58,720 bases of DNA from Candidatus Kryptoniota bacterium (lineage in GTDB: Bacteria > Bacteroidota > Ignavibacteria > Kryptoniales > JAKASW01). Made by a program: the position numbers and the translations under genes. Below the pieces are notes generated by a model, which saw only the letters and a list, made by a program, of their open reading frames with translations, was not told the DNA's origin and ran no database searches. Below, piece by piece: positions 1 through 58,720 of the stretch; position 1 is the first letter of the stretch; the number at the start of each line of letters is the position of its first letter. The stretch spans positions 1 to 58,720 of the forward strand of contig JAHECO010000094.1 of the NCBI GenBank assembly GCA_024641705.1, in the 5' to 3' direction.

Positions 1-77
1 ACGGTCGGGAGCGGTAAACTGACGGTCCGGAGTGTCTCGGAGACGGTCGGGAGCGGTAAACTGACGGTCCGGAGTGT
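1..77. repeat. Tandem direct repeat, 42-bp period
   Basis: A 35-base unit beginning acggtcgggagcggtaaact occurs at 1-35 and again identically at 43-77, with a 7-base spacer. The left copy may continue beyond the window edge. Degenerate copies reappear at 647-752, on the other side of the DUF4160/DUF2442 pair. Confidence 0.85.
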
Positions 78-111
78 TTGACTGAGAAAACCTGGGGTAT
101 CATACTTTTAT

Positions 112-336
112 GTGCCGGAGGTAAGCAGATTTCTCGGAATAATCATAGCTATCTATTACCGCGAGCACACGCCGCCTCACTTTCACGCCATTTATGGTGA
201 CTATGAAGTGACGGTGGAGATTGACACAGGCATTGTGAGCGGCAGGTTTCCGAAGAGAGCATTATCACACGTTCTGGAGTGGCACGGATTGCATAAGGAA
301 GCGTTAATAGAAGATCAAACCATTGGAGTAGGATGA
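112..336 (+). CDS. DUF4160 family protein
   Basis: This 74-residue protein matches the DUF4160 pattern: an N-terminal P-E-V-S-R-F-x-G-I-I-I-x-x-Y-Y segment, the histidine motif HTPPHFHA near residues 19-26, and a C-terminal stretch of the kind L-S-H-V-L-E-W with following acidic residues. The start is GTG at 112; no clear Shine-Dalgarno site precedes it. Its stop overlaps the ATG of the next gene (ATGA), which indicates translational coupling. DUF4160 genes are commonly paired with DUF2442 genes, and such pairs are often listed as putative toxin-antitoxin-like modules. The biochemical role is not established, and I infer only that the two act together. The protein is slightly shorter at the C terminus than many relatives. 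Confidence 0.85.
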   Translation: MPEVSRFLGIIIAIYYREHTPPHFHAIYGDYEVTVEIDTGIVSGRFPKRALSHVLEWHGLHKEALIEDQTIGVG

Positions 337-581
337 TGGTACCGAGACTGAAAGAAGCGAAACACATTTCATCATATACGCTCTGGATCAAGTTTGCGGA
401 TGGCACTGAAGGAGAGATTGATTTAAGAGACGAACTCGTCGGACCTGCTTTCGCGCCTCTTAAAGACCTGGATTACTTCAATAAGTTCAGAGTTGATGCG
501 GAGCTTCACACACTGGTGTGGCCGAATGGCGCCGACTTCTCACCGGAATTTCTCTACGAGAAAGTTCGCATCCCTGCGTGA
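333..581 (+). CDS. DUF2442 family protein
   Basis: This 82-residue protein is typical DUF2442: a central segment of the kind L-W-I-K-F-x-D-G-x-x-G-x-I-D-L, then L-V-G-P-x-F-x-P-L-K-D, and a C-terminal WPNGADFSPEFLYEK motif. It starts 4 bases inside the DUF4160 gene, so the two form one operon. Members often sit beside DUF4160 or helix-turn-helix genes and are proposed to be the antitoxin-like or DNA-binding partner; that role is inference. A decayed paralogue lies 240 bases downstream. A second possible ATG one codon later cannot be excluded as the start. Confidence 0.88.
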   Translation: MMVPRLKEAKHISSYTLWIKFADGTEGEIDLRDELVGPAFAPLKDLDYFNKFRVDAELHTLVWPNGADFSPEFLYEKVRIPA

Positions 582-646
582 CGAAAATCGGATAGGGACA
601 GCTGGGTTTATTGGGGTCGCGCGATCGAGAAATATTACTCGAGGCG

Positions 647-752
647 GGGGACGGTCCGAAGAGTGAAGGTGACCTTCAGCGACCCCCGGAGAGAAGGTCA
701 CCTTCTCCCTTGAGTCCGGTCTGGAGTGTCATAGCGACGGTCGGGTTTACCA
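647..752 (+). repeat. Degenerate copies of the left-edge repeat
   Basis: Two stretches resemble the 42-bp repeat at 1-77: ggacggtccgaagagtg near 648-665, and ggtctggagtgt followed by seven bases and acggtcggg near 718-745. The module at 112-581 is thus bracketed by related repeat sequence. Matches are imperfect, so homology is probable rather than certain. Confidence 0.5.
665..705. repeat. Double palindrome, 13-base arms
   Basis: The arms gaaggtgaccttc (665-677) and gaaggtcaccttc (693-705) are perfect reverse complements separated by 15 bases. Each arm is also an interrupted palindrome around its central base, so the element can fold as one long hairpin or two short ones. There is no T-tract, so a simple terminator is unlikely. 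Confidence 0.7.
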
Positions 753-819
753 CGCGATTAAGTGCAGTTCTTGCGTTGACGATAACTGCTCTCGTTGCAA
801 TGCAGCAAGAAATAGAAGG

Positions 820-987
820 TCTGTTAGCCTGGCCAAGGAAATTGAATCCTTCAAAATGTTCAGAATCGATCCTGAACTCTATACGCTTGTCCGGCCCAAC
901 GGCGCCGATTTCTCGCCGGAATTTCTCCGTGAGAAGGTTCGCATGACTGCGTGCGAAGAACAAGATAGTGGATGTTGGTCTTGCTAG
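820..987 (+). pseudogene. Remnant of a second DUF2442 gene
   Basis: Reading the frame that contains codon 838-840 gives a segment with RIDPELYTLVRPNGADFSP followed by E-F-L-R-E-K-V-R-M, which aligns closely with the C-terminal half of the intact DUF2442 protein at 333-581. No N-terminal half is recognisable upstream, and no start codon with a ribosome binding site is present. The normal stop position has changed from TGA to TGC, so the frame runs on to a TAG at 985-987. I read it as a truncated, decayed paralogue. Its closeness to the intact gene suggests tandem duplication or replacement within a toxin-antitoxin-like locus. Confidence 0.75.
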
Positions 988-1068
988 AGGAGAGGCATGC
1001 TCAAAACATGTCGCTCAAGGCGGGGCGACGGGGAATGAGATCGACAACATGATATTTCAAGAGCAATC
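988..1068. other. Short intergenic stretch, nothing recognised
   Basis: No gene, RNA or clear hairpin is seen between the DUF2442 remnant and the converging gene that ends at 1069. Confidence 0.4.
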
Positions 1069-1557
1069 CTACTTCTTGTCAATGCGGAGATAGGCTCCAA
1101 ACAACCTCTTTGACTCTTCAATCTGATTCCAGAACCAGTCAGTAATCTTTTTCATCTGAGTCAATGTCTCGTCGCGGTCTTTGTCGTCCAGACGTTTCTC
1201 CAGTCTATCGCCAAGAATCTTCAGCCCTTCCCCTTTCTTGTTGAGTTCCTCCAGATAGTCCCTTATTTCATCTCCGAACAAGAACCCAAAATCGATCGAG
1301 TTACGGACCAATTTAGTTATCCCCTCTCTGGTCATTTGACCAAATTGAACCGCAAAAAGGATATAGTCCCTCACCGAAAGGAAAACGGGATAACGCTTGT
1401 CGTACAAAGCCAGCCTCCATCGTGAACGGGCCAGCTTGTACTGAAAAACTGCAATCACGGCACCAATTACCGCGATCATGGGAGTCAGCAGAGCTGAAGA
1501 CAATTCAACGATCTGCCTGTAAGAATCAATTATTTCCGTTAGCATGCTAACCAACAT
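1069..1557 (-). CDS. Hypothetical protein with one N-terminal membrane helix
   Basis: From the chosen start the product is about 162 residues. It has a short N-terminal region, one strongly hydrophobic segment (SALLTPMIAVIGAVIAVFQY, roughly residues 20-40), then a cytoplasmic-looking, charged helical region rich in K, E, D and R with a probable coiled-coil character at E-E-L-N-K-K-G-E-G. The ATG at 1557 is preferred over one nine codons upstream because gggag sits eight bases before it. The segment around K-L-A-R-S-R-W-R-L-x-L-Y-D-K-R resembles conserved hypothetical proteins I cannot assign to a function. It lies between two toxin-antitoxin-like modules, but nothing in it shows that it belongs to either. 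Confidence 0.7.
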   Translation of the reverse strand: MLVSMLTEIIDSYRQIVELSSALLTPMIAVIGAVIAVFQYKLARSRWRLALYDKRYPVFLSVRDYILFAVQFGQMTREGITKLVRNSIDFGFLFGDEIRDYLEELNKKGEGLKILGDRLEKRLDDKDRDETLTQMKKITDWFWNQIEESKRLFGAYLRIDKK

Positions 1558-1727
1558 AGGCACATCTCCCTGAAGTCTTGGCACATGATTGACACGGACT
1601 CACCAACAAAAGAGGCCCCACTCAAACAAACGAGGCTTCTTAAATCCCTCCTGCAAAGGCCCGCCTCCGAGACGCACGCTTCGCGGGACAGGCCACATTA
1701 TATCCCTCCGGTATAAGGCAGGCGGAG

Positions 1728-1771
1728 TCCCGGCCAGTCATCGTACTGATGCCATCGGCTCTGAGGGGTTC
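1728..1771 (-). pseudogene. 5S rRNA gene fragment
   Basis: The plus strand reads cccggccagt, then 13 divergent bases, then ccatcggctctgagggg. The same two blocks, with the same 13-base spacing, occur in the intact 5S gene at 2346-2385. This fixes the stretch as a partial 5S copy covering the 3' half of the molecule. The 5' half is absent. The fragment lies on the far side of the HicBA genes from the intact 5S gene, so the toxin-antitoxin pair sits between two 5S-derived sequences in the same orientation. Confidence 0.7.
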
Positions 1772-1776
1772 TACCT

Positions 1777-2010
1777 CTACAACTTCTGTAATTCTTCGAC
1801 GAATCGCTCCACTGAAATTTCTATCTCGCGGAGAATCTCTCTGACGAGAGGACGCGAAAGGTCCCTGCCGGGATGATCCGGAAGCGTAGTTGTGCGACCG
1901 TCAGCATGCCTGTAGAATATGTGACTCCCCTTCTGTCGTACTCGCTGGAATCCCAAGTGAAGAATCATCTTCTCCATAGTCTTGAAGTCAACTACAGGAA
2001 GGCGTGTCAT
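1777..2010 (-). CDS. hicA: HicA family toxin, mRNA interferase
   Basis: The 77-residue product has the HicA double-stranded RNA-binding-like fold signature: an N-terminal L-P-V-V-D-F-K-T-M-E-K-x-x-x-x-L-G-F segment and a G-S-H-I-F-Y-R-H motif near residues 28-35 that carries the catalytic histidine, followed by T-L-P-D-H-P-G-R-D-L and a final helix. HicA toxins cleave mRNA and are held inactive by HicB. The gene follows hicB with a 4-base overlap, the antitoxin-first order seen in many HicBA systems. Length is normal for the family. It ends just before a fragment of 5S rRNA. Confidence 0.93.
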   Translation of the reverse strand: MTRLPVVDFKTMEKMILHLGFQRVRQKGSHIFYRHADGRTTTLPDHPGRDLSRPLVREILREIEISVERFVEELQKL

Positions 2011-2246
2011 ACAGTGATTTCGAGCTGCTGCAACCCTACGAAGCGCGGCAACTCCTCGATCTTACCCTGAAATTCTTCCAGACAAAGCTCCAGAACTTCC
2101 TTCAGATTCTTCTGAAGCTCATCGAGGGTTGCGCCCTGTGTGTGAGCACCTGGAACCCCGGGAATGAATCCGACATACAGATTCGAATCTGGATCGTACT
2201 CAATGTATGCCGTAAAGGTTCTGACATTTTGCTCGACTTTATCCAT
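2007..2246 (-). CDS. hicB: HicB family antitoxin
   Basis: This 79-81 residue protein matches the HicB partial RNase H-like domain: T-A-Y-I-E-Y-D-P-D-S-N-L-Y-V-G-F-I-P-G-V-P-G-A-H-T-Q-G with the usual A-T-L-D-E-L-x-x-N-L-K-E-V-L-E-L helix after it. The protein stops soon after this domain, so it is a short HicB type that lacks an obvious C-terminal ribbon-helix-helix or helix-turn-helix DNA-binding domain. The ATG at 2246 has agaaggg at a better distance than the alternative ATG at 2252. It lies downstream of the rRNA terminator, so it needs its own promoter; a TATATT hexamer at about 2266 is only a weak candidate. Confidence 0.9.
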   Translation of the reverse strand: MDKVEQNVRTFTAYIEYDPDSNLYVGFIPGVPGAHTQGATLDELQKNLKEVLELCLEEFQGKIEELPRFVGLQQLEITV

Positions 2247-2287
2247 ACCCATTTCCCTTCTTCGAAATATAGCCGCTCATCTCTACA

Positions 2288-2318
2288 AATAAAAAAACCC
2301 GCCACATGGGCGGGGTTT
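2288..2318 (-). terminator. rRNA operon terminator
   Basis: On the minus strand, after the 5S gene, aaccccgcc and ggcgggtt pair around a short loop and are followed by a run of seven T. This is a textbook intrinsic terminator at the end of the rRNA operon, and it separates the operon from hicBA. Confidence 0.88.
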
Positions 2319-2327
2319 GAAATAAAC

Positions 2328-2443
2328 CCGGCAACGACCTACTCTCCCGGCCAGTTACCCAACCAGTACCATCGGCTCTGAGGGGCTTAACTGCCGTGTT
2401 CGGAATGGGAACGGGTGTTTCCCCCTCGATATAGTCACCGGAA
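2328..2443 (-). rRNA. rrf: 5S ribosomal RNA
   Basis: The minus strand reads from about 2443 with gaaacacccgttcccattcc and cgaacacggcagttaagccc, the universal 5S loop B/C region, and ends near ggtcgttgccgg. The length of about 116 bases is normal. It is the last gene of the operon and lies roughly 100 bases after 23S. Confidence 0.95.
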
Positions 2444-2451
2444 AAAACTTA

Positions 2452-2464
2452 GACAATTTGGGAA
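2452..2464 (-). other. 23S processing stem, 3' arm
   Basis: Plus-strand gacaatttgggaa is the exact reverse complement of ttcccaaattgtc at 5782-5794 on the other side of the 23S gene. In the transcript the two pair over 13 bases, which is the usual design of the RNase III stem that releases pre-23S rRNA. Confidence 0.8.
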
Positions 2465-2539
2465 TCTCGAACGATGGTACATCATTCGGGACAAGTTTGA
2501 AACAATTTATCTGGCGTCTCACCGATCTCAAAAAAAGAA

Positions 2540-5586
<3,047 letters not shown>

Positions 5587-5781
5587 AAAAAATCCTTTTT
5601 TGAGACTAGAGTAACCAGATACTTCTACTGCCACCAGTTTAAACTGGTGGCTAATTTAGGGACGGTTTCATTATTTCTAATGAAGACCGTATAAAAAAAT
5701 GTTCCAGACTCAGTAAAAACAATCGACTCGTTTGCTACTCTGACCGAAATCATTTTGCTACTAGTCATCGATCGCATCTAC

Positions 5782-5794
5782 TTCCCAAATTGTC
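5782..5794 (-). other. 23S processing stem, 5' arm
   Basis: This is the partner of 2452-2464, with 13 perfectly complementary bases. It directly abuts the boxA-like site at 5791-5802. Confidence 0.8.
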
Positions 5795-5802
5795 AAAGAA
5801 CG
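5791..5802 (-). promoter_or_regulatory. boxA antitermination site before 23S
   Basis: The minus strand reads cgttctttgaca, matching the rrn boxA consensus TGYTCTTTGA except at the first base. It lies in the tRNA-23S spacer, where boxA repeats are expected to reload the Nus antitermination complex. Confidence 0.7.
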
Positions 5803-5828
5803 TTGTTAGCGTTTAGCCATTAGCTTTC

Positions 5829-5871
5829 AGCTATTAGCTCGCTAACAGCTATCAGCTAATTGCTAATAGCT
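5829..5871. repeat. Spacer repeats based on agctattagc
   Basis: agctattagc (5829-5838) and gctaatagct (5862-5871) are perfect inverted copies, with further partial copies between and before them (tagccattagct, cagctatcagct). The stretch separates the tRNA-like gene from the boxA and processing region before 23S. It can form an AT-rich hairpin; function unknown. Confidence 0.65.
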
Positions 5872-5878
5872 ATTATCG

Positions 5879-5953
5879 TGGAGCTGAAGGGATTCGAACC
5901 CTCGACCCTGGCGCGAAACGCGCCATGCTCTCCCGTAGCTGAGCTACAGTTCC
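5879..5953 (-). pseudogene. tRNA-Ala-derived pseudo-tRNA
   Basis: This 75-base minus-strand sequence follows the tRNA-Ala pattern base for base in the T arm and most of the D arm, but three key parts have changed. The anticodon arm is replaced by a GC hairpin (ggcgcg, ttt, cgcgcc); counted as a normal arm, its loop CGTTTCG lacks U33. The D loop has two extra bases. The acceptor stem has A3:U70 instead of the G3:U70 pair that identifies tRNA-Ala, plus an A4/C69 mismatch. It sits 36 bases after the intact tRNA-Ala in the same transcript. I judge it a duplicated tRNA-Ala that no longer decodes; a retained processing or structural role is possible. Confidence 0.75.
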
Positions 5954-5989
5954 AAACCTCATCAAACAAAAGAACCAAGTAAAACACAG

Positions 5990-6062
5990 TGGAGCTGAAG
6001 GGATTCGAACCCTCGACCCTCTGGTTGCAAACCAGATGCTCTCCCAGCTGAGCTACAGCCCC
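5990..6062 (-). tRNA. tRNA-Ala (UGC)
   Basis: The minus strand gives a complete 73-base cloverleaf starting ggggctgtagctcagctggg. The anticodon arm is TCTGG-TTTGCAA-CCAGA, with anticodon TGC. The G3:U70 wobble pair, the alanine identity element, is present. CCA is not encoded. This is the standard second spacer tRNA of bacterial rRNA operons. Confidence 0.96.
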
Positions 6063-6092
6063 GTAGCCGGTAGTTCACCGGCACGCCGAGTG

Positions 6093-6166
<74 letters not shown>

Positions 6167-6180
6167 AGTGTTTTGCACTA

Positions 6181-6192
6181 CATCAAAGAACA
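6181..6192 (-). promoter_or_regulatory. boxA-like site between 16S and tRNA-Ile
   Basis: The minus strand reads tgttctttgatg, a good match to the rrn boxA consensus, just upstream of tRNA-Ile. Confidence 0.6.
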
Positions 6193-6261
6193 GTCTTCAA
6201 TTATCAATCAGCAACGATCAATGATCATCGGTAATTGTTAATTGATCATTCAAAAAAAATA

Positions 6262-6277
6262 TTGACAAGTTGTGCAC
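6262..6277 (-). other. 16S processing stem, 3' arm
   Basis: Plus-strand ttgacaagt and gtgcac (6262-6277) are complementary to gtgcac and acttgtcaa at 7941-7957 beyond the 16S 5' end. The two blocks pair over 9 and 6 bases with a small internal bulge, as in the RNase III stem around 16S. Confidence 0.75.
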
Positions 6278-6301
6278 AGGATGGATCAATCGGTTTAGGC
6301 T

Positions 6302-7862
<1,561 letters not shown>

Positions 7863-7940
7863 GTAAAAAAACAACTTTGAGCTCGCCTGACATTATCTTT
7901 GTGTCAAGGCTGAACCTTAAAACCGAATTGACTTCTCGCT

Positions 7941-7957
7941 GTGCACAGACTTGTCAA
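7941..7957 (-). other. 16S processing stem, 5' arm
   Basis: gtgcac (7941-7946) and acttgtcaa (7949-7957) pair with the matching blocks at 6262-6277, enclosing the 16S transcript. The stem overlaps the boxA site. Confidence 0.75.
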
Positions 7958-7963
7958 AGAACA
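7952..7963 (-). promoter_or_regulatory. boxA antitermination site in the rRNA leader
   Basis: The minus strand reads tgttctttgaca, a perfect match to the rrn boxA core. It lies about 90 bases before the 16S 5' end and downstream of a terminator-like hairpin. Confidence 0.8.
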
Positions 7964-7989
7964 TGCCCCGAGTTGCTTAGTTCGAGACG

Positions 7990-8020
7990 AAAAAAATCGC
8001 CCCCGAACACTAAGAGGGCG
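7990..8020 (-). terminator. Terminator-like hairpin inside the rRNA leader
   Basis: On the minus strand cgccctc and gggggcg pair (seven pairs, one G-U) around a nine-base loop and are followed by A and seven T. It lies between the predicted promoter (8079-8107) and boxA (7952-7963), so transcripts from that promoter must read through it. Confidence 0.65.
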
Positions 8021-8078
8021 GTTCTAAAATCAGACTTTTTCAAAAACTGTTACGACCAAGAGTCGTTCAAAGCGTTAA

Positions 8079-8107
8079 AATATATATCGTGAGCCCCGAA
8101 AAGTCAA
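8079..8107 (-). promoter_or_regulatory. rRNA operon promoter, sigma70 type
   Basis: On the minus strand TTGACT (8107-8102) and TATATT (8084-8079) are separated by exactly 17 bases. AT-rich sequence upstream (aaaaaatacatcaaataag) could serve as an UP element. The predicted start lies near 8072, about 210 bases before 16S. The pattern is the classical one, not the TTTG/TAnnTTTG type of Bacteroidia. Confidence 0.75.
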
Positions 8108-8356
8108 GCATTCATGGCACTTATTTGATGTATTTTTTAAATCTCTCCCCCCTATCCGACGTAAGAATTTCCCCTAACCTGTAATTTTTACCCCCTTGTT
8201 CCTCCCACAACTTCCTCAAGGATCACCGATGGCCCCGAAGTCCCTTATAACACCGAGGTTTAGCATCGCTTTCCCCTATCAAGCATTCGGCCGGCCAACG
8301 GCACGGAGGTTGAACCATGTATATGCGTACATCAACATTCAATCGGTGAGCGAGAA

Positions 8357-9112
8357 ATGTCGACAATGACAGAAAGCCTGAACATGACGAGACAAGCCGG
8401 CGAGCCCGGTCGGTTCATTGACCCCCACTCGCGAAAAGCGTCTTCGATGGGAGACGGAACCACCGAGTTGCGCCTCGTCGTAGGTCGGTCGGGTATAGAT
8501 GTGAAATTGTCGAACGCCGTTCCCATATCGGCTTTGAGATTCGAGATAACGTTCGAAAAAAAAATCAGCTACAAAGCCCCGGACATCCGCCCGAGGATAC
8601 AGAACCTGAACAACTATATCAATTTTCAGGACAACGTTGTCACGTTCGTGCTCCTCGACATCGACGGCAAGGGGATAGCTCCCGGCAACGGAAGCATCCT
8701 TAATATCCCTTGCGAAGCCGGAATGCAGTTTGAAATTACCGCCGTGTTCGCCTCGACCCGAACATCCGGGATCGCCGAGATCCCGCATGCCGTCGTGAGA
8801 GAACTTCCTGACAGAGAGACCCTGGTGCTGGAGCAGAACGATCCGAATCCGTTCAGCGGCAGGACCCGTCTGGATTTCACGATCCCGAGCGACGCCGATA
8901 CGAAGCTTGTCATTTACGACGTCGGCGGAGCATTGATCAGGACGCTCGTGGACTCGAAGTTGGAGTCGGGTTCTCACTCGGTGGAGTGGGACGGGAAGGA
9001 CGACAGCGGGAAGGCAACAGAGTCAGGAATTTATCTTTACAAGCTCTATGCGGGAGTTTACAGTGTAACGAAGAAGATGGTTTTCTTATCCGAAGGATCC
9101 CCCGGAAAATAG
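8357..9112 (+). CDS. FlgD Ig-like / T9SS-type C-terminal domain protein
   Basis: The 251-residue product has a beta-rich N-terminal part of unknown type (about residues 35-145) and a C-terminal FlgD-like Ig domain (about 155-245). Markers of the latter are LEQNDPNPFSGRTRLDFTIP, a V-I-Y-D-V-x-G segment, S-V-E-W-D-G-K-D-D-S-G-K and G-I-Y-L-Y-K. In FCB bacteria such domains end exported proteins and often act as type IX secretion sorting signals. Oddly, no signal peptide is visible: the N terminus is hydrophilic. The true start may therefore lie elsewhere, or the gene may be a 5'-truncated remnant of a longer exported protein. The ribosome binding site (gagcgag) is weak. It converges on the response regulator gene and shares a terminator with it. 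Confidence 0.75.
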   Translation: MSTMTESLNMTRQAGEPGRFIDPHSRKASSMGDGTTELRLVVGRSGIDVKLSNAVPISALRFEITFEKKISYKAPDIRPRIQNLNNYINFQDNVVTFVLLDIDGKGIAPGNGSILNIPCEAGMQFEITAVFASTRTSGIAEIPHAVVRELPDRETLVLEQNDPNPFSGRTRLDFTIPSDADTKLVIYDVGGALIRTLVDSKLESGSHSVEWDGKDDSGKATESGIYLYKLYAGVYSVTKKMVFLSEGSPGK

Positions 9113-9137
9113 TTTTCCCTCCAAGCCAACGCTCAAC

Positions 9138-9171
9138 AAAGGGGTGCGATTCAAAAAGTCGCACCCCTTTT
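9138..9171. terminator. Bidirectional intrinsic terminator
   Basis: aaaggggtgcga and tcgcacccctttt pair over 11-12 bases around a nine-base loop, with A-tract on the left and T-tract on the right. It can end both the plus-strand gene stopping at 9112 and the minus-strand pilus operon whose last gene stops at 9173. Confidence 0.9.
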
Positions 9172-9172
9172 A

Positions 9173-9553
9173 TTATTTACCTAAAGCTCTGTTGATTGAC
9201 GTAAGGATATCGTCGAGGTCGTACGGCTTGCTGACAAAATCGGACGCGCCAAGCCGCAGCGATTCGATGGCGTTCTTCACATCGGCGTAGGCGGTAAGCA
9301 TGATTACTTTCGTTTCAGGTATGTTGCTCTTCACGTACTTGAGAACCTCAAATCCGTCTACCCTGGGCATCTTAATGTCCAACAACACGACATCGAAGCG
9401 ATCACCCTGTTCGCTTTTCCTGCGAACAAGGTCGATCGCCTCATCACCATCGCCGGCACTCTGGACTTCAAAAGCCTCTGCCTCCAGCTCGCTCGCGAGC
9501 AGGAACCTCAGTGCTTCTTCGTCATCTACGACAAGTACCTTAGGTTTAGACAT
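9173..9553 (-). CDS. Receiver-only response regulator (CheY-like)
   Basis: The 126-residue protein is a lone receiver domain: acidic pair in V-V-D-D-E-E near residues 9-12, phospho-acceptor aspartate in V-V-L-L-D-I-K-M-P (about residue 58), the conserved T in M-L-T-A-Y-A and lysine in V-S-K-P-Y. No output domain follows. It is the last gene of the pilus locus, 9 bases after the secretin gene, preceded by gaaggg. Single receivers of the PilG/PilH type regulate type IV pilus motors in other bacteria; by position I infer a similar role. No cognate kinase is adjacent. Confidence 0.9.
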   Translation of the reverse strand: MSKPKVLVVDDEEALRFLLASELEAEAFEVQSAGDGDEAIDLVRRKSEQGDRFDVVLLDIKMPRVDGFEVLKYVKSNIPETKVIMLTAYADVKNAIESLRLGASDFVSKPYDLDDILTSINRALGK

Positions 9554-9562
9554 TAGCCCTTC

Positions 9563-10828
9563 TCACTTTCCAATTGTCGGGTCGTATTGCCTGACCTTGT
9601 TTTCAAGGTCACGCAATAGATCCTGCACCGATTTCTGCGGTTGGGGTCCTTTCAGCTTCAGCGTGTCATATCGCTCCCTTAATGTCGGAAGAACGTCGGC
9701 CTTAATCAATATGATAAGCTCTTTTGTTTGAACGGTGACGTTGTCGGAGCCTGTCAGGTATCGCAGCCCGAGGACCCACCAGGGAAGGTCTTTAAGTACC
9801 GGGATCCCCTCCCTGTGGCTCGTTCTCGACGTGCTGTAAAGACCACCTATAGTAGTCTGCTCGTCGTTCAAGAGCAATACCTTCGTGTTTGCCTGTTCGG
9901 TGTTTATCTGAAGGGTGGCCGTCCCGATCCCCTGGGCAGAGCTGTTTTGGAGCTGCAGCTGCAAGCCGACGAAGTCGATACTGTCCTGGCTGTATACCGT
10001 CGGGGTTACGTCCATGATAATGCCGGCGTTCTGTTTCGTCTGCACGGTGTTTCCCGCAAAATCCCTTGTCGTCACGAAGAAGTCTACGCCCACCTGGACG
10101 TGCCCAGCCTCACCGGACTTAACCGTAATGTCCGGACTCGCAAGCACCTTACCGAGATCCTCCGATTCCAGGAAGCCGAAGAGTGCGGAGAGAGTCCCGA
10201 AGTTGAAATCGTGAGCTCCGCTGAAAGAGAGCTGACCGCTGACACTTCCCTGCGAGGCACTCGGCGCGACTATCCCGACATTAGGTGTGGTCCCGTCGAT
10301 AGACCTGATGCCCTTCCAGGTATTCTGGATCAGCAGGTTGATGTTGACGCCGTGGGCAGTCAGCTTGGTCAGATCCGCCTCAAAGAACACCGCCTGGATA
10401 TTTACTTCTCTCGTGTCCAGCGTAGGAGTTCCGGGGGGCAAAGCCGGCGCCTGCTTCTCCTCTCCTTTCACGACAACCTGCTGCGCCTGTCCGGGAGTGA
10501 TCTGGATATAGCTGTCGTATTCCTTGTACCATAGATTATTGGCTCTGAGTATGGCCTCGAAAGCGTCGAGCCACTGCATCCGGTCTACGTCGACCCCGAT
10601 CGCCCCGGTCCTGTTTTCCGGATCGACAATGATCTTCTTGAGGAACTTCCTGCTGTAGCTGTCAAGGATGCTGATCGCTTGGTTGAAAGGTGTGTTAGAA
10701 GCGATGGTAACTATCTGGTCCGGAGCGACATAATTGTGACGGAACTCCTTAGGTTCCGAACTGATCTGGGCCTTCACGTCCACGGCGCAGAACAGGACGA
10801 CTAGGAAGAACAAAACTGGTTTTTTCAT
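9563..10828 (-). CDS. pilQ: Small secretin, PilQ/GspD-like
   Basis: About 421 residues. It has an N-terminal signal peptide (K-K-P-V-L-F-F-L-V-V-L-F-C-A), one small secretin/TonB-type N domain (about residues 40-115), and a secretin barrel domain (about 140-385) recognised by V-L-L-L-N-D-E-Q-T-T-I-G-G-L and G-I-P-V-L-K-D-L-P-W-W-V-L-G-L-R-Y. A helical C-terminal tail follows. It would form the outer-membrane pore for pilus passage. It is much shorter than typical PilQ and lacks AMIN and extra N domains, so it is a minimal secretin. ATG at 10828 is chosen over the GTG codon just before it because gagg lies six bases upstream. Confidence 0.88.
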   Translation of the reverse strand: MKKPVLFFLVVLFCAVDVKAQISSEPKEFRHNYVAPDQIVTIASNTPFNQAISILDSYSRKFLKKIIVDPENRTGAIGVDVDRMQWLDAFEAILRANNLWYKEYDSYIQITPGQAQQVVVKGEEKQAPALPPGTPTLDTREVNIQAVFFEADLTKLTAHGVNINLLIQNTWKGIRSIDGTTPNVGIVAPSASQGSVSGQLSFSGAHDFNFGTLSALFGFLESEDLGKVLASPDITVKSGEAGHVQVGVDFFVTTRDFAGNTVQTKQNAGIIMDVTPTVYSQDSIDFVGLQLQLQNSSAQGIGTATLQINTEQANTKVLLLNDEQTTIGGLYSTSRTSHREGIPVLKDLPWWVLGLRYLTGSDNVTVQTKELIILIKADVLPTLRERYDTLKLKGPQPQKSVQDLLRDLENKVRQYDPTIGK

Positions 10829-10840
10829 CACTTTCCTCTT

Positions 10841-11725
10841 CTATTTTCCGAATCTTACTTTCAAATCGACACGGTCTATTATGCCGCCCTTGTTGAGGGT
10901 AAACTCGGCCTCGTTCTTGTTCTGATTGATCTTGGTGAGGTATCCGAGGTAAACCTCGTCACCGATACGCAGGATATGTCCCATCCCGTTCTGGTCGACG
11001 ATAAACACCTTATCGGACATAACGGCCTTGAGATCGGATCTCTCGACATCCACCAGCCCTCTGACATTCGGAGGAGGCTCGGTCGATATCAGAGGTCTCA
11101 GGAAATTCAACCCCACGTTGACGGGCCTGTAGAAAGTCGGATCGACACCGGTCACCTCAGACGACACGCCGGCAACGGACGAGTAGTATGCTTGCAGCTC
11201 CATCGTGAACGGGACGATCGTCTTTGTCATTCCGGTCTGGTCATCGCGCACTTCGTGACCCGTCACGGAAAGATCGCTGACCTTGTACAGGAGCCTGGCA
11301 TGTTCAAGGTACCAGATGAACTTGAACAAGCTCGTGTAGGATGTCTCGCCTTTAAGGTTGTAAGTGTTGTACCCGTATTGCCTCATGGACTTTGGACCCT
11401 GATAAAGCATATCGAACTTCACGAACCCGCTCGAGTTCATTATCCGGTCGAGATAAGCGTACGTAAGTGCGGTTGTGTCGTTTGATGGAATGACTTTGAA
11501 CCTCTTCGCGTACCTGTTCTTCATTTCTGCGAGCTTATCCTGGGATGATTTCAATTCCGCTGCGACAGCGGGACGCTGGTCGATGGTCCTGTTGAGCGTA
11601 ACGATCTCGGTCTGAAGTTTCTTTTTCACTCCCGGCTGTACGACTTTCGTCAGATAGAACCCGACGCTGAATATTATCGCCAGAAAAGCCGCGAGGACTA
11701 TTGTGTTTCTCAGAGCATAGGACAT
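10841..11725 (-). CDS. PilO-PilP-like fused alignment protein
   Basis: The 294-residue product has a short cytoplasmic start, one membrane helix (NTIVLAAFLAIIFSVGFYL, about residues 7-25), a periplasmic coiled coil, a PilO-like ferredoxin-type region (to about 190), then a proline-rich linker and a C-terminal beta domain. In that domain the order V-F-I-V-D-Q-N-G, L-R-I-G-D-E-V-Y-L-G-Y and L-x-K-G-G-I-I-D-R resembles the homology region of PilP. In classical systems PilO and the lipoprotein PilP are separate and link the inner-membrane platform to PilQ. Here one chain appears to do both, directly before the secretin gene. The PilP assignment rests on motif order and context only. Confidence 0.7.
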   Translation of the reverse strand: MSYALRNTIVLAAFLAIIFSVGFYLTKVVQPGVKKKLQTEIVTLNRTIDQRPAVAAELKSSQDKLAEMKNRYAKRFKVIPSNDTTALTYAYLDRIMNSSGFVKFDMLYQGPKSMRQYGYNTYNLKGETSYTSLFKFIWYLEHARLLYKVSDLSVTGHEVRDDQTGMTKTIVPFTMELQAYYSSVAGVSSEVTGVDPTFYRPVNVGLNFLRPLISTEPPPNVRGLVDVERSDLKAVMSDKVFIVDQNGMGHILRIGDEVYLGYLTKINQNKNEAEFTLNKGGIIDRVDLKVRFGK

Positions 11726-11737
11726 GTTACTTTATCC

Positions 11738-13264
11738 TCACTTTTGCGGAACGTTCAAATCAATTTGGAAATCGTATACGGTTTTGCTGCGTATCTCCTG
11801 GATAGTGACTTTTCTCAAAACAGAGCCGGGATACATCTGGGCGAAACGCGGTATCCTGTCCCGGTACACGGAAAATCCCTCCACGAAATACTTACCGTCC
11901 TTCAGCGCATGGACATCCGTCAGCCACATGCTCCCAACCTGCCTCACGGACCGGGATAGGGAACCCATCAAGTATGACCACCTATCCGTATTCGGCATCA
12001 GCGAATCGAGAATACCGATCGCTGTCGAGTACTTGGTGAATTGCGACTGCACGGAAGTGATTTGGGCCTTCAGTGCGGCCACCTCTGCCGCCTGGGCTCT
12101 TTTGACGATGATATCGGACCTGATCCTGGAGATCTCGCTCTGGTTGGAGGAATAATTATAAGTAAAGAAGAAAGTGGAACCGAAAACCAATATGGCGAGA
12201 AGAAGGCCATGCCAGGCGAGCTTGAAGATTTTCTGACTCTCACGGATCTTGTTCGGAGTCAGGTCGGCGGCATAGTAGCTTTTCGATTTTCCCACGGCGG
12301 CGCGCGTGGCACTCGCTATCGGCACAGCGTATTGCGGAATCAGGTCGGCGCCTCCCGCAGGAAGCTGCGATACGTCAACCCTGTGCAGCTGCAGGTAGTC
12401 TACCTCAGCGCCGACGAGCAACGACGAAAGAAAGCCCTTGATGTCGAAATTCTTGCACTCGCCGCAGAGGATTACCTGGTCTATCCTCGGAAGACTCAGG
12501 TTATCCTGTCCGAGAAGGATCCTGCTGTAGATCGTGTTCTGGACGCTGAATGAGTCCGCACCTTCGCTTATGATAGGCGCTATGTTGAAGAGATGTTTCC
12601 CCCGCATGAATATCAGCCTGGTGTATTCGATGCCGACATAGACGATAACCGTCACCTCGTCTTCCCTCAGGGGGTAGTTTGTCTTCACGAGGTTCACAAG
12701 AGCGATGTCGCTGCTCTCCACAAACGCGATCTTCGGCATGCGCGATCCGAGGAAGGGACGCGCGCTCATTACCAGATCGAGCACTGGAATCTCCTGTTCC
12801 CTTACCACGCCGACGAAACTCGTCTCAGAGGTGCTGGAGAGGAGCTGCACCTGCTCCTTCGTTACGCCTGCGCGGGTCGCCTGCAATTCCTCGATTATTC
12901 TCGCCACGATCTTGTCGCGCTTTTGCTTGCCCTGGATCTCGATGGGATGATAGAACACGTAAGGTTCTCCAACCGACAGGGCCAGGGATTTCTTCTTGTT
13001 GTACCTGTTGAACACCTCGGTTATCACCGAGGCGTTGTTCTCTTCGCTCGGCGCCTCCTGCAGAGAAGCCTGGGTCAGGTCGATAGTCTCGGCAGCCGAT
13101 TCAAAGCCGGCAGCGGCCGCCACGGGTGCGGCGACCTCCAGTTTCTGGGCAAGCTTGGCGTTATAAAGATCGAGAAGGATGATTTTTCGTCCGCGTCTGG
13201 CGACGTGAGCGACCTTCAGATCTACTCCGTCAGCATAAAGTCCGAGGGCATCATTGGCAGCCAT
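11738..13264 (-). CDS. PilM-PilN fusion, pilus platform protein
   Basis: The 508-residue protein joins an actin-like PilM domain (about residues 5-330) to a PilN-like part: a short A-D-L-T-P-N-K-I-R-E motif standing where PilN has its PilM-binding INLLP motif, a membrane helix (WHGLLLAILVFGSTFFFTYN, about 358-377), a coiled coil and a periplasmic ferredoxin-like domain. In standard systems PilM binds the PilN tail in the cytoplasm; fusion makes that link permanent. The PilM nucleotide motifs look degenerate: the expected G-I-D-I-G is L-G-L-Y-A-D-G, and the second aspartate motif reads V-Y-V-G. ATP binding may be lost. aggag lies six bases before the ATG. A 13-base gap precedes the next gene. 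Confidence 0.8.
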   Translation of the reverse strand: MAANDALGLYADGVDLKVAHVARRGRKIILLDLYNAKLAQKLEVAAPVAAAAGFESAAETIDLTQASLQEAPSEENNASVITEVFNRYNKKKSLALSVGEPYVFYHPIEIQGKQKRDKIVARIIEELQATRAGVTKEQVQLLSSTSETSFVGVVREQEIPVLDLVMSARPFLGSRMPKIAFVESSDIALVNLVKTNYPLREDEVTVIVYVGIEYTRLIFMRGKHLFNIAPIISEGADSFSVQNTIYSRILLGQDNLSLPRIDQVILCGECKNFDIKGFLSSLLVGAEVDYLQLHRVDVSQLPAGGADLIPQYAVPIASATRAAVGKSKSYYAADLTPNKIRESQKIFKLAWHGLLLAILVFGSTFFFTYNYSSNQSEISRIRSDIIVKRAQAAEVAALKAQITSVQSQFTKYSTAIGILDSLMPNTDRWSYLMGSLSRSVRQVGSMWLTDVHALKDGKYFVEGFSVYRDRIPRFAQMYPGSVLRKVTIQEIRSKTVYDFQIDLNVPQK

Positions 13265-13284
13265 ATTGCACTCCTAGATTTGGG

Positions 13285-14526
13285 CTACATCATCTGCAGG
13301 AGTTGTTCCATCCTGCGTTTATTATTTGCATAGTTTAATGCGTTCTCTTTCGAAATCCTGCGCTGCATATAGAGCCGTTTCAGATCCTGCTCCATCGTCA
13401 TCATTCCGATATCCGAGCTCTCGGAAATCATCTGGTAGATTTCGCTCGTGTTCTTGTTCTTGATGGCGGCCTTCACCGAAGGGCTCGCGACAAGGACCTC
13501 CTTCGCAAGCACCCGCTTGCCGTCAAGACTGGGAACGAGCTTCTGAGATATGACACATTGGAGGACGTCGGCAAGGCGCTGCCATACGCGTTCCTGTTCC
13601 GTCGCAGGCACCTCGGCCACGATCCTGTCGACGCTTTCCACTGCGGAAGCTGTATGCAGCGTTGAAAACACTTTATGTCCGCTGTCCGTAATTTCCAGCG
13701 CGGTCATTATCGTATCTGAATCCCGCATCTCAGCAATCATCACTATATCGGGGTCCTGCCTCAGGGCCTCAATAGCACCCTCTTTGAAGGACAGGGTATC
13801 CCTCCCCACCTCGCGGTGGCGCACGATACATTTATCGGAAGTATGCACATATTCAATAGGAGATCCGATGACTATTATGCCACCGCTGACAGTGTGATTG
13901 TTCATGTCGATGATCGAATCGAGCGTCGAGCTCTTTCCGGATCCCGTGATACCGGTGACAAGGATCAAGCCCTCTTTCGTGTGCGCAAGACTGAGAATGT
14001 TGAGCACGTTCGGATGAAAGACGAGATCGCTGACGGAGCGGACCTGCTCGTTAATAGCGCGCATGTTGAGTGCAACTTCTTCCATGTCAAGGTAGACATC
14101 GGCACGGAAGCGGGAAATCCTCTTGTCCTCCTCGAACATGTAGGAGAAATCGAGGTTGCGTTTATCATAGAAGAACTGGCGCTGCCGTTCCGTAAGAATG
14201 TTCTGGATCATGATACTAGACTCTTCGGCGCTGAACGTCCCCCAGGACTCCTCCGGCTTCTTCGCACCAAAGACCCTGTACCATACTCCTCCCTTGGCAC
14301 CGAAGCCGCCAATATCTATATCCGAAGCGCTGTTGTCACGCATCTTCGACAGGAAGCCGTTGAAGTAGTTCCTGATTTCGATCCTCTGATCGTCCGGGAG
14401 GTTGGCAACCATATTGCCTATGAAAATATGTCGTTCGATTCCCCGGACAAGATCCGAAACCTGTGATGACAATTGCCTCAGTAAGTTTCTTGCAGGCGAC
14501 GCATCATTTGCCTGAACAGCTTCCAA
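13285..14526 (-). CDS. pilT: PilT-like pilus motor ATPase
   Basis: The 413-residue protein has an N-terminal region of about 165 residues and a secretion-ATPase core: Walker A GITGSGKSS near 191-199, the Asp box, Walker B-type region I-V-M-I-A-E-M-R-D, and the His box H-K-V-F-S-T-L-H-T. PilT family members power pilus retraction; the lack of the tetracysteine found in PilB-type ATPases fits PilT or PilU. One oddity is that the usual I-E-D-P-I-E-F box reads I-G-S-P-I-E-Y, so two acidic residues are missing while the final Glu remains. The start is TTG at 14526, supported by aggag six bases upstream. It lies between pilB and the platform fusion gene. Confidence 0.88.
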   Translation of the reverse strand: MEAVQANDASPARNLLRQLSSQVSDLVRGIERHIFIGNMVANLPDDQRIEIRNYFNGFLSKMRDNSASDIDIGGFGAKGGVWYRVFGAKKPEESWGTFSAEESSIMIQNILTERQRQFFYDKRNLDFSYMFEEDKRISRFRADVYLDMEEVALNMRAINEQVRSVSDLVFHPNVLNILSLAHTKEGLILVTGITGSGKSSTLDSIIDMNNHTVSGGIIVIGSPIEYVHTSDKCIVRHREVGRDTLSFKEGAIEALRQDPDIVMIAEMRDSDTIMTALEITDSGHKVFSTLHTASAVESVDRIVAEVPATEQERVWQRLADVLQCVISQKLVPSLDGKRVLAKEVLVASPSVKAAIKNKNTSEIYQMISESSDIGMMTMEQDLKRLYMQRRISKENALNYANNKRRMEQLLQMM

Positions 14527-14585
14527 TTCGCTCTCCTATGTTAGTGCAGCAATTTCGTGGCCCTGACCGGCATCACGGGAGTCAT

Positions 14586-16382
14586 CTAGTCCTCTGTGGT
14601 AGTGGCGGCGACTTCTTCCATTGTCGTCACCCCTTCCAGAACGCGGTGAATGCCCGCCCGACGCAGCGTCCACATACCGTCTTTTATAGCCTGCTCACGA
14701 ATGTCGTCTTCGTTGATATCCTCTCCTGCGCTCATTATGATGCGCTTTATCTCACGTGTAAAATACAACGCCTCGTGTATGGCCGCTCTTCCTTTGTAAC
14801 CCGTACCGGTGCATTTTTCACATCCGACCGCTTTGTATATAGTATTGGCCTTGAGTTCCTCTTCGGTAAACCCGAAACGCAGATAAGGCTCCTTGTCAAT
14901 CTCATCCTTCCCTATCGGCTGCTTGCAGTTCTGGCACAGCGTCCGGACGAGTCGCTGAGCGACTATAATATTAACCGCACTCGCGAGAAGGAAGGGTTCG
15001 ATTCCCATCTTGTAAAGCCTGGCGACGGCACTCGGAGCATCATTAGTGTGCAACGTCGAGAACGTCAAGTGACCCGTGTTTGCCAGCTTTACGGCAATTT
15101 CGGCCGTCTCCCTATCACGGATCTCACCGACGAGGACTATGTCCGGGTCGTGCCTCAGGATCGACCTTATCGCCTGCTCGAAATTCATTTTCGGACCGAT
15201 TCGGAGCTGCCTTGCTCCATTGATAATATACTCGACCGGGTCCTCGACGGTCAGCACGTTCACCGTGGGGTCGATCACCTGGTAGAGTGCCGCAACCAGC
15301 GTCGTGGATTTGCCGCTTCCGGTGGGTCCGGTAAGAATGATCATACCCTGCGGCTTCTTGATCGCCTTGTAGAAACTCTCGCGAGCGGGCCCCTGCAAAC
15401 CCAGCTTCTCGAGGTCGGTAATAACCTTTCTGTCGTCCAGCACGCGGATGACAACGCTTTCGAACTTGTGCCTGAACTCACTGGCCACCATGGGGAGGAT
15501 GGATACACGGAACCTGATCCAGTGGTCGTCTATCTTACGCTGGATGAAGGCATCCTGCCCGGCCTCGCGCTCAAACCTGTCTGCTCCCTTCGATCTGTCC
15601 TTGATTACGGCGGAGACCGCCTCCGGCAGCACGCCATCCTGCGTGTACCACAACCTAAGATCGCCGTCTATGCGGAAGTGCACGTCGGTCCTGCTTCCGT
15701 CCCTCGGCACGACGTGAACGTCGCTTGCCCCTCTCCGGACAGCCTCCACCAGCATTCCTTCGACAAGATTGATGAGAACGCTCTTGTTTATTTCGGCTTC
15801 AAGCTGCTGCTCGTCGATACCCTCTTCTTCGCCTGATGTAATCTCGCCGAGCTCGTCCTGAGTTGAGCTCGTCAGTACCTTCAGAAATTCGTTTTCGGGA
15901 GGGAACACTTTGTCGATTAATCCCTGAAGATCCTTCAGCCTGACGTAAGCGACTTCGTATCGCTTGGCTGCGAAGCTTCTTGCGAGTCTCGGGATCTCCT
16001 TGTTGGTGGGGTCGGCGGCCACAATGATAAGTTTATCGGGACGCGCTTCGTCAAATTTGAGCGGGAGCATCTTCGCGCTTATGATCTCGTCCTTGAGATT
16101 GTCGCCCGATTCGACCAGTTTCTTGACGAAATCGATTCGTTCGGCGTCGATCACCTCGTCTGCCAGATAAATCTCCCGAAACCCGTACAGGTTGGCGACT
16201 TCTCTGAAAACCAGATCGTGTTCGACGTTGAAATCGGAGACCAGTATCTGCGCGAGCGTGCGGCGGGTCTTTGAATCCTCCGCTTCTTTCTTCTTTATCG
16301 CGAGTTCAAGCGTCTCGTAATCGATGATCCCCTTCTTGAGAAGCGTATAGCCTAGCTTATCACTTATGTCAATTTCAGGCAT
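14586..16382 (-). CDS. pilB: PilB/GspE-like pilus assembly ATPase
   Basis: About 598 residues. It has an N-terminal GspE/MshE-type region (to about 165), then the ATPase core with Walker A GPTGSGKSTT near 352-361, Asp box V-E-D-P-V-E-Y, Walker B I-V-L-V-G-E-I-R-D and His box L-T-F-S-T-L-H-T. A zinc-binding tetracysteine follows, C-Q-N-C and, about 40 residues later, C-E-K-C, the hallmark of PilB/GspE extension ATPases. It would drive pilin polymerisation with PilC. The ATG at 16382 is chosen because gagggg precedes it; an in-frame TTG at 16394 would overlap pilC by 4 bases. Confidence 0.93.
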   Translation of the reverse strand: MPEIDISDKLGYTLLKKGIIDYETLELAIKKKEAEDSKTRRTLAQILVSDFNVEHDLVFREVANLYGFREIYLADEVIDAERIDFVKKLVESGDNLKDEIISAKMLPLKFDEARPDKLIIVAADPTNKEIPRLARSFAAKRYEVAYVRLKDLQGLIDKVFPPENEFLKVLTSSTQDELGEITSGEEEGIDEQQLEAEINKSVLINLVEGMLVEAVRRGASDVHVVPRDGSRTDVHFRIDGDLRLWYTQDGVLPEAVSAVIKDRSKGADRFEREAGQDAFIQRKIDDHWIRFRVSILPMVASEFRHKFESVVIRVLDDRKVITDLEKLGLQGPARESFYKAIKKPQGMIILTGPTGSGKSTTLVAALYQVIDPTVNVLTVEDPVEYIINGARQLRIGPKMNFEQAIRSILRHDPDIVLVGEIRDRETAEIAVKLANTGHLTFSTLHTNDAPSAVARLYKMGIEPFLLASAVNIIVAQRLVRTLCQNCKQPIGKDEIDKEPYLRFGFTEEELKANTIYKAVGCEKCTGTGYKGRAAIHEALYFTREIKRIIMSAGEDINEDDIREQAIKDGMWTLRRAGIHRVLEGVTTMEEVAATTTED

Positions 16383-16390
16383 GAGGCCCC

Positions 16391-17731
16391 TCAACCAGCT
16401 CCTGGCACCGATGGGCTGATCAGTGCAGACTCAGAAGAGACTATCGTAAGGGCGATCATGACTATCATGATTATCATCGAGACGATGACCTGGATGAAAT
16501 CGATCGCATTCTTCAGCTTGTATCCGGTTTCTTTTTCGTAGTAGTTCGCGAGCTGCAGCGCCGTATTCCGCACAGTTCCGGTCTCAGCACCGCTGTGGAA
16601 TCTCGAGATAGCCGTCTCACTGAAGACGTTGGTAGCGGCGAGCGATTCGGTAAGCCCCTTGCCCTGCGTCACCATCATGGGTATGGCGACCGTTTTGATC
16701 TGGTGCTCCATGTACTTGTTTCCGCATGCCTCGGCGGCGAGCCTGATGACGTCAATGTTCTCCCCGGACCCGCTGTACATAGCGTAGAACACCCTGCAGA
16801 ATATCTCTATACTTGTTTTGTGCAGCAACCCACCAACCGCAGGTATCTTAATCATGTACTTATCCATGTAGAACCTGCCCTTCTCAGTGGTGGCAAATCT
16901 CGCCATGAAAATCGAACCCGCGACAACGATCAGGCCCATCCACCAGAAGTTGGCCGTAAGGAAATGGCTGAGTTTCAGCGTAGCAGCCGTCATAGGCGGA
17001 ACCTGACCCAGCTTCGCGAACAACTCGGCGGTTGCGGGGAAGATATATGCCACGTAGTAGATGACGGCGATGAACAGGACAAACATTGTAACGGCCGGCA
17101 TTATGAGAGCGCTTTTGAGATTCTTCTTGAATTCCGCCTGCCGTTCGAGGAATTTCGCCGTGCTCTCGTAGATCTCCGACATATTGCCGCTCTTGGACGC
17201 AAGACCGAGCATATGGGCCGTAAATCGGCCGAAAACTTTCTCGTGTTTTAGGAACGCCTGTTCGCTGTCCTTACCCTGCTTTAAGTCGTTGTTGATGTCC
17301 CGGACCGTGTCCCGCAAAGTCTTGTTCTCAATATCGTTTGTCAAGAGCTGCAGGATCTCATTAAAGGGAAGCTTCTCCCTTAGCAGGTCGGCGCTGACAC
17401 GCACGAACGTGACCACTTCAGTGGCAGGGGGTTTCGGTTTGAAATCGAGAAGCTTCTTCTGGACAGAGATTACCTGAAAATCCAAATGCTGCAGGGCCTG
17501 CTTCACCTCTTCCTTCGTGAACGCCTTCTGTTCGCCGGTCACGGGCTTCTCCCCGTTGCGGCGCACCCTATACACAAAGGTAGAGCGGGCCCTTAGGTCT
17601 GTCAGTTTGAATTGGTTTTTCGAAGAAAGGTCTGCGACGATCTTCTTTGCCTGTGCGCGGGTTTCTGCCGAGACTATCCCTTGAACTGCGCGCCCGCCCG
17701 GCTTAACGCCCTGGAACCTGAATTCCGGCAA
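16391..17731 (-). CDS. pilC: PilC/GspF-like platform protein
   Basis: The 446-residue inner-membrane protein has a soluble N-terminal region of about 110 residues and then two GspF repeats (about 125-245 and 325-440). Three hydrophobic segments are visible, at about 225-250 (A-L-I-M-P-A-V-T-M-F-V-L-F), 275-295 and 415-435. It is the platform on which PilB and PilT act. The start is TTG at 17731 with gaggagg seven bases before it. It is separated from the upstream pilin gene by a strong hairpin terminator, so part of its expression likely depends on read-through. Confidence 0.92.
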   Translation of the reverse strand: MPEFRFQGVKPGGRAVQGIVSAETRAQAKKIVADLSSKNQFKLTDLRARSTFVYRVRRNGEKPVTGEQKAFTKEEVKQALQHLDFQVISVQKKLLDFKPKPPATEVVTFVRVSADLLREKLPFNEILQLLTNDIENKTLRDTVRDINNDLKQGKDSEQAFLKHEKVFGRFTAHMLGLASKSGNMSEIYESTAKFLERQAEFKKNLKSALIMPAVTMFVLFIAVIYYVAYIFPATAELFAKLGQVPPMTAATLKLSHFLTANFWWMGLIVVAGSIFMARFATTEKGRFYMDKYMIKIPAVGGLLHKTSIEIFCRVFYAMYSGSGENIDVIRLAAEACGNKYMEHQIKTVAIPMMVTQGKGLTESLAATNVFSETAISRFHSGAETGTVRNTALQLANYYEKETGYKLKNAIDFIQVIVSMIIMIVMIALTIVSSESALISPSVPGAG

Positions 17732-17745
17732 CTTTCGCCCTCCTC

Positions 17746-17797
17746 AAAATAAAAGGCAGGCGGGCAGCAAATCCTGAAACTTCAGGATTACTGCCCG
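17746..17797 (-). terminator. Terminator or attenuator between pilin and pilC
   Basis: cgggcag and ctgcccg (17761-17797) enclose a second perfect stem, atcctgaa/ttcaggat, giving a 15-pair hairpin with a small internal bulge. On the minus strand it is followed by cctgccttttatttt. It lies 20 bases after the pilin stop. Confidence 0.8.
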
Positions 17798-17817
17798 TCT
17801 TCCCTATCAATATGTGA

Positions 17818-18276
17818 CTAGTTAAGTACCTTCGTCGTTGCGCCGTTCTGGGTCACAACAGTTACGGCCTCAACATGGTTTATGTTGTCGTTGCCGACCT
17901 CGGTTCCAATACCGCAGATATAGATTGAATCCAAGGCAGTACCGACTGCGCCAACAGTACCGCCCATGATGCCCGTATGCGCAACGTACGTGTTCGCAGG
18001 ACCCGGATCAGTCGCCTGTACCCAGTAGCTACCGTTTGCATTGCCCGTGTCCACGGCGGCCATTGTGAACCCGCCGAAGCTCTGTCCGCCACCCGCCATC
18101 GCTACCGGTTTGCGATAGAACTGCTGTGCCTTCGCCGCGAGGTTATTCAAGTCGTTAATAACCTGGTCGCGGTTCGAGCTCTGTGCATTGCTCTTGAACA
18201 TCGAAATTCCGACCGCTATCGCGATTCCTACTATAATGACTCCAAGAACAATTAGCAGAAGTTGTTGCTGTCCCAT
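17818..18276 (-). CDS. Major pilin-like protein with minimal leader
   Basis: The 152-residue product begins M-G, then QQQLLLIVLGVIIVGIAIAV, a hydrophobic helix starting almost at residue 1, then a polar helical stretch and a Gly/Ala-rich beta-type C-terminal domain. This is the overall plan of a type IV pilin, but the leader is one or two residues and the Glu at +5 is missing, so it differs from classical prepilins. It is the first gene of the pilus locus, has its own strong promoter (18342-18370), the best ribosome binding site in the window (aaggaggt, four to five bases before ATG) and a terminator behind it. These features suggest that it is made in large amounts, as a major subunit would be. 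Confidence 0.8.
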   Translation of the reverse strand: MGQQQLLLIVLGVIIVGIAIAVGISMFKSNAQSSNRDQVINDLNNLAAKAQQFYRKPVAMAGGGQSFGGFTMAAVDTGNANGSYWVQATDPGPANTYVAHTGIMGGTVGAVGTALDSIYICGIGTEVGNDNINHVEAVTVVTQNGATTKVLN

Positions 18277-18341
18277 ACTTACCTCCTTTTAATTTTTAGG
18301 GGACGTTAAAAGAAAACTCTTAAACGCCATGCCTCAACCGA

Positions 18342-18370
18342 ATATTAACGGCATACGCCAAGAAAGTCAA
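18342..18370 (-). promoter_or_regulatory. Pilin promoter, sigma70 type
   Basis: On the minus strand TTGACT (18370-18365) and TAATAT (18347-18342) are 17 bases apart. The predicted start is near 18335, giving a leader of about 60 bases. The -35 box and its next two bases (TTGACTTT) equal those of the rRNA promoter at 8079-8107. Confidence 0.75.
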
Positions 18371-18570
18371 GTTTTCGGCCCTTTAACGAGCCGTCTAACT
18401 GATCAAGGCTAAGCAATATATGCAACTACGGTGCCGACATCTTGACATTGTCTTTTCCTATAGTATCGGCCCAAATCGTCTCAATCTTGGGAAGTTCAAA
18501 AAGAAAGAATTTCCTCATGGCCGAAAAAATTACCGTGACGTAACGCACCTGTGTAAGAAATGGAATACTG

Positions 18571-18692
18571 AAGACCGGAGACGGGAGACCGGAGGCTGAA
18601 GAGACCGCACGCGGGAGAAACCAGATGGAAATGTCATTCCCTGCCCACGGATTTTCCGGCTCCGGTTTCCGGTGTCCGGACTCCGGTCTCTG
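18571..18692. repeat. Palindromic repeat built from ccgga units
   Basis: The outer arms agaccggag (near 18572-18580) and ctccggtct (near 18681-18689) are inverted copies, and further ccggag/ctccgg units fill both sides (gagaccggaggctg; ccggctccggtttccggtgt). The element lies immediately after the truA stop codon. A related shorter element lies inside truA at 18902-18962. Confidence 0.7.
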
Positions 18693-18695
18693 TTA

Positions 18696-19505
18696 TTACT
18701 TTCCCCACAACCGGAATCCGTACCTGACTTCCTCCAAACAAAGGCCGCACGCGGGGGCGGACATCGAGGCAAGGCTCCTATCCCCCGAGTCGACGATTTT
18801 TCGAAATTCATCGACCGATATTTTGCCGCGTCCTACGTCGACCAGGGTTCCGACAATCGCCCTGACCATGCCGTGGAGGAAACGATTAGCTTCAACTTCG
18901 AACCGGAGACCGGAGGCCGGAAGCAGGACATCGCTTTCCCGGTTCCGGAATTCCGGCTCTTCTCTCCAATCCGCGGCCTCCGATTTCCACTCGGCTCTCA
19001 TCATGTCGCAGATGAAGTGTCGCTGCTGGTCAGCGTACTTGGTAAACGACTTAAAGTTCCTCTCACCGAGAAGAGACGCTGCAGCCAGGTTCATGGCCTC
19101 GAGGGATAGGGAGAACGGGAAAAAAGCCGCAAAGTGCCTGAGCATTGGAGCTTTTCTTGAGATGATTCTGTAACTATATCTTCTGGCAGTCGCCTCGAAA
19201 CGGGAGTGGAATCGGTCGGGCACTTCAGTCGCCGCGCGGACAGCCACATCCGCGGGTAAAGTCCCGTTAAGTGCATAGACGAATTTCTCAGGCGCCCACT
19301 CGTGCCCTGTATGGAAATTGGCAACCTGTCCCCTCGCATGAACCCCCGCATCCGTCCTTCCGGCTCCGATGAGCTTCACCTTTTCCTGCAGAATCTCGGA
19401 CAAGGTCTTCTCGATCACACCCTGGACGCTGTTGCTGTTCTTCTGAACCTGCCAGCCTCCATAGGCCGTACCATCATATTCTATCAGGAGTGCGATGTTG
19501 CGCAT
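18696..19505 (-). CDS. truA: tRNA pseudouridine synthase A
   Basis: The 269-residue enzyme converts uridines 38-40 of tRNA anticodon arms to pseudouridine. Visible signatures are L-I-E-Y-D-G-T-A-Y-G-G-W near the N terminus, the catalytic motif G-A-G-R-T-D-A-G-V-H-A-R-G-Q-V, A-R-R-Y-S-Y-R and the C-terminal R-F-L-H-G-M-V-R-A-I-V-G. ATG at 19505 is chosen because the family begins with M-R-N-I-A-L-L-I-E-Y-D-G; the longer frame upstream looks non-coding. Between the R-A-E-W and L-R-F-E-V-E-A-N-R-F segments there are about 18 extra residues (E-E-P-E-F-R-N-R-E-S-D-V-L-L-P-A-S-G) encoded by a palindromic repeat. All key residues remain, so the enzyme is probably active. Confidence 0.95.
   Translation of the reverse strand: MRNIALLIEYDGTAYGGWQVQKNSNSVQGVIEKTLSEILQEKVKLIGAGRTDAGVHARGQVANFHTGHEWAPEKFVYALNGTLPADVAVRAATEVPDRFHSRFEATARRYSYRIISRKAPMLRHFAAFFPFSLSLEAMNLAAASLLGERNFKSFTKYADQQRHFICDMMRAEWKSEAADWREEPEFRNRESDVLLPASGLRFEVEANRFLHGMVRAIVGTLVDVGRGKISVDEFRKIVDSGDRSLASMSAPACGLCLEEVRYGFRLWGK
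18902..18962. repeat. In-frame palindromic repeat inside truA
   Basis: accggagaccggaggccgg on the left and ggttccggaattccggctc on the right carry the same ccgga/tccgg units as the element at 18571-18692. The right side contains the 12-base perfect palindrome ccggaattccgg (18945-18956). The element keeps the truA frame open and adds residues not expected in the family. Confidence 0.7.
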
Positions 19506-19566
19506 TGACACTATTCGGAGAGGGAGGGACATTGAGATGGGGGGACAATGGGACAATCATGGAAGT

Positions 19567-19938
19567 TCATACGGTCCAATTCTGGGGCTGATTTGACATA
19601 ACGACTAATTTCCCGATTATACCATCATATCTGCTTTTAATTTCGGTAGCTGTAGCATGATTCACGTAGTTGCAACTAGCTGCAAATTCCAACCACGTCT
19701 GCGTCTCGGCAGCTTCAGCTTCTGCGTCGTTAAGCTTTGAAACGAAGGACTTGGGATACCGTCTCCTTCTAAACGCCTCAGCTATGTTGGCACAAACAGA
19801 TCTTGACGATCTGCGTATCTGGTCGGTAAGGGAATATTTCTCTTCGAGGGGAAATAGTTTAGAAATCTCAAAAATGCGCATAGCGGAATCAAAGCCCGCT
19901 CTATAAACCTCAAGGTCTTCGTGTGTCCTTATTCTCAT
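19567..19938 (-). CDS. Four-helix-bundle protein, S23/IVP family
   Basis: The 123-residue protein has the family signature H-E-D-L-E-V-Y-R near the start, L-T-D-Q-I-R-R-S-S-R-S-V-C-A-N-I-A-E-A in the middle, F-V-S-K-L-N-D-A-E-A-E-A-A-E-T-Q-T-W-L and a last helix. Relatives were first seen encoded by intervening sequences in 23S rRNA genes and are structurally like the Avd protein of diversity-generating retroelements. This copy is free-standing, and no reverse transcriptase or template repeat is seen nearby. Its molecular role is unknown. The flanks are low-complexity: G-rich gggacaatgggacaat downstream and C/T-rich sequence (19940-20060) upstream. The ATG has only gggaaag before it. Confidence 0.88.
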   Translation of the reverse strand: MRIRTHEDLEVYRAGFDSAMRIFEISKLFPLEEKYSLTDQIRRSSRSVCANIAEAFRRRRYPKSFVSKLNDAEAEAAETQTWLEFAASCNYVNHATATEIKSRYDGIIGKLVVMSNQPQNWTV

Positions 19939-20066
19939 CTTTCCCGCAAAACCTCGTTCCGATATTCTACCGTCCTATTCGTTTTTCACTCGCCCGTTCT
20001 CCCCCTCCCACACTCCCCCACTCCCAGATCCTTTTTCTGTGTCCCGCTCCTTCCCGGCTTCCGTTA
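19939..20066. other. Pyrimidine-rich spacer
   Basis: The plus strand is strongly C/T-biased (for example ctccccctcccacactcccc near 20000-20020), hence purine-rich in the direction of transcription. No gene is seen. Confidence 0.5.
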
Positions 20067-20759
20067 TCAGAAGCTCGCCGCAACCTTGAAGTAAACCCCC
20101 TGAGTCCCCGGAGAATTGTCCAGGGAAGTCGCTGCAGAGGCATTGACACCCGCGGCAAGCCGTCCGGCATCGACGGCGCTGATAAGATGGTTAAGGAAGA
20201 TGACGGCTAGAGTGTAGCGCCCGTAATTCAAATAAGTATCGGCCTTTATGCGCAGGCTCCTGAACTGGGCGCGTTCAGCGTCGGATTTCCACTGCCACTG
20301 GTAGGAGGGCTTGGAATATATCAGGCCATAGTAACCGTCATGAATCTTCTTAATGTTGTAGTCTTCCGTGTTCAGGAAGTTCCCGATGTCGACGAAGAAC
20401 TGGCTCGACTTTCCTGTGACGTCCGCCCCCGAATTTATCGCGGCATAATTGACAGCGTCGTCCCTCACCTGGTTCGAATACAAATCGAGACCCACGTACA
20501 GCACCCAAAGGGAGACTTCCGCAATCGTCGAGTACTTCCCGACGTCATACCTTCCGGCATAGAGTTCGCCCATACCGGGGACCAGGAGTGACGCAAAAGT
20601 GGCCAGGGTGGGGGATTTGCGCACCGGGGATACGTTATCCGTCATGACCTGTATGCCGGGGCCTGAGATAATCCTGTTCTGGAGGTCAAGCTTCGACTGG
20701 CTCATTGCCGGACTCGCCGCAACCGCCGCCAACAGCACTACCGCTGCAATCTTCCTCAT
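20067..20759 (-). CDS. Exported/membrane protein, DUF5683-like
   Basis: The 230-residue product has a signal peptide (K-I-A-A-V-V-L-L-A-A-V-A-A-S-P-A-M-S-Q), then A-T-F-A-S-L-L-V-P-G-M-G-E-L-Y-A-G-R-Y-D-V-G-K, a pattern of DUF5683-like proteins, two or three hydrophobic segments (around residues 55-70, 80-95 and 180-195) and a polar loop rich in Y and D between them. The function is unknown. It starts four bases inside mtaB, so the two are translationally coupled; that arrangement may be chance operon packing. Confidence 0.75.
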   Translation of the reverse strand: MRKIAAVVLLAAVAASPAMSQSKLDLQNRIISGPGIQVMTDNVSPVRKSPTLATFASLLVPGMGELYAGRYDVGKYSTIAEVSLWVLYVGLDLYSNQVRDDAVNYAAINSGADVTGKSSQFFVDIGNFLNTEDYNIKKIHDGYYGLIYSKPSYQWQWKSDAERAQFRSLRIKADTYLNYGRYTLAVIFLNHLISAVDAGRLAAGVNASAATSLDNSPGTQGVYFKVAASF

Positions 20760-22156
20760 AGTATCACCTGCCCCAACGCAGTATTGTCGCTTGCACCTGT
20801 GATCAGGACATCGGAGATCTCGTTTACATGCATGGGGTTAGCTTCCATCTCTACTCTAATGTAATTCGACGTGAACCCGTACATCTTTCCGTTCTTCACT
20901 TCTTCTTCCACCAAGACTTTTGCTATCTTGCCCACGTACCGACGATTGAACTCGAAGCGCTTTTTCGTGGAAAGCATTCTTAGCAACTCGCTTCTTTTTC
21001 TTTTGACGCGCGGATCGATCTCACCGCTCATACCGGCGGAGGCAGTCCCTTCACGCTCCGAATAGGAGAAGACATGGAGATAGGTGATAGGGAGGCTCTC
21101 AATGAAATTCATCCCCTTTTCGAATACCTCGTTGGTTTCACCCGGGAATCCGACGATGACGTCGGCTCCGATGCCGGCGTCGGGGATGACTTCCCTGATA
21201 TAGCTGACAATATCCCGGTACTGGTTCGAGTTGTACCGCCGCCGCATCCTCTTCAGCACTTCATCGGCACCGTTCTGCATCGGCACATGGAAGTGTTTGC
21301 AGAAGCGCGGAGACGATGCGACGAACTTTACTATTTCTTTGGTGAGAAGATTCGGCTCGACAGAGCTGATCCGGTACCGCGCCACTCCGTCGACCTGTTC
21401 CAAAGCCTTGAGGAGCTCGAGCAGCGAGCGCCCGTCCTTCGAACCGAAGTCGCCGACGTTTACGCCGCTGAGGACAATTTCTTTGAAACCCGACGCGGCG
21501 ATCTGTCTGGCCTGATTCACGAGGAAATCGATCGACGGGCTCCTGCTTTTGCCCCGCACGCGGGGGATCGTGCAATACGAACAGCTGTAGTCACAGCCGT
21601 CCTGGACTTTCAGAAATGCCCTCGTCCTGCCCGGCACTCCCGAGCGCTTGTCGAGATGAATCGTTTCCGGGGAATCGGGTGATTGAACCTGCAGACGGCT
21701 GCCGTCTATTGCAGAGTCGGCGGCTCCAAACTCCACGACGTCTTCAACGGGACCGACAAATATCCGGCCGTGGTAATCTGTCTGGGCACCGTCGCCATTC
21801 CCATTTGCCTTCGAAAAACCGTTGACGAAATCGAAGAGATGAAACTTCTCCTTTGCTCCGAGGACCAGATCAACGCCGTCAATCTGCGCGACCTCGTCTG
21901 GTTTTCCCTGGGCGTAACAGCCCGTAACGATCACATAGGCATCGGGAGAACTTCGAAGGGCGCGTCTGACGATCTGCCGGCAGTCGCTGTCGGCACTCTG
22001 CGTTACCGTACAGGTGTTTATAACGAAAACATCGGCCGAAGAGGAGGAATCGACAACCTCATAGCCGCGACTAATGAATTCTTTTTCTATCTGAACAGTC
22101 TCGGCATAGTTCAACTTGCAGCCAAGACTCTCAAAAGCGACTCGTTTTCTTTCCAT
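20756..22156 (-). CDS. mtaB: tRNA t6A37 methylthiotransferase MtaB
   Basis: The 466-residue radical SAM enzyme adds a methylthio group to N6-threonylcarbamoyladenosine at tRNA position 37. The N-terminal MTTase domain has cysteines at about 13, 49 and 80 for one 4Fe-4S cluster. The radical SAM core has C-D-Y-S-C-S-Y-C at about 188-195 for the second, and V-E-P-N-L-L and V-G-F-P-G-E-T follow. A C-terminal TRAM domain is present (about 395-465). G-C-K-L-N near the N terminus favours MtaB over MiaB. The length is usual, with a spacer of about 50 residues (100-165) between the first two domains. Confidence 0.92.
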   Translation of the reverse strand: MERKRVAFESLGCKLNYAETVQIEKEFISRGYEVVDSSSSADVFVINTCTVTQSADSDCRQIVRRALRSSPDAYVIVTGCYAQGKPDEVAQIDGVDLVLGAKEKFHLFDFVNGFSKANGNGDGAQTDYHGRIFVGPVEDVVEFGAADSAIDGSRLQVQSPDSPETIHLDKRSGVPGRTRAFLKVQDGCDYSCSYCTIPRVRGKSRSPSIDFLVNQARQIAASGFKEIVLSGVNVGDFGSKDGRSLLELLKALEQVDGVARYRISSVEPNLLTKEIVKFVASSPRFCKHFHVPMQNGADEVLKRMRRRYNSNQYRDIVSYIREVIPDAGIGADVIVGFPGETNEVFEKGMNFIESLPITYLHVFSYSEREGTASAGMSGEIDPRVKRKRSELLRMLSTKKRFEFNRRYVGKIAKVLVEEEVKNGKMYGFTSNYIRVEMEANPMHVNEISDVLITGASDNTALGQVIL

Positions 22157-22249
22157 TGAGCTTTGGTATGAATTTCGACCGCTTAAAAGTGAAAATCAAG
22201 GTGTCGGATTGGCGGTTACCGATGTTCGAGGACCAGACCGGGATATTCC

Positions 22250-23635
22250 TCAGACATAGGCCTCAGGCGTAGTGAGCTTTCGCCAATCCCCCACTATCTC
22301 CAGCCAATCACGGAGCGACAACTTCCCGGCGAATACTTGCAGCAGGAGGCCGAGTCCCCCAAAGATAGCAACGCGGGTAGGATATGCGGTCCGGTAAAGT
22401 CTCGAAAACTCCTCGAGGAATCTGCTCGGCTGCAACTTAGTATTCATCACAGGGTGAAACAGGTCAAACTTATCATAGTCTAGCGATGTCATCTCCGCCG
22501 CCTTCTGTTCAAAGAGGTTAGTGCCCGGGAGCGGCGTCAAAATTGTGAAGAGCGGCATTCGCAGTTTCATCCTCTTCACGAAATCCCGGAGCGCCGCGAA
22601 GTCATCGCCGTCGGCTTCGGTATCCGTGATGAAAGAAGTCACGGCGGCGACATCAAGCGACTCGAGGATTCTCAGCGCTGTCTCGTTGTTCTCGACCGTG
22701 TTCCTCTTTTCAACGGCATCGAGGCCGTTCTGTGTCACCTTTTCCACTCCCAGGAACACTCCTCGCAATCCGATCTCGGCCCAGGTCTCGATCAGTCCCG
22801 GGTTCTTTGCTACGACATCCGTCCTTGTCTGCAGCAGGTACCGCTTTCTAACTCCGGCGTCCTTAAGGAGAGAAGCGATCCTTGAAGCCCTTCCGGCGCT
22901 TGAGAAGAAGTTGTCATCGACAAAAAACACTTCGTCCGTAGCGGCATCCACGATCTCACCGACGACAACTTCGGGAGATTTCATCCGCACCTTGCCGCCG
23001 TAAAATACCCACACGCTGCAGAAGTTGCAGCGAAACGGGCAGCCGCGCGACGTCTCGATAGAAGTAACGTCGTGCTCGGTGAAGAGGCGATATTGCTTCC
23101 TGAACCTGTCGACAAGCGAACGTTTCGGAGACGCAAGTGAATCGAGATTCCTGATAAGCCCTCTGGGAGGAGTCAGCGATTGACAAGATCTTGAATTGAA
23201 GGCAATCCCCTCTACTCTCTCGAGATTTCCTCCCGCCTCGACAGATCGACAGAGGTCCACAACGGTTCTCTCCCCTTCACCTACCACGACGGCATCGATC
23301 GAGGGGAGAAAGAAATCGATCGGGCGAAGCGAAGGGTGATGCCCGCCGACGAAGACAAACATCCCGGGGTTCACCTTCTTGATTGTCTCTGCGAGCCGGA
23401 CGACCGGCTTGTAGTCCATTGTGAAGGTCGACGTGATTCCGCAGGCACGGATTCCGTCGTCGGCGATTCTGCGTGTCAGTTCCTCGGTGGAGGCGAACCT
23501 CATGTCGATGAACTCCACATCGGCAAGCGTCTCCAGCGCGGCCGCTATACTCTCGAGGCCGAGAGGTTCAACGGCTCCGAAGGGGCGCGCAAATCTAACC
23601 GGGCTAGATCCCGGCTGAATCAGCAAAATCCGCAT
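22250..23635 (-). CDS. B12-binding-type radical SAM protein
   Basis: The 461-residue protein has an N-terminal cobalamin-binding-like Rossmann domain (about 1-140: P-L-G-L-E-S-I-A-A-A-L, V-G-G-H-H-P-S-L, V-V-G-E-G-E) and a radical SAM domain with C-P-F-R-C-N-F-C at about 199-206 as cluster ligands. The D-x-H-x-x-G cobalamin motif is not evident, so B12 binding is uncertain. The C-terminal 100 residues are helical with a hydrophobic patch (VAIFGGLGLLLQVFAG). This architecture occurs in methyltransferases and cyclases of lipid and cofactor pathways, and I cannot choose the substrate. It lies 93 bases upstream of mtaB on the same strand and may share its transcript. Confidence 0.85.
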   Translation of the reverse strand: MRILLIQPGSSPVRFARPFGAVEPLGLESIAAALETLADVEFIDMRFASTEELTRRIADDGIRACGITSTFTMDYKPVVRLAETIKKVNPGMFVFVGGHHPSLRPIDFFLPSIDAVVVGEGERTVVDLCRSVEAGGNLERVEGIAFNSRSCQSLTPPRGLIRNLDSLASPKRSLVDRFRKQYRLFTEHDVTSIETSRGCPFRCNFCSVWVFYGGKVRMKSPEVVVGEIVDAATDEVFFVDDNFFSSAGRASRIASLLKDAGVRKRYLLQTRTDVVAKNPGLIETWAEIGLRGVFLGVEKVTQNGLDAVEKRNTVENNETALRILESLDVAAVTSFITDTEADGDDFAALRDFVKRMKLRMPLFTILTPLPGTNLFEQKAAEMTSLDYDKFDLFHPVMNTKLQPSRFLEEFSRLYRTAYPTRVAIFGGLGLLLQVFAGKLSLRDWLEIVGDWRKLTTPEAYV

Positions 23636-23710
23636 GAATCGCTCTCATTCGCGCAATCTTGAAAGAGTATAGGTGATTCCTGGAGGGTTTGCAACTGCCG
23701 AGGAGCGCTC

Positions 23711-23754
23711 GGATAAAACCGCCCCGCCTATACGCAGAAATGCGGAGGCGGGGC
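23711..23754 (-). terminator. Terminator after the Asp-box propeller gene
   Basis: gccccgcct (23721-23729) and aggcggggc (23746-23754) pair perfectly around 16 bases. On the minus strand the stem is followed by ggttttatcc. It lies 30 bases after the stop at 23784. Confidence 0.75.
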
Positions 23755-23783
23755 AAAGTGTTACGTGGTGCCTGTCCGAAGAG

Positions 23784-26700
23784 CTACTTTCTCATCCTGT
23801 CGCCGGGCATGACAAGGTGTTCACCCAAGGACTCGACAAGCGTTAGCCGCGGCAGGCCGGCACCTTCGAGATCACGGTTCACTTTCGGTAAATCGTCCCT
23901 CTTAAGATCGAGCCAGACTTTCTCCGAAGTGGCGTAATTCCTTTTCAGTATCTCAAACGCCTCCCGCATGCGGGAGGTCGGTTCCCTGTCCGCGCTCATG
24001 ACATCACCGATCAGACCGGCAAGTTCGCCGTCTTTCAATGAATCGGATAGGAGCGCGAATCTTCCTCCCAGATTGGCGACTGCAGATTTGACATCAGCAT
24101 TCAATTTGCCCTTCGAAGCCAAATCCGAGAGTTGAACTTTCAGCGTGTCGAGCGCAGTTCTCAAAGCGCCGGCATCCGACATTACATTCCAAATATCGAC
24201 CGCCAGAGCCAACTGATCTCTCAAAGCCTTTTCCGTCACATGTACCCTCGGGTCCATTTCTACCCTCAACCATTGCGAGTATGAATGCCCATTCACTTTC
24301 AGAGTCACTCTGTACTCTCCCGGAAGGACAAGCGGACCGGGGGGCTCGATTGCGCTATGAAGGTTCGCGACAGCCATCGTGTATCTGCGGGTCTCGACGG
24401 GAGGCGCGGCGTACTGCAAATCCCAGACAAACCTGTTAAGACCCGCATGCGACGTTAACGGATGAAATTCCGGGAGCCAGGCGTTCATGAAATATGGCGG
24501 AGTGTCCGGCCGCGGCTCGCGAGCCGCGCTTGCGAAATGATTCACAAGATTTCCATCAGCATCGAAGATGTCGAGCGTGATTGGTCCTGTCGTCGCGTTC
24601 TTAAGATAGTAGTCAATCACGGCACCGGCAGGAGGATTTGTACCATGCGGCATTTCCGGCGGAAGAGGAGTATCGGTGTTGACGCTCCTGCGGACGCGTA
24701 CCGCGGTCCCGGGTGTAAAGAGATGGACATCGGAATTCAGCACCTTGCGGTCCAGCTGCCGCAAGGGCATGATGTCGTCAAGGACCCAGAAGGCCCTGCC
24801 GTGCGTGGCGACGATCAGGTCGTTGTCGTGTATCGCCAAGTCCCGCACGGACACGGTCGGAAGATTAAGCTGGAGCGGCTGCCAGTTGCCGCCGTCGTCG
24901 AACGAGACATAAACACCCGTCTCGGTACCCGCGTAGAGCAGGCCTTTTCTGACGGGATCGGCTCTCACGGCACGGACGTACGACAGCGAGCCAATACCGC
25001 TGTCGGCACGCGCCCAGTGTACCCCGAAGTCCGTCGTCTTATAGATGTATGGAATAAAGTCGCCGAGCCTGTGCCTGTCGATAGCTGCATAGGCCTCGCC
25101 TGCCTCGAAGGGAGATGCCTCTATTAGGCTGATCTTGCTCCAGGGGGTGAGGCCCTTAGGGGTCACGTTCTCCCAGTGGCGACCGTCGTCTTTCGTTAGA
25201 TGGATCAAGCCGTCATCCGAACCAACCCAGATCAATCCCTCACGCACCGGGGACGGTGCCACGGTGTAGATCACTCCCCACCCGGCATGAGAGACTTCTC
25301 GTCCCTCCCCCTTCACGCCGGTCTGTGTGAGGTCGGGACTGATTGTCTGCCAATGGAGCCCGCCGTCTTGAGTCCTTAGCAAGACCTGAGCCCCCAGGTA
25401 GAGAGTGTGTGTGTCATGTTTGTCGAACATGAGCGGCGAAGTCCAGGTGAAGCGATATCGCCTTTTCAGGGCCGGGGTGTAGAAATCCGAGAGGAACGAC
25501 GGGGAGATTACCTGCGACTGCCCCGTAACCCGGTCGAACCTGAATACTCCGCCATAAGTGTCGCCTCCGTAAACGATGTTCGGGTCAAGCGGGTCAGGGG
25601 TGATATAACCGGCCTCGCCTGCGCCAACCGGCATCCAGTCTCTGAAAGTGATTTCACCGTAGTCGCTCCTGCTCGCGATGGAGACAGTTCCCGCGTCCTG
25701 TTGGGCACCGTAAATTCTGTAGGGGAAATGATTATCGGTGATAACATGGTAAAACTGCGCCGTCGGCTGGTCATACCAGCTGCTCCAGGTTTTGCCGTCA
25801 TCGAAGCTCGCGACTGTGCCCTGGTCGCTGGCGACGATCATTCGCGTGTCGTTCGTCGGGTCTATCCATAGATAATGGTAATCGTCTCCTCCCGGCGATC
25901 CCCTGATGGCCGTGAAAGTCTTGCCTCCGTCGGTGGAACGCATGATCGACCTGTTCGGAACGTAGACGATTTCCGGGTTCTGCGGGTCGACAAAGACTCT
26001 TCCGAAATACCACATCCTGGTCACGATTCGCGGGTCGGTACTGGTAAGCTGCCAGGTCTTCCCGCCGTCCGACGAATGATATAGTCCGGAACCCGACTTT
26101 AGCGCATTTACGAGTGCGAACACATTCATGCCGTTCGAGTTCGTTGCGACGGATACGCCGATTCTTCCGTACGGCTTGGGAGGGAGCCCGTGTCCTTCCA
26201 GCTCCGTCCACGTCTTCCCTTCGTCGGTCGATTTATAAATCCCGCTTCCGTCTCCCTGGTCGGGAGGATACTGGCTCCAGGCAGGTCTGCGGGCCTGCCA
26301 CAATGTCGCGTAGACGATCGCGGGATCCTCCGGATCCGAACCGAGGTCGACCGCGCCGACATCCGGATTCTTGTAAAGAACTTTCGTCCACGATTTTCCG
26401 CCGTCTGTCGTACGGAACACTCCCCTTTCACTATTTGAGTCATAACCGTGCCCCAGTGCAGCGACCAGTACCAGGTTGGGGTCCTTTGGATCGATGATGA
26501 TCTTCGCGATATGCCTTGTATCGTCGAGCCCCAGATGCTCCCAGTGTAGTCCGGCGTCGGTAGATTTGTAAACTCCATCGCCGTAAGTCATGTCGGATCG
26601 CATATCCGACTCTCCGGTGCCCGCGTAGATGACCTGCGGATCGGAAGGAGCAACGGCAAGTGCGCCGATCGACGGACTGACCTGGCCGTCTGAGATTTGC

Positions 26701-27074
26701 GTCCAGGTCAAAGCGCCGTTTGTGCTTCTCCATATCCCGCCGTCGACGGAACCGAAATAGAATGTATATGGATTGCCCGGAACGCCGGTCGCGGCCAGGG
26801 CGCGTCCGGCCCGGAATGGGCCGACGAGTCTCCACTTCAGCACAGAATAGGCCTGCGGCGGCATGGTCTGTGCCGACGCCCCGGCGACCAGGATTAGTAT
26901 GACTGCGATGGCAAATCTATATGTAACAAAAGATGACAACGAGTTGGATCTACGAGCGGATGAACATGTGTAAGGATGGGGCCTCAATGATATTTCCCTT
27001 TCGTGTTTGTCCTGCCTGTAACTCAACAAGGGCGACGCTCTCCAGTCAGCGTGAGTGCACACACGAAGAGGCAT
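23784..27074 (-). CDS. Exported Asp-box (BNR/VPS10-like) beta-propeller protein
   Basis: The long frame encodes 1,096 residues, but the first 45 look non-coding. A TTG at 26939 directly before the signal peptide (F-A-I-A-V-I-L-I-L-V-A-G-A-S-A-Q) is a plausible real start. The mature protein has about eleven Asp-box motifs of the S-x-D-x-G-x-x-W type, such as STDAGLHW, TTDGGKSW, STDEGKTW and TQDGGLHW, which build two linked beta-propellers (about residues 80-760). A beta domain and a helical C-terminal region follow. Relatives are annotated as sortilin-like or BNR-repeat glycosyl hydrolases of unproven activity. It is the last gene of the carbohydrate locus. I cannot see catalytic residues and would not call it an enzyme with confidence. 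Confidence 0.85.
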   Translation of the reverse strand: MPLRVCTHADWRASPLLSYRQDKHEREISLRPHPYTCSSARRSNSLSSFVTYRFAIAVILILVAGASAQTMPPQAYSVLKWRLVGPFRAGRALAATGVPGNPYTFYFGSVDGGIWRSTNGALTWTQISDGQVSPSIGALAVAPSDPQVIYAGTGESDMRSDMTYGDGVYKSTDAGLHWEHLGLDDTRHIAKIIIDPKDPNLVLVAALGHGYDSNSERGVFRTTDGGKSWTKVLYKNPDVGAVDLGSDPEDPAIVYATLWQARRPAWSQYPPDQGDGSGIYKSTDEGKTWTELEGHGLPPKPYGRIGVSVATNSNGMNVFALVNALKSGSGLYHSSDGGKTWQLTSTDPRIVTRMWYFGRVFVDPQNPEIVYVPNRSIMRSTDGGKTFTAIRGSPGGDDYHYLWIDPTNDTRMIVASDQGTVASFDDGKTWSSWYDQPTAQFYHVITDNHFPYRIYGAQQDAGTVSIASRSDYGEITFRDWMPVGAGEAGYITPDPLDPNIVYGGDTYGGVFRFDRVTGQSQVISPSFLSDFYTPALKRRYRFTWTSPLMFDKHDTHTLYLGAQVLLRTQDGGLHWQTISPDLTQTGVKGEGREVSHAGWGVIYTVAPSPVREGLIWVGSDDGLIHLTKDDGRHWENVTPKGLTPWSKISLIEASPFEAGEAYAAIDRHRLGDFIPYIYKTTDFGVHWARADSGIGSLSYVRAVRADPVRKGLLYAGTETGVYVSFDDGGNWQPLQLNLPTVSVRDLAIHDNDLIVATHGRAFWVLDDIMPLRQLDRKVLNSDVHLFTPGTAVRVRRSVNTDTPLPPEMPHGTNPPAGAVIDYYLKNATTGPITLDIFDADGNLVNHFASAAREPRPDTPPYFMNAWLPEFHPLTSHAGLNRFVWDLQYAAPPVETRRYTMAVANLHSAIEPPGPLVLPGEYRVTLKVNGHSYSQWLRVEMDPRVHVTEKALRDQLALAVDIWNVMSDAGALRTALDTLKVQLSDLASKGKLNADVKSAVANLGGRFALLSDSLKDGELAGLIGDVMSADREPTSRMREAFEILKRNYATSEKVWLDLKRDDLPKVNRDLEGAGLPRLTLVESLGEHLVMPGDRMRK

Positions 27075-27218
27075 TCTCGCTATCTGCCGACGGGGGACAC
27101 GCGCCAGTAGGAACCTCTGAATTGAAGCTAGTCAACTCTGCAGGAGAACGCAATCGCTGCTGGTGACGTTCCTAAGCAGGATCGGCAGGAAAGCAACCGG
27201 CAATACCCATGAAAGCCT

Positions 27219-27253
27219 GACAGGAGGGACGTTCACCGCTATGCCCTCCTGTC
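27219..27253 (-). terminator. Hairpin after the GH31 gene
   Basis: gacaggaggg (27219-27228) and ccctcctgtc (27244-27253) pair perfectly over 10 bases around a 15-base loop. The T-tract on the minus strand is weak (aggctttcat), so it may stabilise or process mRNA rather than terminate. It lies 12 bases after the GH31 stop. Confidence 0.5.
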
Positions 27254-27264
27254 GGGCACACTCG

Positions 27265-29871
27265 TCACCTTCCCGGTTCAGGCGGCAGCGTATCGCAAAG
27301 ATGATTAAGCGCCTTCGCTATTGTCTCTTTGTTGCCCGAGAGACCCGTTACGGCTTTTCGAAGCCCGGCAAGTTCGATCTGGAGTTTCCCGAGCCGGTTC
27401 GCCGCCGAGTCAGGATATAGAGATAGGAAATCTCCCGTCTGCGCGGCTTCGATGAGCATGTCGGGGACCCAGTCATCCGGCCACAGGTGGTTCAAGATAT
27501 TCATCGCCACCTTGAGGCGCGCGATCTTGCCGCGTACCCCGTCGAGGAGCGGCGACTCGAAAGATTCAGGGAACTCGACCGTCAGCTCGACTCTCTGATC
27601 GAGATCGAACGCGCGGGTACTGATCACGGTCTCGAGCTTATCGCCGTCATAGGTCCATCCATTATCCCCGCGCTTTATTTCATCACCGTTGCACGATACT
27701 CGCACGGGCGGGAAGACGTTCATCAGCTGGATCACATAGCTCCTGCTTTTGTTCATCCCGGGATAAGTCCCTCTGGCAGGATCGATCGTAATACGCACGA
27801 TGCGGTTGTTTTCGGTATGGTAACTGACAGCGGTGCGGCTGTACTCACCGTGCTTGTATCCTTCGCTGTTCCCCTCATCCCCGTAAACGCTCGTGGAGCC
27901 GTACTGCGCCGGGAAGATCCGCAGGACGAGCGGATCCACATTCTCGATATTCGCCTTCTGTTCGACGGACTGCATCGGTATCACCGCGCCGGCCCGGACG
28001 AGAATCGGGATCTCATCCAGCGCGTAATGCCGCTCGACCACCTTCGGCCCCTGCAGTTGATCGCCGCTGTACCACTCTACCCACGACCCGGGCGGAACCC
28101 AGATATCCTCCGTTGCCAGGAGTGAATCCTGCGAAATCGGATGCACCACAGGCGCGACGATGAGGTCTTTGCCGAAGAAGTACTCGTCGCCAAATTCGTA
28201 AGCTTCATCCGACTCCGGATAATCATAATAAAGCGGGCGGATCATCGACACGCCGGTGTCATACGTGTTCCTGGAAGCGGTATATATGTATGGGAGGAGC
28301 CCGTACCGAAGCCGGAAGGCGTCTCGCATGGCTTTCGCGTAAGGATAGGGATATGCCCAAATCCTCCTCTCCGCCTCCGCGTTGCGGGTCGTGTGGGTCC
28401 TCAGGATCGGGCTCATCGCGCCCCACTGCACCCAACGTGTATAAAGCTCCGGTGTGACGGTGCCGGGGATATGACCTCCGATATCGTGGCTCCAGTAACC
28501 GAACCCGACATTGGCGGCGGTTGCCGTAAAGTAGGGCTGGAACTGCAGCGACGACCAGTCCGTGATCACGTCGCCCGAGAAGCCGATCTGGTATCTGTGG
28601 TCGCCCAGCCCGCCCCAACGTGCGAGTATGATCGGGCGCGCCTTGCCTTCACGTTCCATGTCCGTGTAAAAAGTGTAGTTGAGCCACCAAGTGGGATTAA
28701 GGTTCTTGATCTTTGTGGTGTCCCACTGCTGCCAGTCTATCCACCAGAAATCGACCCCTTCTTTCTCCAAAGGATGGAGGACAAGGTTGAAATAATTTTC
28801 CGCGAATTTCTTGTCGGTCGGCTCAAACGGAACGTACTTCTGCGACGCCGGGTCTATCCCCATGGCGCGCGCCATCGCGGGATAGCTCTCTTCCCACGGC
28901 TGGATACCGGAAGCCGGGTGAAGGTTCAATACTACCTTAAGGTCCTTCATATGACACCAGTTCAGGAATTCCTGCGGATCGGGAAAGAGAATCTTGTTCC
29001 ACGTATATCCGGTCCATCCTTTCATCTCGCCTGCCTGGTTGAGGACGCGCCTGGACCATCTCAGGTCGAACGTCTGGTGCCAGTCCATATCCACGACGAG
29101 GACATCGAGCGGAACGTCGTAAGTCGAGAATTGATTGACAAGGCTCTTCAACTCCTCGTCGGTATACGCCCAGTATCTCGACCACCAGGCACCCAGCGCG
29201 AACCGGGGCGGCATCGGTATCTTGCCGGCCACCTTAACGTAATCGCCCAGTTCCTTTTCATAATCGTGCCCGTAACCAAAGAAATACCAATCCTGCGCTT
29301 CATCCGCAGGTCTGTTGATCACCCATTTCCATGCTGAGTTGTCGAACAGCGGGCGACGGCTGTCGTCGATGAGGGTCCAGCCTCCCCTCGACAGTAGTCC
29401 GGGTGCGAGCGCGATGGGGCCCTTCACGCCGTCGAGAGTCCTGATGGTACCCAGGAGGTTCGTCGTATCTTTCAACCCCGGGTGCCATATCAAAGACTTC
29501 CCGTCGAAGTTCATCTCTATGCTCAAATTGTCCTTGTCAAATTCTCCCGAATCCTTCTTATACCTGAGCGTCAGCCCGCTGGTCTTGATAACCAACCACC
29601 CATTTTCGGTGAACGACCGGTGCGGCGGTACAGGCAAGTTCCGGTTGACGAAGACAAGAGAGGGGGAATCGATAAACTTCCCGTCGTTCGACCATTCCAT
29701 CCTTATGAGCTCGGGCGTGAGCACGGTGAACCGTGCGTTGCCTTCGGTGACCACCGCCGCAGGGTCGGCGACGGGATTATCAGCCTGCGCGACCACCTCG
29801 TTCATCGCCGGGAGTAAGGCGATGACGGATAACAGCATGATGCGAAATATTGTTCTTCCGGATTGTTTCAT
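27265..29871 (-). CDS. GH31 family alpha-glycosidase, exported
   Basis: 868 residues from the ATG at 29871 (ggag five bases upstream). A signal peptide ends near V-V-A-Q. The N-terminal beta-sandwich is followed by the (beta/alpha)8 barrel. The nucleophile Asp is in W-W-I-D-W-Q-Q (about residue 379) and the acid/base Asp in F-S-G-D-V-I-T-D-W (about 434); Y-W-S-H-D-I-G-G-H follows as usual. GH31 enzymes release alpha-linked glucose or xylose; the subtype cannot be fixed here. A C-terminal helical region of about 90 residues (after about 775) is not part of the usual GH31 core. It lies in the exported glycosidase run and probably shares a transcript with the next upstream gene. Confidence 0.93.
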   Translation of the reverse strand: MKQSGRTIFRIMLLSVIALLPAMNEVVAQADNPVADPAAVVTEGNARFTVLTPELIRMEWSNDGKFIDSPSLVFVNRNLPVPPHRSFTENGWLVIKTSGLTLRYKKDSGEFDKDNLSIEMNFDGKSLIWHPGLKDTTNLLGTIRTLDGVKGPIALAPGLLSRGGWTLIDDSRRPLFDNSAWKWVINRPADEAQDWYFFGYGHDYEKELGDYVKVAGKIPMPPRFALGAWWSRYWAYTDEELKSLVNQFSTYDVPLDVLVVDMDWHQTFDLRWSRRVLNQAGEMKGWTGYTWNKILFPDPQEFLNWCHMKDLKVVLNLHPASGIQPWEESYPAMARAMGIDPASQKYVPFEPTDKKFAENYFNLVLHPLEKEGVDFWWIDWQQWDTTKIKNLNPTWWLNYTFYTDMEREGKARPIILARWGGLGDHRYQIGFSGDVITDWSSLQFQPYFTATAANVGFGYWSHDIGGHIPGTVTPELYTRWVQWGAMSPILRTHTTRNAEAERRIWAYPYPYAKAMRDAFRLRYGLLPYIYTASRNTYDTGVSMIRPLYYDYPESDEAYEFGDEYFFGKDLIVAPVVHPISQDSLLATEDIWVPPGSWVEWYSGDQLQGPKVVERHYALDEIPILVRAGAVIPMQSVEQKANIENVDPLVLRIFPAQYGSTSVYGDEGNSEGYKHGEYSRTAVSYHTENNRIVRITIDPARGTYPGMNKSRSYVIQLMNVFPPVRVSCNGDEIKRGDNGWTYDGDKLETVISTRAFDLDQRVELTVEFPESFESPLLDGVRGKIARLKVAMNILNHLWPDDWVPDMLIEAAQTGDFLSLYPDSAANRLGKLQIELAGLRKAVTGLSGNKETIAKALNHLCDTLPPEPGR

Positions 29872-29953
29872 CTTATCTCCACGATTCTTGTCCAATTTTC
29901 GGAGCTTACGATGTTAATGAAACGCCACTATTCGCAGTCTTCCGACGGTTTTG

Positions 29954-32551
29954 TTACTGTTTAACACTTATCGTGATTTCATGTTTCACGAAGCCTTCAC
30001 TTCCTTTAGCCGGCACACTGAATTCCAGCCTGGAGCCATTAAGAACTGCCCCGTCGACACGATCCACAAGACCGGGATTCATGATGCCCAGCGAATAACC
30101 GGTCCCCGCAAGACCCTCGACCTCCACATGCAGTTCATTCGCGGAGGACGAGACTGAAATTACCTTCAAACCGCGATCGGGGTCTCCAGTCTTTGTGCAT
30201 ATTACCGGCGGGACGATTTCGACGGTGGGCTTGCGGATGAATTCGAATTTCATCGGACCGCCGGAAAATCCCGCCGTCACGGACGGCTCAACGCCTTGGG
30301 AATATTCCGTCGACTTGAATTGTACTGGCTTGCCGTCAATCGAGGCCGATAGAATTTTTGTCCCGGGTGAGAAAACCGGTGCGACTTCGACATTGTAGTC
30401 TTCCCCGTTGACGCCGGATACTATTACGCACGTAGTGTCGCCCGTTCTCGTGTAGTCGAATGAGAACTCCGCTTTCCCGACTCCGTACTTCGAGCACGAG
30501 GCAGACTGCCAGTCCGCTGGAAACTGCGGGGCGAAGGTGACCGTCCTGGTCAGAGCATCGCCGTCCAATCCGAATAGTCCCCGCACAAGTGGAAGGACTA
30601 CGCCGGAGGTAGAGAAACCCTGGTGCGACACGGCCTCACCGAGCCAGACGTTCGTCGCGCCCGAAAACACTTCGGTTACATCCCCCGGCTCATTGTCGAA
30701 CGTGTGCCTGATGGACGCCATCAGCATCCCGTAGCCCTGGAGGCCGAACCTGTGTTCGAACTCGGCAGTCGAAGCCCAGCTGGTAATGAACGGCCACACG
30801 GTGCCGTAGTTATAGTTCAACGGATCGTAATACTTGCTCTCGTCCGAAATGCTGCGGACTCCCCAGTCGGTAGTCAGTTCGGAAGACGCCAGATGCTTCA
30901 ATGCCTCGTCCGCGTGAGCCGGTTCCCCGATGTTCCATGCAAGCCCGACCGACATCCACGGAGTCAGCTCGCTTACCTGCTCGCCCTTCGAGTTGAACGC
31001 GTAGGAATAATATTCCTTGCCGGCATTCCAGAACTTATGTTCATACGCGGTGCTCGCCTTCGCGTAGTTGCCGGCGGCCTTCTTCTCGTAATCGATGTTC
31101 CCCACGGCCTTCGAGAGTTGTTCCATCGCGTATGTCGCCCGGACCCAGATGGCGGAGAGATAGACATCCGATTCTATTCCTATCAGCGAGCCGAACTCCA
31201 GCGCGCCGAGCCCCGCCTTGCTGTTGTCCATGAGGCCGTCGCCGTTCGCGTCTGTGGAGAGGCACCAGCCATATGCCTTCGTCAGCGACTTCCAGCTGTC
31301 CGCGACAAACTGTTTGTCACCCGTCATCCTGTAATAATCATAGACGGCATCTATGTAGAACGGCGTCGTGTCGGCGTGGATGTAGGCATAGCCGTACTTG
31401 TGAAACCAGTCGACGTATCCGGCAGCCTGCGAGAGCTCGTGTGCCATCTTGCCGTCGGTGCGCTGCCATTTCTCCGTGAAGGCGAGGGCGTCCCTGACCG
31501 TGTGGAATGCGCCGTAGCTGTTCAGACTGAACGAATTGATGTACGCGTCGCCGCCGAAGAACCATCCGAACCCCGGCCGGCCGCTCGTGCCGGACATGCC
31601 GAGTCCTGCAACAAGGCCCTTTCCTAGATCGGGATTGTCGACGACGAGGTTATCGTACGCCACCTTCGCCCACCTGAACGCGAGGTTCAATTCCCTGACG
31701 GGAGTCTCGATCTGCAGAGTATTCTTTTCCAGCTTCTGATAGTGGTCCACGCACTCTTCGTAATATCTCTGCGGATTCGACTGCAGACTGTCGTAGACCG
31801 CCTTTACCGAATCCCACTTCCCCTTTCCGCCGGCGAGATAGATCGGGATATAATAATTTCCGACGGTTGCCGGGTCCTTAATTTCAATCGTGAACTCGTT
31901 CGGATAATCCGAGAGCATATGGGCCGGCGTGTACGAGATGCCGGTGGCTGCGGGTGAACCGACAATGCCGTGATTTCCGCCGGTCGGTTCAGATATGATG
32001 TAAGCCTTCATGTCGTCGTCCCAATAAGCATACTGACCGCCGATCCCCGCGGGCCACATCGGCTGAAGGACCGGCAGAAAGCCGCACACTATTTTCAAGG
32101 GGACGTCCGAGTTGACGGACAGGAGTATCATCGCGCCCGGTTGGCCGACCGGCGTAATGAAAATTGCCTTCACCGTGAACGACTGGTAGACGTACGTTAT
32201 GATCGTGGCGGCAGGAGATATGTCGATATACCTGACGATATCGGCAGCTTTGATCGGTCTCGTCGAGTTCTGGAGGAAGAAAGAAAATTCGAAATTGCGC
32301 AGGAGCTTGAGCGGATAGGCCCACACCTCGAACGAACCGCTCTCATATCCGAGTATCGCGAACTTTCTCCCGACCTTATCGAACGGCGTAAAGGGCTGCG
32401 CGAGCTGGGCTATCGACATCCCGCTGTGCGCGATAGGAAAGGCCGGGATTGTGCCGGGCATCCGTGAAGGCTTAGTGCCCGGCTGCGCAAACGTAAAAGA
32501 TGAACAAATTAGAACAGTAAAAAAAAGAAATAACAACTTTTCAATTCGCAT
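29954..32551 (-). CDS. Exported (alpha/alpha)6 glycosidase, debranching-enzyme-like
   Basis: The 865-residue protein has a clear signal peptide (K-L-L-F-L-F-F-T-V-L-I-C-S-S-F-T-F-A-Q), an N-terminal beta region (to about 290), and an (alpha/alpha)6 toroid (about 295-665). Marker segments are G-F-G-W-F-F-G-G-D-A-Y-I-N, H-A-D-T-T-P-F-Y-I-D-A-V, a D-A-N-G-D-G-L-M-D loop, G-T-V-W-P-F-I-T-S-W and a final beta sandwich. They resemble the amylo-alpha-1,6-glucosidase domain of glycogen debranching enzymes and related GH families. The acidic residues in G-G-D-A and H-A-D-T are likely in the active site. The exact family and substrate are uncertain. It lies 15 bases after the GH63-like gene. Confidence 0.8.
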   Translation of the reverse strand: MRIEKLLFLFFTVLICSSFTFAQPGTKPSRMPGTIPAFPIAHSGMSIAQLAQPFTPFDKVGRKFAILGYESGSFEVWAYPLKLLRNFEFSFFLQNSTRPIKAADIVRYIDISPAATIITYVYQSFTVKAIFITPVGQPGAMILLSVNSDVPLKIVCGFLPVLQPMWPAGIGGQYAYWDDDMKAYIISEPTGGNHGIVGSPAATGISYTPAHMLSDYPNEFTIEIKDPATVGNYYIPIYLAGGKGKWDSVKAVYDSLQSNPQRYYEECVDHYQKLEKNTLQIETPVRELNLAFRWAKVAYDNLVVDNPDLGKGLVAGLGMSGTSGRPGFGWFFGGDAYINSFSLNSYGAFHTVRDALAFTEKWQRTDGKMAHELSQAAGYVDWFHKYGYAYIHADTTPFYIDAVYDYYRMTGDKQFVADSWKSLTKAYGWCLSTDANGDGLMDNSKAGLGALEFGSLIGIESDVYLSAIWVRATYAMEQLSKAVGNIDYEKKAAGNYAKASTAYEHKFWNAGKEYYSYAFNSKGEQVSELTPWMSVGLAWNIGEPAHADEALKHLASSELTTDWGVRSISDESKYYDPLNYNYGTVWPFITSWASTAEFEHRFGLQGYGMLMASIRHTFDNEPGDVTEVFSGATNVWLGEAVSHQGFSTSGVVLPLVRGLFGLDGDALTRTVTFAPQFPADWQSASCSKYGVGKAEFSFDYTRTGDTTCVIVSGVNGEDYNVEVAPVFSPGTKILSASIDGKPVQFKSTEYSQGVEPSVTAGFSGGPMKFEFIRKPTVEIVPPVICTKTGDPDRGLKVISVSSSANELHVEVEGLAGTGYSLGIMNPGLVDRVDGAVLNGSRLEFSVPAKGSEGFVKHEITISVKQ

Positions 32552-32566
32552 GGAGATTTCTCCGTT

Positions 32567-34654
32567 TTATTTTTCTTGAGTCATTACGTCCATGAGCATC
32601 CTGCTGACGAGTCCTGCCCAGATGTAGGTCCGGTGATATCCCGCCCATTGCGCGTCGGGGTCGTAGAACTCCCAGAAATAGTGGTCTTTCTTCAGTTGCG
32701 CGATTACGTTCGACGTGACCTTACCTACAAGCCTCTTCGCCACATCACGATACCCATATCGCAGGAGGCCGCGCTCAAGGAGATACTCCCATTCTACCCA
32801 GACTGGGCCGTTCCAGTAACCTTTGGGATTGTAGTACGGATCGTTCGCTGCAAGAGACGGGACACCGTACCTCCGCCAGAACTCGCCCGTGTCCGTCATC
32901 GTCTTCACGAGTCTGGCAGCCTGCTCTTTATTGGAAATCCCCGCCCAGAGCGGCAGGAATCCGATTATCTCTTTGCGCTTCAGGTCGTCCGGTGTCTTGA
33001 ACGTGAACGTGTGGCTAATCTTGTTGACGTTGTAATAGAAACCGGTGGAATCGTCCCACATGTATTTGTTGATGAGTGCCGCGATGCTGTCTGCCTTCAG
33101 GTTCCATTCCCTCGACTCGCCCTTCCTCCCGAGTGCCGCCGCCATATTTGAGAGTGATCTCGCTTCCACGACCAGCATGCTGTTCAGGTCCGGCCCCTCG
33201 AAGTTGCTCGGCCAGCCGACCTGGTCCCACACAGCGACCTGGTCGTCTCGCACCGACTCCAAGACGGCGTGCCCGCCCCATTCGAAGAGGCCGTCGTGCT
33301 CAGTCTCGCGGTTCCTTTCCCAATAACCGAAAAGCTTCTCCCCCGATTTGTATGCGTCGCTCAGAAACGCCCTGTCCTTCGAGACTCTGTAGATTTCCCA
33401 GTTCTCCCAGCTGAACCAGGGAGCGGATGTAGTCAGCTGTCCGTTGTAAGGGATGGTCTCGTCGAGATATGAACCCGTGCGGTAGTTGATATAGCCGTCT
33501 GGGTGCTGACTCCCCATATAGACTCTCTGCGAATTCATGGCGCTCTCCGGATCCATGAAGACATACGCAAGCATTGAAAGGCTTTCATGGAACACCTGTC
33601 CTCCGTGTCCCCAGCCCCACACGGGTTCGCGGGAAAAGACATAGTAATTGAAATGCGACTCCCCTTCCGGTGGAAGCATGCACTGCCTCATGAGCGAGAA
33701 GGCGCTCCAGTACATCATTTCCTCATCAGGGTTGGAGAAGTGAAGGGCCGGTATCTTTGCGTACAGATTCTCGTCTGCCCGGACGAAAGACGGCAGGTCG
33801 AGCCGCAATGCCTCTTCGGCAGAACTGAGCATGGCTTGTGAACTCGAGAGAGGACGTCCCACCGCCCTCACTACCCTGAACTTCACCGTCCCTTTCGGCG
33901 GCAGTTGGATGTGCTTGAAAAAGGCGAGAGTTCCTGCGGAATCCGGCGATTTTTCGCCTCCTCCCCACGGAAGGCCGGACAAGATAGTCACGACCGAATC
34001 GGGGCTGAAGCTCGGGAGAAATATATTCGCCACGGTATCCACATGCGGCATATTGCGATCGATCATCCAGCCGTCCGGCAGATCGGTATAGGTGAAAGCG
34101 ACGCAACCTCCTCTTCCTCCCGCCCTGACCGAGTGGTACCTGCTTTGCCCGGCACTCAGATACGGCACAGCCTCGATATCGAGTTGTTGACCCGACAAAT
34201 TACTGAGAATAAATTCCTGAACGGCCACATGAGAGCTGTAAACAAGGAAGGTGACCTCGACGCGAAGATCCTTGAACGGGTAGTAATGATAGGATACGAT
34301 ATCTGAATAAGACGTGGTGATGATCGGTTGGCGATAAAGATCGGGAATCTTCCACACATATCGGTGCGACTGTTTGTCATTCAATTCCGCAAAAGAGATC
34401 GACCAGTCACCGCCTTTCTGATTCTGGAATTCGATTCCTCTCGAAGAATCGTAAAAGATCATATGGTAGCCTACATCGAGAGTGAATTCGGAACGCTGGA
34501 GTGCGGCGGCGTAAGTGGTGTAGAGGGAAGAGTCTTTTGTCGCGTGAAGATTTGAAAGGTAGGGTTGTGCGGCTTGAACTGATGGGTTAAGGATTGCCAG
34601 ACCGGCGGCAATTATGACCCCCAACAGGGTAGCTTTCGTGGCGGTGGTCCTCAC
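32567..34654 (-). CDS. GH63-like glycosidase, exported
   Basis: The GTG at 34654 begins a signal peptide (K-A-T-L-L-G-V-I-I-A-A-G-L-A-I-L), giving 695 residues; a longer frame from 34729 adds 25 unlikely residues. An N-terminal beta domain (to about 275) precedes an (alpha/alpha)6 barrel. Family markers are W-G-W-G-H-G-G-Q-V-F-H-E-S, V-G-W-P-S-N-F-E-G-P-D-L-N-S, G-Y-W-N-G-P-V-W-V-E-W-E-Y and F-W-E-F-Y-D-P near the end, as in GH63 enzymes (processing alpha-glucosidases, mannosylglycerate hydrolases). The acidic pair in E-G-P-D and F-W-E-F may be catalytic. Its 5' end overlaps the upstream membrane protein gene by 68 bases, which supports coupled translation. Confidence 0.85.
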   Translation of the reverse strand: MRTTATKATLLGVIIAAGLAILNPSVQAAQPYLSNLHATKDSSLYTTYAAALQRSEFTLDVGYHMIFYDSSRGIEFQNQKGGDWSISFAELNDKQSHRYVWKIPDLYRQPIITTSYSDIVSYHYYPFKDLRVEVTFLVYSSHVAVQEFILSNLSGQQLDIEAVPYLSAGQSRYHSVRAGGRGGCVAFTYTDLPDGWMIDRNMPHVDTVANIFLPSFSPDSVVTILSGLPWGGGEKSPDSAGTLAFFKHIQLPPKGTVKFRVVRAVGRPLSSSQAMLSSAEEALRLDLPSFVRADENLYAKIPALHFSNPDEEMMYWSAFSLMRQCMLPPEGESHFNYYVFSREPVWGWGHGGQVFHESLSMLAYVFMDPESAMNSQRVYMGSQHPDGYINYRTGSYLDETIPYNGQLTTSAPWFSWENWEIYRVSKDRAFLSDAYKSGEKLFGYWERNRETEHDGLFEWGGHAVLESVRDDQVAVWDQVGWPSNFEGPDLNSMLVVEARSLSNMAAALGRKGESREWNLKADSIAALINKYMWDDSTGFYYNVNKISHTFTFKTPDDLKRKEIIGFLPLWAGISNKEQAARLVKTMTDTGEFWRRYGVPSLAANDPYYNPKGYWNGPVWVEWEYLLERGLLRYGYRDVAKRLVGKVTSNVIAQLKKDHYFWEFYDPDAQWAGYHRTYIWAGLVSRMLMDVMTQEK

Positions 34655-35261
34655 AGGTTTGGTTCGACAGAGAGACTGTGGAGAACGACAATGCGGGGGG
34701 ACGCGGCTCCTCAGCCGGCCGGTCCGCATTGTGAGAAAATATAACCACCGAAGATGTTAAGCTCAATGGAATTCCGAATGCATTCGACTCCCTCGCAGTG
34801 AGCCCGATACGTCCGCGCGTTCGGGAGAGAACTTCAAGAAAGATGTACCGGGAACTGAAGAAATGTCCAAGGAACAGCGCTACCGCAAGTGTGAAGACCG
34901 CTATCGCGAGGATCGGGATGACACTGAAACCCGTCCAGTTCTTGAAAGGCCCGTTGACCGCCAGGCTTAACGGGATTGCAAGGCTGAAAGTTATCGCGGC
35001 GTCGAGGAGCAGGATCGGTCTCATGCGGCCGAACTTCACCTGTGAGATATCCGAATACGGCACTTCCTCCTTCTCATCTCCAGAAGCTCTCAGTCGCAGT
35101 CCTTCGGTTGTGAAGGCAAGGCTTTGGCGCGTAATCATGTACTGGGTTTTAGCTTCGAATGTAATCTCCGCCAAAGGAGACCTCCGGCCATCGATCGCGA
35201 CGCTCTCAACTTCGATGAACGAGAACGGTCCGGAAGGAGTGTACGGGGGACCCAGAGTCAA
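34587..35261 (-). CDS. Hypothetical membrane protein
   Basis: The 224-residue product has a soluble N-terminal domain that looks like a PH-like or bacterial PH-domain sheet (I-T-R-Q-S-L-A-F-T-T-E-G-L-R-L-R-A, P-Y-S-D-I-S-Q-V-K-F-G-R), then two hydrophobic helices (about residues 83-102, ILLLDAAITFSLAIPLSLAV, and 112-132, VIPILAIAVFTLAVALFLG) and a C-terminal tail. The last 22 codons overlap the start of the GH63-like gene. No function is known. Position suggests it was picked up in the carbohydrate locus; the overlap is the main evidence for a link. Confidence 0.6.
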   Translation of the reverse strand: MTLGPPYTPSGPFSFIEVESVAIDGRRSPLAEITFEAKTQYMITRQSLAFTTEGLRLRASGDEKEEVPYSDISQVKFGRMRPILLLDAAITFSLAIPLSLAVNGPFKNWTGFSVIPILAIAVFTLAVALFLGHFFSSRYIFLEVLSRTRGRIGLTARESNAFGIPLSLTSSVVIFSHNADRPAEEPRPPALSFSTVSLSNQTCEDHRHESYPVGGHNCRRSGNP

Positions 35262-35594
35262 ATAGAGAACCGCGAAGACAACCTGTACGAAGATTATGGG
35301 TATTTAGGGAAAATTATCCTGTGCCGGGAATATTTGCAAGCGTTTGGAGTACCACGGACAGCAAGTTGGACATGGACTAATTCACAGCGGACAAGACACG
35401 GTGCGGAAAGCCCACTCTCTCGACGGCAACGAGAGCGGTGTAAAGCGACATGTCTACCTTGGACAGTCTAGCGATAGCCTGATCAGATGTCTCTCCCCAA
35501 CTTGAAGGAGGGCGATCCGTTAGTCGCCCTTCCGTTTCTTCGATAGAAACTTGCGGCGGTCCCTCGCTCCGGACGGATCCGCCGCGTCCTCGAC
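35262..35594. other. Intergenic region with one hairpin
   Basis: No convincing gene is seen. At about 35507-35528 agggcga and tcgccct pair perfectly around an eight-base loop. It lies about 70 bases after the GH3 stop in the minus direction and is followed there by ccttcaag, so it is at best a weak terminator. Confidence 0.5.
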
Positions 35595-38111
35595 TCAATC
35601 GAACTTCAGGCTTCCGTGAAGCTTTATATCCCTGCTTGAGCTCCCGATCATAACTTCATAAATTCCCGGATGCGTCACCCACCTGTCCTTCGCCGAGTTG
35701 TAATGGGCGAAGTCGCTCCTTTTAAGCGTAAATTTCACGAACGCGGTCTCCCCAGGTTTCAGCGAGACCCGATCGAATTTCTTAAGCTCCTTCACGGGCG
35801 CATCCGCCGCCGGGTCGGGATCGTGCACGTAGAGCTGGGGAACGTCTACACCTGCCGCCTTCCCTTCGTTGGTCACCTTGAATGTCACATCATACTCGTT
35901 GCCCAGCTGAGTTAACCTCAGTCCGCTGTAGCTGAATTTCGTGTACGACAGCCCGTACCCGAACGGGAAAAGCGGTTTGATGTTTTTTTTGTCGAACCAT
36001 CTGTACCCGACAAATATGCCGTCGCTGTAGACGGAGACGCTGTCCTGGTGTTTGTATGAACTGTAGGCGGAGCAGTCGGACCACTTGAAAGGAAATGTCA
36101 TCGGCAGCCTGCCGGATGGATTATGTTTTCCCAGAAGCACATCTGCGACGGCATTCCCAGCCTCGTCCCCGCCGAACCAAGCCTGCACAAGCCCCGGGAC
36201 GTCGTCGATCCAGCTGCTCATAAGGACAGGGGACCCCGTGATCATGATGACAACGGTGTTCTTGTTCGCCTTGCTGACTTCCCTGATGAGTTCATCCTGG
36301 TTCGCCGGGAGCTTGAGATCGTCCCTGTCTCTCCCTTCGGTTTCGTAGTAACTCGACGTGCCGGCAAAGACAAGCGCGACATCCGATTCCTTAGCCGCCT
36401 TCACGGCCTTCCGGACGAGCCTGTCACCCGCTTCCCTGAGTCCGAGCATGACTCCCGACCCGCCGCCTGCCTGGAAGTACTCCACCTTGATATCGTGGAA
36501 TTTACCCTTCTCGAGGCTGAGCAAGCAGGTCTTCGATTGAATTGCGTGCTGTCCCCAGTTGTCGATCACGAGCTTCCCGTCGACATACAGGCGCGAGCCG
36601 TCGTCGCTGGCAAGGTCGAGCATGAATTTGCCTGTCGCGGGAGCCTTCAGCCTGCCGGTCCAGGCAGCTGAGAAACTCTGGCCGGAAATTCCGGGAGCCG
36701 GCGGTCCGCCGTGGAAGTTGAAATCGATTTGCCTATCCACCTGGGTCACCTTGGGTTGGCCCTGGAAATTCTGGTTGTCGAAGAACTCAGCTTTGAGTCC
36801 ATGCTCATCCTTGTCGGGCTGGAACAGGTACGAAGCGTCGATCGAGGATACGTCGCCGCCGAGTTCGACTCCCTGAGCGTAATTTATTTTCACTTTGCCC
36901 CCGAGTTTCTTTTCAAGAGCCTCGAGAGGGCCGACCGAGTAGATCGGATCGACCATCGCGCTCCCGCCGCCGGTGGTCCGAGCGATCGCGGCATTCGGCC
37001 CGATGACGGCGATCGATTTCAGTTTAGAGAGATTCAAGGGGAGGATATTGCCTGCGTTCTTCAGCAGGACGATGCCCTCGACAGCCGCCCTGTACGCCAC
37101 CTGCTGATGCTCCGGCGTGTTGACGAGCGCCGAATCGGGCATCCTGGTATGGTCGAAAAGCCCGAGCTCGAATATGACTCTCAATATCCTGCGCACTTTT
37201 TCGTCGATAGTACTTTCTTTGACCTCGCCGGATTTTATGGCGGGAAGGAGCGTGCTGTCGTTCAGAAACTGGCCGGTCGGCATCTCAAGGTCCATTCCTC
37301 CGTTTGCGACCGGAATCGAACTGTGCACCGCTCCCCAGTCCGACATTACCAGGCCTTTGAATTTCCAGTCCTCCTTGAGTTTCCTGTTCAACAAATAATC
37401 GTTCTCGGTGCAGTAGTAGCCGTTGACTTTGTTGTATGCCGCCATCACGGCAAGGACGTGCGCTTCCTCCACGGACGCTTTGAATGCGGGAAGGTAGATT
37501 TCGTTCAGCGCACGTTTGCTTATCTTCTCATCGACGAACATTCTCTCATATTCCTGGTTGTTCGCGGCATAGTGTTTCACCGTTGCCGCGACGCCTTCGC
37601 TCTGCACGCCTTCTATGTAGCCGACTGCCATCATCGAGACCAGGTACGGGTCTTCGCCGTAAGCCTCGAATGTACGACCGCCCATCGGCAGCCGCGCGAT
37701 ATTGACGCAGGGGCCGAGGATCTCATCTCTCCCTTTACCCTTAACCTCCTCGGCAATCGCCTTGCCGACCTGGTATATCATCGAAGTATCCCAGCTCGCT
37801 GCCATACATGTAGCAGCGGGAAAAGCGGTGGACTTGCCCCATCGGACACCGAGAGGCCCGTCATCCATCTTGAGGGGCGGTATCCCGAGCCTTGCGATGG
37901 GCTGGGTCGTAAACCCCGTGCCGCCGAGCAAAGCGATCTTCTCCTGAAGCGTCAATCGCTTCAGCAGGTCTTCGACTCTCTGTTCGACCGGAAGTTTCGG
38001 GTTCTTGTACGCAGGGATTTCTTCCTGATTCCGGGAAGAGTTGTTCCCGAAAGCGGTGAGCAAAAAGAGGAACGTACTCATCAACAACAAGTAGCCTATG
38101 GATATTTTCAT
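35595..38111 (-). CDS. GH3 family beta-glycosidase with PA14 insert, exported
   Basis: 838 residues from the ATG at 38111 (gggag ten bases upstream). A hydrophobic signal segment (GYLLLMSTFLFLLTAFG) is followed by the GH3 N-terminal barrel (K-M-D-D-G-P-L-G-V-R, V-K-H-Y-A-A-N-N-Q-E) with the nucleophile Asp in V-M-S-D-W-G at about 258. The C-terminal GH3 sheet domain is split by a PA14 domain (about 425-560; L-K-A-E-F-F-D-N and D-D-G-S-R-L-Y-V-D-G-K). A fibronectin III-like domain ends the protein. This is the usual architecture of PA14-containing beta-glucosidases. With GH31 and the two toroid enzymes it suggests that mixed alpha/beta oligosaccharides are degraded outside the cytoplasm. Confidence 0.95.
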   Translation of the reverse strand: MKISIGYLLLMSTFLFLLTAFGNNSSRNQEEIPAYKNPKLPVEQRVEDLLKRLTLQEKIALLGGTGFTTQPIARLGIPPLKMDDGPLGVRWGKSTAFPAATCMAASWDTSMIYQVGKAIAEEVKGKGRDEILGPCVNIARLPMGGRTFEAYGEDPYLVSMMAVGYIEGVQSEGVAATVKHYAANNQEYERMFVDEKISKRALNEIYLPAFKASVEEAHVLAVMAAYNKVNGYYCTENDYLLNRKLKEDWKFKGLVMSDWGAVHSSIPVANGGMDLEMPTGQFLNDSTLLPAIKSGEVKESTIDEKVRRILRVIFELGLFDHTRMPDSALVNTPEHQQVAYRAAVEGIVLLKNAGNILPLNLSKLKSIAVIGPNAAIARTTGGGSAMVDPIYSVGPLEALEKKLGGKVKINYAQGVELGGDVSSIDASYLFQPDKDEHGLKAEFFDNQNFQGQPKVTQVDRQIDFNFHGGPPAPGISGQSFSAAWTGRLKAPATGKFMLDLASDDGSRLYVDGKLVIDNWGQHAIQSKTCLLSLEKGKFHDIKVEYFQAGGGSGVMLGLREAGDRLVRKAVKAAKESDVALVFAGTSSYYETEGRDRDDLKLPANQDELIREVSKANKNTVVIMITGSPVLMSSWIDDVPGLVQAWFGGDEAGNAVADVLLGKHNPSGRLPMTFPFKWSDCSAYSSYKHQDSVSVYSDGIFVGYRWFDKKNIKPLFPFGYGLSYTKFSYSGLRLTQLGNEYDVTFKVTNEGKAAGVDVPQLYVHDPDPAADAPVKELKKFDRVSLKPGETAFVKFTLKRSDFAHYNSAKDRWVTHPGIYEVMIGSSSRDIKLHGSLKFD

Positions 38112-38248
38112 GACGGTGCTTCTCCCTTTCCTATTTGTTGATGCTGGATGAATTTCGTGTGCCGCCTTGGTTAGCGCGTTCCGACACAATCGCACGCGCA
38201 ATGCCGGAAGCCGAAATAACATTCAACGTTCTAAGCCGACGTTCGATC

Positions 38249-38281
38249 AAAAACGCTGCTTCAAGATTCTCGAGCTTGAAG
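38249..38281 (-). terminator. Probable terminator after the kinase gene
   Basis: cttcaag (38259-38265) and cttgaag (38275-38281) pair perfectly around nine bases; on the minus strand cagcg and five T follow. It lies about 70 bases after the stop at 38352 and separates the kinase from the GH3 gene. The inverted repeat could also be an operator for GH3. Confidence 0.55.
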
Positions 38282-38351
38282 AAAGCTCACCAATATGATT
38301 TATAATCTCAAGATGGCCCCGATGTCGAACCTGCGGCGCGGTGAAATCCGA

Positions 38352-39503
38352 TCATGCCACGATGCCCGAGTTCCCCGCCAAATTTGGGAGCGTGATTTTA
38401 AATATCGTTCCGCTTTGTGTGGATGTCTGGAACGTGATTGTCCCGCGCAAGTACCGTTCGGTGAGCAACTTCATACTGTAAGTGCCGATACCGCGGCCCG
38501 GGCCCTTTGTGGTAAAAGACCGCTGGAATATCTGCAGCTGCACGTCGCGAGGCATGAACGCGGGGTTGTGGACACTGAAGGCCACGCCGCGGCCTTCCTT
38601 CGCGCATGAGAGAGTCACGGTATCGCCCGACCCGGAAGCCTCAAGCGCGTTCTTGACCATGTTCCCCAGCACCCTCAGCACGAGTTTCCTGTCCGACAAG
38701 AACTCAACCATCTCCGCCCGGGGCGCCATGAGGAGATTCCTCGACTTTCCGGCTTCATGCATCCGGTACGTCTCCGCCACGCGGCCCAGGCATTTCAGCG
38801 AGTTGATTGGCTCAGGGCGGATCTCGAGCTCGTCGTTCTCTGCCAGGACGAGATCCCTCTGCGCCTGGATTTCCTCGAGAACTTCCTCGCTAAGCTTGAC
38901 GATCGAATCTCTGAAATCACCGAGCTTGCCTTCGGGCGCGCTGTCGAGTAGCTTCGCGTAGGCACGCAGTCCCCCGAGAACGTTCAGGACATCGTGGAAG
39001 AAAATCCGCTGAAGGGCATATCTCCTCTTCTCATTGCTGATGTCGGCCATCGAGAACACGGTGAAATGTCGCACGTCAAGAGGAAGGGGGATGGTCCAGA
39101 CACGCAGGTCTAGCGGCTCGTTGTCCTCGCCGCGAGTTATCCTGCATTCCTGGATGTCTGTCTTCCCTTTCTGTGCGGTGAGGATCGCCCTGACGGCGCC
39201 GCAAGTGCTGCAGAACTCCGTCGTACCGCAGCCTCCTTCTGTCTCCGTCGAGTGCACGCAGCTGAGTGCCTCTCCCGGCCGCAATCCCAGGGGACTTTTG
39301 TCCGCGCCCACGAACATACGGGTCGCCTCGTTTGCGAAGACAATCTGCCTGCAGCGGTTCAGGATAACGACGGGGTTCGGAACTCCGTTCACTATTGGTC
39401 TCAGGAGATCCGCGTCCGAGAATATCTTTGAATCGATCTCGATGCTCTCCGGCGACTCTCTTTCCGCCGGCGCAAACCTGGTTGCCAATGTAATTGGTTT
39501 CAA
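38352..39503 (-). CDS. Histidine kinase with cysteine-cluster PAS domain
   Basis: The 383-residue protein has no membrane segment. A PAS domain (about 30-160) carries a cysteine cluster, C-V-H-S-T-E-T-E-G-G-C, then G-T-T-E-F-C-S-T-C-G, spaced C-x9-C-x5-C-x2-C. The kinase part has a divergent H box F-F-H-D-V-L-N (about residue 169) and an ATP-binding domain with M-V-K-N-A-L-E-A-S and G-R-G-I-G-T-Y-S-M-K. The cysteines could hold a metal, an iron-sulfur cluster or a redox switch; this is inference from spacing. No response regulator is next to it; the receiver-only protein at 9173-9553 is too distant to pair by position. Confidence 0.88.
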   Translation of the reverse strand: MKPITLATRFAPAERESPESIEIDSKIFSDADLLRPIVNGVPNPVVILNRCRQIVFANEATRMFVGADKSPLGLRPGEALSCVHSTETEGGCGTTEFCSTCGAVRAILTAQKGKTDIQECRITRGEDNEPLDLRVWTIPLPLDVRHFTVFSMADISNEKRRYALQRIFFHDVLNVLGGLRAYAKLLDSAPEGKLGDFRDSIVKLSEEVLEEIQAQRDLVLAENDELEIRPEPINSLKCLGRVAETYRMHEAGKSRNLLMAPRAEMVEFLSDRKLVLRVLGNMVKNALEASGSGDTVTLSCAKEGRGVAFSVHNPAFMPRDVQLQIFQRSFTTKGPGRGIGTYSMKLLTERYLRGTITFQTSTQSGTIFKITLPNLAGNSGIVA

Positions 39504-40172
39504 ATCTCGCCTCCCTGCCAGAGTTCCGGATTTGACTTCACACTACAAAGTTGCGTGAGGAGAAATTGATAATCAACCGCGGGGATTCCGGTCATCAACG
39601 GGTCAGTCGTGGTTAAAGACACGGCGCAGTCAACTGGGGCGGTGTTCCAACGAGGCTGTCATAAGAGATCGGCCCCCCTGCTGCGAAGCGAGGAAGGTGG
39701 CACAGAGCATGTCCTGAGAGACCGGACCGCGACCCCATGTTTCTCGGTTCACAGGTTGGATACGTCCGGGACTTTTGTGAGAAATTCGTTATCGTTTTAT
39801 GTAGGAATCGTAACGAGGGATCCGGAGACATTATCAGCGGGTGATGGACGAATCAGACCGCGCGCGGGGCGACAGATTTTTCAAAGCGTTCAAAACCGAC
39901 GATAAGTTATACGTGACCGATCAGGAAATGAAGATAGTGCTCATTTTTCCGCCGGTTTGACCGCCATTCGGCTCAACCTGCAAGAGACCTGACCCTTTCA
40001 TTTGCGCGATTTAGCAAGATTCCCATTCACAAGATCAAGTAACATTTACCTCGCATTAGTAATTATTACAGAAAATTACCCCGCAGGTTGAGGCGGATTT
40101 TCGTCTCTTTCCTCAAACCCTCGAATTTCGGCCAGATACACTGCGTTCTTTCGCCATTCTGACCGTTCAAGA
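39504..40172. other. Long intergenic region with a distant inverted repeat
   Basis: No convincing gene is seen in about 670 bases between the divergent kinase and peptidase genes. ctcaacctgc (39972-39981) and gcaggttgag (40083-40092) are perfect inverted copies, flanked by ccgcc and gcgg, around an AT-rich core (attagtaattattacagaaaatta). Because the right arm lies about 80 bases upstream of the sigma54-like promoter, the pair could be an activator site or a structured RNA. Confidence 0.5.
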
Positions 40173-40187
40173 TGGCACGAAGATTGT
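40173..40187 (+). promoter_or_regulatory. Sigma54-like promoter before the M23 peptidase
   Basis: tggcacgaagattgt matches the -24/-12 consensus TGGCACG-N4-TTGC at all positions except the last C. The start point would fall near 40198, just before the ATG at 40209, leaving a very short leader with gcgagag as binding site. Confidence 0.6.
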
Positions 40188-40208
40188 CCGATTTAATGGC
40201 GAGAGCGT

Positions 40209-41147
40209 ATGTTCAGACTATACCATTTTTCGAAATCTCACATGGTCTACGAGCCTATCAGGTGGTCCAGGCTCGCCATGATGGCTGGTAGCGTATTACT
40301 CCTCTCCTCAGTAGCCACAATGATCGGCGGATATTTCGGCTTCGATCCTCTCGGGCTTCAGGCGCTGCGTGCGAACAGTATCTCGAAGGAAAACAGCGTG
40401 TTGAAAGCCCAGCTCAGTTCGCTGAACAACAGGCTCGACAGGTTCGTCACGGTGATGAGAGAGCTCGGCACGAGTGACGATCAACTGAGGACGTCCGTGA
40501 ACCTCCCCAAGCTCTCCAACGATGTTCGGAAAGCCTCGGTCGGCGGTGTGGAAGAGAACAGGGATTTCGGAGTCTCGCGCAGTGCCAACAGGCTGATCTC
40601 CGACGCAACGAACACTCTCGAAATGCTTAGCAGGCAGGCGAGGTTACAGCAACAGAGTTACGCGGATATCCTCTCAAAATACAAACGCAATCAGGATTTG
40701 TTCCGACACATCCCCGCGATTGACCCGATACGCGGCGGCATCCTTACCGACGGTTTTGGTATGAGGTTCCATCCGATACTCCACGTACTGCTGATGCACG
40801 AAGGCATCGACCTTGAAGCTGAAGTTGGCACCCCGGTCCATGCGACAGGCAATGGAGTCGTTGTCTATGTCGGGCGGCGCGGCGGATACGGGGATGTAGT
40901 GGAGATAAACAACGGCTACGGCTACACGACCCTGTTCGGACATCTTTCCAAGTTCCTGGTCAAGGATGGACAGAAGGTTACGAGGGGCCAGGTGATAGCA
41001 CTGAGCGGCGACACAGGTCTCTCCACCGGTCCTCACCTGCATTACGAGGTCAGGAAGAACGGAGTCCATCTCAACCCGGTCGATTTCTTCTTCAACGGAC
41101 GTCAATACAACACTACCGGCTTCTACGGGGCGCTCGCAAAGAAGTAG
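40209..41147 (+). CDS. M23 family peptidase, membrane-anchored
   Basis: The 312-residue protein has a cytoplasmic N-terminal tail, one membrane helix (RLAMMAGSVLLLSSVATMIG, about residues 21-40), a periplasmic coiled coil (about 55-165) and a C-terminal LytM/M23 domain. Zinc ligands are visible in H-E-G-I-D (about residue 197-201) and H-L-H-Y-E (about 276-280), with the glycine-rich G-T-P-V-H-A-T-G-N-G-V-V and Y-G-D-V-V-E-I-N-N-G-Y-G-Y-T-T. Both metal sites look intact, so it is probably an active cell-wall endopeptidase. It stands alone between a divergent kinase and convergent pfkA. Confidence 0.93.
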   Translation: MFRLYHFSKSHMVYEPIRWSRLAMMAGSVLLLSSVATMIGGYFGFDPLGLQALRANSISKENSVLKAQLSSLNNRLDRFVTVMRELGTSDDQLRTSVNLPKLSNDVRKASVGGVEENRDFGVSRSANRLISDATNTLEMLSRQARLQQQSYADILSKYKRNQDLFRHIPAIDPIRGGILTDGFGMRFHPILHVLLMHEGIDLEAEVGTPVHATGNGVVVYVGRRGGYGDVVEINNGYGYTTLFGHLSKFLVKDGQKVTRGQVIALSGDTGLSTGPHLHYEVRKNGVHLNPVDFFFNGRQYNTTGFYGALAKK

Positions 41148-41279
41148 TCTCTGAACCGACTACCCCATCTGCCTTGGCAGCATTCTCCCGACATTGTTCT
41201 TCCCAAAATTCCGGCTGCCCTTTGGGCTCCCTGCAATCGAAGTGGAGGCTTACAACTCTATTGGGTTGAACGAAGGCGG

Positions 41280-42251
41280 CTACTTCGAGAGGACTCTTGC
41301 CAGCTTCACCACACCCTCATCGATCGTCTTCTTGTGCGAGTTCACTTCCTCCAAAGGTGTCCTTGCGATCTTGTCGCTTATGAGGCCGATAAGCACACCC
41401 GTCTCCCCGTCCGCCAGGGCCTTGACGGCTGCTTCGCCGAAACGTGAGGCAAGTATACGGTCGAACGCACCGGGCGTCCCGCCGCGCTGGACATGCCCCA
41501 GGATAGTGACCCTCAGGTCGAAACCCAGACGCTCATGGTTCTCTTTGAAATAGGCTTCCAGTTTCGTCGCGTTGTACTTTGCACCCTCGGCGACAACGAC
41601 GAGAGCATGGTTTTTGCCGCGTTCATAGGCGGAACGAATTTCATCCGCCACGACTTCAGGATGAGTATCGACCTCAGGAATAATGACGGCTTCAGCTCCG
41701 CCGGCGATACCGGCCATAAGCGCAAGGTATCCGCAGTCGCGTCCCATCACTTCAATGACGAATGCCCGCTCGTGCGACGACGCCGTAACCTTGAGCCGGT
41801 CGATCGCTTCCAGTATGACATTCAAGGCGGTATCGACACCAAGCGTTATTTCAGACCCGTACAGGTCGTTGTCGATCGTTGAGGCAATGCCGACAACGGG
41901 AAACCCGCGCTTTGAAAGGGCATAGGACCCCGCCTGGGAACCGTTCCCTCCGATCACGACGAGCCCTTCGATCCCTCTTTCACGCAGCGCGTGCAGTGCT
42001 TTCATTTGCCCCTCTTCAGTCTTGAACTCGGGACAGCGAGCGCTTTGCAGGAACGAGCCGCCTTTGTCCAGGATTCCGCCCACATCCCTCGCGCGCAGTG
42101 GGACGAAATTCCCGACGACCAAACCCGCGTAACCGCGGTTCACCCCGAAAACTTCCATATCTTCTTCAAGTCCGACACGCACAACGGATCTTATGGCGGC
42201 GTTCATACCGGGAGCGTCGCCCCCACTCGTCATTACCGCTATTCTTTTCAT
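41280..42251 (-). CDS. pfkA: 6-phosphofructokinase
   Basis: The 323-residue enzyme phosphorylates fructose 6-phosphate in glycolysis. Motifs are T-S-G-G-D-A-P-G-M-N near the start, S-T-I-D-N-D-L-Y-G-S with the catalytic Asp, M-G-R-D-C-G-Y-L and L-G-H-V-Q-R-G-G. In the ATP site the common G-G-D-G-S reads G-G-N-G-S, an Asp to Asn change that also occurs in some other bacterial enzymes. Length and overall pattern fit the ATP-dependent bacterial group, but the change makes the phosphoryl donor worth testing. It is transcribed alone. Confidence 0.95.
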   Translation of the reverse strand: MKRIAVMTSGGDAPGMNAAIRSVVRVGLEEDMEVFGVNRGYAGLVVGNFVPLRARDVGGILDKGGSFLQSARCPEFKTEEGQMKALHALRERGIEGLVVIGGNGSQAGSYALSKRGFPVVGIASTIDNDLYGSEITLGVDTALNVILEAIDRLKVTASSHERAFVIEVMGRDCGYLALMAGIAGGAEAVIIPEVDTHPEVVADEIRSAYERGKNHALVVVAEGAKYNATKLEAYFKENHERLGFDLRVTILGHVQRGGTPGAFDRILASRFGEAAVKALADGETGVLIGLISDKIARTPLEEVNSHKKTIDEGVVKLARVLSK

Positions 42252-42486
42252 TAGAACTCCGGATTGTCTATGTATGTAGTGAGAGTTAGAGACTGTTCCA
42301 TCCTCCCGCGGGAGGTCTGCGGTAGTTTCCTAACGGGCTCATGCCGGCTTCCGAACGGCGGCGCCGTTACGCATACAAACGAATATGAAGATTCTGCAGC
42401 TTCAAAATCAACTAAAATAAATGGCGCATGATGGAACTTATTGGGTCCGTCAAGGATTATCACCATTACTTGTGGAGGATAGACAG
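42252..42486. other. Divergent intergenic region
   Basis: The spacer between divergent pfkA and the PAP2 gene has a short GC palindrome cctcccgcgggagg near 42302-42315 but no recognised promoter. Confidence 0.4.
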
Positions 42487-43458
42487 ATGGTGAGAAAGTA
42501 CTTTTGCTTGAGCTTATCGCTCTTGCTTGCAATTCTGTTCATACCTGTGATGGCCATGGCACAGGAAGCCAAGCGAACAGACTCTTCGGCGGCAGAGTTG
42601 TCACCCGGCATCGGCACTGCGACAAACATTGCCGGATCTTCGCTTAAGGAAGCGCTCGACCTGAATCTGGAGCCGGCCCCGGATAACGCGGAAAGCGGTC
42701 CCGATTTCAATCTCTTCGGCAATATCGGAAATAACTTTCTTCACAGCTTCAAGGGGGGCAACCTTTACCTCCAGCTGAGCGCTGTCGCAGCAACGGCAGC
42801 ACTCGTTCCGACAGACGTCGATTACAAAGTGGAACACTACTTCAACACTCATCCCCAATACACGGGCTGGGCGCACGCGGTGGGCTACACAGGCGAGCTT
42901 CTTCCCTTCATCGTAGGCGGCGGGCTCCTTGCCTACGCGAAGCTCGACCACAACGACGAGGTACTCGGGGCTTCGTTTGCCGTGATACAGGCAAGCCTCA
43001 TCGCCGTCGTGTATAATTCCGCGCTCAAAGCAATCACGGGGCGACCCGGCCCCGACTGGCGACACAATTCCAATATGGAGGACCTCAGCGAGACGTTCAG
43101 GTTCGGATTCCTCCGGGGAGGCATCTACTGGGGGTGGCCATCCGGACACACCGTCGCAAGCATGGCGGTGGTTTCTGCTTTGACGAGTTACTATCCGAAC
43201 AGCACCTGGTTGAAGATCGCCGGGTACGGTGTGGTGGGTTACACGATGGCTGCCGTCTCGGCAAATAACCGCGGCGGGATGCACTGGTTCTCAGACGCGG
43301 TAGCCGGCGCACTTATCTCTTACACGATAGGGTCGTCGGTAGGAGGCTGCTTCAGAAGCGTTTACTCGGGCGGGACGCCTCATTGCGAAGCCGCTTCAGG
43401 CCTTAGTCTTTCACCGACCATATATCCGGCGGGACTTAGTCTTTCTTACAAGTTCTGA
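42487..43458 (+). CDS. PAP2-family phosphatase, exported
   Basis: 323 residues from the ATG at 42487, with ggagg eight bases upstream. A signal peptide (F-C-L-S-L-S-L-L-L-A-I-L-F-I-P-V-M-A-M-A) is followed by a polar stretch and the PAP2 domain with several hydrophobic helices. Its three motifs are K-A-I-T-G-R-P-G-P, W-P-S-G-H-T-V-A-S and N-R-G-G-M-H-W-F-S-D-A-V-A-G, so the catalytic His pair and Asp are present. Such enzymes dephosphorylate lipid phosphates such as undecaprenyl pyrophosphate or phosphatidic acid. The mature C terminus (S-P-T-I-Y-P-A-G-L-S-L-S-Y-K-F) ends in aromatic F like outer-membrane proteins. Confidence 0.92.
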   Translation: MVRKYFCLSLSLLLAILFIPVMAMAQEAKRTDSSAAELSPGIGTATNIAGSSLKEALDLNLEPAPDNAESGPDFNLFGNIGNNFLHSFKGGNLYLQLSAVAATAALVPTDVDYKVEHYFNTHPQYTGWAHAVGYTGELLPFIVGGGLLAYAKLDHNDEVLGASFAVIQASLIAVVYNSALKAITGRPGPDWRHNSNMEDLSETFRFGFLRGGIYWGWPSGHTVASMAVVSALTSYYPNSTWLKIAGYGVVGYTMAAVSANNRGGMHWFSDAVAGALISYTIGSSVGGCFRSVYSGGTPHCEAASGLSLSPTIYPAGLSLSYKF

Positions 43459-43487
43459 AGAACCGGGAATGGCGGCCGAGGCGCGGC

Positions 43488-44084
43488 TCAACCCTTCTTT
43501 TTTCTGAACAGGAAATACAAAACGGCTAATGTCGCGATTCCCAATACAACATAATCTGCCTGCCTGAAATACCTGCCGATCTCAACCCACCTGCTCCCCA
43601 GAAAGTACCCGATGTAGGTGAGGAAGATCGACCAGATGAGCGAGCCTGACAAAGTGAGGTAGGAAAACTTCCACTTATCCATCTTGCCGATCCCTGCGGG
43701 GAGAGAAATGAAAGTCCTTACGACGGGGACCACCCTCCCGAAGAATATTGAATAACTCCCGTACTTGCGGAACCACTCGTTCGTCTTCTCGATATGGCCT
43801 TCAGACAAAACGGCACGCACGATTCCAGATCTCTCTCTGATCCTTAGTATCCATTCCGCCAGGAAATAGGAGAGGAGTGAGCCCGCCAGGTTGCCGAGCG
43901 TACCGGCCGACACTACAGCCCAGAAGCTGAACGAGCCCTGAAGCGCGAGAAACCCCGAGAAAGGCATTACGACTTCCGAAGGGATCGGGACATTCACACT
44001 CTCCAGTGTCATAAGGATGAATATTCCCGGATAGCCTATGTATCTGATTATTTCGATTACCAGGCTGGAAAGAAGTTCAATCAT
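43488..44084 (-). CDS. DedA family membrane protein
   Basis: The 198-residue protein has about five hydrophobic segments and the DedA signatures L-E-S-V-N-V-P-I-P-S-E near residues 29-38 and F-F-G-R-V-V-P-V-V-R-T-F-I-S-L-P-A-G around 112-130. The family helps recycle or flip polyprenyl phosphate and phospholipid carriers. Its stop lies 30 bases from that of the convergent PAP2 gene; both may act on lipid phosphates, but they are transcribed separately. Confidence 0.93.
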   Translation of the reverse strand: MIELLSSLVIEIIRYIGYPGIFILMTLESVNVPIPSEVVMPFSGFLALQGSFSFWAVVSAGTLGNLAGSLLSYFLAEWILRIRERSGIVRAVLSEGHIEKTNEWFRKYGSYSIFFGRVVPVVRTFISLPAGIGKMDKWKFSYLTLSGSLIWSIFLTYIGYFLGSRWVEIGRYFRQADYVVLGIATLAVLYFLFRKKKG

Positions 44085-44228
44085 TTATTCTCTGGAGTAG
44101 TGAGCGGCGGGATTACGGCTAATTATCGACATCGGTATCCAAGTTACCGCATGGCAGGCGATGGGACAACCCCTGATGTTAACCGCAACTCCGCTCAGAC
44201 GTGAGCCGCAGCTTTCGGTCATTATGAG

Positions 44229-44582
44229 CTAGTTCTCATCTTCAACGGGCCACGGTGCAAACATACCCTGATCGACAAGCGCTGCCATGATGTCGTTCGC
44301 TATCGCGCCGATTTTCCATTTGTCCACATCATCGTGAGGGACCGTCTCCACCGATGCGTTCTCACGCAGGACACTGATGCAGTCTGTCAGGCGTCCCTCC
44401 GGGATGAACGCGAACTCCTCTTCCTTCCTCCGCGCTATCAGGGAATAAAGTTCGAACGGTACGTCCTCGTTCTCCCATATTCCCGTATCGATATCGCGTC
44501 CGTTGTATGCCCTGAAGGTGACGCGGTACTCGCCGTCGCCAATCATCACCACTTTCTGAACCACTCCGCAATAGTCGTCCAT
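44229..44582 (-). CDS. Small protein of unknown function, paralogue A
   Basis: 117 residues from the ATG at 44582, chosen because ggagg lies nine bases before it. The start M-D-D-Y-C-G-V-V-Q-K-V-V and the later pattern A-Y-N-G-R, R-L-T-D-C-I-S-V-L, W-K-I-G-A-I-A-N-D-I match the next upstream gene in order and spacing. The two are tandem paralogues. The first half looks like a small beta barrel and the last 35 residues like a helix. No membrane segment or known motif is seen, and I do not recognise the family. Confidence 0.75.
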   Translation of the reverse strand: MDDYCGVVQKVVMIGDGEYRVTFRAYNGRDIDTGIWENEDVPFELYSLIARRKEEEFAFIPEGRLTDCISVLRENASVETVPHDDVDKWKIGAIANDIMAALVDQGMFAPWPVEDEN

Positions 44583-44641
44583 TGTGCTTTTCCTCCTGTC
44601 GTTTGTGATCAATCTTTCCGGTCGCAAGGCTCGATATCTTC

Positions 44642-44998
44642 TCACGCCAGTTTGCCTGCGCGATATTCGAGGAGAATGGAACGAAGCTCCCGGTAGATCC
44701 GGTCGGCAATCCTGCCGACCATCCACTCTCTCTCCAGCCCTTCGGCCGGAGAGCCGACCTCAACAGATTCGTAGAACGCGTCCATACACCTGTTCAGCTC
44801 TCGATCCGGAAACAGGATAGTCCGGTCACCTTCAATAGCTATATCGGCTCTGTAAACCAAAAATTGACCCTGCTCTTCACCTGACAGCAAAAGCCTTGAT
44901 TTTTGGTCGTTTTGGGCGGGATAGACCCCTAAAGTCACCTGATAGGCATCCCGACCGCGCCTGATTACGCTCTGAACGATCCCGTAGTATCCTGCCAT
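44642..44998 (-). CDS. Small protein of unknown function, paralogue B
   Basis: 118 residues, with gggag five bases before the ATG. It begins M-A-G-Y-Y-G-I-V-Q-S-V-I-R-R-G-R-D-A-Y-Q-V-T and ends E-L-N-R-C-M-D-A-F-Y-E-S-V-E, then R-E-W-M-V-G-R-I-A-D-R-I. These segments align with paralogue A 60 bases downstream. The pair is likely one operon. The shared Cys in the third segment and the W-x-x-G-x-I-A helix are the most conserved parts. The function is unknown. Confidence 0.75.
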   Translation of the reverse strand: MAGYYGIVQSVIRRGRDAYQVTLGVYPAQNDQKSRLLLSGEEQGQFLVYRADIAIEGDRTILFPDRELNRCMDAFYESVEVGSPAEGLEREWMVGRIADRIYRELRSILLEYRAGKLA

Positions 44999-45110
44999 TT
45001 GTTCTCCCTTTGTTTTACGGCATATATATAATGCGATGGTCGGGGTGAAATCGTATCATCGAATGATAGTATTTCACTGAAAGCCGGACTTGGAGAGGAG
45101 ACGTGAAATG

Positions 45111-45218
45111 GGAATAGTGGAATAATGGAATGCTGGAATGACGGGATGGTGAAGTGGTGGATGGCGGCGATGTCGATTTGTGGAATAGTGGAATGGTGGA
45201 AAGATGGAATGATGGAGG
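45111..45218. repeat. Degenerate tggaat microsatellite
   Basis: Units of eight or nine bases starting tggaat are strung together (gtggaatag, tggaataa, tggaatgc, then tggaatag, tggaatgg, tggaatga), broken by a 40-base diverged stretch. It lies downstream of the WYL gene in its reading direction. Confidence 0.75.
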
Positions 45219-45260
45219 TGGATGCGAGACGAGGTGCCTGCGCGCCCCTGTCAGTCGCTG

Positions 45261-46154
45261 CTACTTCTTGCTTTTACCGGTTTCCGCGCCGTTCCGCTTG
45301 AGAATTCCTTTTGCCTTCGCGACGACGTACTCTCGCAGCCTGGCCGGCTTAACGACTTTCACTTCTCCGCCCCACGACAGGACCCAGCTTCCGACTTCCT
45401 CGATTGAGTTCACCTTCATCTCGAGGAGAACGCTGCCGTCGTCGTTCACTTTCAGTTCCTGTTCTTCGCTCCAGACGCGGTTGCTTATGACTTCCGCAAC
45501 CTTCCTGCCGAAGAGCAGGGAAACCTCGAACACGTCGCTCCCGCTGAAGAAGCCGAAGCTCCGTGCGTAGTAGTCGTCCGCAGAGTACTCCTTCTTCCTG
45601 CTGAACTTTTCACCCGATCTCACGATTCCTTTTATACCCCCAATTATGAACTGCTTGAATATGCCGCCTGAGACGGCGATGAGCCGCCAGTCACGGTTGC
45701 CGGGGATGATGTCATACGGTTCGAGGCGGTATTTCAGGAGCTTCGAGTCCTGGTGTCGAACGTAATCGATTTCGATTTTCTCCTGCAGCTCGATCGCCCC
45801 GACAAGCGCGGTGAAGACCTCCAGGGTATTCGCTGACAGTTGCTTGACCGTCAGCGAGATATTCTTCGGGAAGCTTATTATCCCGCTCACCGAAGTCAGG
45901 TATGTGGACAATAGTATCCGGTAGTCTTTTTCCGACAAATCCTTCAGGAGGGTGAGCCTGTTCTTTGAGCTGTGGATATCGAACCCCATCTCACGCAGGT
46001 CGCGAAGGTCCCGCTGGAGTGTCGCGGTCTCCACACCGAACCTGTCGCACAGATCCGCGACGGCATGGGTGGACGGCTCTCTGTGTACGAGCGAAAGTAC
46101 CTCGATCTGCCTCGCCGTCTTCGCGCGGTTGGTTTGCGGTTCGGTCTTGCCCAT
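45261..46154 (-). CDS. WYL-domain transcription regulator
   Basis: The 297-residue protein has an N-terminal DeoR-like winged helix (about 10-70: R-Q-I-E-V-L-S-L-V, V-A-D-L-C-D-R-F-G-V-E-T-A-T-L-Q-R-D-L), then a WYL-type ligand-binding domain (about 130-200, with I-E-I-D-Y-V-R-H-Q and R-L-E-P-Y-D-I) and a C-terminal WCX region. The name-giving tripeptide is altered to W-R-L. WYL regulators sense nucleotides or nucleic acids in defence and repair settings. No target operon is evident beside it; the neighbours are the paralogue pair and a propeller gene. ggagg lies six bases before the ATG. Confidence 0.88.
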   Translation of the reverse strand: MGKTEPQTNRAKTARQIEVLSLVHREPSTHAVADLCDRFGVETATLQRDLRDLREMGFDIHSSKNRLTLLKDLSEKDYRILLSTYLTSVSGIISFPKNISLTVKQLSANTLEVFTALVGAIELQEKIEIDYVRHQDSKLLKYRLEPYDIIPGNRDWRLIAVSGGIFKQFIIGGIKGIVRSGEKFSRKKEYSADDYYARSFGFFSGSDVFEVSLLFGRKVAEVISNRVWSEEQELKVNDDGSVLLEMKVNSIEEVGSWVLSWGGEVKVVKPARLREYVVAKAKGILKRNGAETGKSKK

Positions 46155-46369
46155 CCGGATCCTCCAATGTGTTGTTTTGTCTTGACCGGGAGTAAATCAT
46201 CGCGGTGCCAAGGTCCGGCCATTATCCCCCGCTTCCTGGGAATAGCGGCCTCCGTCTCATCGATGACAAAAATGAAATTATTGAATTGGGTCGCATATTT
46301 CAATCCTGACGTTGTCTTCACGCAATCCATCCGATCTCGCCTGTCGGTAGGACAGGCCCCGGCAACCAC

Positions 46370-46397
46370 AAAAAAGGCGGATCAGTAGATCCGCCTT
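46370..46397 (-). terminator. Terminator after the YncE-like gene
   Basis: ggcggatc (46376-46383) and gatccgcc (46388-46395) pair around a four-base loop. On the minus strand the stem is followed by six T. It lies about 30 bases after the stop at 46429. Confidence 0.88.
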
Positions 46398-46428
46398 CTC
46401 TCAAAAGTCGTGTTGCCGATGCCGGTCC

Positions 46429-47469
46429 TTACTTAACCGGTGCCACCTCGAGCACCACAAACGAATTCTCTTTCATCGTCGGCCGAGGGTGCGGGTTGGC
46501 CGCAGTCGGTGCCGGACGAGGATTAAACTCGGCTGTCGGGAGGAAGAGATGATGGTTTTTCGTGTCGAGGGTAATAGTCCTTGCTCCGAGCTGCGTGGGG
46601 AGATCCTCGAGCACCTTATACGAATCCTTCCCTTCCCTCTGAACGATCGTCAGGGTACCCTCGCCGTTCGAGCTATATGCTCGCTGAAGGACCGGATCGT
46701 ATGCGGCATCGTCTACGTGTCCCCCGATCGGAAGCGTGGTGATGACCTTCCCGTCGAGCGCGTTCATAACGACCATCAGCTTGTTGTGGCACACCGAAAA
46801 GAGGACATGATTCCCGGCATCTATCGCAAGCCCGCTGGGATGTTCGCCGGGCGCAAGCGGCCAGACATGCTCTATCTTCATAGTGGCGGGATTGATCTCA
46901 TCGATCAGACTCTTGTCCTCGATATTGATGTAGATCTTTCCATGCCCGTCGGTGACCGAGAACTCCGGCCCTCCCGACAGCTCGATCGTGCCGATGACCT
47001 TGTCTTTACGCGCGTCAATCACCGTCGAATTCGCCGTCCTGCCGTTGCAAGTGAACACTCTGTGAGTGAACGGATCATAAAGTATGGCATCAGGGTCTCT
47101 CCCGGTAACTTGTATTTTCGCCGTGACTTTCAACGTCTTCAGGTTGAACACCGTGACCGAGGAGTCTGCGCCGTCGCTGATGAACCCCTTGTTCAGGTCC
47201 TCTGCCAGCGCAATTCCGTGCACGCCTTCAGTATTCGGTATCGTCCCGACGAGCTTGCCGGTTTTAACGTCGACCACCTGGACCATAGTACCGCGAGAGA
47301 CGAAGATCCTCCCGGTTGGGGCATCGAAAGAGAGGTAGTCCCACCAGGTCACTCCCGGCAGGTGAATCTTCCTCACCACCTCGTAATTGGAATGTTTGGG
47401 TTGAGCATTTGCGGAAACGCCGGTAACGGCAGGCAAAACGAATGCTAATGCAATCGCTAGTCTTCTCAT
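46429..47469 (-). CDS. Exported YncE-like beta-propeller protein
   Basis: The 346-residue product has a signal peptide (L-A-I-A-L-A-F-V-L-P-A-V-T-G-V-S-A-N-A) and about seven 40-residue repeats of the YVTN/YncE kind: V-V-D-V-K-T-G-K-L-V-G-T-I, V-F-N-L-K-T-L-K-V-T-A-K-I, V-I-D-A-R-K-D-K-V-I-G-T-I, M-N-A-L-D-G-K-V-I-T-T-L. It is probably a periplasmic or secreted propeller that binds ligand or protein rather than an enzyme. aaaggag precedes the ATG by seven bases. Confidence 0.9.
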   Translation of the reverse strand: MRRLAIALAFVLPAVTGVSANAQPKHSNYEVVRKIHLPGVTWWDYLSFDAPTGRIFVSRGTMVQVVDVKTGKLVGTIPNTEGVHGIALAEDLNKGFISDGADSSVTVFNLKTLKVTAKIQVTGRDPDAILYDPFTHRVFTCNGRTANSTVIDARKDKVIGTIELSGGPEFSVTDGHGKIYINIEDKSLIDEINPATMKIEHVWPLAPGEHPSGLAIDAGNHVLFSVCHNKLMVVMNALDGKVITTLPIGGHVDDAAYDPVLQRAYSSNGEGTLTIVQREGKDSYKVLEDLPTQLGARTITLDTKNHHLFLPTAEFNPRPAPTAANPHPRPTMKENSFVVLEVAPVK

Positions 47470-47753
47470 TCTACCACTCCTTTCCTTGTTTTTACATTCC
47501 GGGCGACTTCGTGAAAATGATTCCTCGCCCGTGAAGTCATCGGTTTTTTCCTATCGCAGGAGGGGCCTCGCGCTCCTTCATGAATGGGATGGAAATGCAC
47601 GACGGGAACAGGGCTTAAGCGCCGATTCACCGGCTGCAGTTCCATTATGAGTCCAAATCTAAGTTGACAAAATGAAGTCAGGATGAATTCGAGAGCGCGA
47701 TGCGCGGGATCAGGAGCCGCCGCACGATCGCCTTCGGCCACGTTGGCCCTATT

Positions 47754-50700
47754 CTACGGGTACAGGACCTTATGAACCTTCTTGGCAAGTTCGTAAGCCG
47801 TGAAGGGTTTCTGGAGGAATTCGACTCCGTCACCGAGGACCCCTTCGGGCGCGAGCGCATTGGCGCTGTACCCGGACATGAACAGCGTTTTGATACCCGG
47901 CCTGAGAGCAGCTATCTTCTCGCTCAACTCCCTCCCGTTCATGGCCGGCAATATTACATCTGTCAACAGGACATCGATCTTCTCCGGATATGCCTCGCAG
48001 AAAACGATCGCTTCTTCCGCATCGAGCGCCGTCATGACCTTGTAGCCGTATTCTTCCAGGTTCTCTTTTACGAGCTCGATCAGATCGGCCTGGTCCTCGA
48101 CCAGTAGGACGGTCTCGCTCGACCGGAGGGATTGAGGAGAAACCATTTCCTCCACCTCTTCAGTCTGTTCCTTGTCGAACCGCGGAAGGTAAATGCAGAA
48201 TGTCGTGCCTTCACCGGGCGCGCTTCTCACCGTTATCGCGCCGTTGTTACGCTTGACGATCCCGTAGACCGTCGCCAGCCCCAGACCGGACGCCTGACCT
48301 TTTTGCTTGGTCGTGAAGAAAGGTTCGAAGATCCGCTCCTGGAGGTTCCTGTTCATCCCTCTGCCGGTATCGGAGACAGAAATCATTACGTATTCGCCCG
48401 GCGTGAAACCGACATGCTTGCGGACGAACGATTCGTCCACGACGACATTGGAAGATTTTATCTCGATCGTCCCCGAATCTCCGGTAATGGCATCCCTTGC
48501 ATTTGCCGCGAGGTTTACCAGCATCTGATCCAGGTGAGTCGGATCGATCCTGACATTCCACAATCCCTTCAACGGGACGATCTCGAGTTTGAGTGAATCT
48601 CCGATTATCCTCTGGAGCATCCCCTCCACCGTATCGATCGACTTATTGACATCGACAACCCGGGGGGACATCACGCCCTTCTGAGCGAAAGCAAGGAGTT
48701 GTTTTGTGAGGTCAGCACCCCTCCTTGTGGCGGTAAGGATGGCCTCGACCGGCATCCGGGCGGGATCATGTTCGTTCAGTTTCCTCTTGAGCAGCTCGCC
48801 GTATCCGAGTATCACACCCAGGATATTATTGTAGTCGTGCGCGACTCCGCCCGCGAGTTCACCTATCCCTTCGAGCTTCTTGGCCTGCAGGAGCTGATCC
48901 TCGAAGGATTTGCGCATAGTGATGTCCTGCTTTATCCAGACGAAGTGGGTCACCGCCCCCTTGTCGTCAAGAACCGGCGTAATTGTAAGATCTTCCGTGT
49001 AGAGCGTACCGCTATTGCGACGGTTTATGATTTCACCGTGCCAGACGCTCCCCGAGAGGATCGTATCCCAGAGAGACTTGTAGAACCTCTCATCCTGCTC
49101 GCCGGAGCCGGTAATATCGAAAACTTTCCGGCCGGTCGCTTCTGAAACCGAGTAACCGGTAAGCGTCTCGAACGCAGGATTGGCCCACACGATAACGCCC
49201 TCTTTGTCCGTCACCACAATGGCATTTGCCGCAGTCTTCAGCGCCACGTTCTGCAGGCGGAGCTGTTCCTGAACGCTCATCCGGTTCGTCATATCCCTTG
49301 CGACGACCTGGACCGAAGGCTTTCCGAGATAAGTTATCGGCGCCACGATCACGTGCACGTCCAGGCTTGAGCCGTCTCCGCGGAGAAATTTCTCACTCTC
49401 CAGCTCGACGGGCTTTAGCGACTTATGCATCTCATCCAGCCCGCCGGCAATCCGCTGATGGGAATCGGGATGGACCAGATCAAGAAGCCTATTCCCGACG
49501 ATCGCTTCCGTCGAATCGGCGCCGAGCAGCTTAAGTGCCGCAGGGTTTACATAGACAAGGCTGTCTTCGGTGAGGACCATTATAGCATCCGGAGATTTGT
49601 CGACCAGCAGTCGGTGCTGCTCTTCGCTCTCTTCGAGCTTCTCCCTGGCGTTTCTTCGCTCCGTCACGTCGTACACTGTGCCGAGCACTGCAACATCCCC
49701 TTTGTAAGTCGTCGTGGCCGCGGTAAAATCGATCCACCGGCTTTCACCGGATTTGGTCCTTACCCTCAGCTCGAAGTGGTTGGGAACGGTTTCACCTCTC
49801 TGGCGGGCCATGCCCAGCTCTTTTACAAGCTCCCGGAAATCAGGATGGACGACGTCCCAGAAGTCCATCTTTAAAAGCTCTTCTTCGCTGTATCCCGTCA
49901 CCCTGACACAAGCGGCATTGACGTAGCAGATCTTGTTCCTCTGGTACATAAAGATCGCCGTCGACGCAGACTCGGCGAGGGTCTTGAATTTCTGTTCGCT
50001 TTCCCTCAGAGCGTTCTCCGCCATCTTGCGCTGCGTAATGTCGTAGAGCATGAACTGCGCCTGCTGGATCTCACCGTCCGGGTTGCGGACGATCTTCCCC
50101 TCCACGGCAACCGTGACCCTCCGTCCGTCCTTGGCGATCACGTCGACCTCGAGATTCCCGAGCGCGCCCGCTGTCTTGAATGCCTCAAGCCTTTCCTTGA
50201 GGAGATCCGCGTGCTCGGGCGCGACGAATTCGACGAAATCCTTCTCGACAGCTTCACCCTTCCGATATCCCAGCAGGTCCATCCAGCTGGTATTCACGTC
50301 GACTATCTTCCAGCGGGCATCGAGCAGGTGATACGGAACGGGTGAGTTCTCATACAGCAGCCGGTAGCGCATCTCGCTTTCCCGGATGGCGTCGTCGGCT
50401 TTATCCTTCTCGGTAATGTCTTCAAAGATACCTATGCCCCCGGCAGCAGATACACCCTGAGGCGCGATCGCCGTGAAAGTAGTGCGCACGTGTATCGTCT
50501 TGTTGGACGTGAACGAGCGATATTCGCCCTCGTACACACCGAGTTTGCCTTCAAGCACACTCCTGACGGCGCTCACCAGCTCCTTGCTCGGCAACTCCAG
50601 CAGCTTCAGCCCTATCACCGACTTCCGGGAAGACCCCATGATATTCGCGAGGCTTTCGCTGCAGTCCGTTATGATTCCGTTGTCGTCGAAATGAAGGATC

Positions 50701-52253
50701 CCGAGGGGAGATTTCTCAAAGATAGACCTGTACTTTTCTTCACTCCGTTTCAACGCGGTCTCGGCACTCTTTCGCGTGGTGAGATCGCGGCTGATGCTCA
50801 CAAAATAATCTTCACCGTCGACAGCAAGCCGCTGCAGCCTGGTTTCCACCGGGAAGCCAGAGCCGTCTTTTCGTTTATGCATCGTTTCGAAAACAATGCC
50901 ACTGCCGTCCGCCGTGTTGATTCGCTGCTGTAAAGATTCCCATGAATCGGCAGGACGCAGATCGTATATCGTCTTCTCCAGTAATTCTTCCCGTGAATAT
51001 CCATATACCGCTTCCGAGGCCCGGCTCGCCTCAACGATCTTGCCGTCAGCCTTCCGGAAGAAGAGGACGATTTCCGAGGACTCCCTGAAGAATTGTTCGT
51101 ACTTGTTCGTCCCGGGCTGGGCGGCAGGATGATGCGTGATTTCACGACAGAACCCTTCACGGTAAACGATTTTGCCGGCATCGTCGCGCACGTACCTCGC
51201 GTGGTCTTCGACTTCTATTTCAACTCCGTCTTTCTTCCGCAGGCGATAAGTCTCGGGCACGACGATGTACTCACGCATCTCATTATTGCTTCCCAACACG
51301 GGAGCGTCGACGTAGATCGACCCTGACACGTCGGGGGACAGCAATTCTTTCCTTGTATAACCGAGCATCGAGGCAAAGGCCTGGTTCGCCTCCACGAACT
51401 TATCTTCGGGTGTTCTACGGTAGTAGCCCTCGGGCATGAGCTCCATGAGCCGGTTGATATCCGGCGTGTCTTCGGTCGGCGCCACCTCTTCGTGCTTCTG
51501 TGCGGATGCCTCACCGATTATGAGGTGCACGAGTCTTTTTTCGCCGACGGTTACCTCCGTCCCCTGCATAACGCACGAGCGCGTCTCTCCTCCGGCCAGC
51601 CGATGGTCACAGTAGATCATGCTGCCGGCGCCTCCCGACATCGAATCGGATAGTTTCTTCAACAGTTCGTCGCCCGGGAGAGCGACAAGGTCCGCGATCT
51701 GCATTGAACTCAATTTCTCGCGGGGGTACCTGTAGAAGGAGGCCGCGGACGGATTGGCATCGGAGATCTTTCCGCTCTCCGGTTCATACAAAATCATGGG
51801 TGCGTTGTTCTTCTCGAAGATCAGACGGAAGCGATCTTCACTCTCCTGGCTGGTTTGAGGCGAGCGATTTTGTCCCAAAAGGCTGTTCACTATTACGAAG
51901 GCCGCCCTGTGTCCCTCGTATTTCAGACCCTGGGTGGTAATGTCAACCTCGATGACTGCCCCGCTCTTCAACCGGTGTCTCCACCCTCGCCATTCCCGTA
52001 TTACCGGCTTTCCGTCGACCGGCTTTTTGCCCGGGTCGACCTCTTCCGGCGGCCTGAGATCGTTGATCGACATGCCGAGGAATTCGGGCCTTGAGTATCC
52101 ATACCTCCGGACCGCCGCCTCGTTGACCGCAAGAAAACGCAAAGTCTCGAGATCGTAAATCCACATCGGGAGGGGATTACTATCGAACAGAGTCCTGAAT
52201 AAGTCTCCCTCATTGGGAGTCGGTTGACCCATGTAGTGTTCCGTGGCTATCAT
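47754..52253 (-). CDS. Hybrid histidine kinase with nine PAS domains
   Basis: The 1,499-residue protein has no membrane helix. I count nine successive PAS or PAS-PAC units from about residue 18 to 1105, each ending in the D-I-T-x-R/K type linker. A HisKA domain follows with the phospho-His in G-G-V-A-H-D-Y-N-N (about 1120), then an ATP-binding domain (L-A-A-N-A-R-D-A-I, D-T-G-R-G-M, G-L-G-L-A-T-V-Y-G-I) and a C-terminal receiver (V-L-L-V-E-D-Q, phospho-Asp in V-L-L-T-D-V-I-L-P). This is a cytoplasmic multi-input sensor. No DNA-binding partner is adjacent. The nearest following cluster encodes pilin-like proteins, a link I can only note. Confidence 0.92.
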   Translation of the reverse strand: MIATEHYMGQPTPNEGDLFRTLFDSNPLPMWIYDLETLRFLAVNEAAVRRYGYSRPEFLGMSINDLRPPEEVDPGKKPVDGKPVIREWRGWRHRLKSGAVIEVDITTQGLKYEGHRAAFVIVNSLLGQNRSPQTSQESEDRFRLIFEKNNAPMILYEPESGKISDANPSAASFYRYPREKLSSMQIADLVALPGDELLKKLSDSMSGGAGSMIYCDHRLAGGETRSCVMQGTEVTVGEKRLVHLIIGEASAQKHEEVAPTEDTPDINRLMELMPEGYYRRTPEDKFVEANQAFASMLGYTRKELLSPDVSGSIYVDAPVLGSNNEMREYIVVPETYRLRKKDGVEIEVEDHARYVRDDAGKIVYREGFCREITHHPAAQPGTNKYEQFFRESSEIVLFFRKADGKIVEASRASEAVYGYSREELLEKTIYDLRPADSWESLQQRINTADGSGIVFETMHKRKDGSGFPVETRLQRLAVDGEDYFVSISRDLTTRKSAETALKRSEEKYRSIFEKSPLGILHFDDNGIITDCSESLANIMGSSRKSVIGLKLLELPSKELVSAVRSVLEGKLGVYEGEYRSFTSNKTIHVRTTFTAIAPQGVSAAGGIGIFEDITEKDKADDAIRESEMRYRLLYENSPVPYHLLDARWKIVDVNTSWMDLLGYRKGEAVEKDFVEFVAPEHADLLKERLEAFKTAGALGNLEVDVIAKDGRRVTVAVEGKIVRNPDGEIQQAQFMLYDITQRKMAENALRESEQKFKTLAESASTAIFMYQRNKICYVNAACVRVTGYSEEELLKMDFWDVVHPDFRELVKELGMARQRGETVPNHFELRVRTKSGESRWIDFTAATTTYKGDVAVLGTVYDVTERRNAREKLEESEEQHRLLVDKSPDAIMVLTEDSLVYVNPAALKLLGADSTEAIVGNRLLDLVHPDSHQRIAGGLDEMHKSLKPVELESEKFLRGDGSSLDVHVIVAPITYLGKPSVQVVARDMTNRMSVQEQLRLQNVALKTAANAIVVTDKEGVIVWANPAFETLTGYSVSEATGRKVFDITGSGEQDERFYKSLWDTILSGSVWHGEIINRRNSGTLYTEDLTITPVLDDKGAVTHFVWIKQDITMRKSFEDQLLQAKKLEGIGELAGGVAHDYNNILGVILGYGELLKRKLNEHDPARMPVEAILTATRRGADLTKQLLAFAQKGVMSPRVVDVNKSIDTVEGMLQRIIGDSLKLEIVPLKGLWNVRIDPTHLDQMLVNLAANARDAITGDSGTIEIKSSNVVVDESFVRKHVGFTPGEYVMISVSDTGRGMNRNLQERIFEPFFTTKQKGQASGLGLATVYGIVKRNNGAITVRSAPGEGTTFCIYLPRFDKEQTEEVEEMVSPQSLRSSETVLLVEDQADLIELVKENLEEYGYKVMTALDAEEAIVFCEAYPEKIDVLLTDVILPAMNGRELSEKIAALRPGIKTLFMSGYSANALAPEGVLGDGVEFLQKPFTAYELAKKVHKVLYP

Positions 52254-52806
52254 TTACCCAAACCGCCGTTTGTCCTTGCAAGATTGACGAATGACCAAAC
52301 GGCTCTCAGGTAGATTGTGCGAAATCCCTGTGGCCCGGTTTACGGAATGGCGCAACGAAAGGAGATAGTTATGGTAAAACCCCGTCCAACCAAGTTCGAT
52401 TTGTCCCGCTATCTGTTCTCCAGAATCTCTCATTTGTAAAGCCAATGGTTGCCGCTCATTCGCAAACCGAGATAAATACCGAGTACGATTACCCGGATTG
52501 CCTTTGATCTATTATAACTCACACATGTCGAGACTTCAAGCGGACTTGCGCGAAAGTCACCACTTTCCAGCCGAATGTGGGACGCCCTTAGCGTGTTAAG
52601 GTAAGGCCTTGATCCCATTATGTCCTGTGATTGCGGTCTCACAACCAGGCTTTTTTCGACGTTTTTTGACGTGCGCACATCTGCATAATGGTATAATCGG
52701 CATTTTTTCCTGAATCTGCAGGACCCTGTGAAGCGCGATCCTTATCGGAAAGATGGCCATCTCCAGCCGTCGCGGTGAGGCTAACCGGATGCCGATGTGG
52801 AACAGT
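52254..52806. other. Intergenic region without recognised genes
   Basis: About 550 bases upstream of the hybrid kinase. No convincing coding frame, RNA or terminator is seen. It may hold the kinase promoter, but no strong -35/-10 pair stands out. Confidence 0.5.
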
Positions 52807-53163
52807 CTAGCGGAAAGGATAAATATTGTATGGGAACCCCCACCAAATGCTCCCCGGGGGCCAATGAAATAACACAAAAGGTGCCGACAACACGACAAAT
52901 ATCCCTGTGTAGATCGCGAGAAGGATAGCCACTTCTCTGCCGGTTTCGGGAAGTGCTTTTCCGAGCACAAGGCGCGTTGGGAACGCGCCCAGCCTCGCAA
53001 GAAAGCCCGGCAGCGGCAACATGAATGGAGTCCTTTCACTGTACCGCACGTATTCTGCGCCGCGTTCGCGCCTCATCTTTATCTCCTCGATCAGCGCAAC
53101 CCCAACGATCACAACCGACGAGATGCAGCCTAATTCAGGATACCTAAGAGAGGATTTGTTGAC
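52807..53163 (-). pseudogene. Truncated isoprenylcysteine methyltransferase-like gene
   Basis: The frame reads L-R-Y-P-E-L-G-C-I-S-S-V-V-I-V-G-V-A-L-I-E-E-I-K-M-R-R-E-R-G-A-E-Y-V-R-Y-S-E-R-T-P-F-M-L-P-L-P. This matches the C-terminal part of ICMT/phospholipid-methyltransferase-type membrane proteins (arginine-His/Tyr-Pro, then E-E, G-x-E-Y, and P). A further hydrophobic helix follows (AILLAIYTGIFVVLSAPFVL). The N-terminal membrane helices are missing: an in-frame TAG at 53164-53166 closes the frame, and the pilin-like gene ends 62 bases further upstream. A GTG at 53112 could start a 101-residue product, but I judge it a remnant. Confidence 0.55.
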
Positions 53164-53227
53164 CTACCGGACGCAGACCGCTCCACCATGCCTTCCCGGT
53201 CGTCACCCCATCCCGCCAAAGAGACGA

Positions 53228-54475
53228 CTACTCCCACCAGGAAGCGATCAGATACCTGTAAGCACTGGGGTAGGCCGGAGGGGTCTTGCTGCTGTAACGC
53301 GCGTCGTACCGGTAATCGCTGGTCCAGCCGTCAAGCGATGAGTTTTCGGTGGCCCCCAGACTGTAACCGGTGATGGAGCCGTAGACTGTGATAGCTCCCA
53401 TCGGTTGGGTTGCCATGCTGTAGTTCGCACCGAAGTCCCCGTTCTGCGAGAATATTGCCGCATCGATAGTATAATTGTTCTGCATCTGCGCGGCCGACGG
53501 CGGATTTACGAGAACGTTGTACGAGGCGACAACGCCCAGCATATCGGTGCTGTTCGGATTCGTGCTGGGATCGGAGTTGTAAAGGACATTTCCCTCGACG
53601 TAAACTTGCCCTCCCCAACTCGAACTCGAGCTGTAGGCGCCGACAGTCGCGCGCCCGTTGACCGTTCCCTGCAAATGCAAAATCCCGTTGTTCACTATGA
53701 TGACTCCGTTCGGTGCGAGCGTCGTCAGCGCGACGGTTGAATCTGCCGCCATGCCAGGGGTCTTGTAACTGACCGTTCCGTTGCTGTTGAAAGTCAGGTA
53801 TACGTTATAAGCCGTGCCCGGACTTGGATTGTTGAAGACGATTCCTCCGGTCTGGGCGGCGTTGAGAACGGACGACACACTCGAAGCCGGCATGGGCACG
53901 CTCACCCCTGTCTTCAGGTTGTCTTGAAATATCGGGCCGACGGGAGGAGGTCCGGGAGAGTATGCCGGTGAAGCGTTGAGCTTCCCCGCTATTGTGACTT
54001 CTCCTTCAAACACCGGGCTGCCGCTCGTGTTCAGGTCGCCTTCGACGTGAAGGGGACCCCGGATCGTATCGCCCGTCGCCCAGGAAATTCCAGACATGGT
54101 CTGCATGCTCACCGCAAAGAGGCTGAAGTAGTAGCGTCGAAGGACTATTATGACACTGTCGACCACTCCGTCGTAGGAGCCGACCGCCGTCAGTGTAACG
54201 TTTGAGTCAAGCCCGGGGATCAGCGCGGATGTGACCGAATATGTGCCGTCTGAAAGATCTCCGGTGACATTCAGATTTGTCGTATTGTAGTTCCAGAAGA
54301 GCGAGTCCGCGCCTATGTTTGCAGCACTGACGGCGATGTTGTGGACTACCGTCGCATCGTAGTACTCCGTCATATTTTCCGTGGCGGCGAGGCGGTTCCT
54401 GTTCCAGTATTGCGAAGACAATCCGAAAATGATGCTGAAACCCAGGATGACGATTAATGTACCTCTTCCTACCAA
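53228..54475 (-). CDS. Large pilin-like protein, second cluster
   Basis: The 415-residue protein begins M-V-G, then RGTLIVILGFSIIFGLSS, a hydrophobic helix at the very N terminus, followed by an alpha-helical spine and a long Gly/Ser/Asn-rich beta region with repeated V-x-V-x-G segments. This is the plan of a large minor pilin (PilX/PilY-adapter-like). The C terminus ends W-W-E. The start is TTG at 54475 with gagg six bases before it. It is the third and last gene of a three-gene operon. By analogy it could sit at the pilus tip or act as an adhesin; that is inference. Confidence 0.78.
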   Translation of the reverse strand: MVGRGTLIVILGFSIIFGLSSQYWNRNRLAATENMTEYYDATVVHNIAVSAANIGADSLFWNYNTTNLNVTGDLSDGTYSVTSALIPGLDSNVTLTAVGSYDGVVDSVIIVLRRYYFSLFAVSMQTMSGISWATGDTIRGPLHVEGDLNTSGSPVFEGEVTIAGKLNASPAYSPGPPPVGPIFQDNLKTGVSVPMPASSVSSVLNAAQTGGIVFNNPSPGTAYNVYLTFNSNGTVSYKTPGMAADSTVALTTLAPNGVIIVNNGILHLQGTVNGRATVGAYSSSSSWGGQVYVEGNVLYNSDPSTNPNSTDMLGVVASYNVLVNPPSAAQMQNNYTIDAAIFSQNGDFGANYSMATQPMGAITVYGSITGYSLGATENSSLDGWTSDYRYDARYSSKTPPAYPSAYRYLIASWWE

Positions 54476-54484
54476 AATATACCT

Positions 54485-55084
54485 CTACCTTGCCAGCAAG
54501 TTCCTTGAGATTAGTCTTGTCTCTTTCCAGACAGACCACACGGTGTCGTATGCCGCATTGTACATTGCGGTCGGCTCGATCTTCACTGTCACCTCTATTA
54601 TCCTCACATTGTCCGGCGCAACGATCGGCGGCTGAAGCGTGTCGTCAAACTGATCGAAATACGTCAGGTTGAATTGCGCGATCCCCAGATTCGCTTCGAT
54701 CGCAGGCTGGTCGTCTATCTTTCTGTAAAAATATTTCACATCCGGATTGGGACATCCTGCGACGGGTCCTCCAAGGAAATAGCTCACAGTATCAAATTTC
54801 CCTATCCTGTCTATGTCGGCTTCAAACGCCACGGAATCAGATGTGCCCGCAAGTATGAAATACCGCCTGTCGGGAGTCACGTTGATATTGTTTATGTACC
54901 CTATCTTTCCGAAATACCATTCGATTTCCTGTACCACCGACGTCAGGTTCTGCTGGACAGTCAGGGTAGCCTGCGTCTGGTAAGTGTTCTCCGTCGCCTT
55001 CTCATTCATCTTCACGGCAACGAGGAGCAACAAACCACCGACAAGGATGGATCCGGCGATGTCTATCATTGTCGAGCTGCCCAT
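54485..55084 (-). CDS. Pilin-like protein, second cluster
   Basis: The 199-residue product begins M-G, then SSTMIDIAGSILVGGLLLLV, followed by a polar helix (Q-T-Q-A-T-L-T-V-Q-Q-N-L-T-S-V-V-Q-E-I-E) and a beta domain. The arrangement resembles GspJ-like minor pseudopilins. The leader is again only M-G, and there is no Glu at +5; an Asp stands at +6. It lies 12 bases after the first and 9 bases before the third gene of the cluster. Confidence 0.75.
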   Translation of the reverse strand: MGSSTMIDIAGSILVGGLLLLVAVKMNEKATENTYQTQATLTVQQNLTSVVQEIEWYFGKIGYINNINVTPDRRYFILAGTSDSVAFEADIDRIGKFDTVSYFLGGPVAGCPNPDVKYFYRKIDDQPAIEANLGIAQFNLTYFDQFDDTLQPPIVAPDNVRIIEVTVKIEPTAMYNAAYDTVWSVWKETRLISRNLLAR

Positions 55085-55096
55085 ATTGCTACTTCC

Positions 55097-55606
55097 TCAC
55101 TGGAGAAAATACCAATATGCGTACACGGTCGACATTTTCACCGTATCCTGAGGAAAATTGTCATTCCAGACGTACACATCGAGTCGTTTCGCCCAGGTGG
55201 GTGTTGAAGAGTAGGTAAGATTTCTCCCCGATACGTAGTACACCTTCGTAAACACGTGATATATTCCGCTTATCAGTGTGTCAGGAGGAGCAAGTCTTCC
55301 CATGCCCCCGGGCGTCCCGTTGTAGTCGTCGAAATCATCGAAATCGTTCGACCCGGTCTCCTGCCCCAGAGAAGTTGCCGGCGTCAGCTGGCTTGTTGAT
55401 GTGACCGGAACCCCGCGCGAGTTCTCATCGAATGAGGTGTCTGTAGCCGCCTGTATCACGGATGTCGCGAGCGATATCGATTCCAGCTGAATATTCGTGT
55501 AGGTTGTCGCTTGATTGTTATTTATGAGACTGGTATTCGTCGTGAGTATGATTGATCCCAACAGGATTATTGCCCCGACCGTCAATAACATCTGTCCCGT
55601 TCCCAT
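55097..55606 (-). CDS. Pilin-like protein, second cluster
   Basis: The 169-residue product begins M-G, then TGQMLLTVGAIILLGSIILT, a hydrophobic helix from residue 4 on, then a polar helix and a beta-type domain with an acidic D-D-F-D-D-Y patch. It is the first gene of the three-gene cluster. Together with the pilin at 17818-18276 it shares the start pattern M-G-x-x-Q-x-L-L. No strong ribosome binding site is seen. Confidence 0.75.
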   Translation of the reverse strand: MGTGQMLLTVGAIILLGSIILTTNTSLINNNQATTYTNIQLESISLATSVIQAATDTSFDENSRGVPVTSTSQLTPATSLGQETGSNDFDDFDDYNGTPGGMGRLAPPDTLISGIYHVFTKVYYVSGRNLTYSSTPTWAKRLDVYVWNDNFPQDTVKMSTVYAYWYFLQ

Positions 55607-56298
55607 CAGAATCTCGTCAGCCTTCTCATATTAAGATGTAAGAGTCCCGGTTCCGAATAAGACGACGCTCTTCAGGTCCGGGGACGAAAAAGGGGGCGGC
55701 TCTGGTAAGACCGCTCTCCATCCCAGGACGTCAAATTTCTGCAACATTGCAAGACCGGACTTCCGCAGGTCTTGCGTTCAAAACGAAGGCAGGGCGGTAT
55801 CGCAGGCCGCTGTCGCCGGCAGGATGAGAAAGCCGACTAAGCCCTTTTTAACCGCATTGGTAGCTTTCTAAACAGTTCAGTGGTTTCGACAAATCCCCGG
55901 ACGCAGGGGACGCCTTTCCCCTCGAAAGCATCACTGCACTTCATGGGCATAGAATAAGCAAGCCCGTCAAGAAAACCAAGGGGGCTGCAAGTGGGGCGTG
56001 ATTGCTCCCACACAGTAACCCACAAAAATTCCCGAAACGCTGAACGACGTGACCGCCGCGACAGCCGATAGAAGGCCGCACAGAATGACCGGGAGCGATC
56101 CGAAATACTCACTGCTGCCACATTCACCACGCATGAAGATCGCCCGGTTCATCCGTCCACAGACTTAACTAGACTCCAATAGCAGGGACGCGCAACTTCC
56201 ACGGCAACTCTCACCCAGTAATGATTTCTTAATTTGCATGAGAGGCAATTCTTTCCCATTCTTGTACATTCAAAAACCTGATACCCAAGAGGAGATAC
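55607..56298. other. Intergenic region with one hairpin
   Basis: About 690 bases between divergent genes, with no convincing coding frame. gcaagacc (55749-55756) and ggtcttgc (55768-55775) pair perfectly over eight bases. A TAATAT at about 55628-55633 (minus strand) could be the -10 box of the pilin cluster, with a poor -35 box (TTCGGA). Confidence 0.5.
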
Positions 56299-57288
56299 AT
56301 GAAGAACATTTCGCCCGTGATCCTGGCGGCGATTGCCTCGTTCTCGTTTTCAGCGGTGCCAGCCCATACTGGCTCACGGCGAGATTCGATCCGCCTTCCC
56401 AGATACGACCATATAGTGATCGTCATCGAGGAAAACAAAGATTATTCACAGATAATCGGAAATAAGAGTGCTCCCTACATAAACAATGTTCTTGTAAAAG
56501 AGGGGGCTAATCTGACGCGGATGTACGCCGAAGAACATGAGAGTGAAGGTAATTACATGTGGATTTTCTCCGGCAGCAGCCAGAATGTCGGGCATCGCGA
56601 CGTCATACCGAACAGGAAGAATAATCCGGGCTATCCGTTTGAATCGCCCAACCTCGGCGAAGAATTGATAAAGGCAGGCCATACGTTCAAAGGATATTCA
56701 GAAAGTCTTCCGCGAATCGGCGACACGATCCCGGGGACAAACGATTATGCCAGGAAGCATGTACCCTGGATAAGCTTCGCGAACGTTCCGGACGGTAAGA
56801 CGGAGGAGACATCAAGCAATCTGCAGTTCAAACAATTCCCGGGTGATTTTAATAAACTCCCCACAGTAAGCGTCGTGATCCCCAACCTGATCGACGACAT
56901 GCACAGCGGCAAGCCTTCCCTGAGAGTCAAAGACGGAGACGAATGGTTGAGAAAGAATCTGGACGATTACTATCAATGGGCCAAAACACATAACAGTCTC
57001 CTGATAGTAACCTTCGATGAGAACAGCGACAGCCGGACACATTACATCGGATTCACGGATCCCGCGAGTAAAGAGCCGGATATCGAGAACAGGATCCCGA
57101 CGATAATCGCCGGCGCACACATCAGGCACGGCAATTATGCCGAAAGCAAGGGAGTAACTCATGTGAATCTCCTTCGAACGATAGAGGCTATTTATGGCCT
57201 CCCAAAGGCCGGACATCAGCAGATGAATGCCCAGAAGTTCGGAATACGGGACAGCTACGTTATCAGGGATATCTTCACCGCCGACTGA
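56299..57288 (+). CDS. Exported phosphoesterase, AcpA/PLC-type family
   Basis: 329 residues. A signal peptide (V-I-L-A-A-I-A-S-F-S-F-S-A-V-P-A-H-T) leads into the phosphoesterase fold: Y-D-H-I-V-I-V-I-E-E-N-K-D-Y-S near residue 36, S-G-S-S-Q-N-V, S-V-V-I-P-N-L-I-D-D-M-H and V-T-F-D-E-N-S-D-S. Relatives are acid phosphatases and phospholipase C-type enzymes. The paired acidic and Asn residues that bind metal appear intact. gaggag lies four bases before the ATG. It is followed after 129 bases by an oxidoreductase on the same strand. Confidence 0.9.
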   Translation: MKNISPVILAAIASFSFSAVPAHTGSRRDSIRLPRYDHIVIVIEENKDYSQIIGNKSAPYINNVLVKEGANLTRMYAEEHESEGNYMWIFSGSSQNVGHRDVIPNRKNNPGYPFESPNLGEELIKAGHTFKGYSESLPRIGDTIPGTNDYARKHVPWISFANVPDGKTEETSSNLQFKQFPGDFNKLPTVSVVIPNLIDDMHSGKPSLRVKDGDEWLRKNLDDYYQWAKTHNSLLIVTFDENSDSRTHYIGFTDPASKEPDIENRIPTIIAGAHIRHGNYAESKGVTHVNLLRTIEAIYGLPKAGHQQMNAQKFGIRDSYVIRDIFTAD

Positions 57289-57417
57289 TGGCCGCAAATC
57301 GCGAGACCCCGAGCCTGTAACGCTTGCCAATACTTTCGCGGAGCGCTAACTTTGCACTGTCGCGCTATTTCACCGACTGCCTCGAGAAGCCCGCGCGACA
57401 TGAAGGAGTGAAACAGA

Positions 57418-58407
57418 ATGAAGAAGATATCATGGGGAGTCCTGAGTACATCGAAATTTGCCCTGAGGGCTACGATCCCGGCCACCCAGAGGAGCCGATA
57501 TTCGGAAGTCACCGCAGTCGCATCACGCGATTTAGAGCGGGCCAGGACCGTCGGGGCCGACATGAACATTCCGAAAGCGTACGGCAGGTATGAAGAAATC
57601 CTCGCCGACCCGGACATAGATGCTGTTTATATCCCCCTCCCGAACCACATGCACGTGGATTGGACGCTGAAGGCTCTGAAAGCCGGAAAACACGTGCTCT
57701 GCGAGAAGCCTCTCGGGCTGAACTATGCCGACGCCAGCCGTCTTGTAGACGCGGCGAAGGACTATCCCGGCCTCAAGGTCATGGAGGCGTTCATGTATCG
57801 TCACCACCCGCAGTGGCACAAGGTGAAGGAACTCGTTGACGAAAAAGCCATCGGCGAAATCAAAGCCGTCCATTCTCTCTATTCATACTGCAACGTCGAC
57901 ACATCCAATATCCGGAATAAAGTGGAAACCGGCGGAGGTGTCATGCTCGATATAGGATGCTACTGCATCTCGCTCTCAAGATTGGTTTTCGGGCGGGAGC
58001 CAGGGCGCGTCCTCGGACGAATCGAGTACGACCCGAAAACCAGGATCGACAGACTTGCATCCGGGGTGCTGGATTTCGGCGAGGGAGCGGCTACCTTCAC
58101 TTGCGGGACACAGCTGCAGCCTTATCAGAGGGTGAACATCCTCGGAACGCAGGGCAGAATTGAAATTGAAATACCTTTCAATGCTCCGAACGACCGGCCT
58201 TGCAGGATATGGATGCAAAGAGGAGGATCGACCGAAGAGATAGCCTTCGAGGTCTGCGACCAGTATACGATACAGGCGGACCTTTTCGCGGAGGCAATAC
58301 TCAATGACAGAGATGTGCCCACTCCCATCGAGGATGGTGTTGCAAACATGAGAGTGATCGATGCCGTCGGAGAGAGTTCCAGGCAAGGCAGCTGGATAGG
58401 CATTTGA
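57418..58407 (+). CDS. Gfo/Idh/MocA family oxidoreductase
   Basis: 329 residues. The N-terminal NAD(P)-binding Rossmann domain (about 1-125) has G-V-L-S-T-S-K-F-A and the family motif C-E-K-P-L-G near residue 98. The C-terminal sheet domain contains G-G-G-V-M-L-D-I-G-C-Y with the expected D and the H-replacing Y/C. Members oxidise or reduce sugars, inositols and related alcohols. No substrate clue is given by the neighbours, although the convergent gene is a sugar-kinase family member. aaggag precedes the ATG. Confidence 0.93.
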   Translation: MKKISWGVLSTSKFALRATIPATQRSRYSEVTAVASRDLERARTVGADMNIPKAYGRYEEILADPDIDAVYIPLPNHMHVDWTLKALKAGKHVLCEKPLGLNYADASRLVDAAKDYPGLKVMEAFMYRHHPQWHKVKELVDEKAIGEIKAVHSLYSYCNVDTSNIRNKVETGGGVMLDIGCYCISLSRLVFGREPGRVLGRIEYDPKTRIDRLASGVLDFGEGAATFTCGTQLQPYQRVNILGTQGRIEIEIPFNAPNDRPCRIWMQRGGSTEEIAFEVCDQYTIQADLFAEAILNDRDVPTPIEDGVANMRVIDAVGESSRQGSWIGI

Positions 58408-58451
58408 TCGTGCTCCTCTTACTGCAGCCTGTCTCGGCCTTCACTCGCCTA

Positions 58452-58720
58452 TTATTCCGCCCGCGGTGAGACGCCGGCTCTTACAGCTTCAATATCCACT
58501 GCGTCGAATTGCGGTGTGGCCTCCGTTTTAGTTACCACGTAAGCTCCAAGGAGGTTGGCGGTTTCAATCATCTCTTCATCGCTCTTGCCCTTGATGAATG
58601 AGGTCAGCAATCCTGCAAGGAACGCATCGCCGGCACCGACGCTATTTGCGGGATCGACCTTGAAGCCGGGATGCTGGACCCATCTCCCCTCGTGCCACAG
58701 GCTTCCGCCGTCTGCCCCAT
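58452..58720 (-). CDS. PfkB-family carbohydrate kinase, 3' part
   Basis: The minus-strand frame from the window edge to the TAA at 58452-58454 encodes about 89 residues ending S-P-R-A-E. It contains D-P-A-N-S-V-G-A-G-D-A-F-L-A-G-L, the second PfkB signature with the catalytic Asp in G-A-G-D, and the usual following helix with A-N-L-L-G-A-Y-V-V. The rest of the gene lies outside the window. Substrate cannot be told from this part; ribokinase, fructokinase and KDG kinase all share it. It converges with the oxidoreductase gene. Confidence 0.88.
   Translation of the reverse strand, partial: GADGGSLWHEGRWVQHPGFKVDPANSVGAGDAFLAGLLTSFIKGKSDEEMIETANLLGAYVVTKTEATPQFDAVDIEAVRAGVSPRAE

Follow-up and report, generated by a model that had tools for sequence, protein, structure and literature searches.

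A putative type IV pilus-like locus with a two-chain inner-membrane scaffold and pilins encoded without a class III leader

Can an envelope-spanning pilus rest on a scaffold of two polypeptides and be built from pilins that carry no leader? The question is raised by a locus in a 58,720-nucleotide stretch of a Candidatus Kryptoniota genome (contig JAHECO010000094.1, assembly GCA_024641705.1), which we refer to as the window. The first-pass annotation had listed in it a pilin, PilC, PilB, PilT, a PilM-PilN chain, a PilO-PilP chain and a secretin, and all seven genes are indeed present and intact on the minus strand (Table 1). We propose that in this Bacteroidota/Ignavibacteria/Calditrichota lineage they form a type IV pilus-like machine capable of retraction, with a two-chain scaffold and leaderless pilins, a reading that we hold to be quite probable, the filament and its retraction being inferred and without experimental data.

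Table 1. Genes of the pilus-like locus and the minor-pilin-like genes of the window.
Feature	Position	Strand	Length (aa)	Details
CheY-like response regulator	9173..9553	-		PF00072 E 5.6e-31; directly downstream of secretin
Secretin (minimal)	9563..10831	-	422	signal peptide; one N0/STN domain (about 45-112); secretin barrel domain 221-381
PilO-PilP fusion	10841..11725	-	294	membrane helix and coiled coil 3-73, PilO ferredoxin-like domain 84-183, linker, PilP/GspC-HR beta domain 216-292; basis: predicted structure, PilO model matches in members
PilM-PilN fusion	11738..13264	-	508	actin-like PilM domain 1-338, PilN-like linker about 333-344, membrane helix and coiled coil 351-443, PilN-type domain 446-504; basis: predicted structure, Foldseek, PilN profile
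PilT retraction ATPase	13285..14526	-	413	TIGR01420 326.3 bits, above cut-off of 319.1
PilB assembly ATPase	14586..16394	-	602	PF00437 E 3.8e-107; TIGR02538 E 1e-135 (below that model's cut-off)
PilC platform protein	16391..17731	-	446	PF00482 E 6.8e-33; NF052607 E 2.8e-44
Major pilin, leaderless	17818..18276	-	152	start MGQQQLLLIVLGVIIVGIAIAVGISMF; no Glu5
Minor-pilin-like X, leaderless	53228..54475	-	415	start (M)VGRGTLIVILG; profile A12 E 5.4e-77; DUF4900 E 0.0047 (below cut-off)
Minor-pilin-like W, leaderless	54485..55084	-	199	start MGSSTMIDIAGS; profile A11 E 4.7e-38; in-frame TGA 5 codons upstream
Minor-pilin-like V, leaderless	55097..55606	-	169	start MGTGQMLLTVGA; profile A10 E 7.5e-39

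PilB, PilC, PilT and the secretin of the window are recognised by curated models. Related loci were found through patterns in the PilP half, and the 80 of 98 that were kept, which we call the named loci, are biased towards fused genes by this selection; a PilT homologue is present in 68 of them, several of the remainder being short contigs. The type IV pilus criteria of PilB and PilC, PilT, the PilM, PilN, PilO and PilP parts (as domains of two chains) and a secretin are fulfilled at the window locus, and those of a class III signal peptide and a prepilin peptidase are unmet, with the caveat of an assembly gap in this genome discussed below. The gene for the CheY-like response regulator occupies an equivalent place, by gene order, in many related loci and is a possible regulator of the pilus locus.

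That PilM joins PilN and PilO joins PilP in single chains had been suggested from the letters of the DNA alone, and both suggestions hold. In the predicted structure of the PilM-PilN chain (pLDDT 82.7), residues 4-338 match PilM (5eou, Z 26.6, rmsd 3.0 over 291), as does a Foldseek search, and the PilN half is identified by its sequence profile, which convincingly matches PilN and nothing else (3jc8_Na, E 2.6e-9). Pfam assigns no family to this chain, the PilN model matches 14 of 57 family members, and alignment A7 gave only a weak match to PDB sequences (PilM-PilN1-12, E 0.016); the list of structural matches does not cover the C-terminal domain, which is no argument against PilN. The suspicion that the PilM nucleotide motifs are degenerate is borne out by the absence of the aspartate from both phosphate loops in 36 of 36 homologues. 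A PilM-PilN fusion is itself of an already known kind, seen in the GspL layout and in Clostridioides difficile.

In the PilO-PilP chain (pLDDT 88.2) both halves are matched by predicted fold, residues 84-183 resembling PilO (2rjz, Z 11.1, rmsd 2.2 over 92) and residues 216-292 resembling PilP (2lc4, Z 9.2, rmsd 2.6 over 74) and GspC-HR (3oss, Z 8.7, rmsd 1.0 over 57). The Pfam PilO model reaches the window protein only under its cut-off (E 0.0018), leaving the fusion as such unrecognised, and the PilO model matches 17 of 68 family members. The PilP half finds no PilP among PDB sequences, and its assignment has the support of the predicted fold and none from sequence. The possibility that the halves are not PilM, PilN, PilO and PilP at all is ruled out by the structural models together with the profiles. 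We found no description of a PilO-PilP fusion in the literature searched, whose coverage lacks most subscription papers.

The secretin (PF00263, E 1.4e-27), for which an outer-membrane location is inferred, is as short as had been noted, with an N0 domain and a barrel domain but no N1 domain detected. Among the matches listed for its homologues, the Secretin domain appears in 38 of 38, STN in 10 of 38 and Secretin_N in none; as a control, the same library detects Secretin_N, below cut-off, in the sister type II secretion system (T2SS) secretin. On the evidence of sequences and predicted folds, the inner-membrane scaffold comprises two polypeptides, its PilM part has lost the phosphate-loop aspartates and its secretin partner retains one detectable periplasmic domain, N0.

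The first-pass annotation also expected a simplified envelope-spanning machine throughout the lineage, and the fusions in relatives, the shared gene order and the spread across the phylum agree with this. Of 41 relatives, 31 have a match, mostly as full-length homologues, and both fusions are present in 30 of 30 retrieved loci, which places the locus far beyond chance. Among the 80 named loci, 79 have PilO-PilP at full length, and the remaining one sits at a contig start. Across 392 genomes of the phylum the fusion occurs in 136, counted at an E-value of 1e-20 or lower, a limit that removed 10 of 146 initial matches; it is near full length in all carriers except one, G247, in which it is cut by a contig end. 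The alignments, each with the window added, took in 67 of 77 listed loci (A3), 56 of 73 (A4), 37 of 77 (A9) and 36 of 64 pilin reading frames (A8).

A separate pilN or pilP belonging to this locus would have refuted the two-chain scaffold, and none was found. The only match of the PilN model in the genome is a GspL-like gene on contig C26, where it belongs to a distinct T2SS-like locus. The PilP model has no match in the genome, a weak test with a control match in 1 of 14 control genomes, and that below cut-off, and none in 382 genomes of the phylum, where the controls were silent as well, so that this search remains weak. Candidate unfused pilO genes were also discarded: the partial PilO matches of G247 come from a gene (contig C69) cut by the contig end, and those on its contig C101 and in G173 are both GspM-like genes of T2SS-like loci.

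The pilin gene had been noted before; what had been overlooked is that it and three minor-pilin-like genes encode no class III leader. The major pilins start MGQQQLLL, without Glu5. In the set that we compiled (64 reading frames plus that of the window, less those open at a contig end, leaving 63), all 63 have Gly at position 2, Gln-Gln at 4-5, no Asp or Glu in 2-15 and no Lys or Arg in 1-15. A leader overlooked through a wrong start codon is excluded by the in-frame stops, which lie 1-19 codons upstream in 63 of 63; a ribosome-site-like core precedes 49 of 63, and the window pilin has its stop 5 codons upstream and an AGGAGG ribosome site. The same cassette with the MGQQQLLL start recurs in families f29, f35, f37, f39, f48, f50 and f62. 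In the minor-pilin-like proteins Gly is not at a fixed place, unlike in the major pilin; Pfam does not recognise them as pilins, and profiles A10 and A11 return nothing informative from PDB or Pfam. We found no description of leaderless pilins in the literature at the level of titles and abstract openings, again without most subscription papers.

The prepilin peptidase family PF01478 is undetected in 120 of 135 genomes with both PilO-PilP and the leaderless pilin, in a search that matched 12 of 14 control genomes, and is present in 15. The peptidases inspected, from 6 of these 15, mostly have a GspE-type ATPase or leader-bearing pseudopilins as neighbours. None was found in the window's genome, where absence is unproven because the T2SS contig breaks off right behind gspE, the site of the peptidase in same-genus genomes; a divergent peptidase could also have been missed by the search. 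At the level of sequence, then, no class III leader is encoded for the major pilin or for any of the three minor-pilin-like proteins, and in most carriers a peptidase goes undetected.

The best reading of these data, though without experiment or a pilin structure, is a variant of the type IV pilus whose assembly dispenses with leader processing. The MGQQQLLL proteins could instead be small inner-membrane accessories, the true pilins being leader-bearing, encoded elsewhere and matured by a PilD-type peptidase. Neither Pfam nor NCBIfam convincingly calls them pilins, comparison by hhalign among the pilin families and with leader-bearing pseudopilins is mostly no better than controls, and leader-bearing N-methyl proteins do exist on contig C31 of the same genome. 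Those proteins, however, have their own PilC-like gene alongside and so look T2SS-like, and most carriers have no detectable peptidase to mature such pilins. The MGQQQLLL proteins, for their part, have the make-up of major pilins, a conserved N-terminal helix with a variable C-terminal part, and their profile (A8) finds its best PDB matches in type IV pilins, all aligned in one register, a kinship that is weak and based on sequence only (E 0.014-0.035). Their gene closely precedes pilC, at a distance of up to 1.6 kb in 38 of the 41 loci having both, occurs in extra copies per genome and accompanies PilO-PilP in 135 of 138 genomes with either (Fisher p 7e-103), and we consider an accessory role very unlikely.

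A prepilin peptidase that is divergent or has escaped recognition might cut after Gly2 (MG|QQQ), the leader being no more than two residues long. Such processing would fit the Gly before the putative mature residue in all pilins, the PF01478 genes of the minority of carriers and an archaeal pilin with N-terminal Gln known from PMC4471445. It is unlikely given that no positively charged leader exists at all, that PF01478 goes undetected in 120 of the 135 carriers, that Gly is not kept in place in the minor-pilin-like proteins and that the peptidase, where inspected, mostly belongs to T2SS-like clusters. Nor can the system readily be a type II secretion-like machine, with a pseudopilus in place of a surface pilus: its short secretin, its GspL-like single chain and the likeness of PilO to GspM and of PilP to GspC-HR suit this idea, but a PilT above the curated cut-off adjoins PilM-PilN, and a distinct T2SS-like locus elsewhere in the genome encodes GspE, a 683-aa secretin and GspL-, GspM- and GspC-like genes, which makes this reading quite improbable.

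We regard it as probable, then, that the locus represents a type IV filament of a class of its own, with major and minor pilins translated in near-mature form (MG-QQQLLL...) and without leader cleavage, N-methylation, Glu5 or a prepilin peptidase, on two fused scaffold proteins and an N0-only secretin. The PilM part would act as a structural adaptor linking the ATPases to the envelope, as in GspL, and the two fusions would pair through their PilN and PilO domains. Docking of the tethered PilP domain on N0 would complete one contact chain from cytoplasm to outer membrane. Pilins may be inserted as short N-tailed membrane proteins and then lose formyl-Met, to be polymerised by PilB-PilC and disassembled by PilT without leader cleavage; as they would be translated essentially mature, no prepilin peptidase would be needed. 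Assembly would also do without the usual pair of N-methylated residue and Glu5, and the invariant Gln-Gln may replace its role.

Removal of the leader by a prepilin peptidase counts as one of the steps that define type IV filaments, and Glu5 together with a free N-terminus is regarded as the device that seats pilins in the filament. If our proposal is true, a widespread conserved machine without leader cleavage or Glu5 makes both assumptions testable, and explains why leader-motif searches miss these bacteria. The two-chain scaffold with its N0-only secretin also offers a small natural model in which to reconstitute the scaffold of an envelope-spanning pilus.

Among known systems, the type IVa pilus of Myxococcus xanthus (3jc8) and Pseudomonas aeruginosa (PilB, C, T, M, N, O, P, Q) shares the core proteins, folds and PilT with the window locus, which keeps PilP and N0 but differs in having two scaffold chains instead of four, no phosphate-loop Asp in PilM, no detected N1, pilins that lack both Glu5 and a class III leader, and a mostly undetectable peptidase. 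In the type II secretion system, whose pseudopilins use a prepilin peptidase, GspL likewise joins PilM-like and PilN-like domains and GspC-HR resembles the PilP part; unlike at the window locus, GspM and GspC are separate, PilT is missing and the pseudopilins bear leaders, a layout seen instead on contig C26. The C. difficile type IV pilus, as described in PMC6916266, has PilM and PilN fused as here but is monoderm, without PilP or secretin. Finally, the Akkermansia pilus cluster Amuc_1098-1102 (NF045709 for Amuc_1101, NF042912 for Amuc_1098) offers a partial likeness: our PilM-PilN matches NF045709, a 'PilM-like pilus complex protein', at E 1.6e-7, with 30.5 bits against an unreached cut-off of 650 and its best stretch only at the PilN side, and Amuc_1100 (6kny) resembles the PilO part of the second fusion (Z 9.7).

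We propose a model for this pilus machine that starts from its gene content, the two fusions, the loss of the PilM nucleotide loops and the missing pilin leader, all of which are shown at the level of sequence or predicted structure. PilM would act as an adaptor, PilP would dock on the N0 domain of the secretin, and the pilin would be inserted and assembled without processing; these three steps are inferred. Every gene named in the main cluster by the first-pass annotation was found, intact and on the minus strand. Curated families recognise PilC, PilB, PilT and the secretin, and since no Pfam family recognises the 508-aa PilM-PilN chain (PilMN) or the 294-aa PilO-PilP chain (PilOP) as a whole, these two were tested by structure and profile.

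Features of the pilus system and associated loci
Feature	Location	Description
Main cluster	window 9563-18276, minus strand	pilin, PilC, PilB, PilT, PilMN, PilOP, secretin
PilMN	window 11738-13264	PilM-PilN chain
PilOP	window 10841-11725	PilO-PilP chain
V, W, X	window 53228-55606	three leaderless minor-pilin-like genes, 35 kb from the main cluster
Histidine kinase	window 47754-52253	1499-aa hybrid kinase with about nine PAS domains and a receiver, near V, W, X
L117	G000 (window's genome):C26:93500-101227	separate T2SS-like locus with GspE, a 683-aa secretin and GspL-, GspM- and GspC-like genes; ends at contig edge
L181	G000:C31, 4087-6268	leader-bearing pseudopilin-like genes adjoining a second PilC/GspF-like gene
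L179	7778-8212, window's genome	leaderless pilin copy, far from recognised pilus genes
L180	7999-8433, window's genome	leaderless pilin copy, far from recognised pilus genes
L096 (Aliifodinibius)	6274-6774	cyclic-nucleotide-binding-like protein between pilB and pilT (judged by eye)

The proposal that PilM and PilN are joined in one chain is upheld for both halves. In the predicted structure of PilMN (pLDDT 82.7; window sequence and 56 homologues as input), residues 4-338 superpose on P. aeruginosa PilM (5eou; Z 26.6, rmsd 3.0 over 291 residues) and on T. thermophilus PilM (2ych; Z 26.1), with a lower score against cyto-EpsL (1yf5; Z 15.8); FtsA is the next family after PilM (Z 18.5-21.1), in line with the fold. 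Beyond this part come a helix spanning 351-443 and, at 446-504, a small domain of alpha/beta type. The second-half profile hits PilN of M. xanthus at E 2.6e-9, with no other match below 0.07 among 177,635 PDB sequences; the Pfam PilN model is independently matched by 14 of 57 members. At the junction a consensus NLLPxxIRExQ is kept (DLTPNKIRESQ in the window), which we take to be PilN's PilM-binding motif and which coincides, in a weak alignment, with the PilN1-12 tail in the PilM-PilN1-12 crystal chain. The nucleotide loops are degenerate, as had been suspected: none of 36 homologues has Asp at either phosphate-loop position where PilM has it, the first position being set by alignment to the same crystal chain and the second placed, on our assumption, from the actin fold. 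At two loci (L073, L094) PilMN is far longer, 859 and 948 aa against the usual 505-590.

PilOP likewise bears out the fusion claimed for it. Its predicted structure (pLDDT 88.2) opens with a long helix, which is followed by a ferredoxin-like domain and, at the C-terminus, by a beta domain. In VIA comparisons residues 84-183 superpose on PilO (2rjz; Z 11.1, rmsd 2.2 over 92), residues 216-292 on PilP (2lc4; Z 9.2, rmsd 2.6 over 74) and residues 228-291 on GspC-HR (3oss; Z 8.7, rmsd 1.0 over 57). The Pfam PilO model is matched by 17 of 68 members. Neither the PilOP members against Pfam nor the PilP half against PDB sequences gave a match to PilP, so that this assignment rests on fold and position. 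The 422-aa secretin has its barrel domain at 221-381 and also, weakly matched, an STN/N0 domain; across 38 family members Secretin was matched in all and STN in 10, and Secretin_N (N1) is absent from the matches listed for them, the same library finding STN, N0 and Secretin_N in the secretin encoded by the T2SS-like locus of this genome. Between N0 and the alignment start of the barrel domain there are about 30 residues, not enough to hold an N1 domain. Balneolaceae-type secretins (L084, L095, L096, L101, L104), which stand out in their C-termini, are longer, at 624-664 aa, and 2 of the 38 members scanned match a SPOR domain.

The arrangement is widespread. PilMN is matched in 31 of 41 relatives, and the 30 loci fetched from them all have PilOP, with the secretin and PilT in 29, the remaining one being truncated. 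Among 80 loci of named genomes (Ignavibacteria, Kryptonia, Calditrichia, KSB1, Balneolaceae, Electryonea, LCP-89, Neomarinimicrobiota and others) PilMN lies ahead of PilOP in 78, the other two beginning at or near a contig end; the secretin follows PilOP in all, and PilOP is full-length in 79. Across the phylum PilOP is found at E 1e-20 or better in 136 of 392 genomes.

The window pilin begins MGQQQLLLIVLGVIIVGIAIAVGISMF, with AGGAGG 5 bases before its start and an in-frame stop 5 codons upstream. All 63 pilins examined have Gly at position 2, Gln at 4 and 5 and an in-frame stop 1-19 codons upstream, and none has D/E in residues 2-15 or K/R in 1-15. The best PDB matches of the pilin profile are Geobacter geopilin chains (2m7g, E 0.014; 9egp, 0.017; 7tgg, 0.035) and S. 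sanguinis PilE1 (8pfb, 0.022), all beginning at profile position 9, and at chain residue 6 in 2m7g and 8pfb; such sequence matches are suggestive of a tie to type IV pilins and are not proof. Many loci have, between pilB and pilT, a set of three genes (about 180, 225 and 420 aa) in which no more than a few residues precede the hydrophobic stretch, and which by place, order and N-terminal make-up we name minor-pilin-like; the window's own set lies elsewhere. Ten further stretches from genomes of divergent families yielded ten pilin genes in eight (f29, f35, f37 twice, f39, f48, f50, f62), all starting MGQQQLLL, the other two stretches being cut short by contig ends; several repeat the order pilin-C-B-V-W-X-T-PilMN-PilOP, and in these the predicted starts once more leave V, W and X without a leader.

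No prepilin peptidase (PF01478) was detected in the window's genome, where one may be hidden because the T2SS-like contig stops right after gspE. Of the 148 genomes of the class, 7 carry PF01478, as do 46 of the 392 in the phylum; search controls were positive in 12 of 14. Both PilOP and the pilin are present in 135 genomes, while 1 genome has only PilOP and 2 have only the pilin (Fisher p 7e-103, with related genomes not being independent), and PF01478 went undetected in 120 of the 135; PilOP and the peptidase have no statistical link (odds ratio 0.90, p 0.87). Three genomes of the same genus have a peptidase, at four loci in total; each time its neighbour is a GspE-type ATPase, and at three of these loci a leader-bearing pseudopilin is close by. 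Six of the 15 genomes having both the PilOP/pilin system and PF01478 were inspected: such a pseudopilin lies near the peptidase in five (G097, G247, G036, G148, G031), and a pattern search near the peptidase of G283 gave none.

A survey of the superfamily (PMC6668835) gave no match to the name stems Ignavibacteri and Rhodotherm, and it reports that the Bacteroidetes T2SS clusters with T4aP, which may or may not bear on the present system. Known relatives are GspL/M/C (PMC4471445) and the fused PilM-PilN of C. difficile (PMC6916266).

Follow-up and report, generated by a model that had tools for sequence, protein, structure and literature searches.

How did a block of short repeated DNA come to stand, in frame, inside the truA gene of a Candidatus Kryptoniota bacterium, and what occupies the same place in its relatives? 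The window analysed here is a 58,720-nucleotide stretch, one contig of a 4.62 Mb genome of 95 contigs (labelled G000). The features concerned are listed below with their positions in the window.

18696 to 19556, minus strand: truA ORF, tRNA pseudouridine(38-40) synthase (profile match and alignment)
18909 to 18968, minus strand: 60-nt in-frame insert coding for 20 extra residues, WREEPEFRNRESDVLLPASG, without counterpart in genomes G001 and G008 or in the aligned order- and class-level relatives
18900 to 18935, plus strand: 7-base quasi-tandem array of ACCGGAG units that makes up one arm of the insert (lag-7 site at 18894-18928; synonymous-codon null)
18936 to 18966, plus strand: partly complementary arm of CCGG/TCCGG units (from the sequence, with weak folding evidence)
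18571 to 18692, no strand assigned: related element adjoining the truA stop, in which a central spacer separates two arms built of the same heptad units (unit matches and lag-7 scan)

The insert in TruA

TruA was identified by its match to TIGR00071 (194 bits). The conserved start is probably the ATG of MRNIALL near 19506, rather than the TTG at 19556. An initial annotation of this DNA, made by reading the letters alone, had proposed an in-frame insertion between two conserved segments of the enzyme. Alignment with relatives confirmed it: WREEPEFRNRESDVLLPASG stands between these segments. Its extent was corrected from about 18 residues at 18902-18962 to 20 residues at 18909-18968. The repeat array itself begins at about 18900 and extends into the conserved LRF codons of truA. 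The extra residues had also been tentatively placed in a surface loop. The alignment agrees with this, and the four-row structure model (pLDDT 51.5) sets the insert between strands 171-178 and 203-209; this model and the single-sequence one (pLDDT 37.1) are both too low in confidence to bear a claim.

A gene for a 23S rRNA IVP / four-helix bundle protein lies directly upstream of truA (19567-19938). IVP-like genes are present in 14 copies in G000 and stand beside truA in several congeners; no functional link was found. On the other side of truA, a sigma-54-like promoter (TCGGCACCGTAGTTGCATAT) was noticed on the minus strand at about 18417-18439, upstream of a pilin-like gene (17818-18276). It is accompanied by a block running from CGGTAATTTTT to GGAAATTTTTTC, which most congeners also have downstream of truA.

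Periodicity and folding of the repeat

Periodicity was compared with synonymous recodings, in which the peptide was kept fixed and synonymous codons, pooled from truA of the whole genus, were shuffled. The lag-7 match over the whole insert was equalled in 6 of 400 recodings and the best 14-nt stretch at lag 7 in none of 400. Nothing unusual was seen at lags 5, 6, 8 and 9. The choice of periods, nulls and loci was made after the data had been viewed, and the p-values given here are uncorrected for this choice and for the number of tests. Lag 7 was also the commonest period in the genus (29 sites, versus 0-14 at the other lags from 4 to 16), as counted in samples of about 150-460 kb per genome, taken mostly from contig starts except in G000 and with crude ORFs as gene calls.

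The insert had been described as palindromic. Its folding energy was within the ordinary range of dinucleotide shuffles (z -0.6) and was mildly unusual against recodings (19/300). The 7-base periodicity is thus the solid feature of the G000 insert, and 'palindromic' is a weak description of this copy. By the same two comparisons, the heptad element is not a short perfect palindrome of the REP/RAYT kind. Heptad and octad arrays were generally not hairpins (median z -0.37 for 43 sites versus -0.51 for 99 controls). An early scan for inverted repeats gave zero matches, with thresholds that were probably too strict.

Related copies in the same genome

The element directly behind truA had been recognized as made of the same units, and this held: the insert matches it over 27 nt at 78% in direct and over 28 nt at 79% in inverted orientation. 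An insert alone of its kind in the genome would have spoken against a dispersed repeat. Copies exist: CCGGAGACCGGAG, with at most one mismatch, had 25 matches in the genome versus 6 for the reversed control, and ACCGGAG-like units were found between genes and inside other ORFs. The heptads encode GDRRxET peptides on one strand and SGLPSP-like peptides on the other. Such peptides occur in ORFs for a GNAT acetyltransferase, an AcrB-type pump, HsdS, a solute-binding protein, SCO1 and an amino acid permease. In the GNAT and pump genes, the two for which congeners were compared, loops at the same place vary among species. The exact word GGAGACNGGAGACNGGAGAC is present in 4 of 247 genomes of the phylum and is not general there.

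Other 7- or 8-base quasi-tandem arrays were seen in the window at 5805-5878, 6210-6250, 45103-45220 and 19989-20028; the first folds as a hairpin (z -3.0). Another dispersed repeat, containing for example the words AAATGTCATTC, CTCCTTCAGAA and AGCGGAGCGAC, was met at about 10 places in 459 kb of G000 samples (L082-L101).

The same turn in related genomes

A truA match was obtained in 58 of the 61 genomes searched. The alignment comprised 30 loci from this search and three other records. An insert was present at the same turn in nine of the 11 genomes of the genus that cover the site, and the site was empty in G001 and G008. The truA of G003 ends before the site and was left out of the 11. The aligned relatives at order and class level, about 20 in number, showed no insert; at this place, the two Prevotella records are longer by about 10 residues. 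In two assemblies, G003 (end of contig C138, L059) and G009 (start of C314, L076), the sequence is cut at an identical truA codon, near 173, about 36 nt short of the insert site.

Measured over the empty site, the inserts were of 60 nt (G000, G006, G009 and G012), 78 nt (G005, G010 and G011), 114 nt (G002) and 27 nt (G004), every length being a multiple of 3. The type of repeat varies by species: most have heptads, some have octads, and G004 has a perfect palindrome. Lag 7 exceeded synonymous recoding in G000, G006, G009, G010 and G012, and lags 7 and 8 both did so in G002. Lag 8 was raised, with no lag-7 signal, in G005 (2/400) and more weakly in G011 (26/400). A hairpin beyond recoding was found in G004 and G010 (0/300 each) and in G002 (4/300).

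Most pairs of inserts were no more similar than half-wise shuffles. Clear similarity between species was mainly that among G009, G010 and G012 and between the near-identical G005 and G011; G000/G006 and a few other pairs were marginal. When inserts were compared with the truA flanks of seven species, the best match was the own flank in G000 (the element at 18571-18692), G002 and G004, and the second best in G012. The own flank ranked 7, 5 and 6 of 7 for the inserts of G006, G010 and G011. Own-flank matching was equalled in 93 of 5040 permutations over the seven species. A test against the k-mer vocabulary of each genome was noisy, its samples being mostly coding. In a tree built from truA only, most forks of the genus were unresolved.

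The palindrome of G004

The truA gene of G004 holds AAGTGACCGTCACCTTCAAGGTGACGGTCACTT, and its insert is a perfect 33-nt palindrome. A copy directly behind the gene is identical to the one inside it (36/36 nt), and an array of 26-base units lies upstream of truA. The family gave 91 matches in G004 versus 6 for the control, part of them clustered round truA and the rest dispersed; it is therefore a dispersed, multi-copy short palindrome, as REP/RAYT elements are. No gene for a REP-associated tyrosine transposase was seen adjoining the palindromes in the G004 loci that were read. In G008, close variants of the palindrome stand just before and just after a REP-transposase-like gene, which matches NF047646 (REP-associated tyrosine transposase) with 60.4 bits, below the curated cut-off of 80. 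Between the palindrome and the heptads there is no sequence relation, so at least two kinds of element have occupied the TruA turn.

Alternative origins of the insert

Close relatives carrying the same loop with unrelated nucleotides had been named as a finding that would speak against a repeat element. Such loops do occur, but what they contain is again short repeats, and this indicates repeated colonisation or turnover of one site rather than ordinary protein evolution. A single ancient insertion could also have been inherited vertically, its sequence then changing through point mutations and slippage while a hydrophilic loop was weakly required, with no recurrence except perhaps in G004. 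The equal length of 60 nt in four species and the similarities within G009/G010/G012 and G005/G011 fit this history. It is nevertheless unlikely, given that most inserts are no more alike than shuffles, that G004 has an unrelated palindrome and that the site is empty in two species. An ordinary, fast-evolving disordered loop, its DNA repeats being a by-product of composition, would agree with the way loops in other genes, such as the GNAT and pump genes, vary naturally in length; it is very improbable, as the lag-7 or hairpin signal of most species is lost on synonymous recoding. A functional RNA or DNA hairpin of the truA mRNA (regulation or termination), incidentally translated, has in its favour the related element directly behind the stop, a common position of REP-like hairpins (PMC3733652), and is hardly probable at all since an Rfam search of 17500-20200 gave no match at E up to 1, the G000 insert folds weakly and its sequence is not conserved between species.

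Relation to known repeat systems

In-gene repeats are already known as a kind. Cyanobacterial STRR are known inside rnpB. Short repeats are inserted in frame in protein genes of Rickettsia, with related copies elsewhere (PMC10969869, review), and the G000 insert has both properties. The kinship with Rickettsia elements first suggested holds for this in-frame insertion and not for membership: in place of a palindromic family of about 150 bp, there is a heptad-built insert of 60 nt, weakly palindromic (z -0.6) and with no family sequence conserved between species. Coding genes that harbour REPs are described as well, among them S. maltophilia truA and the truB genes of several species and of R. 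conorii (PMC3733652). The likeness to such intragenic, RAYT-associated repeats covers the G004 palindrome, which is dispersed and whose variants flank the RAYT-like gene of G008 (a match of 60.4 of 80 bits), and excludes the heptads. Heptameric repeats are over-represented in non-coding DNA (PMC4692102). As in the simple repeats of Nostoc and Xanthomonas and in cyanobacterial STRR, 7-base units are dispersed here (PMC4692102), and tandem units of this length are commoner than others; unlike those, they also occur inside conserved protein genes, are degenerate and have partly complementary arms. On the preferred reading, the heptad element acts like Rickettsia palindromic elements or intragenic REPs and has the definition of neither. 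In a limited literature search, in-frame repeats in protein genes were reported mainly from Rickettsia and REP-rich genomes, and the heptad build with genus-wide turnover at one turn was not found.

Probable colonisation of a tolerant turn

The heptad element probably entered the TruA turn in frame and was kept because this turn tolerates extra residues. The best reading of the genus as a whole is that short repeats settled in a tolerant turn on at least two occasions and turn over fast there; the loop seems to be a place where small repeats of a kind that genes tolerate land or are exchanged again and again. Part of the pattern is inheritance, given the sequence shared among the G009, G010 and G012 inserts. 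The initial annotation had suggested a small mobile repeat that tolerates coding sites. Tolerance agrees with the related copies inside ORFs and with the variable length at this place; as to mobility, movement or conversion of the heptads is what we infer. For these units, no mobility event was seen, and neither a target duplication nor a transposase was tied to them.

Repeats may arrive or be replaced at the turn by copying from neighbouring or dispersed copies. For the heptads, copying could proceed via slippage, template switching or conversion; for the G004 palindrome, insertion could be aided by a transposase. A stop-free 7-base unit suits coding sites, where only the total length must be a multiple of 3. 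As 7 equals 1 modulo 3, the repeating 7-residue peptide is one and the same in all three frames of a strand (GDRRPET for GGAGACC, for example). It is possible, though doubtful, that stop-free heptads are a class of element that spreads into genes in any frame, each giving this one peptide, and that the TruA turn is a lasting site at which one short repeat gives way to another, unrelated one between species.

No benefit of the insert for the enzyme is claimed. One enzyme turn can be traced through a genus in empty, heptad-filled and palindrome-filled states, and the entry, turnover and tolerance of repeats in coding sequence become directly testable there.
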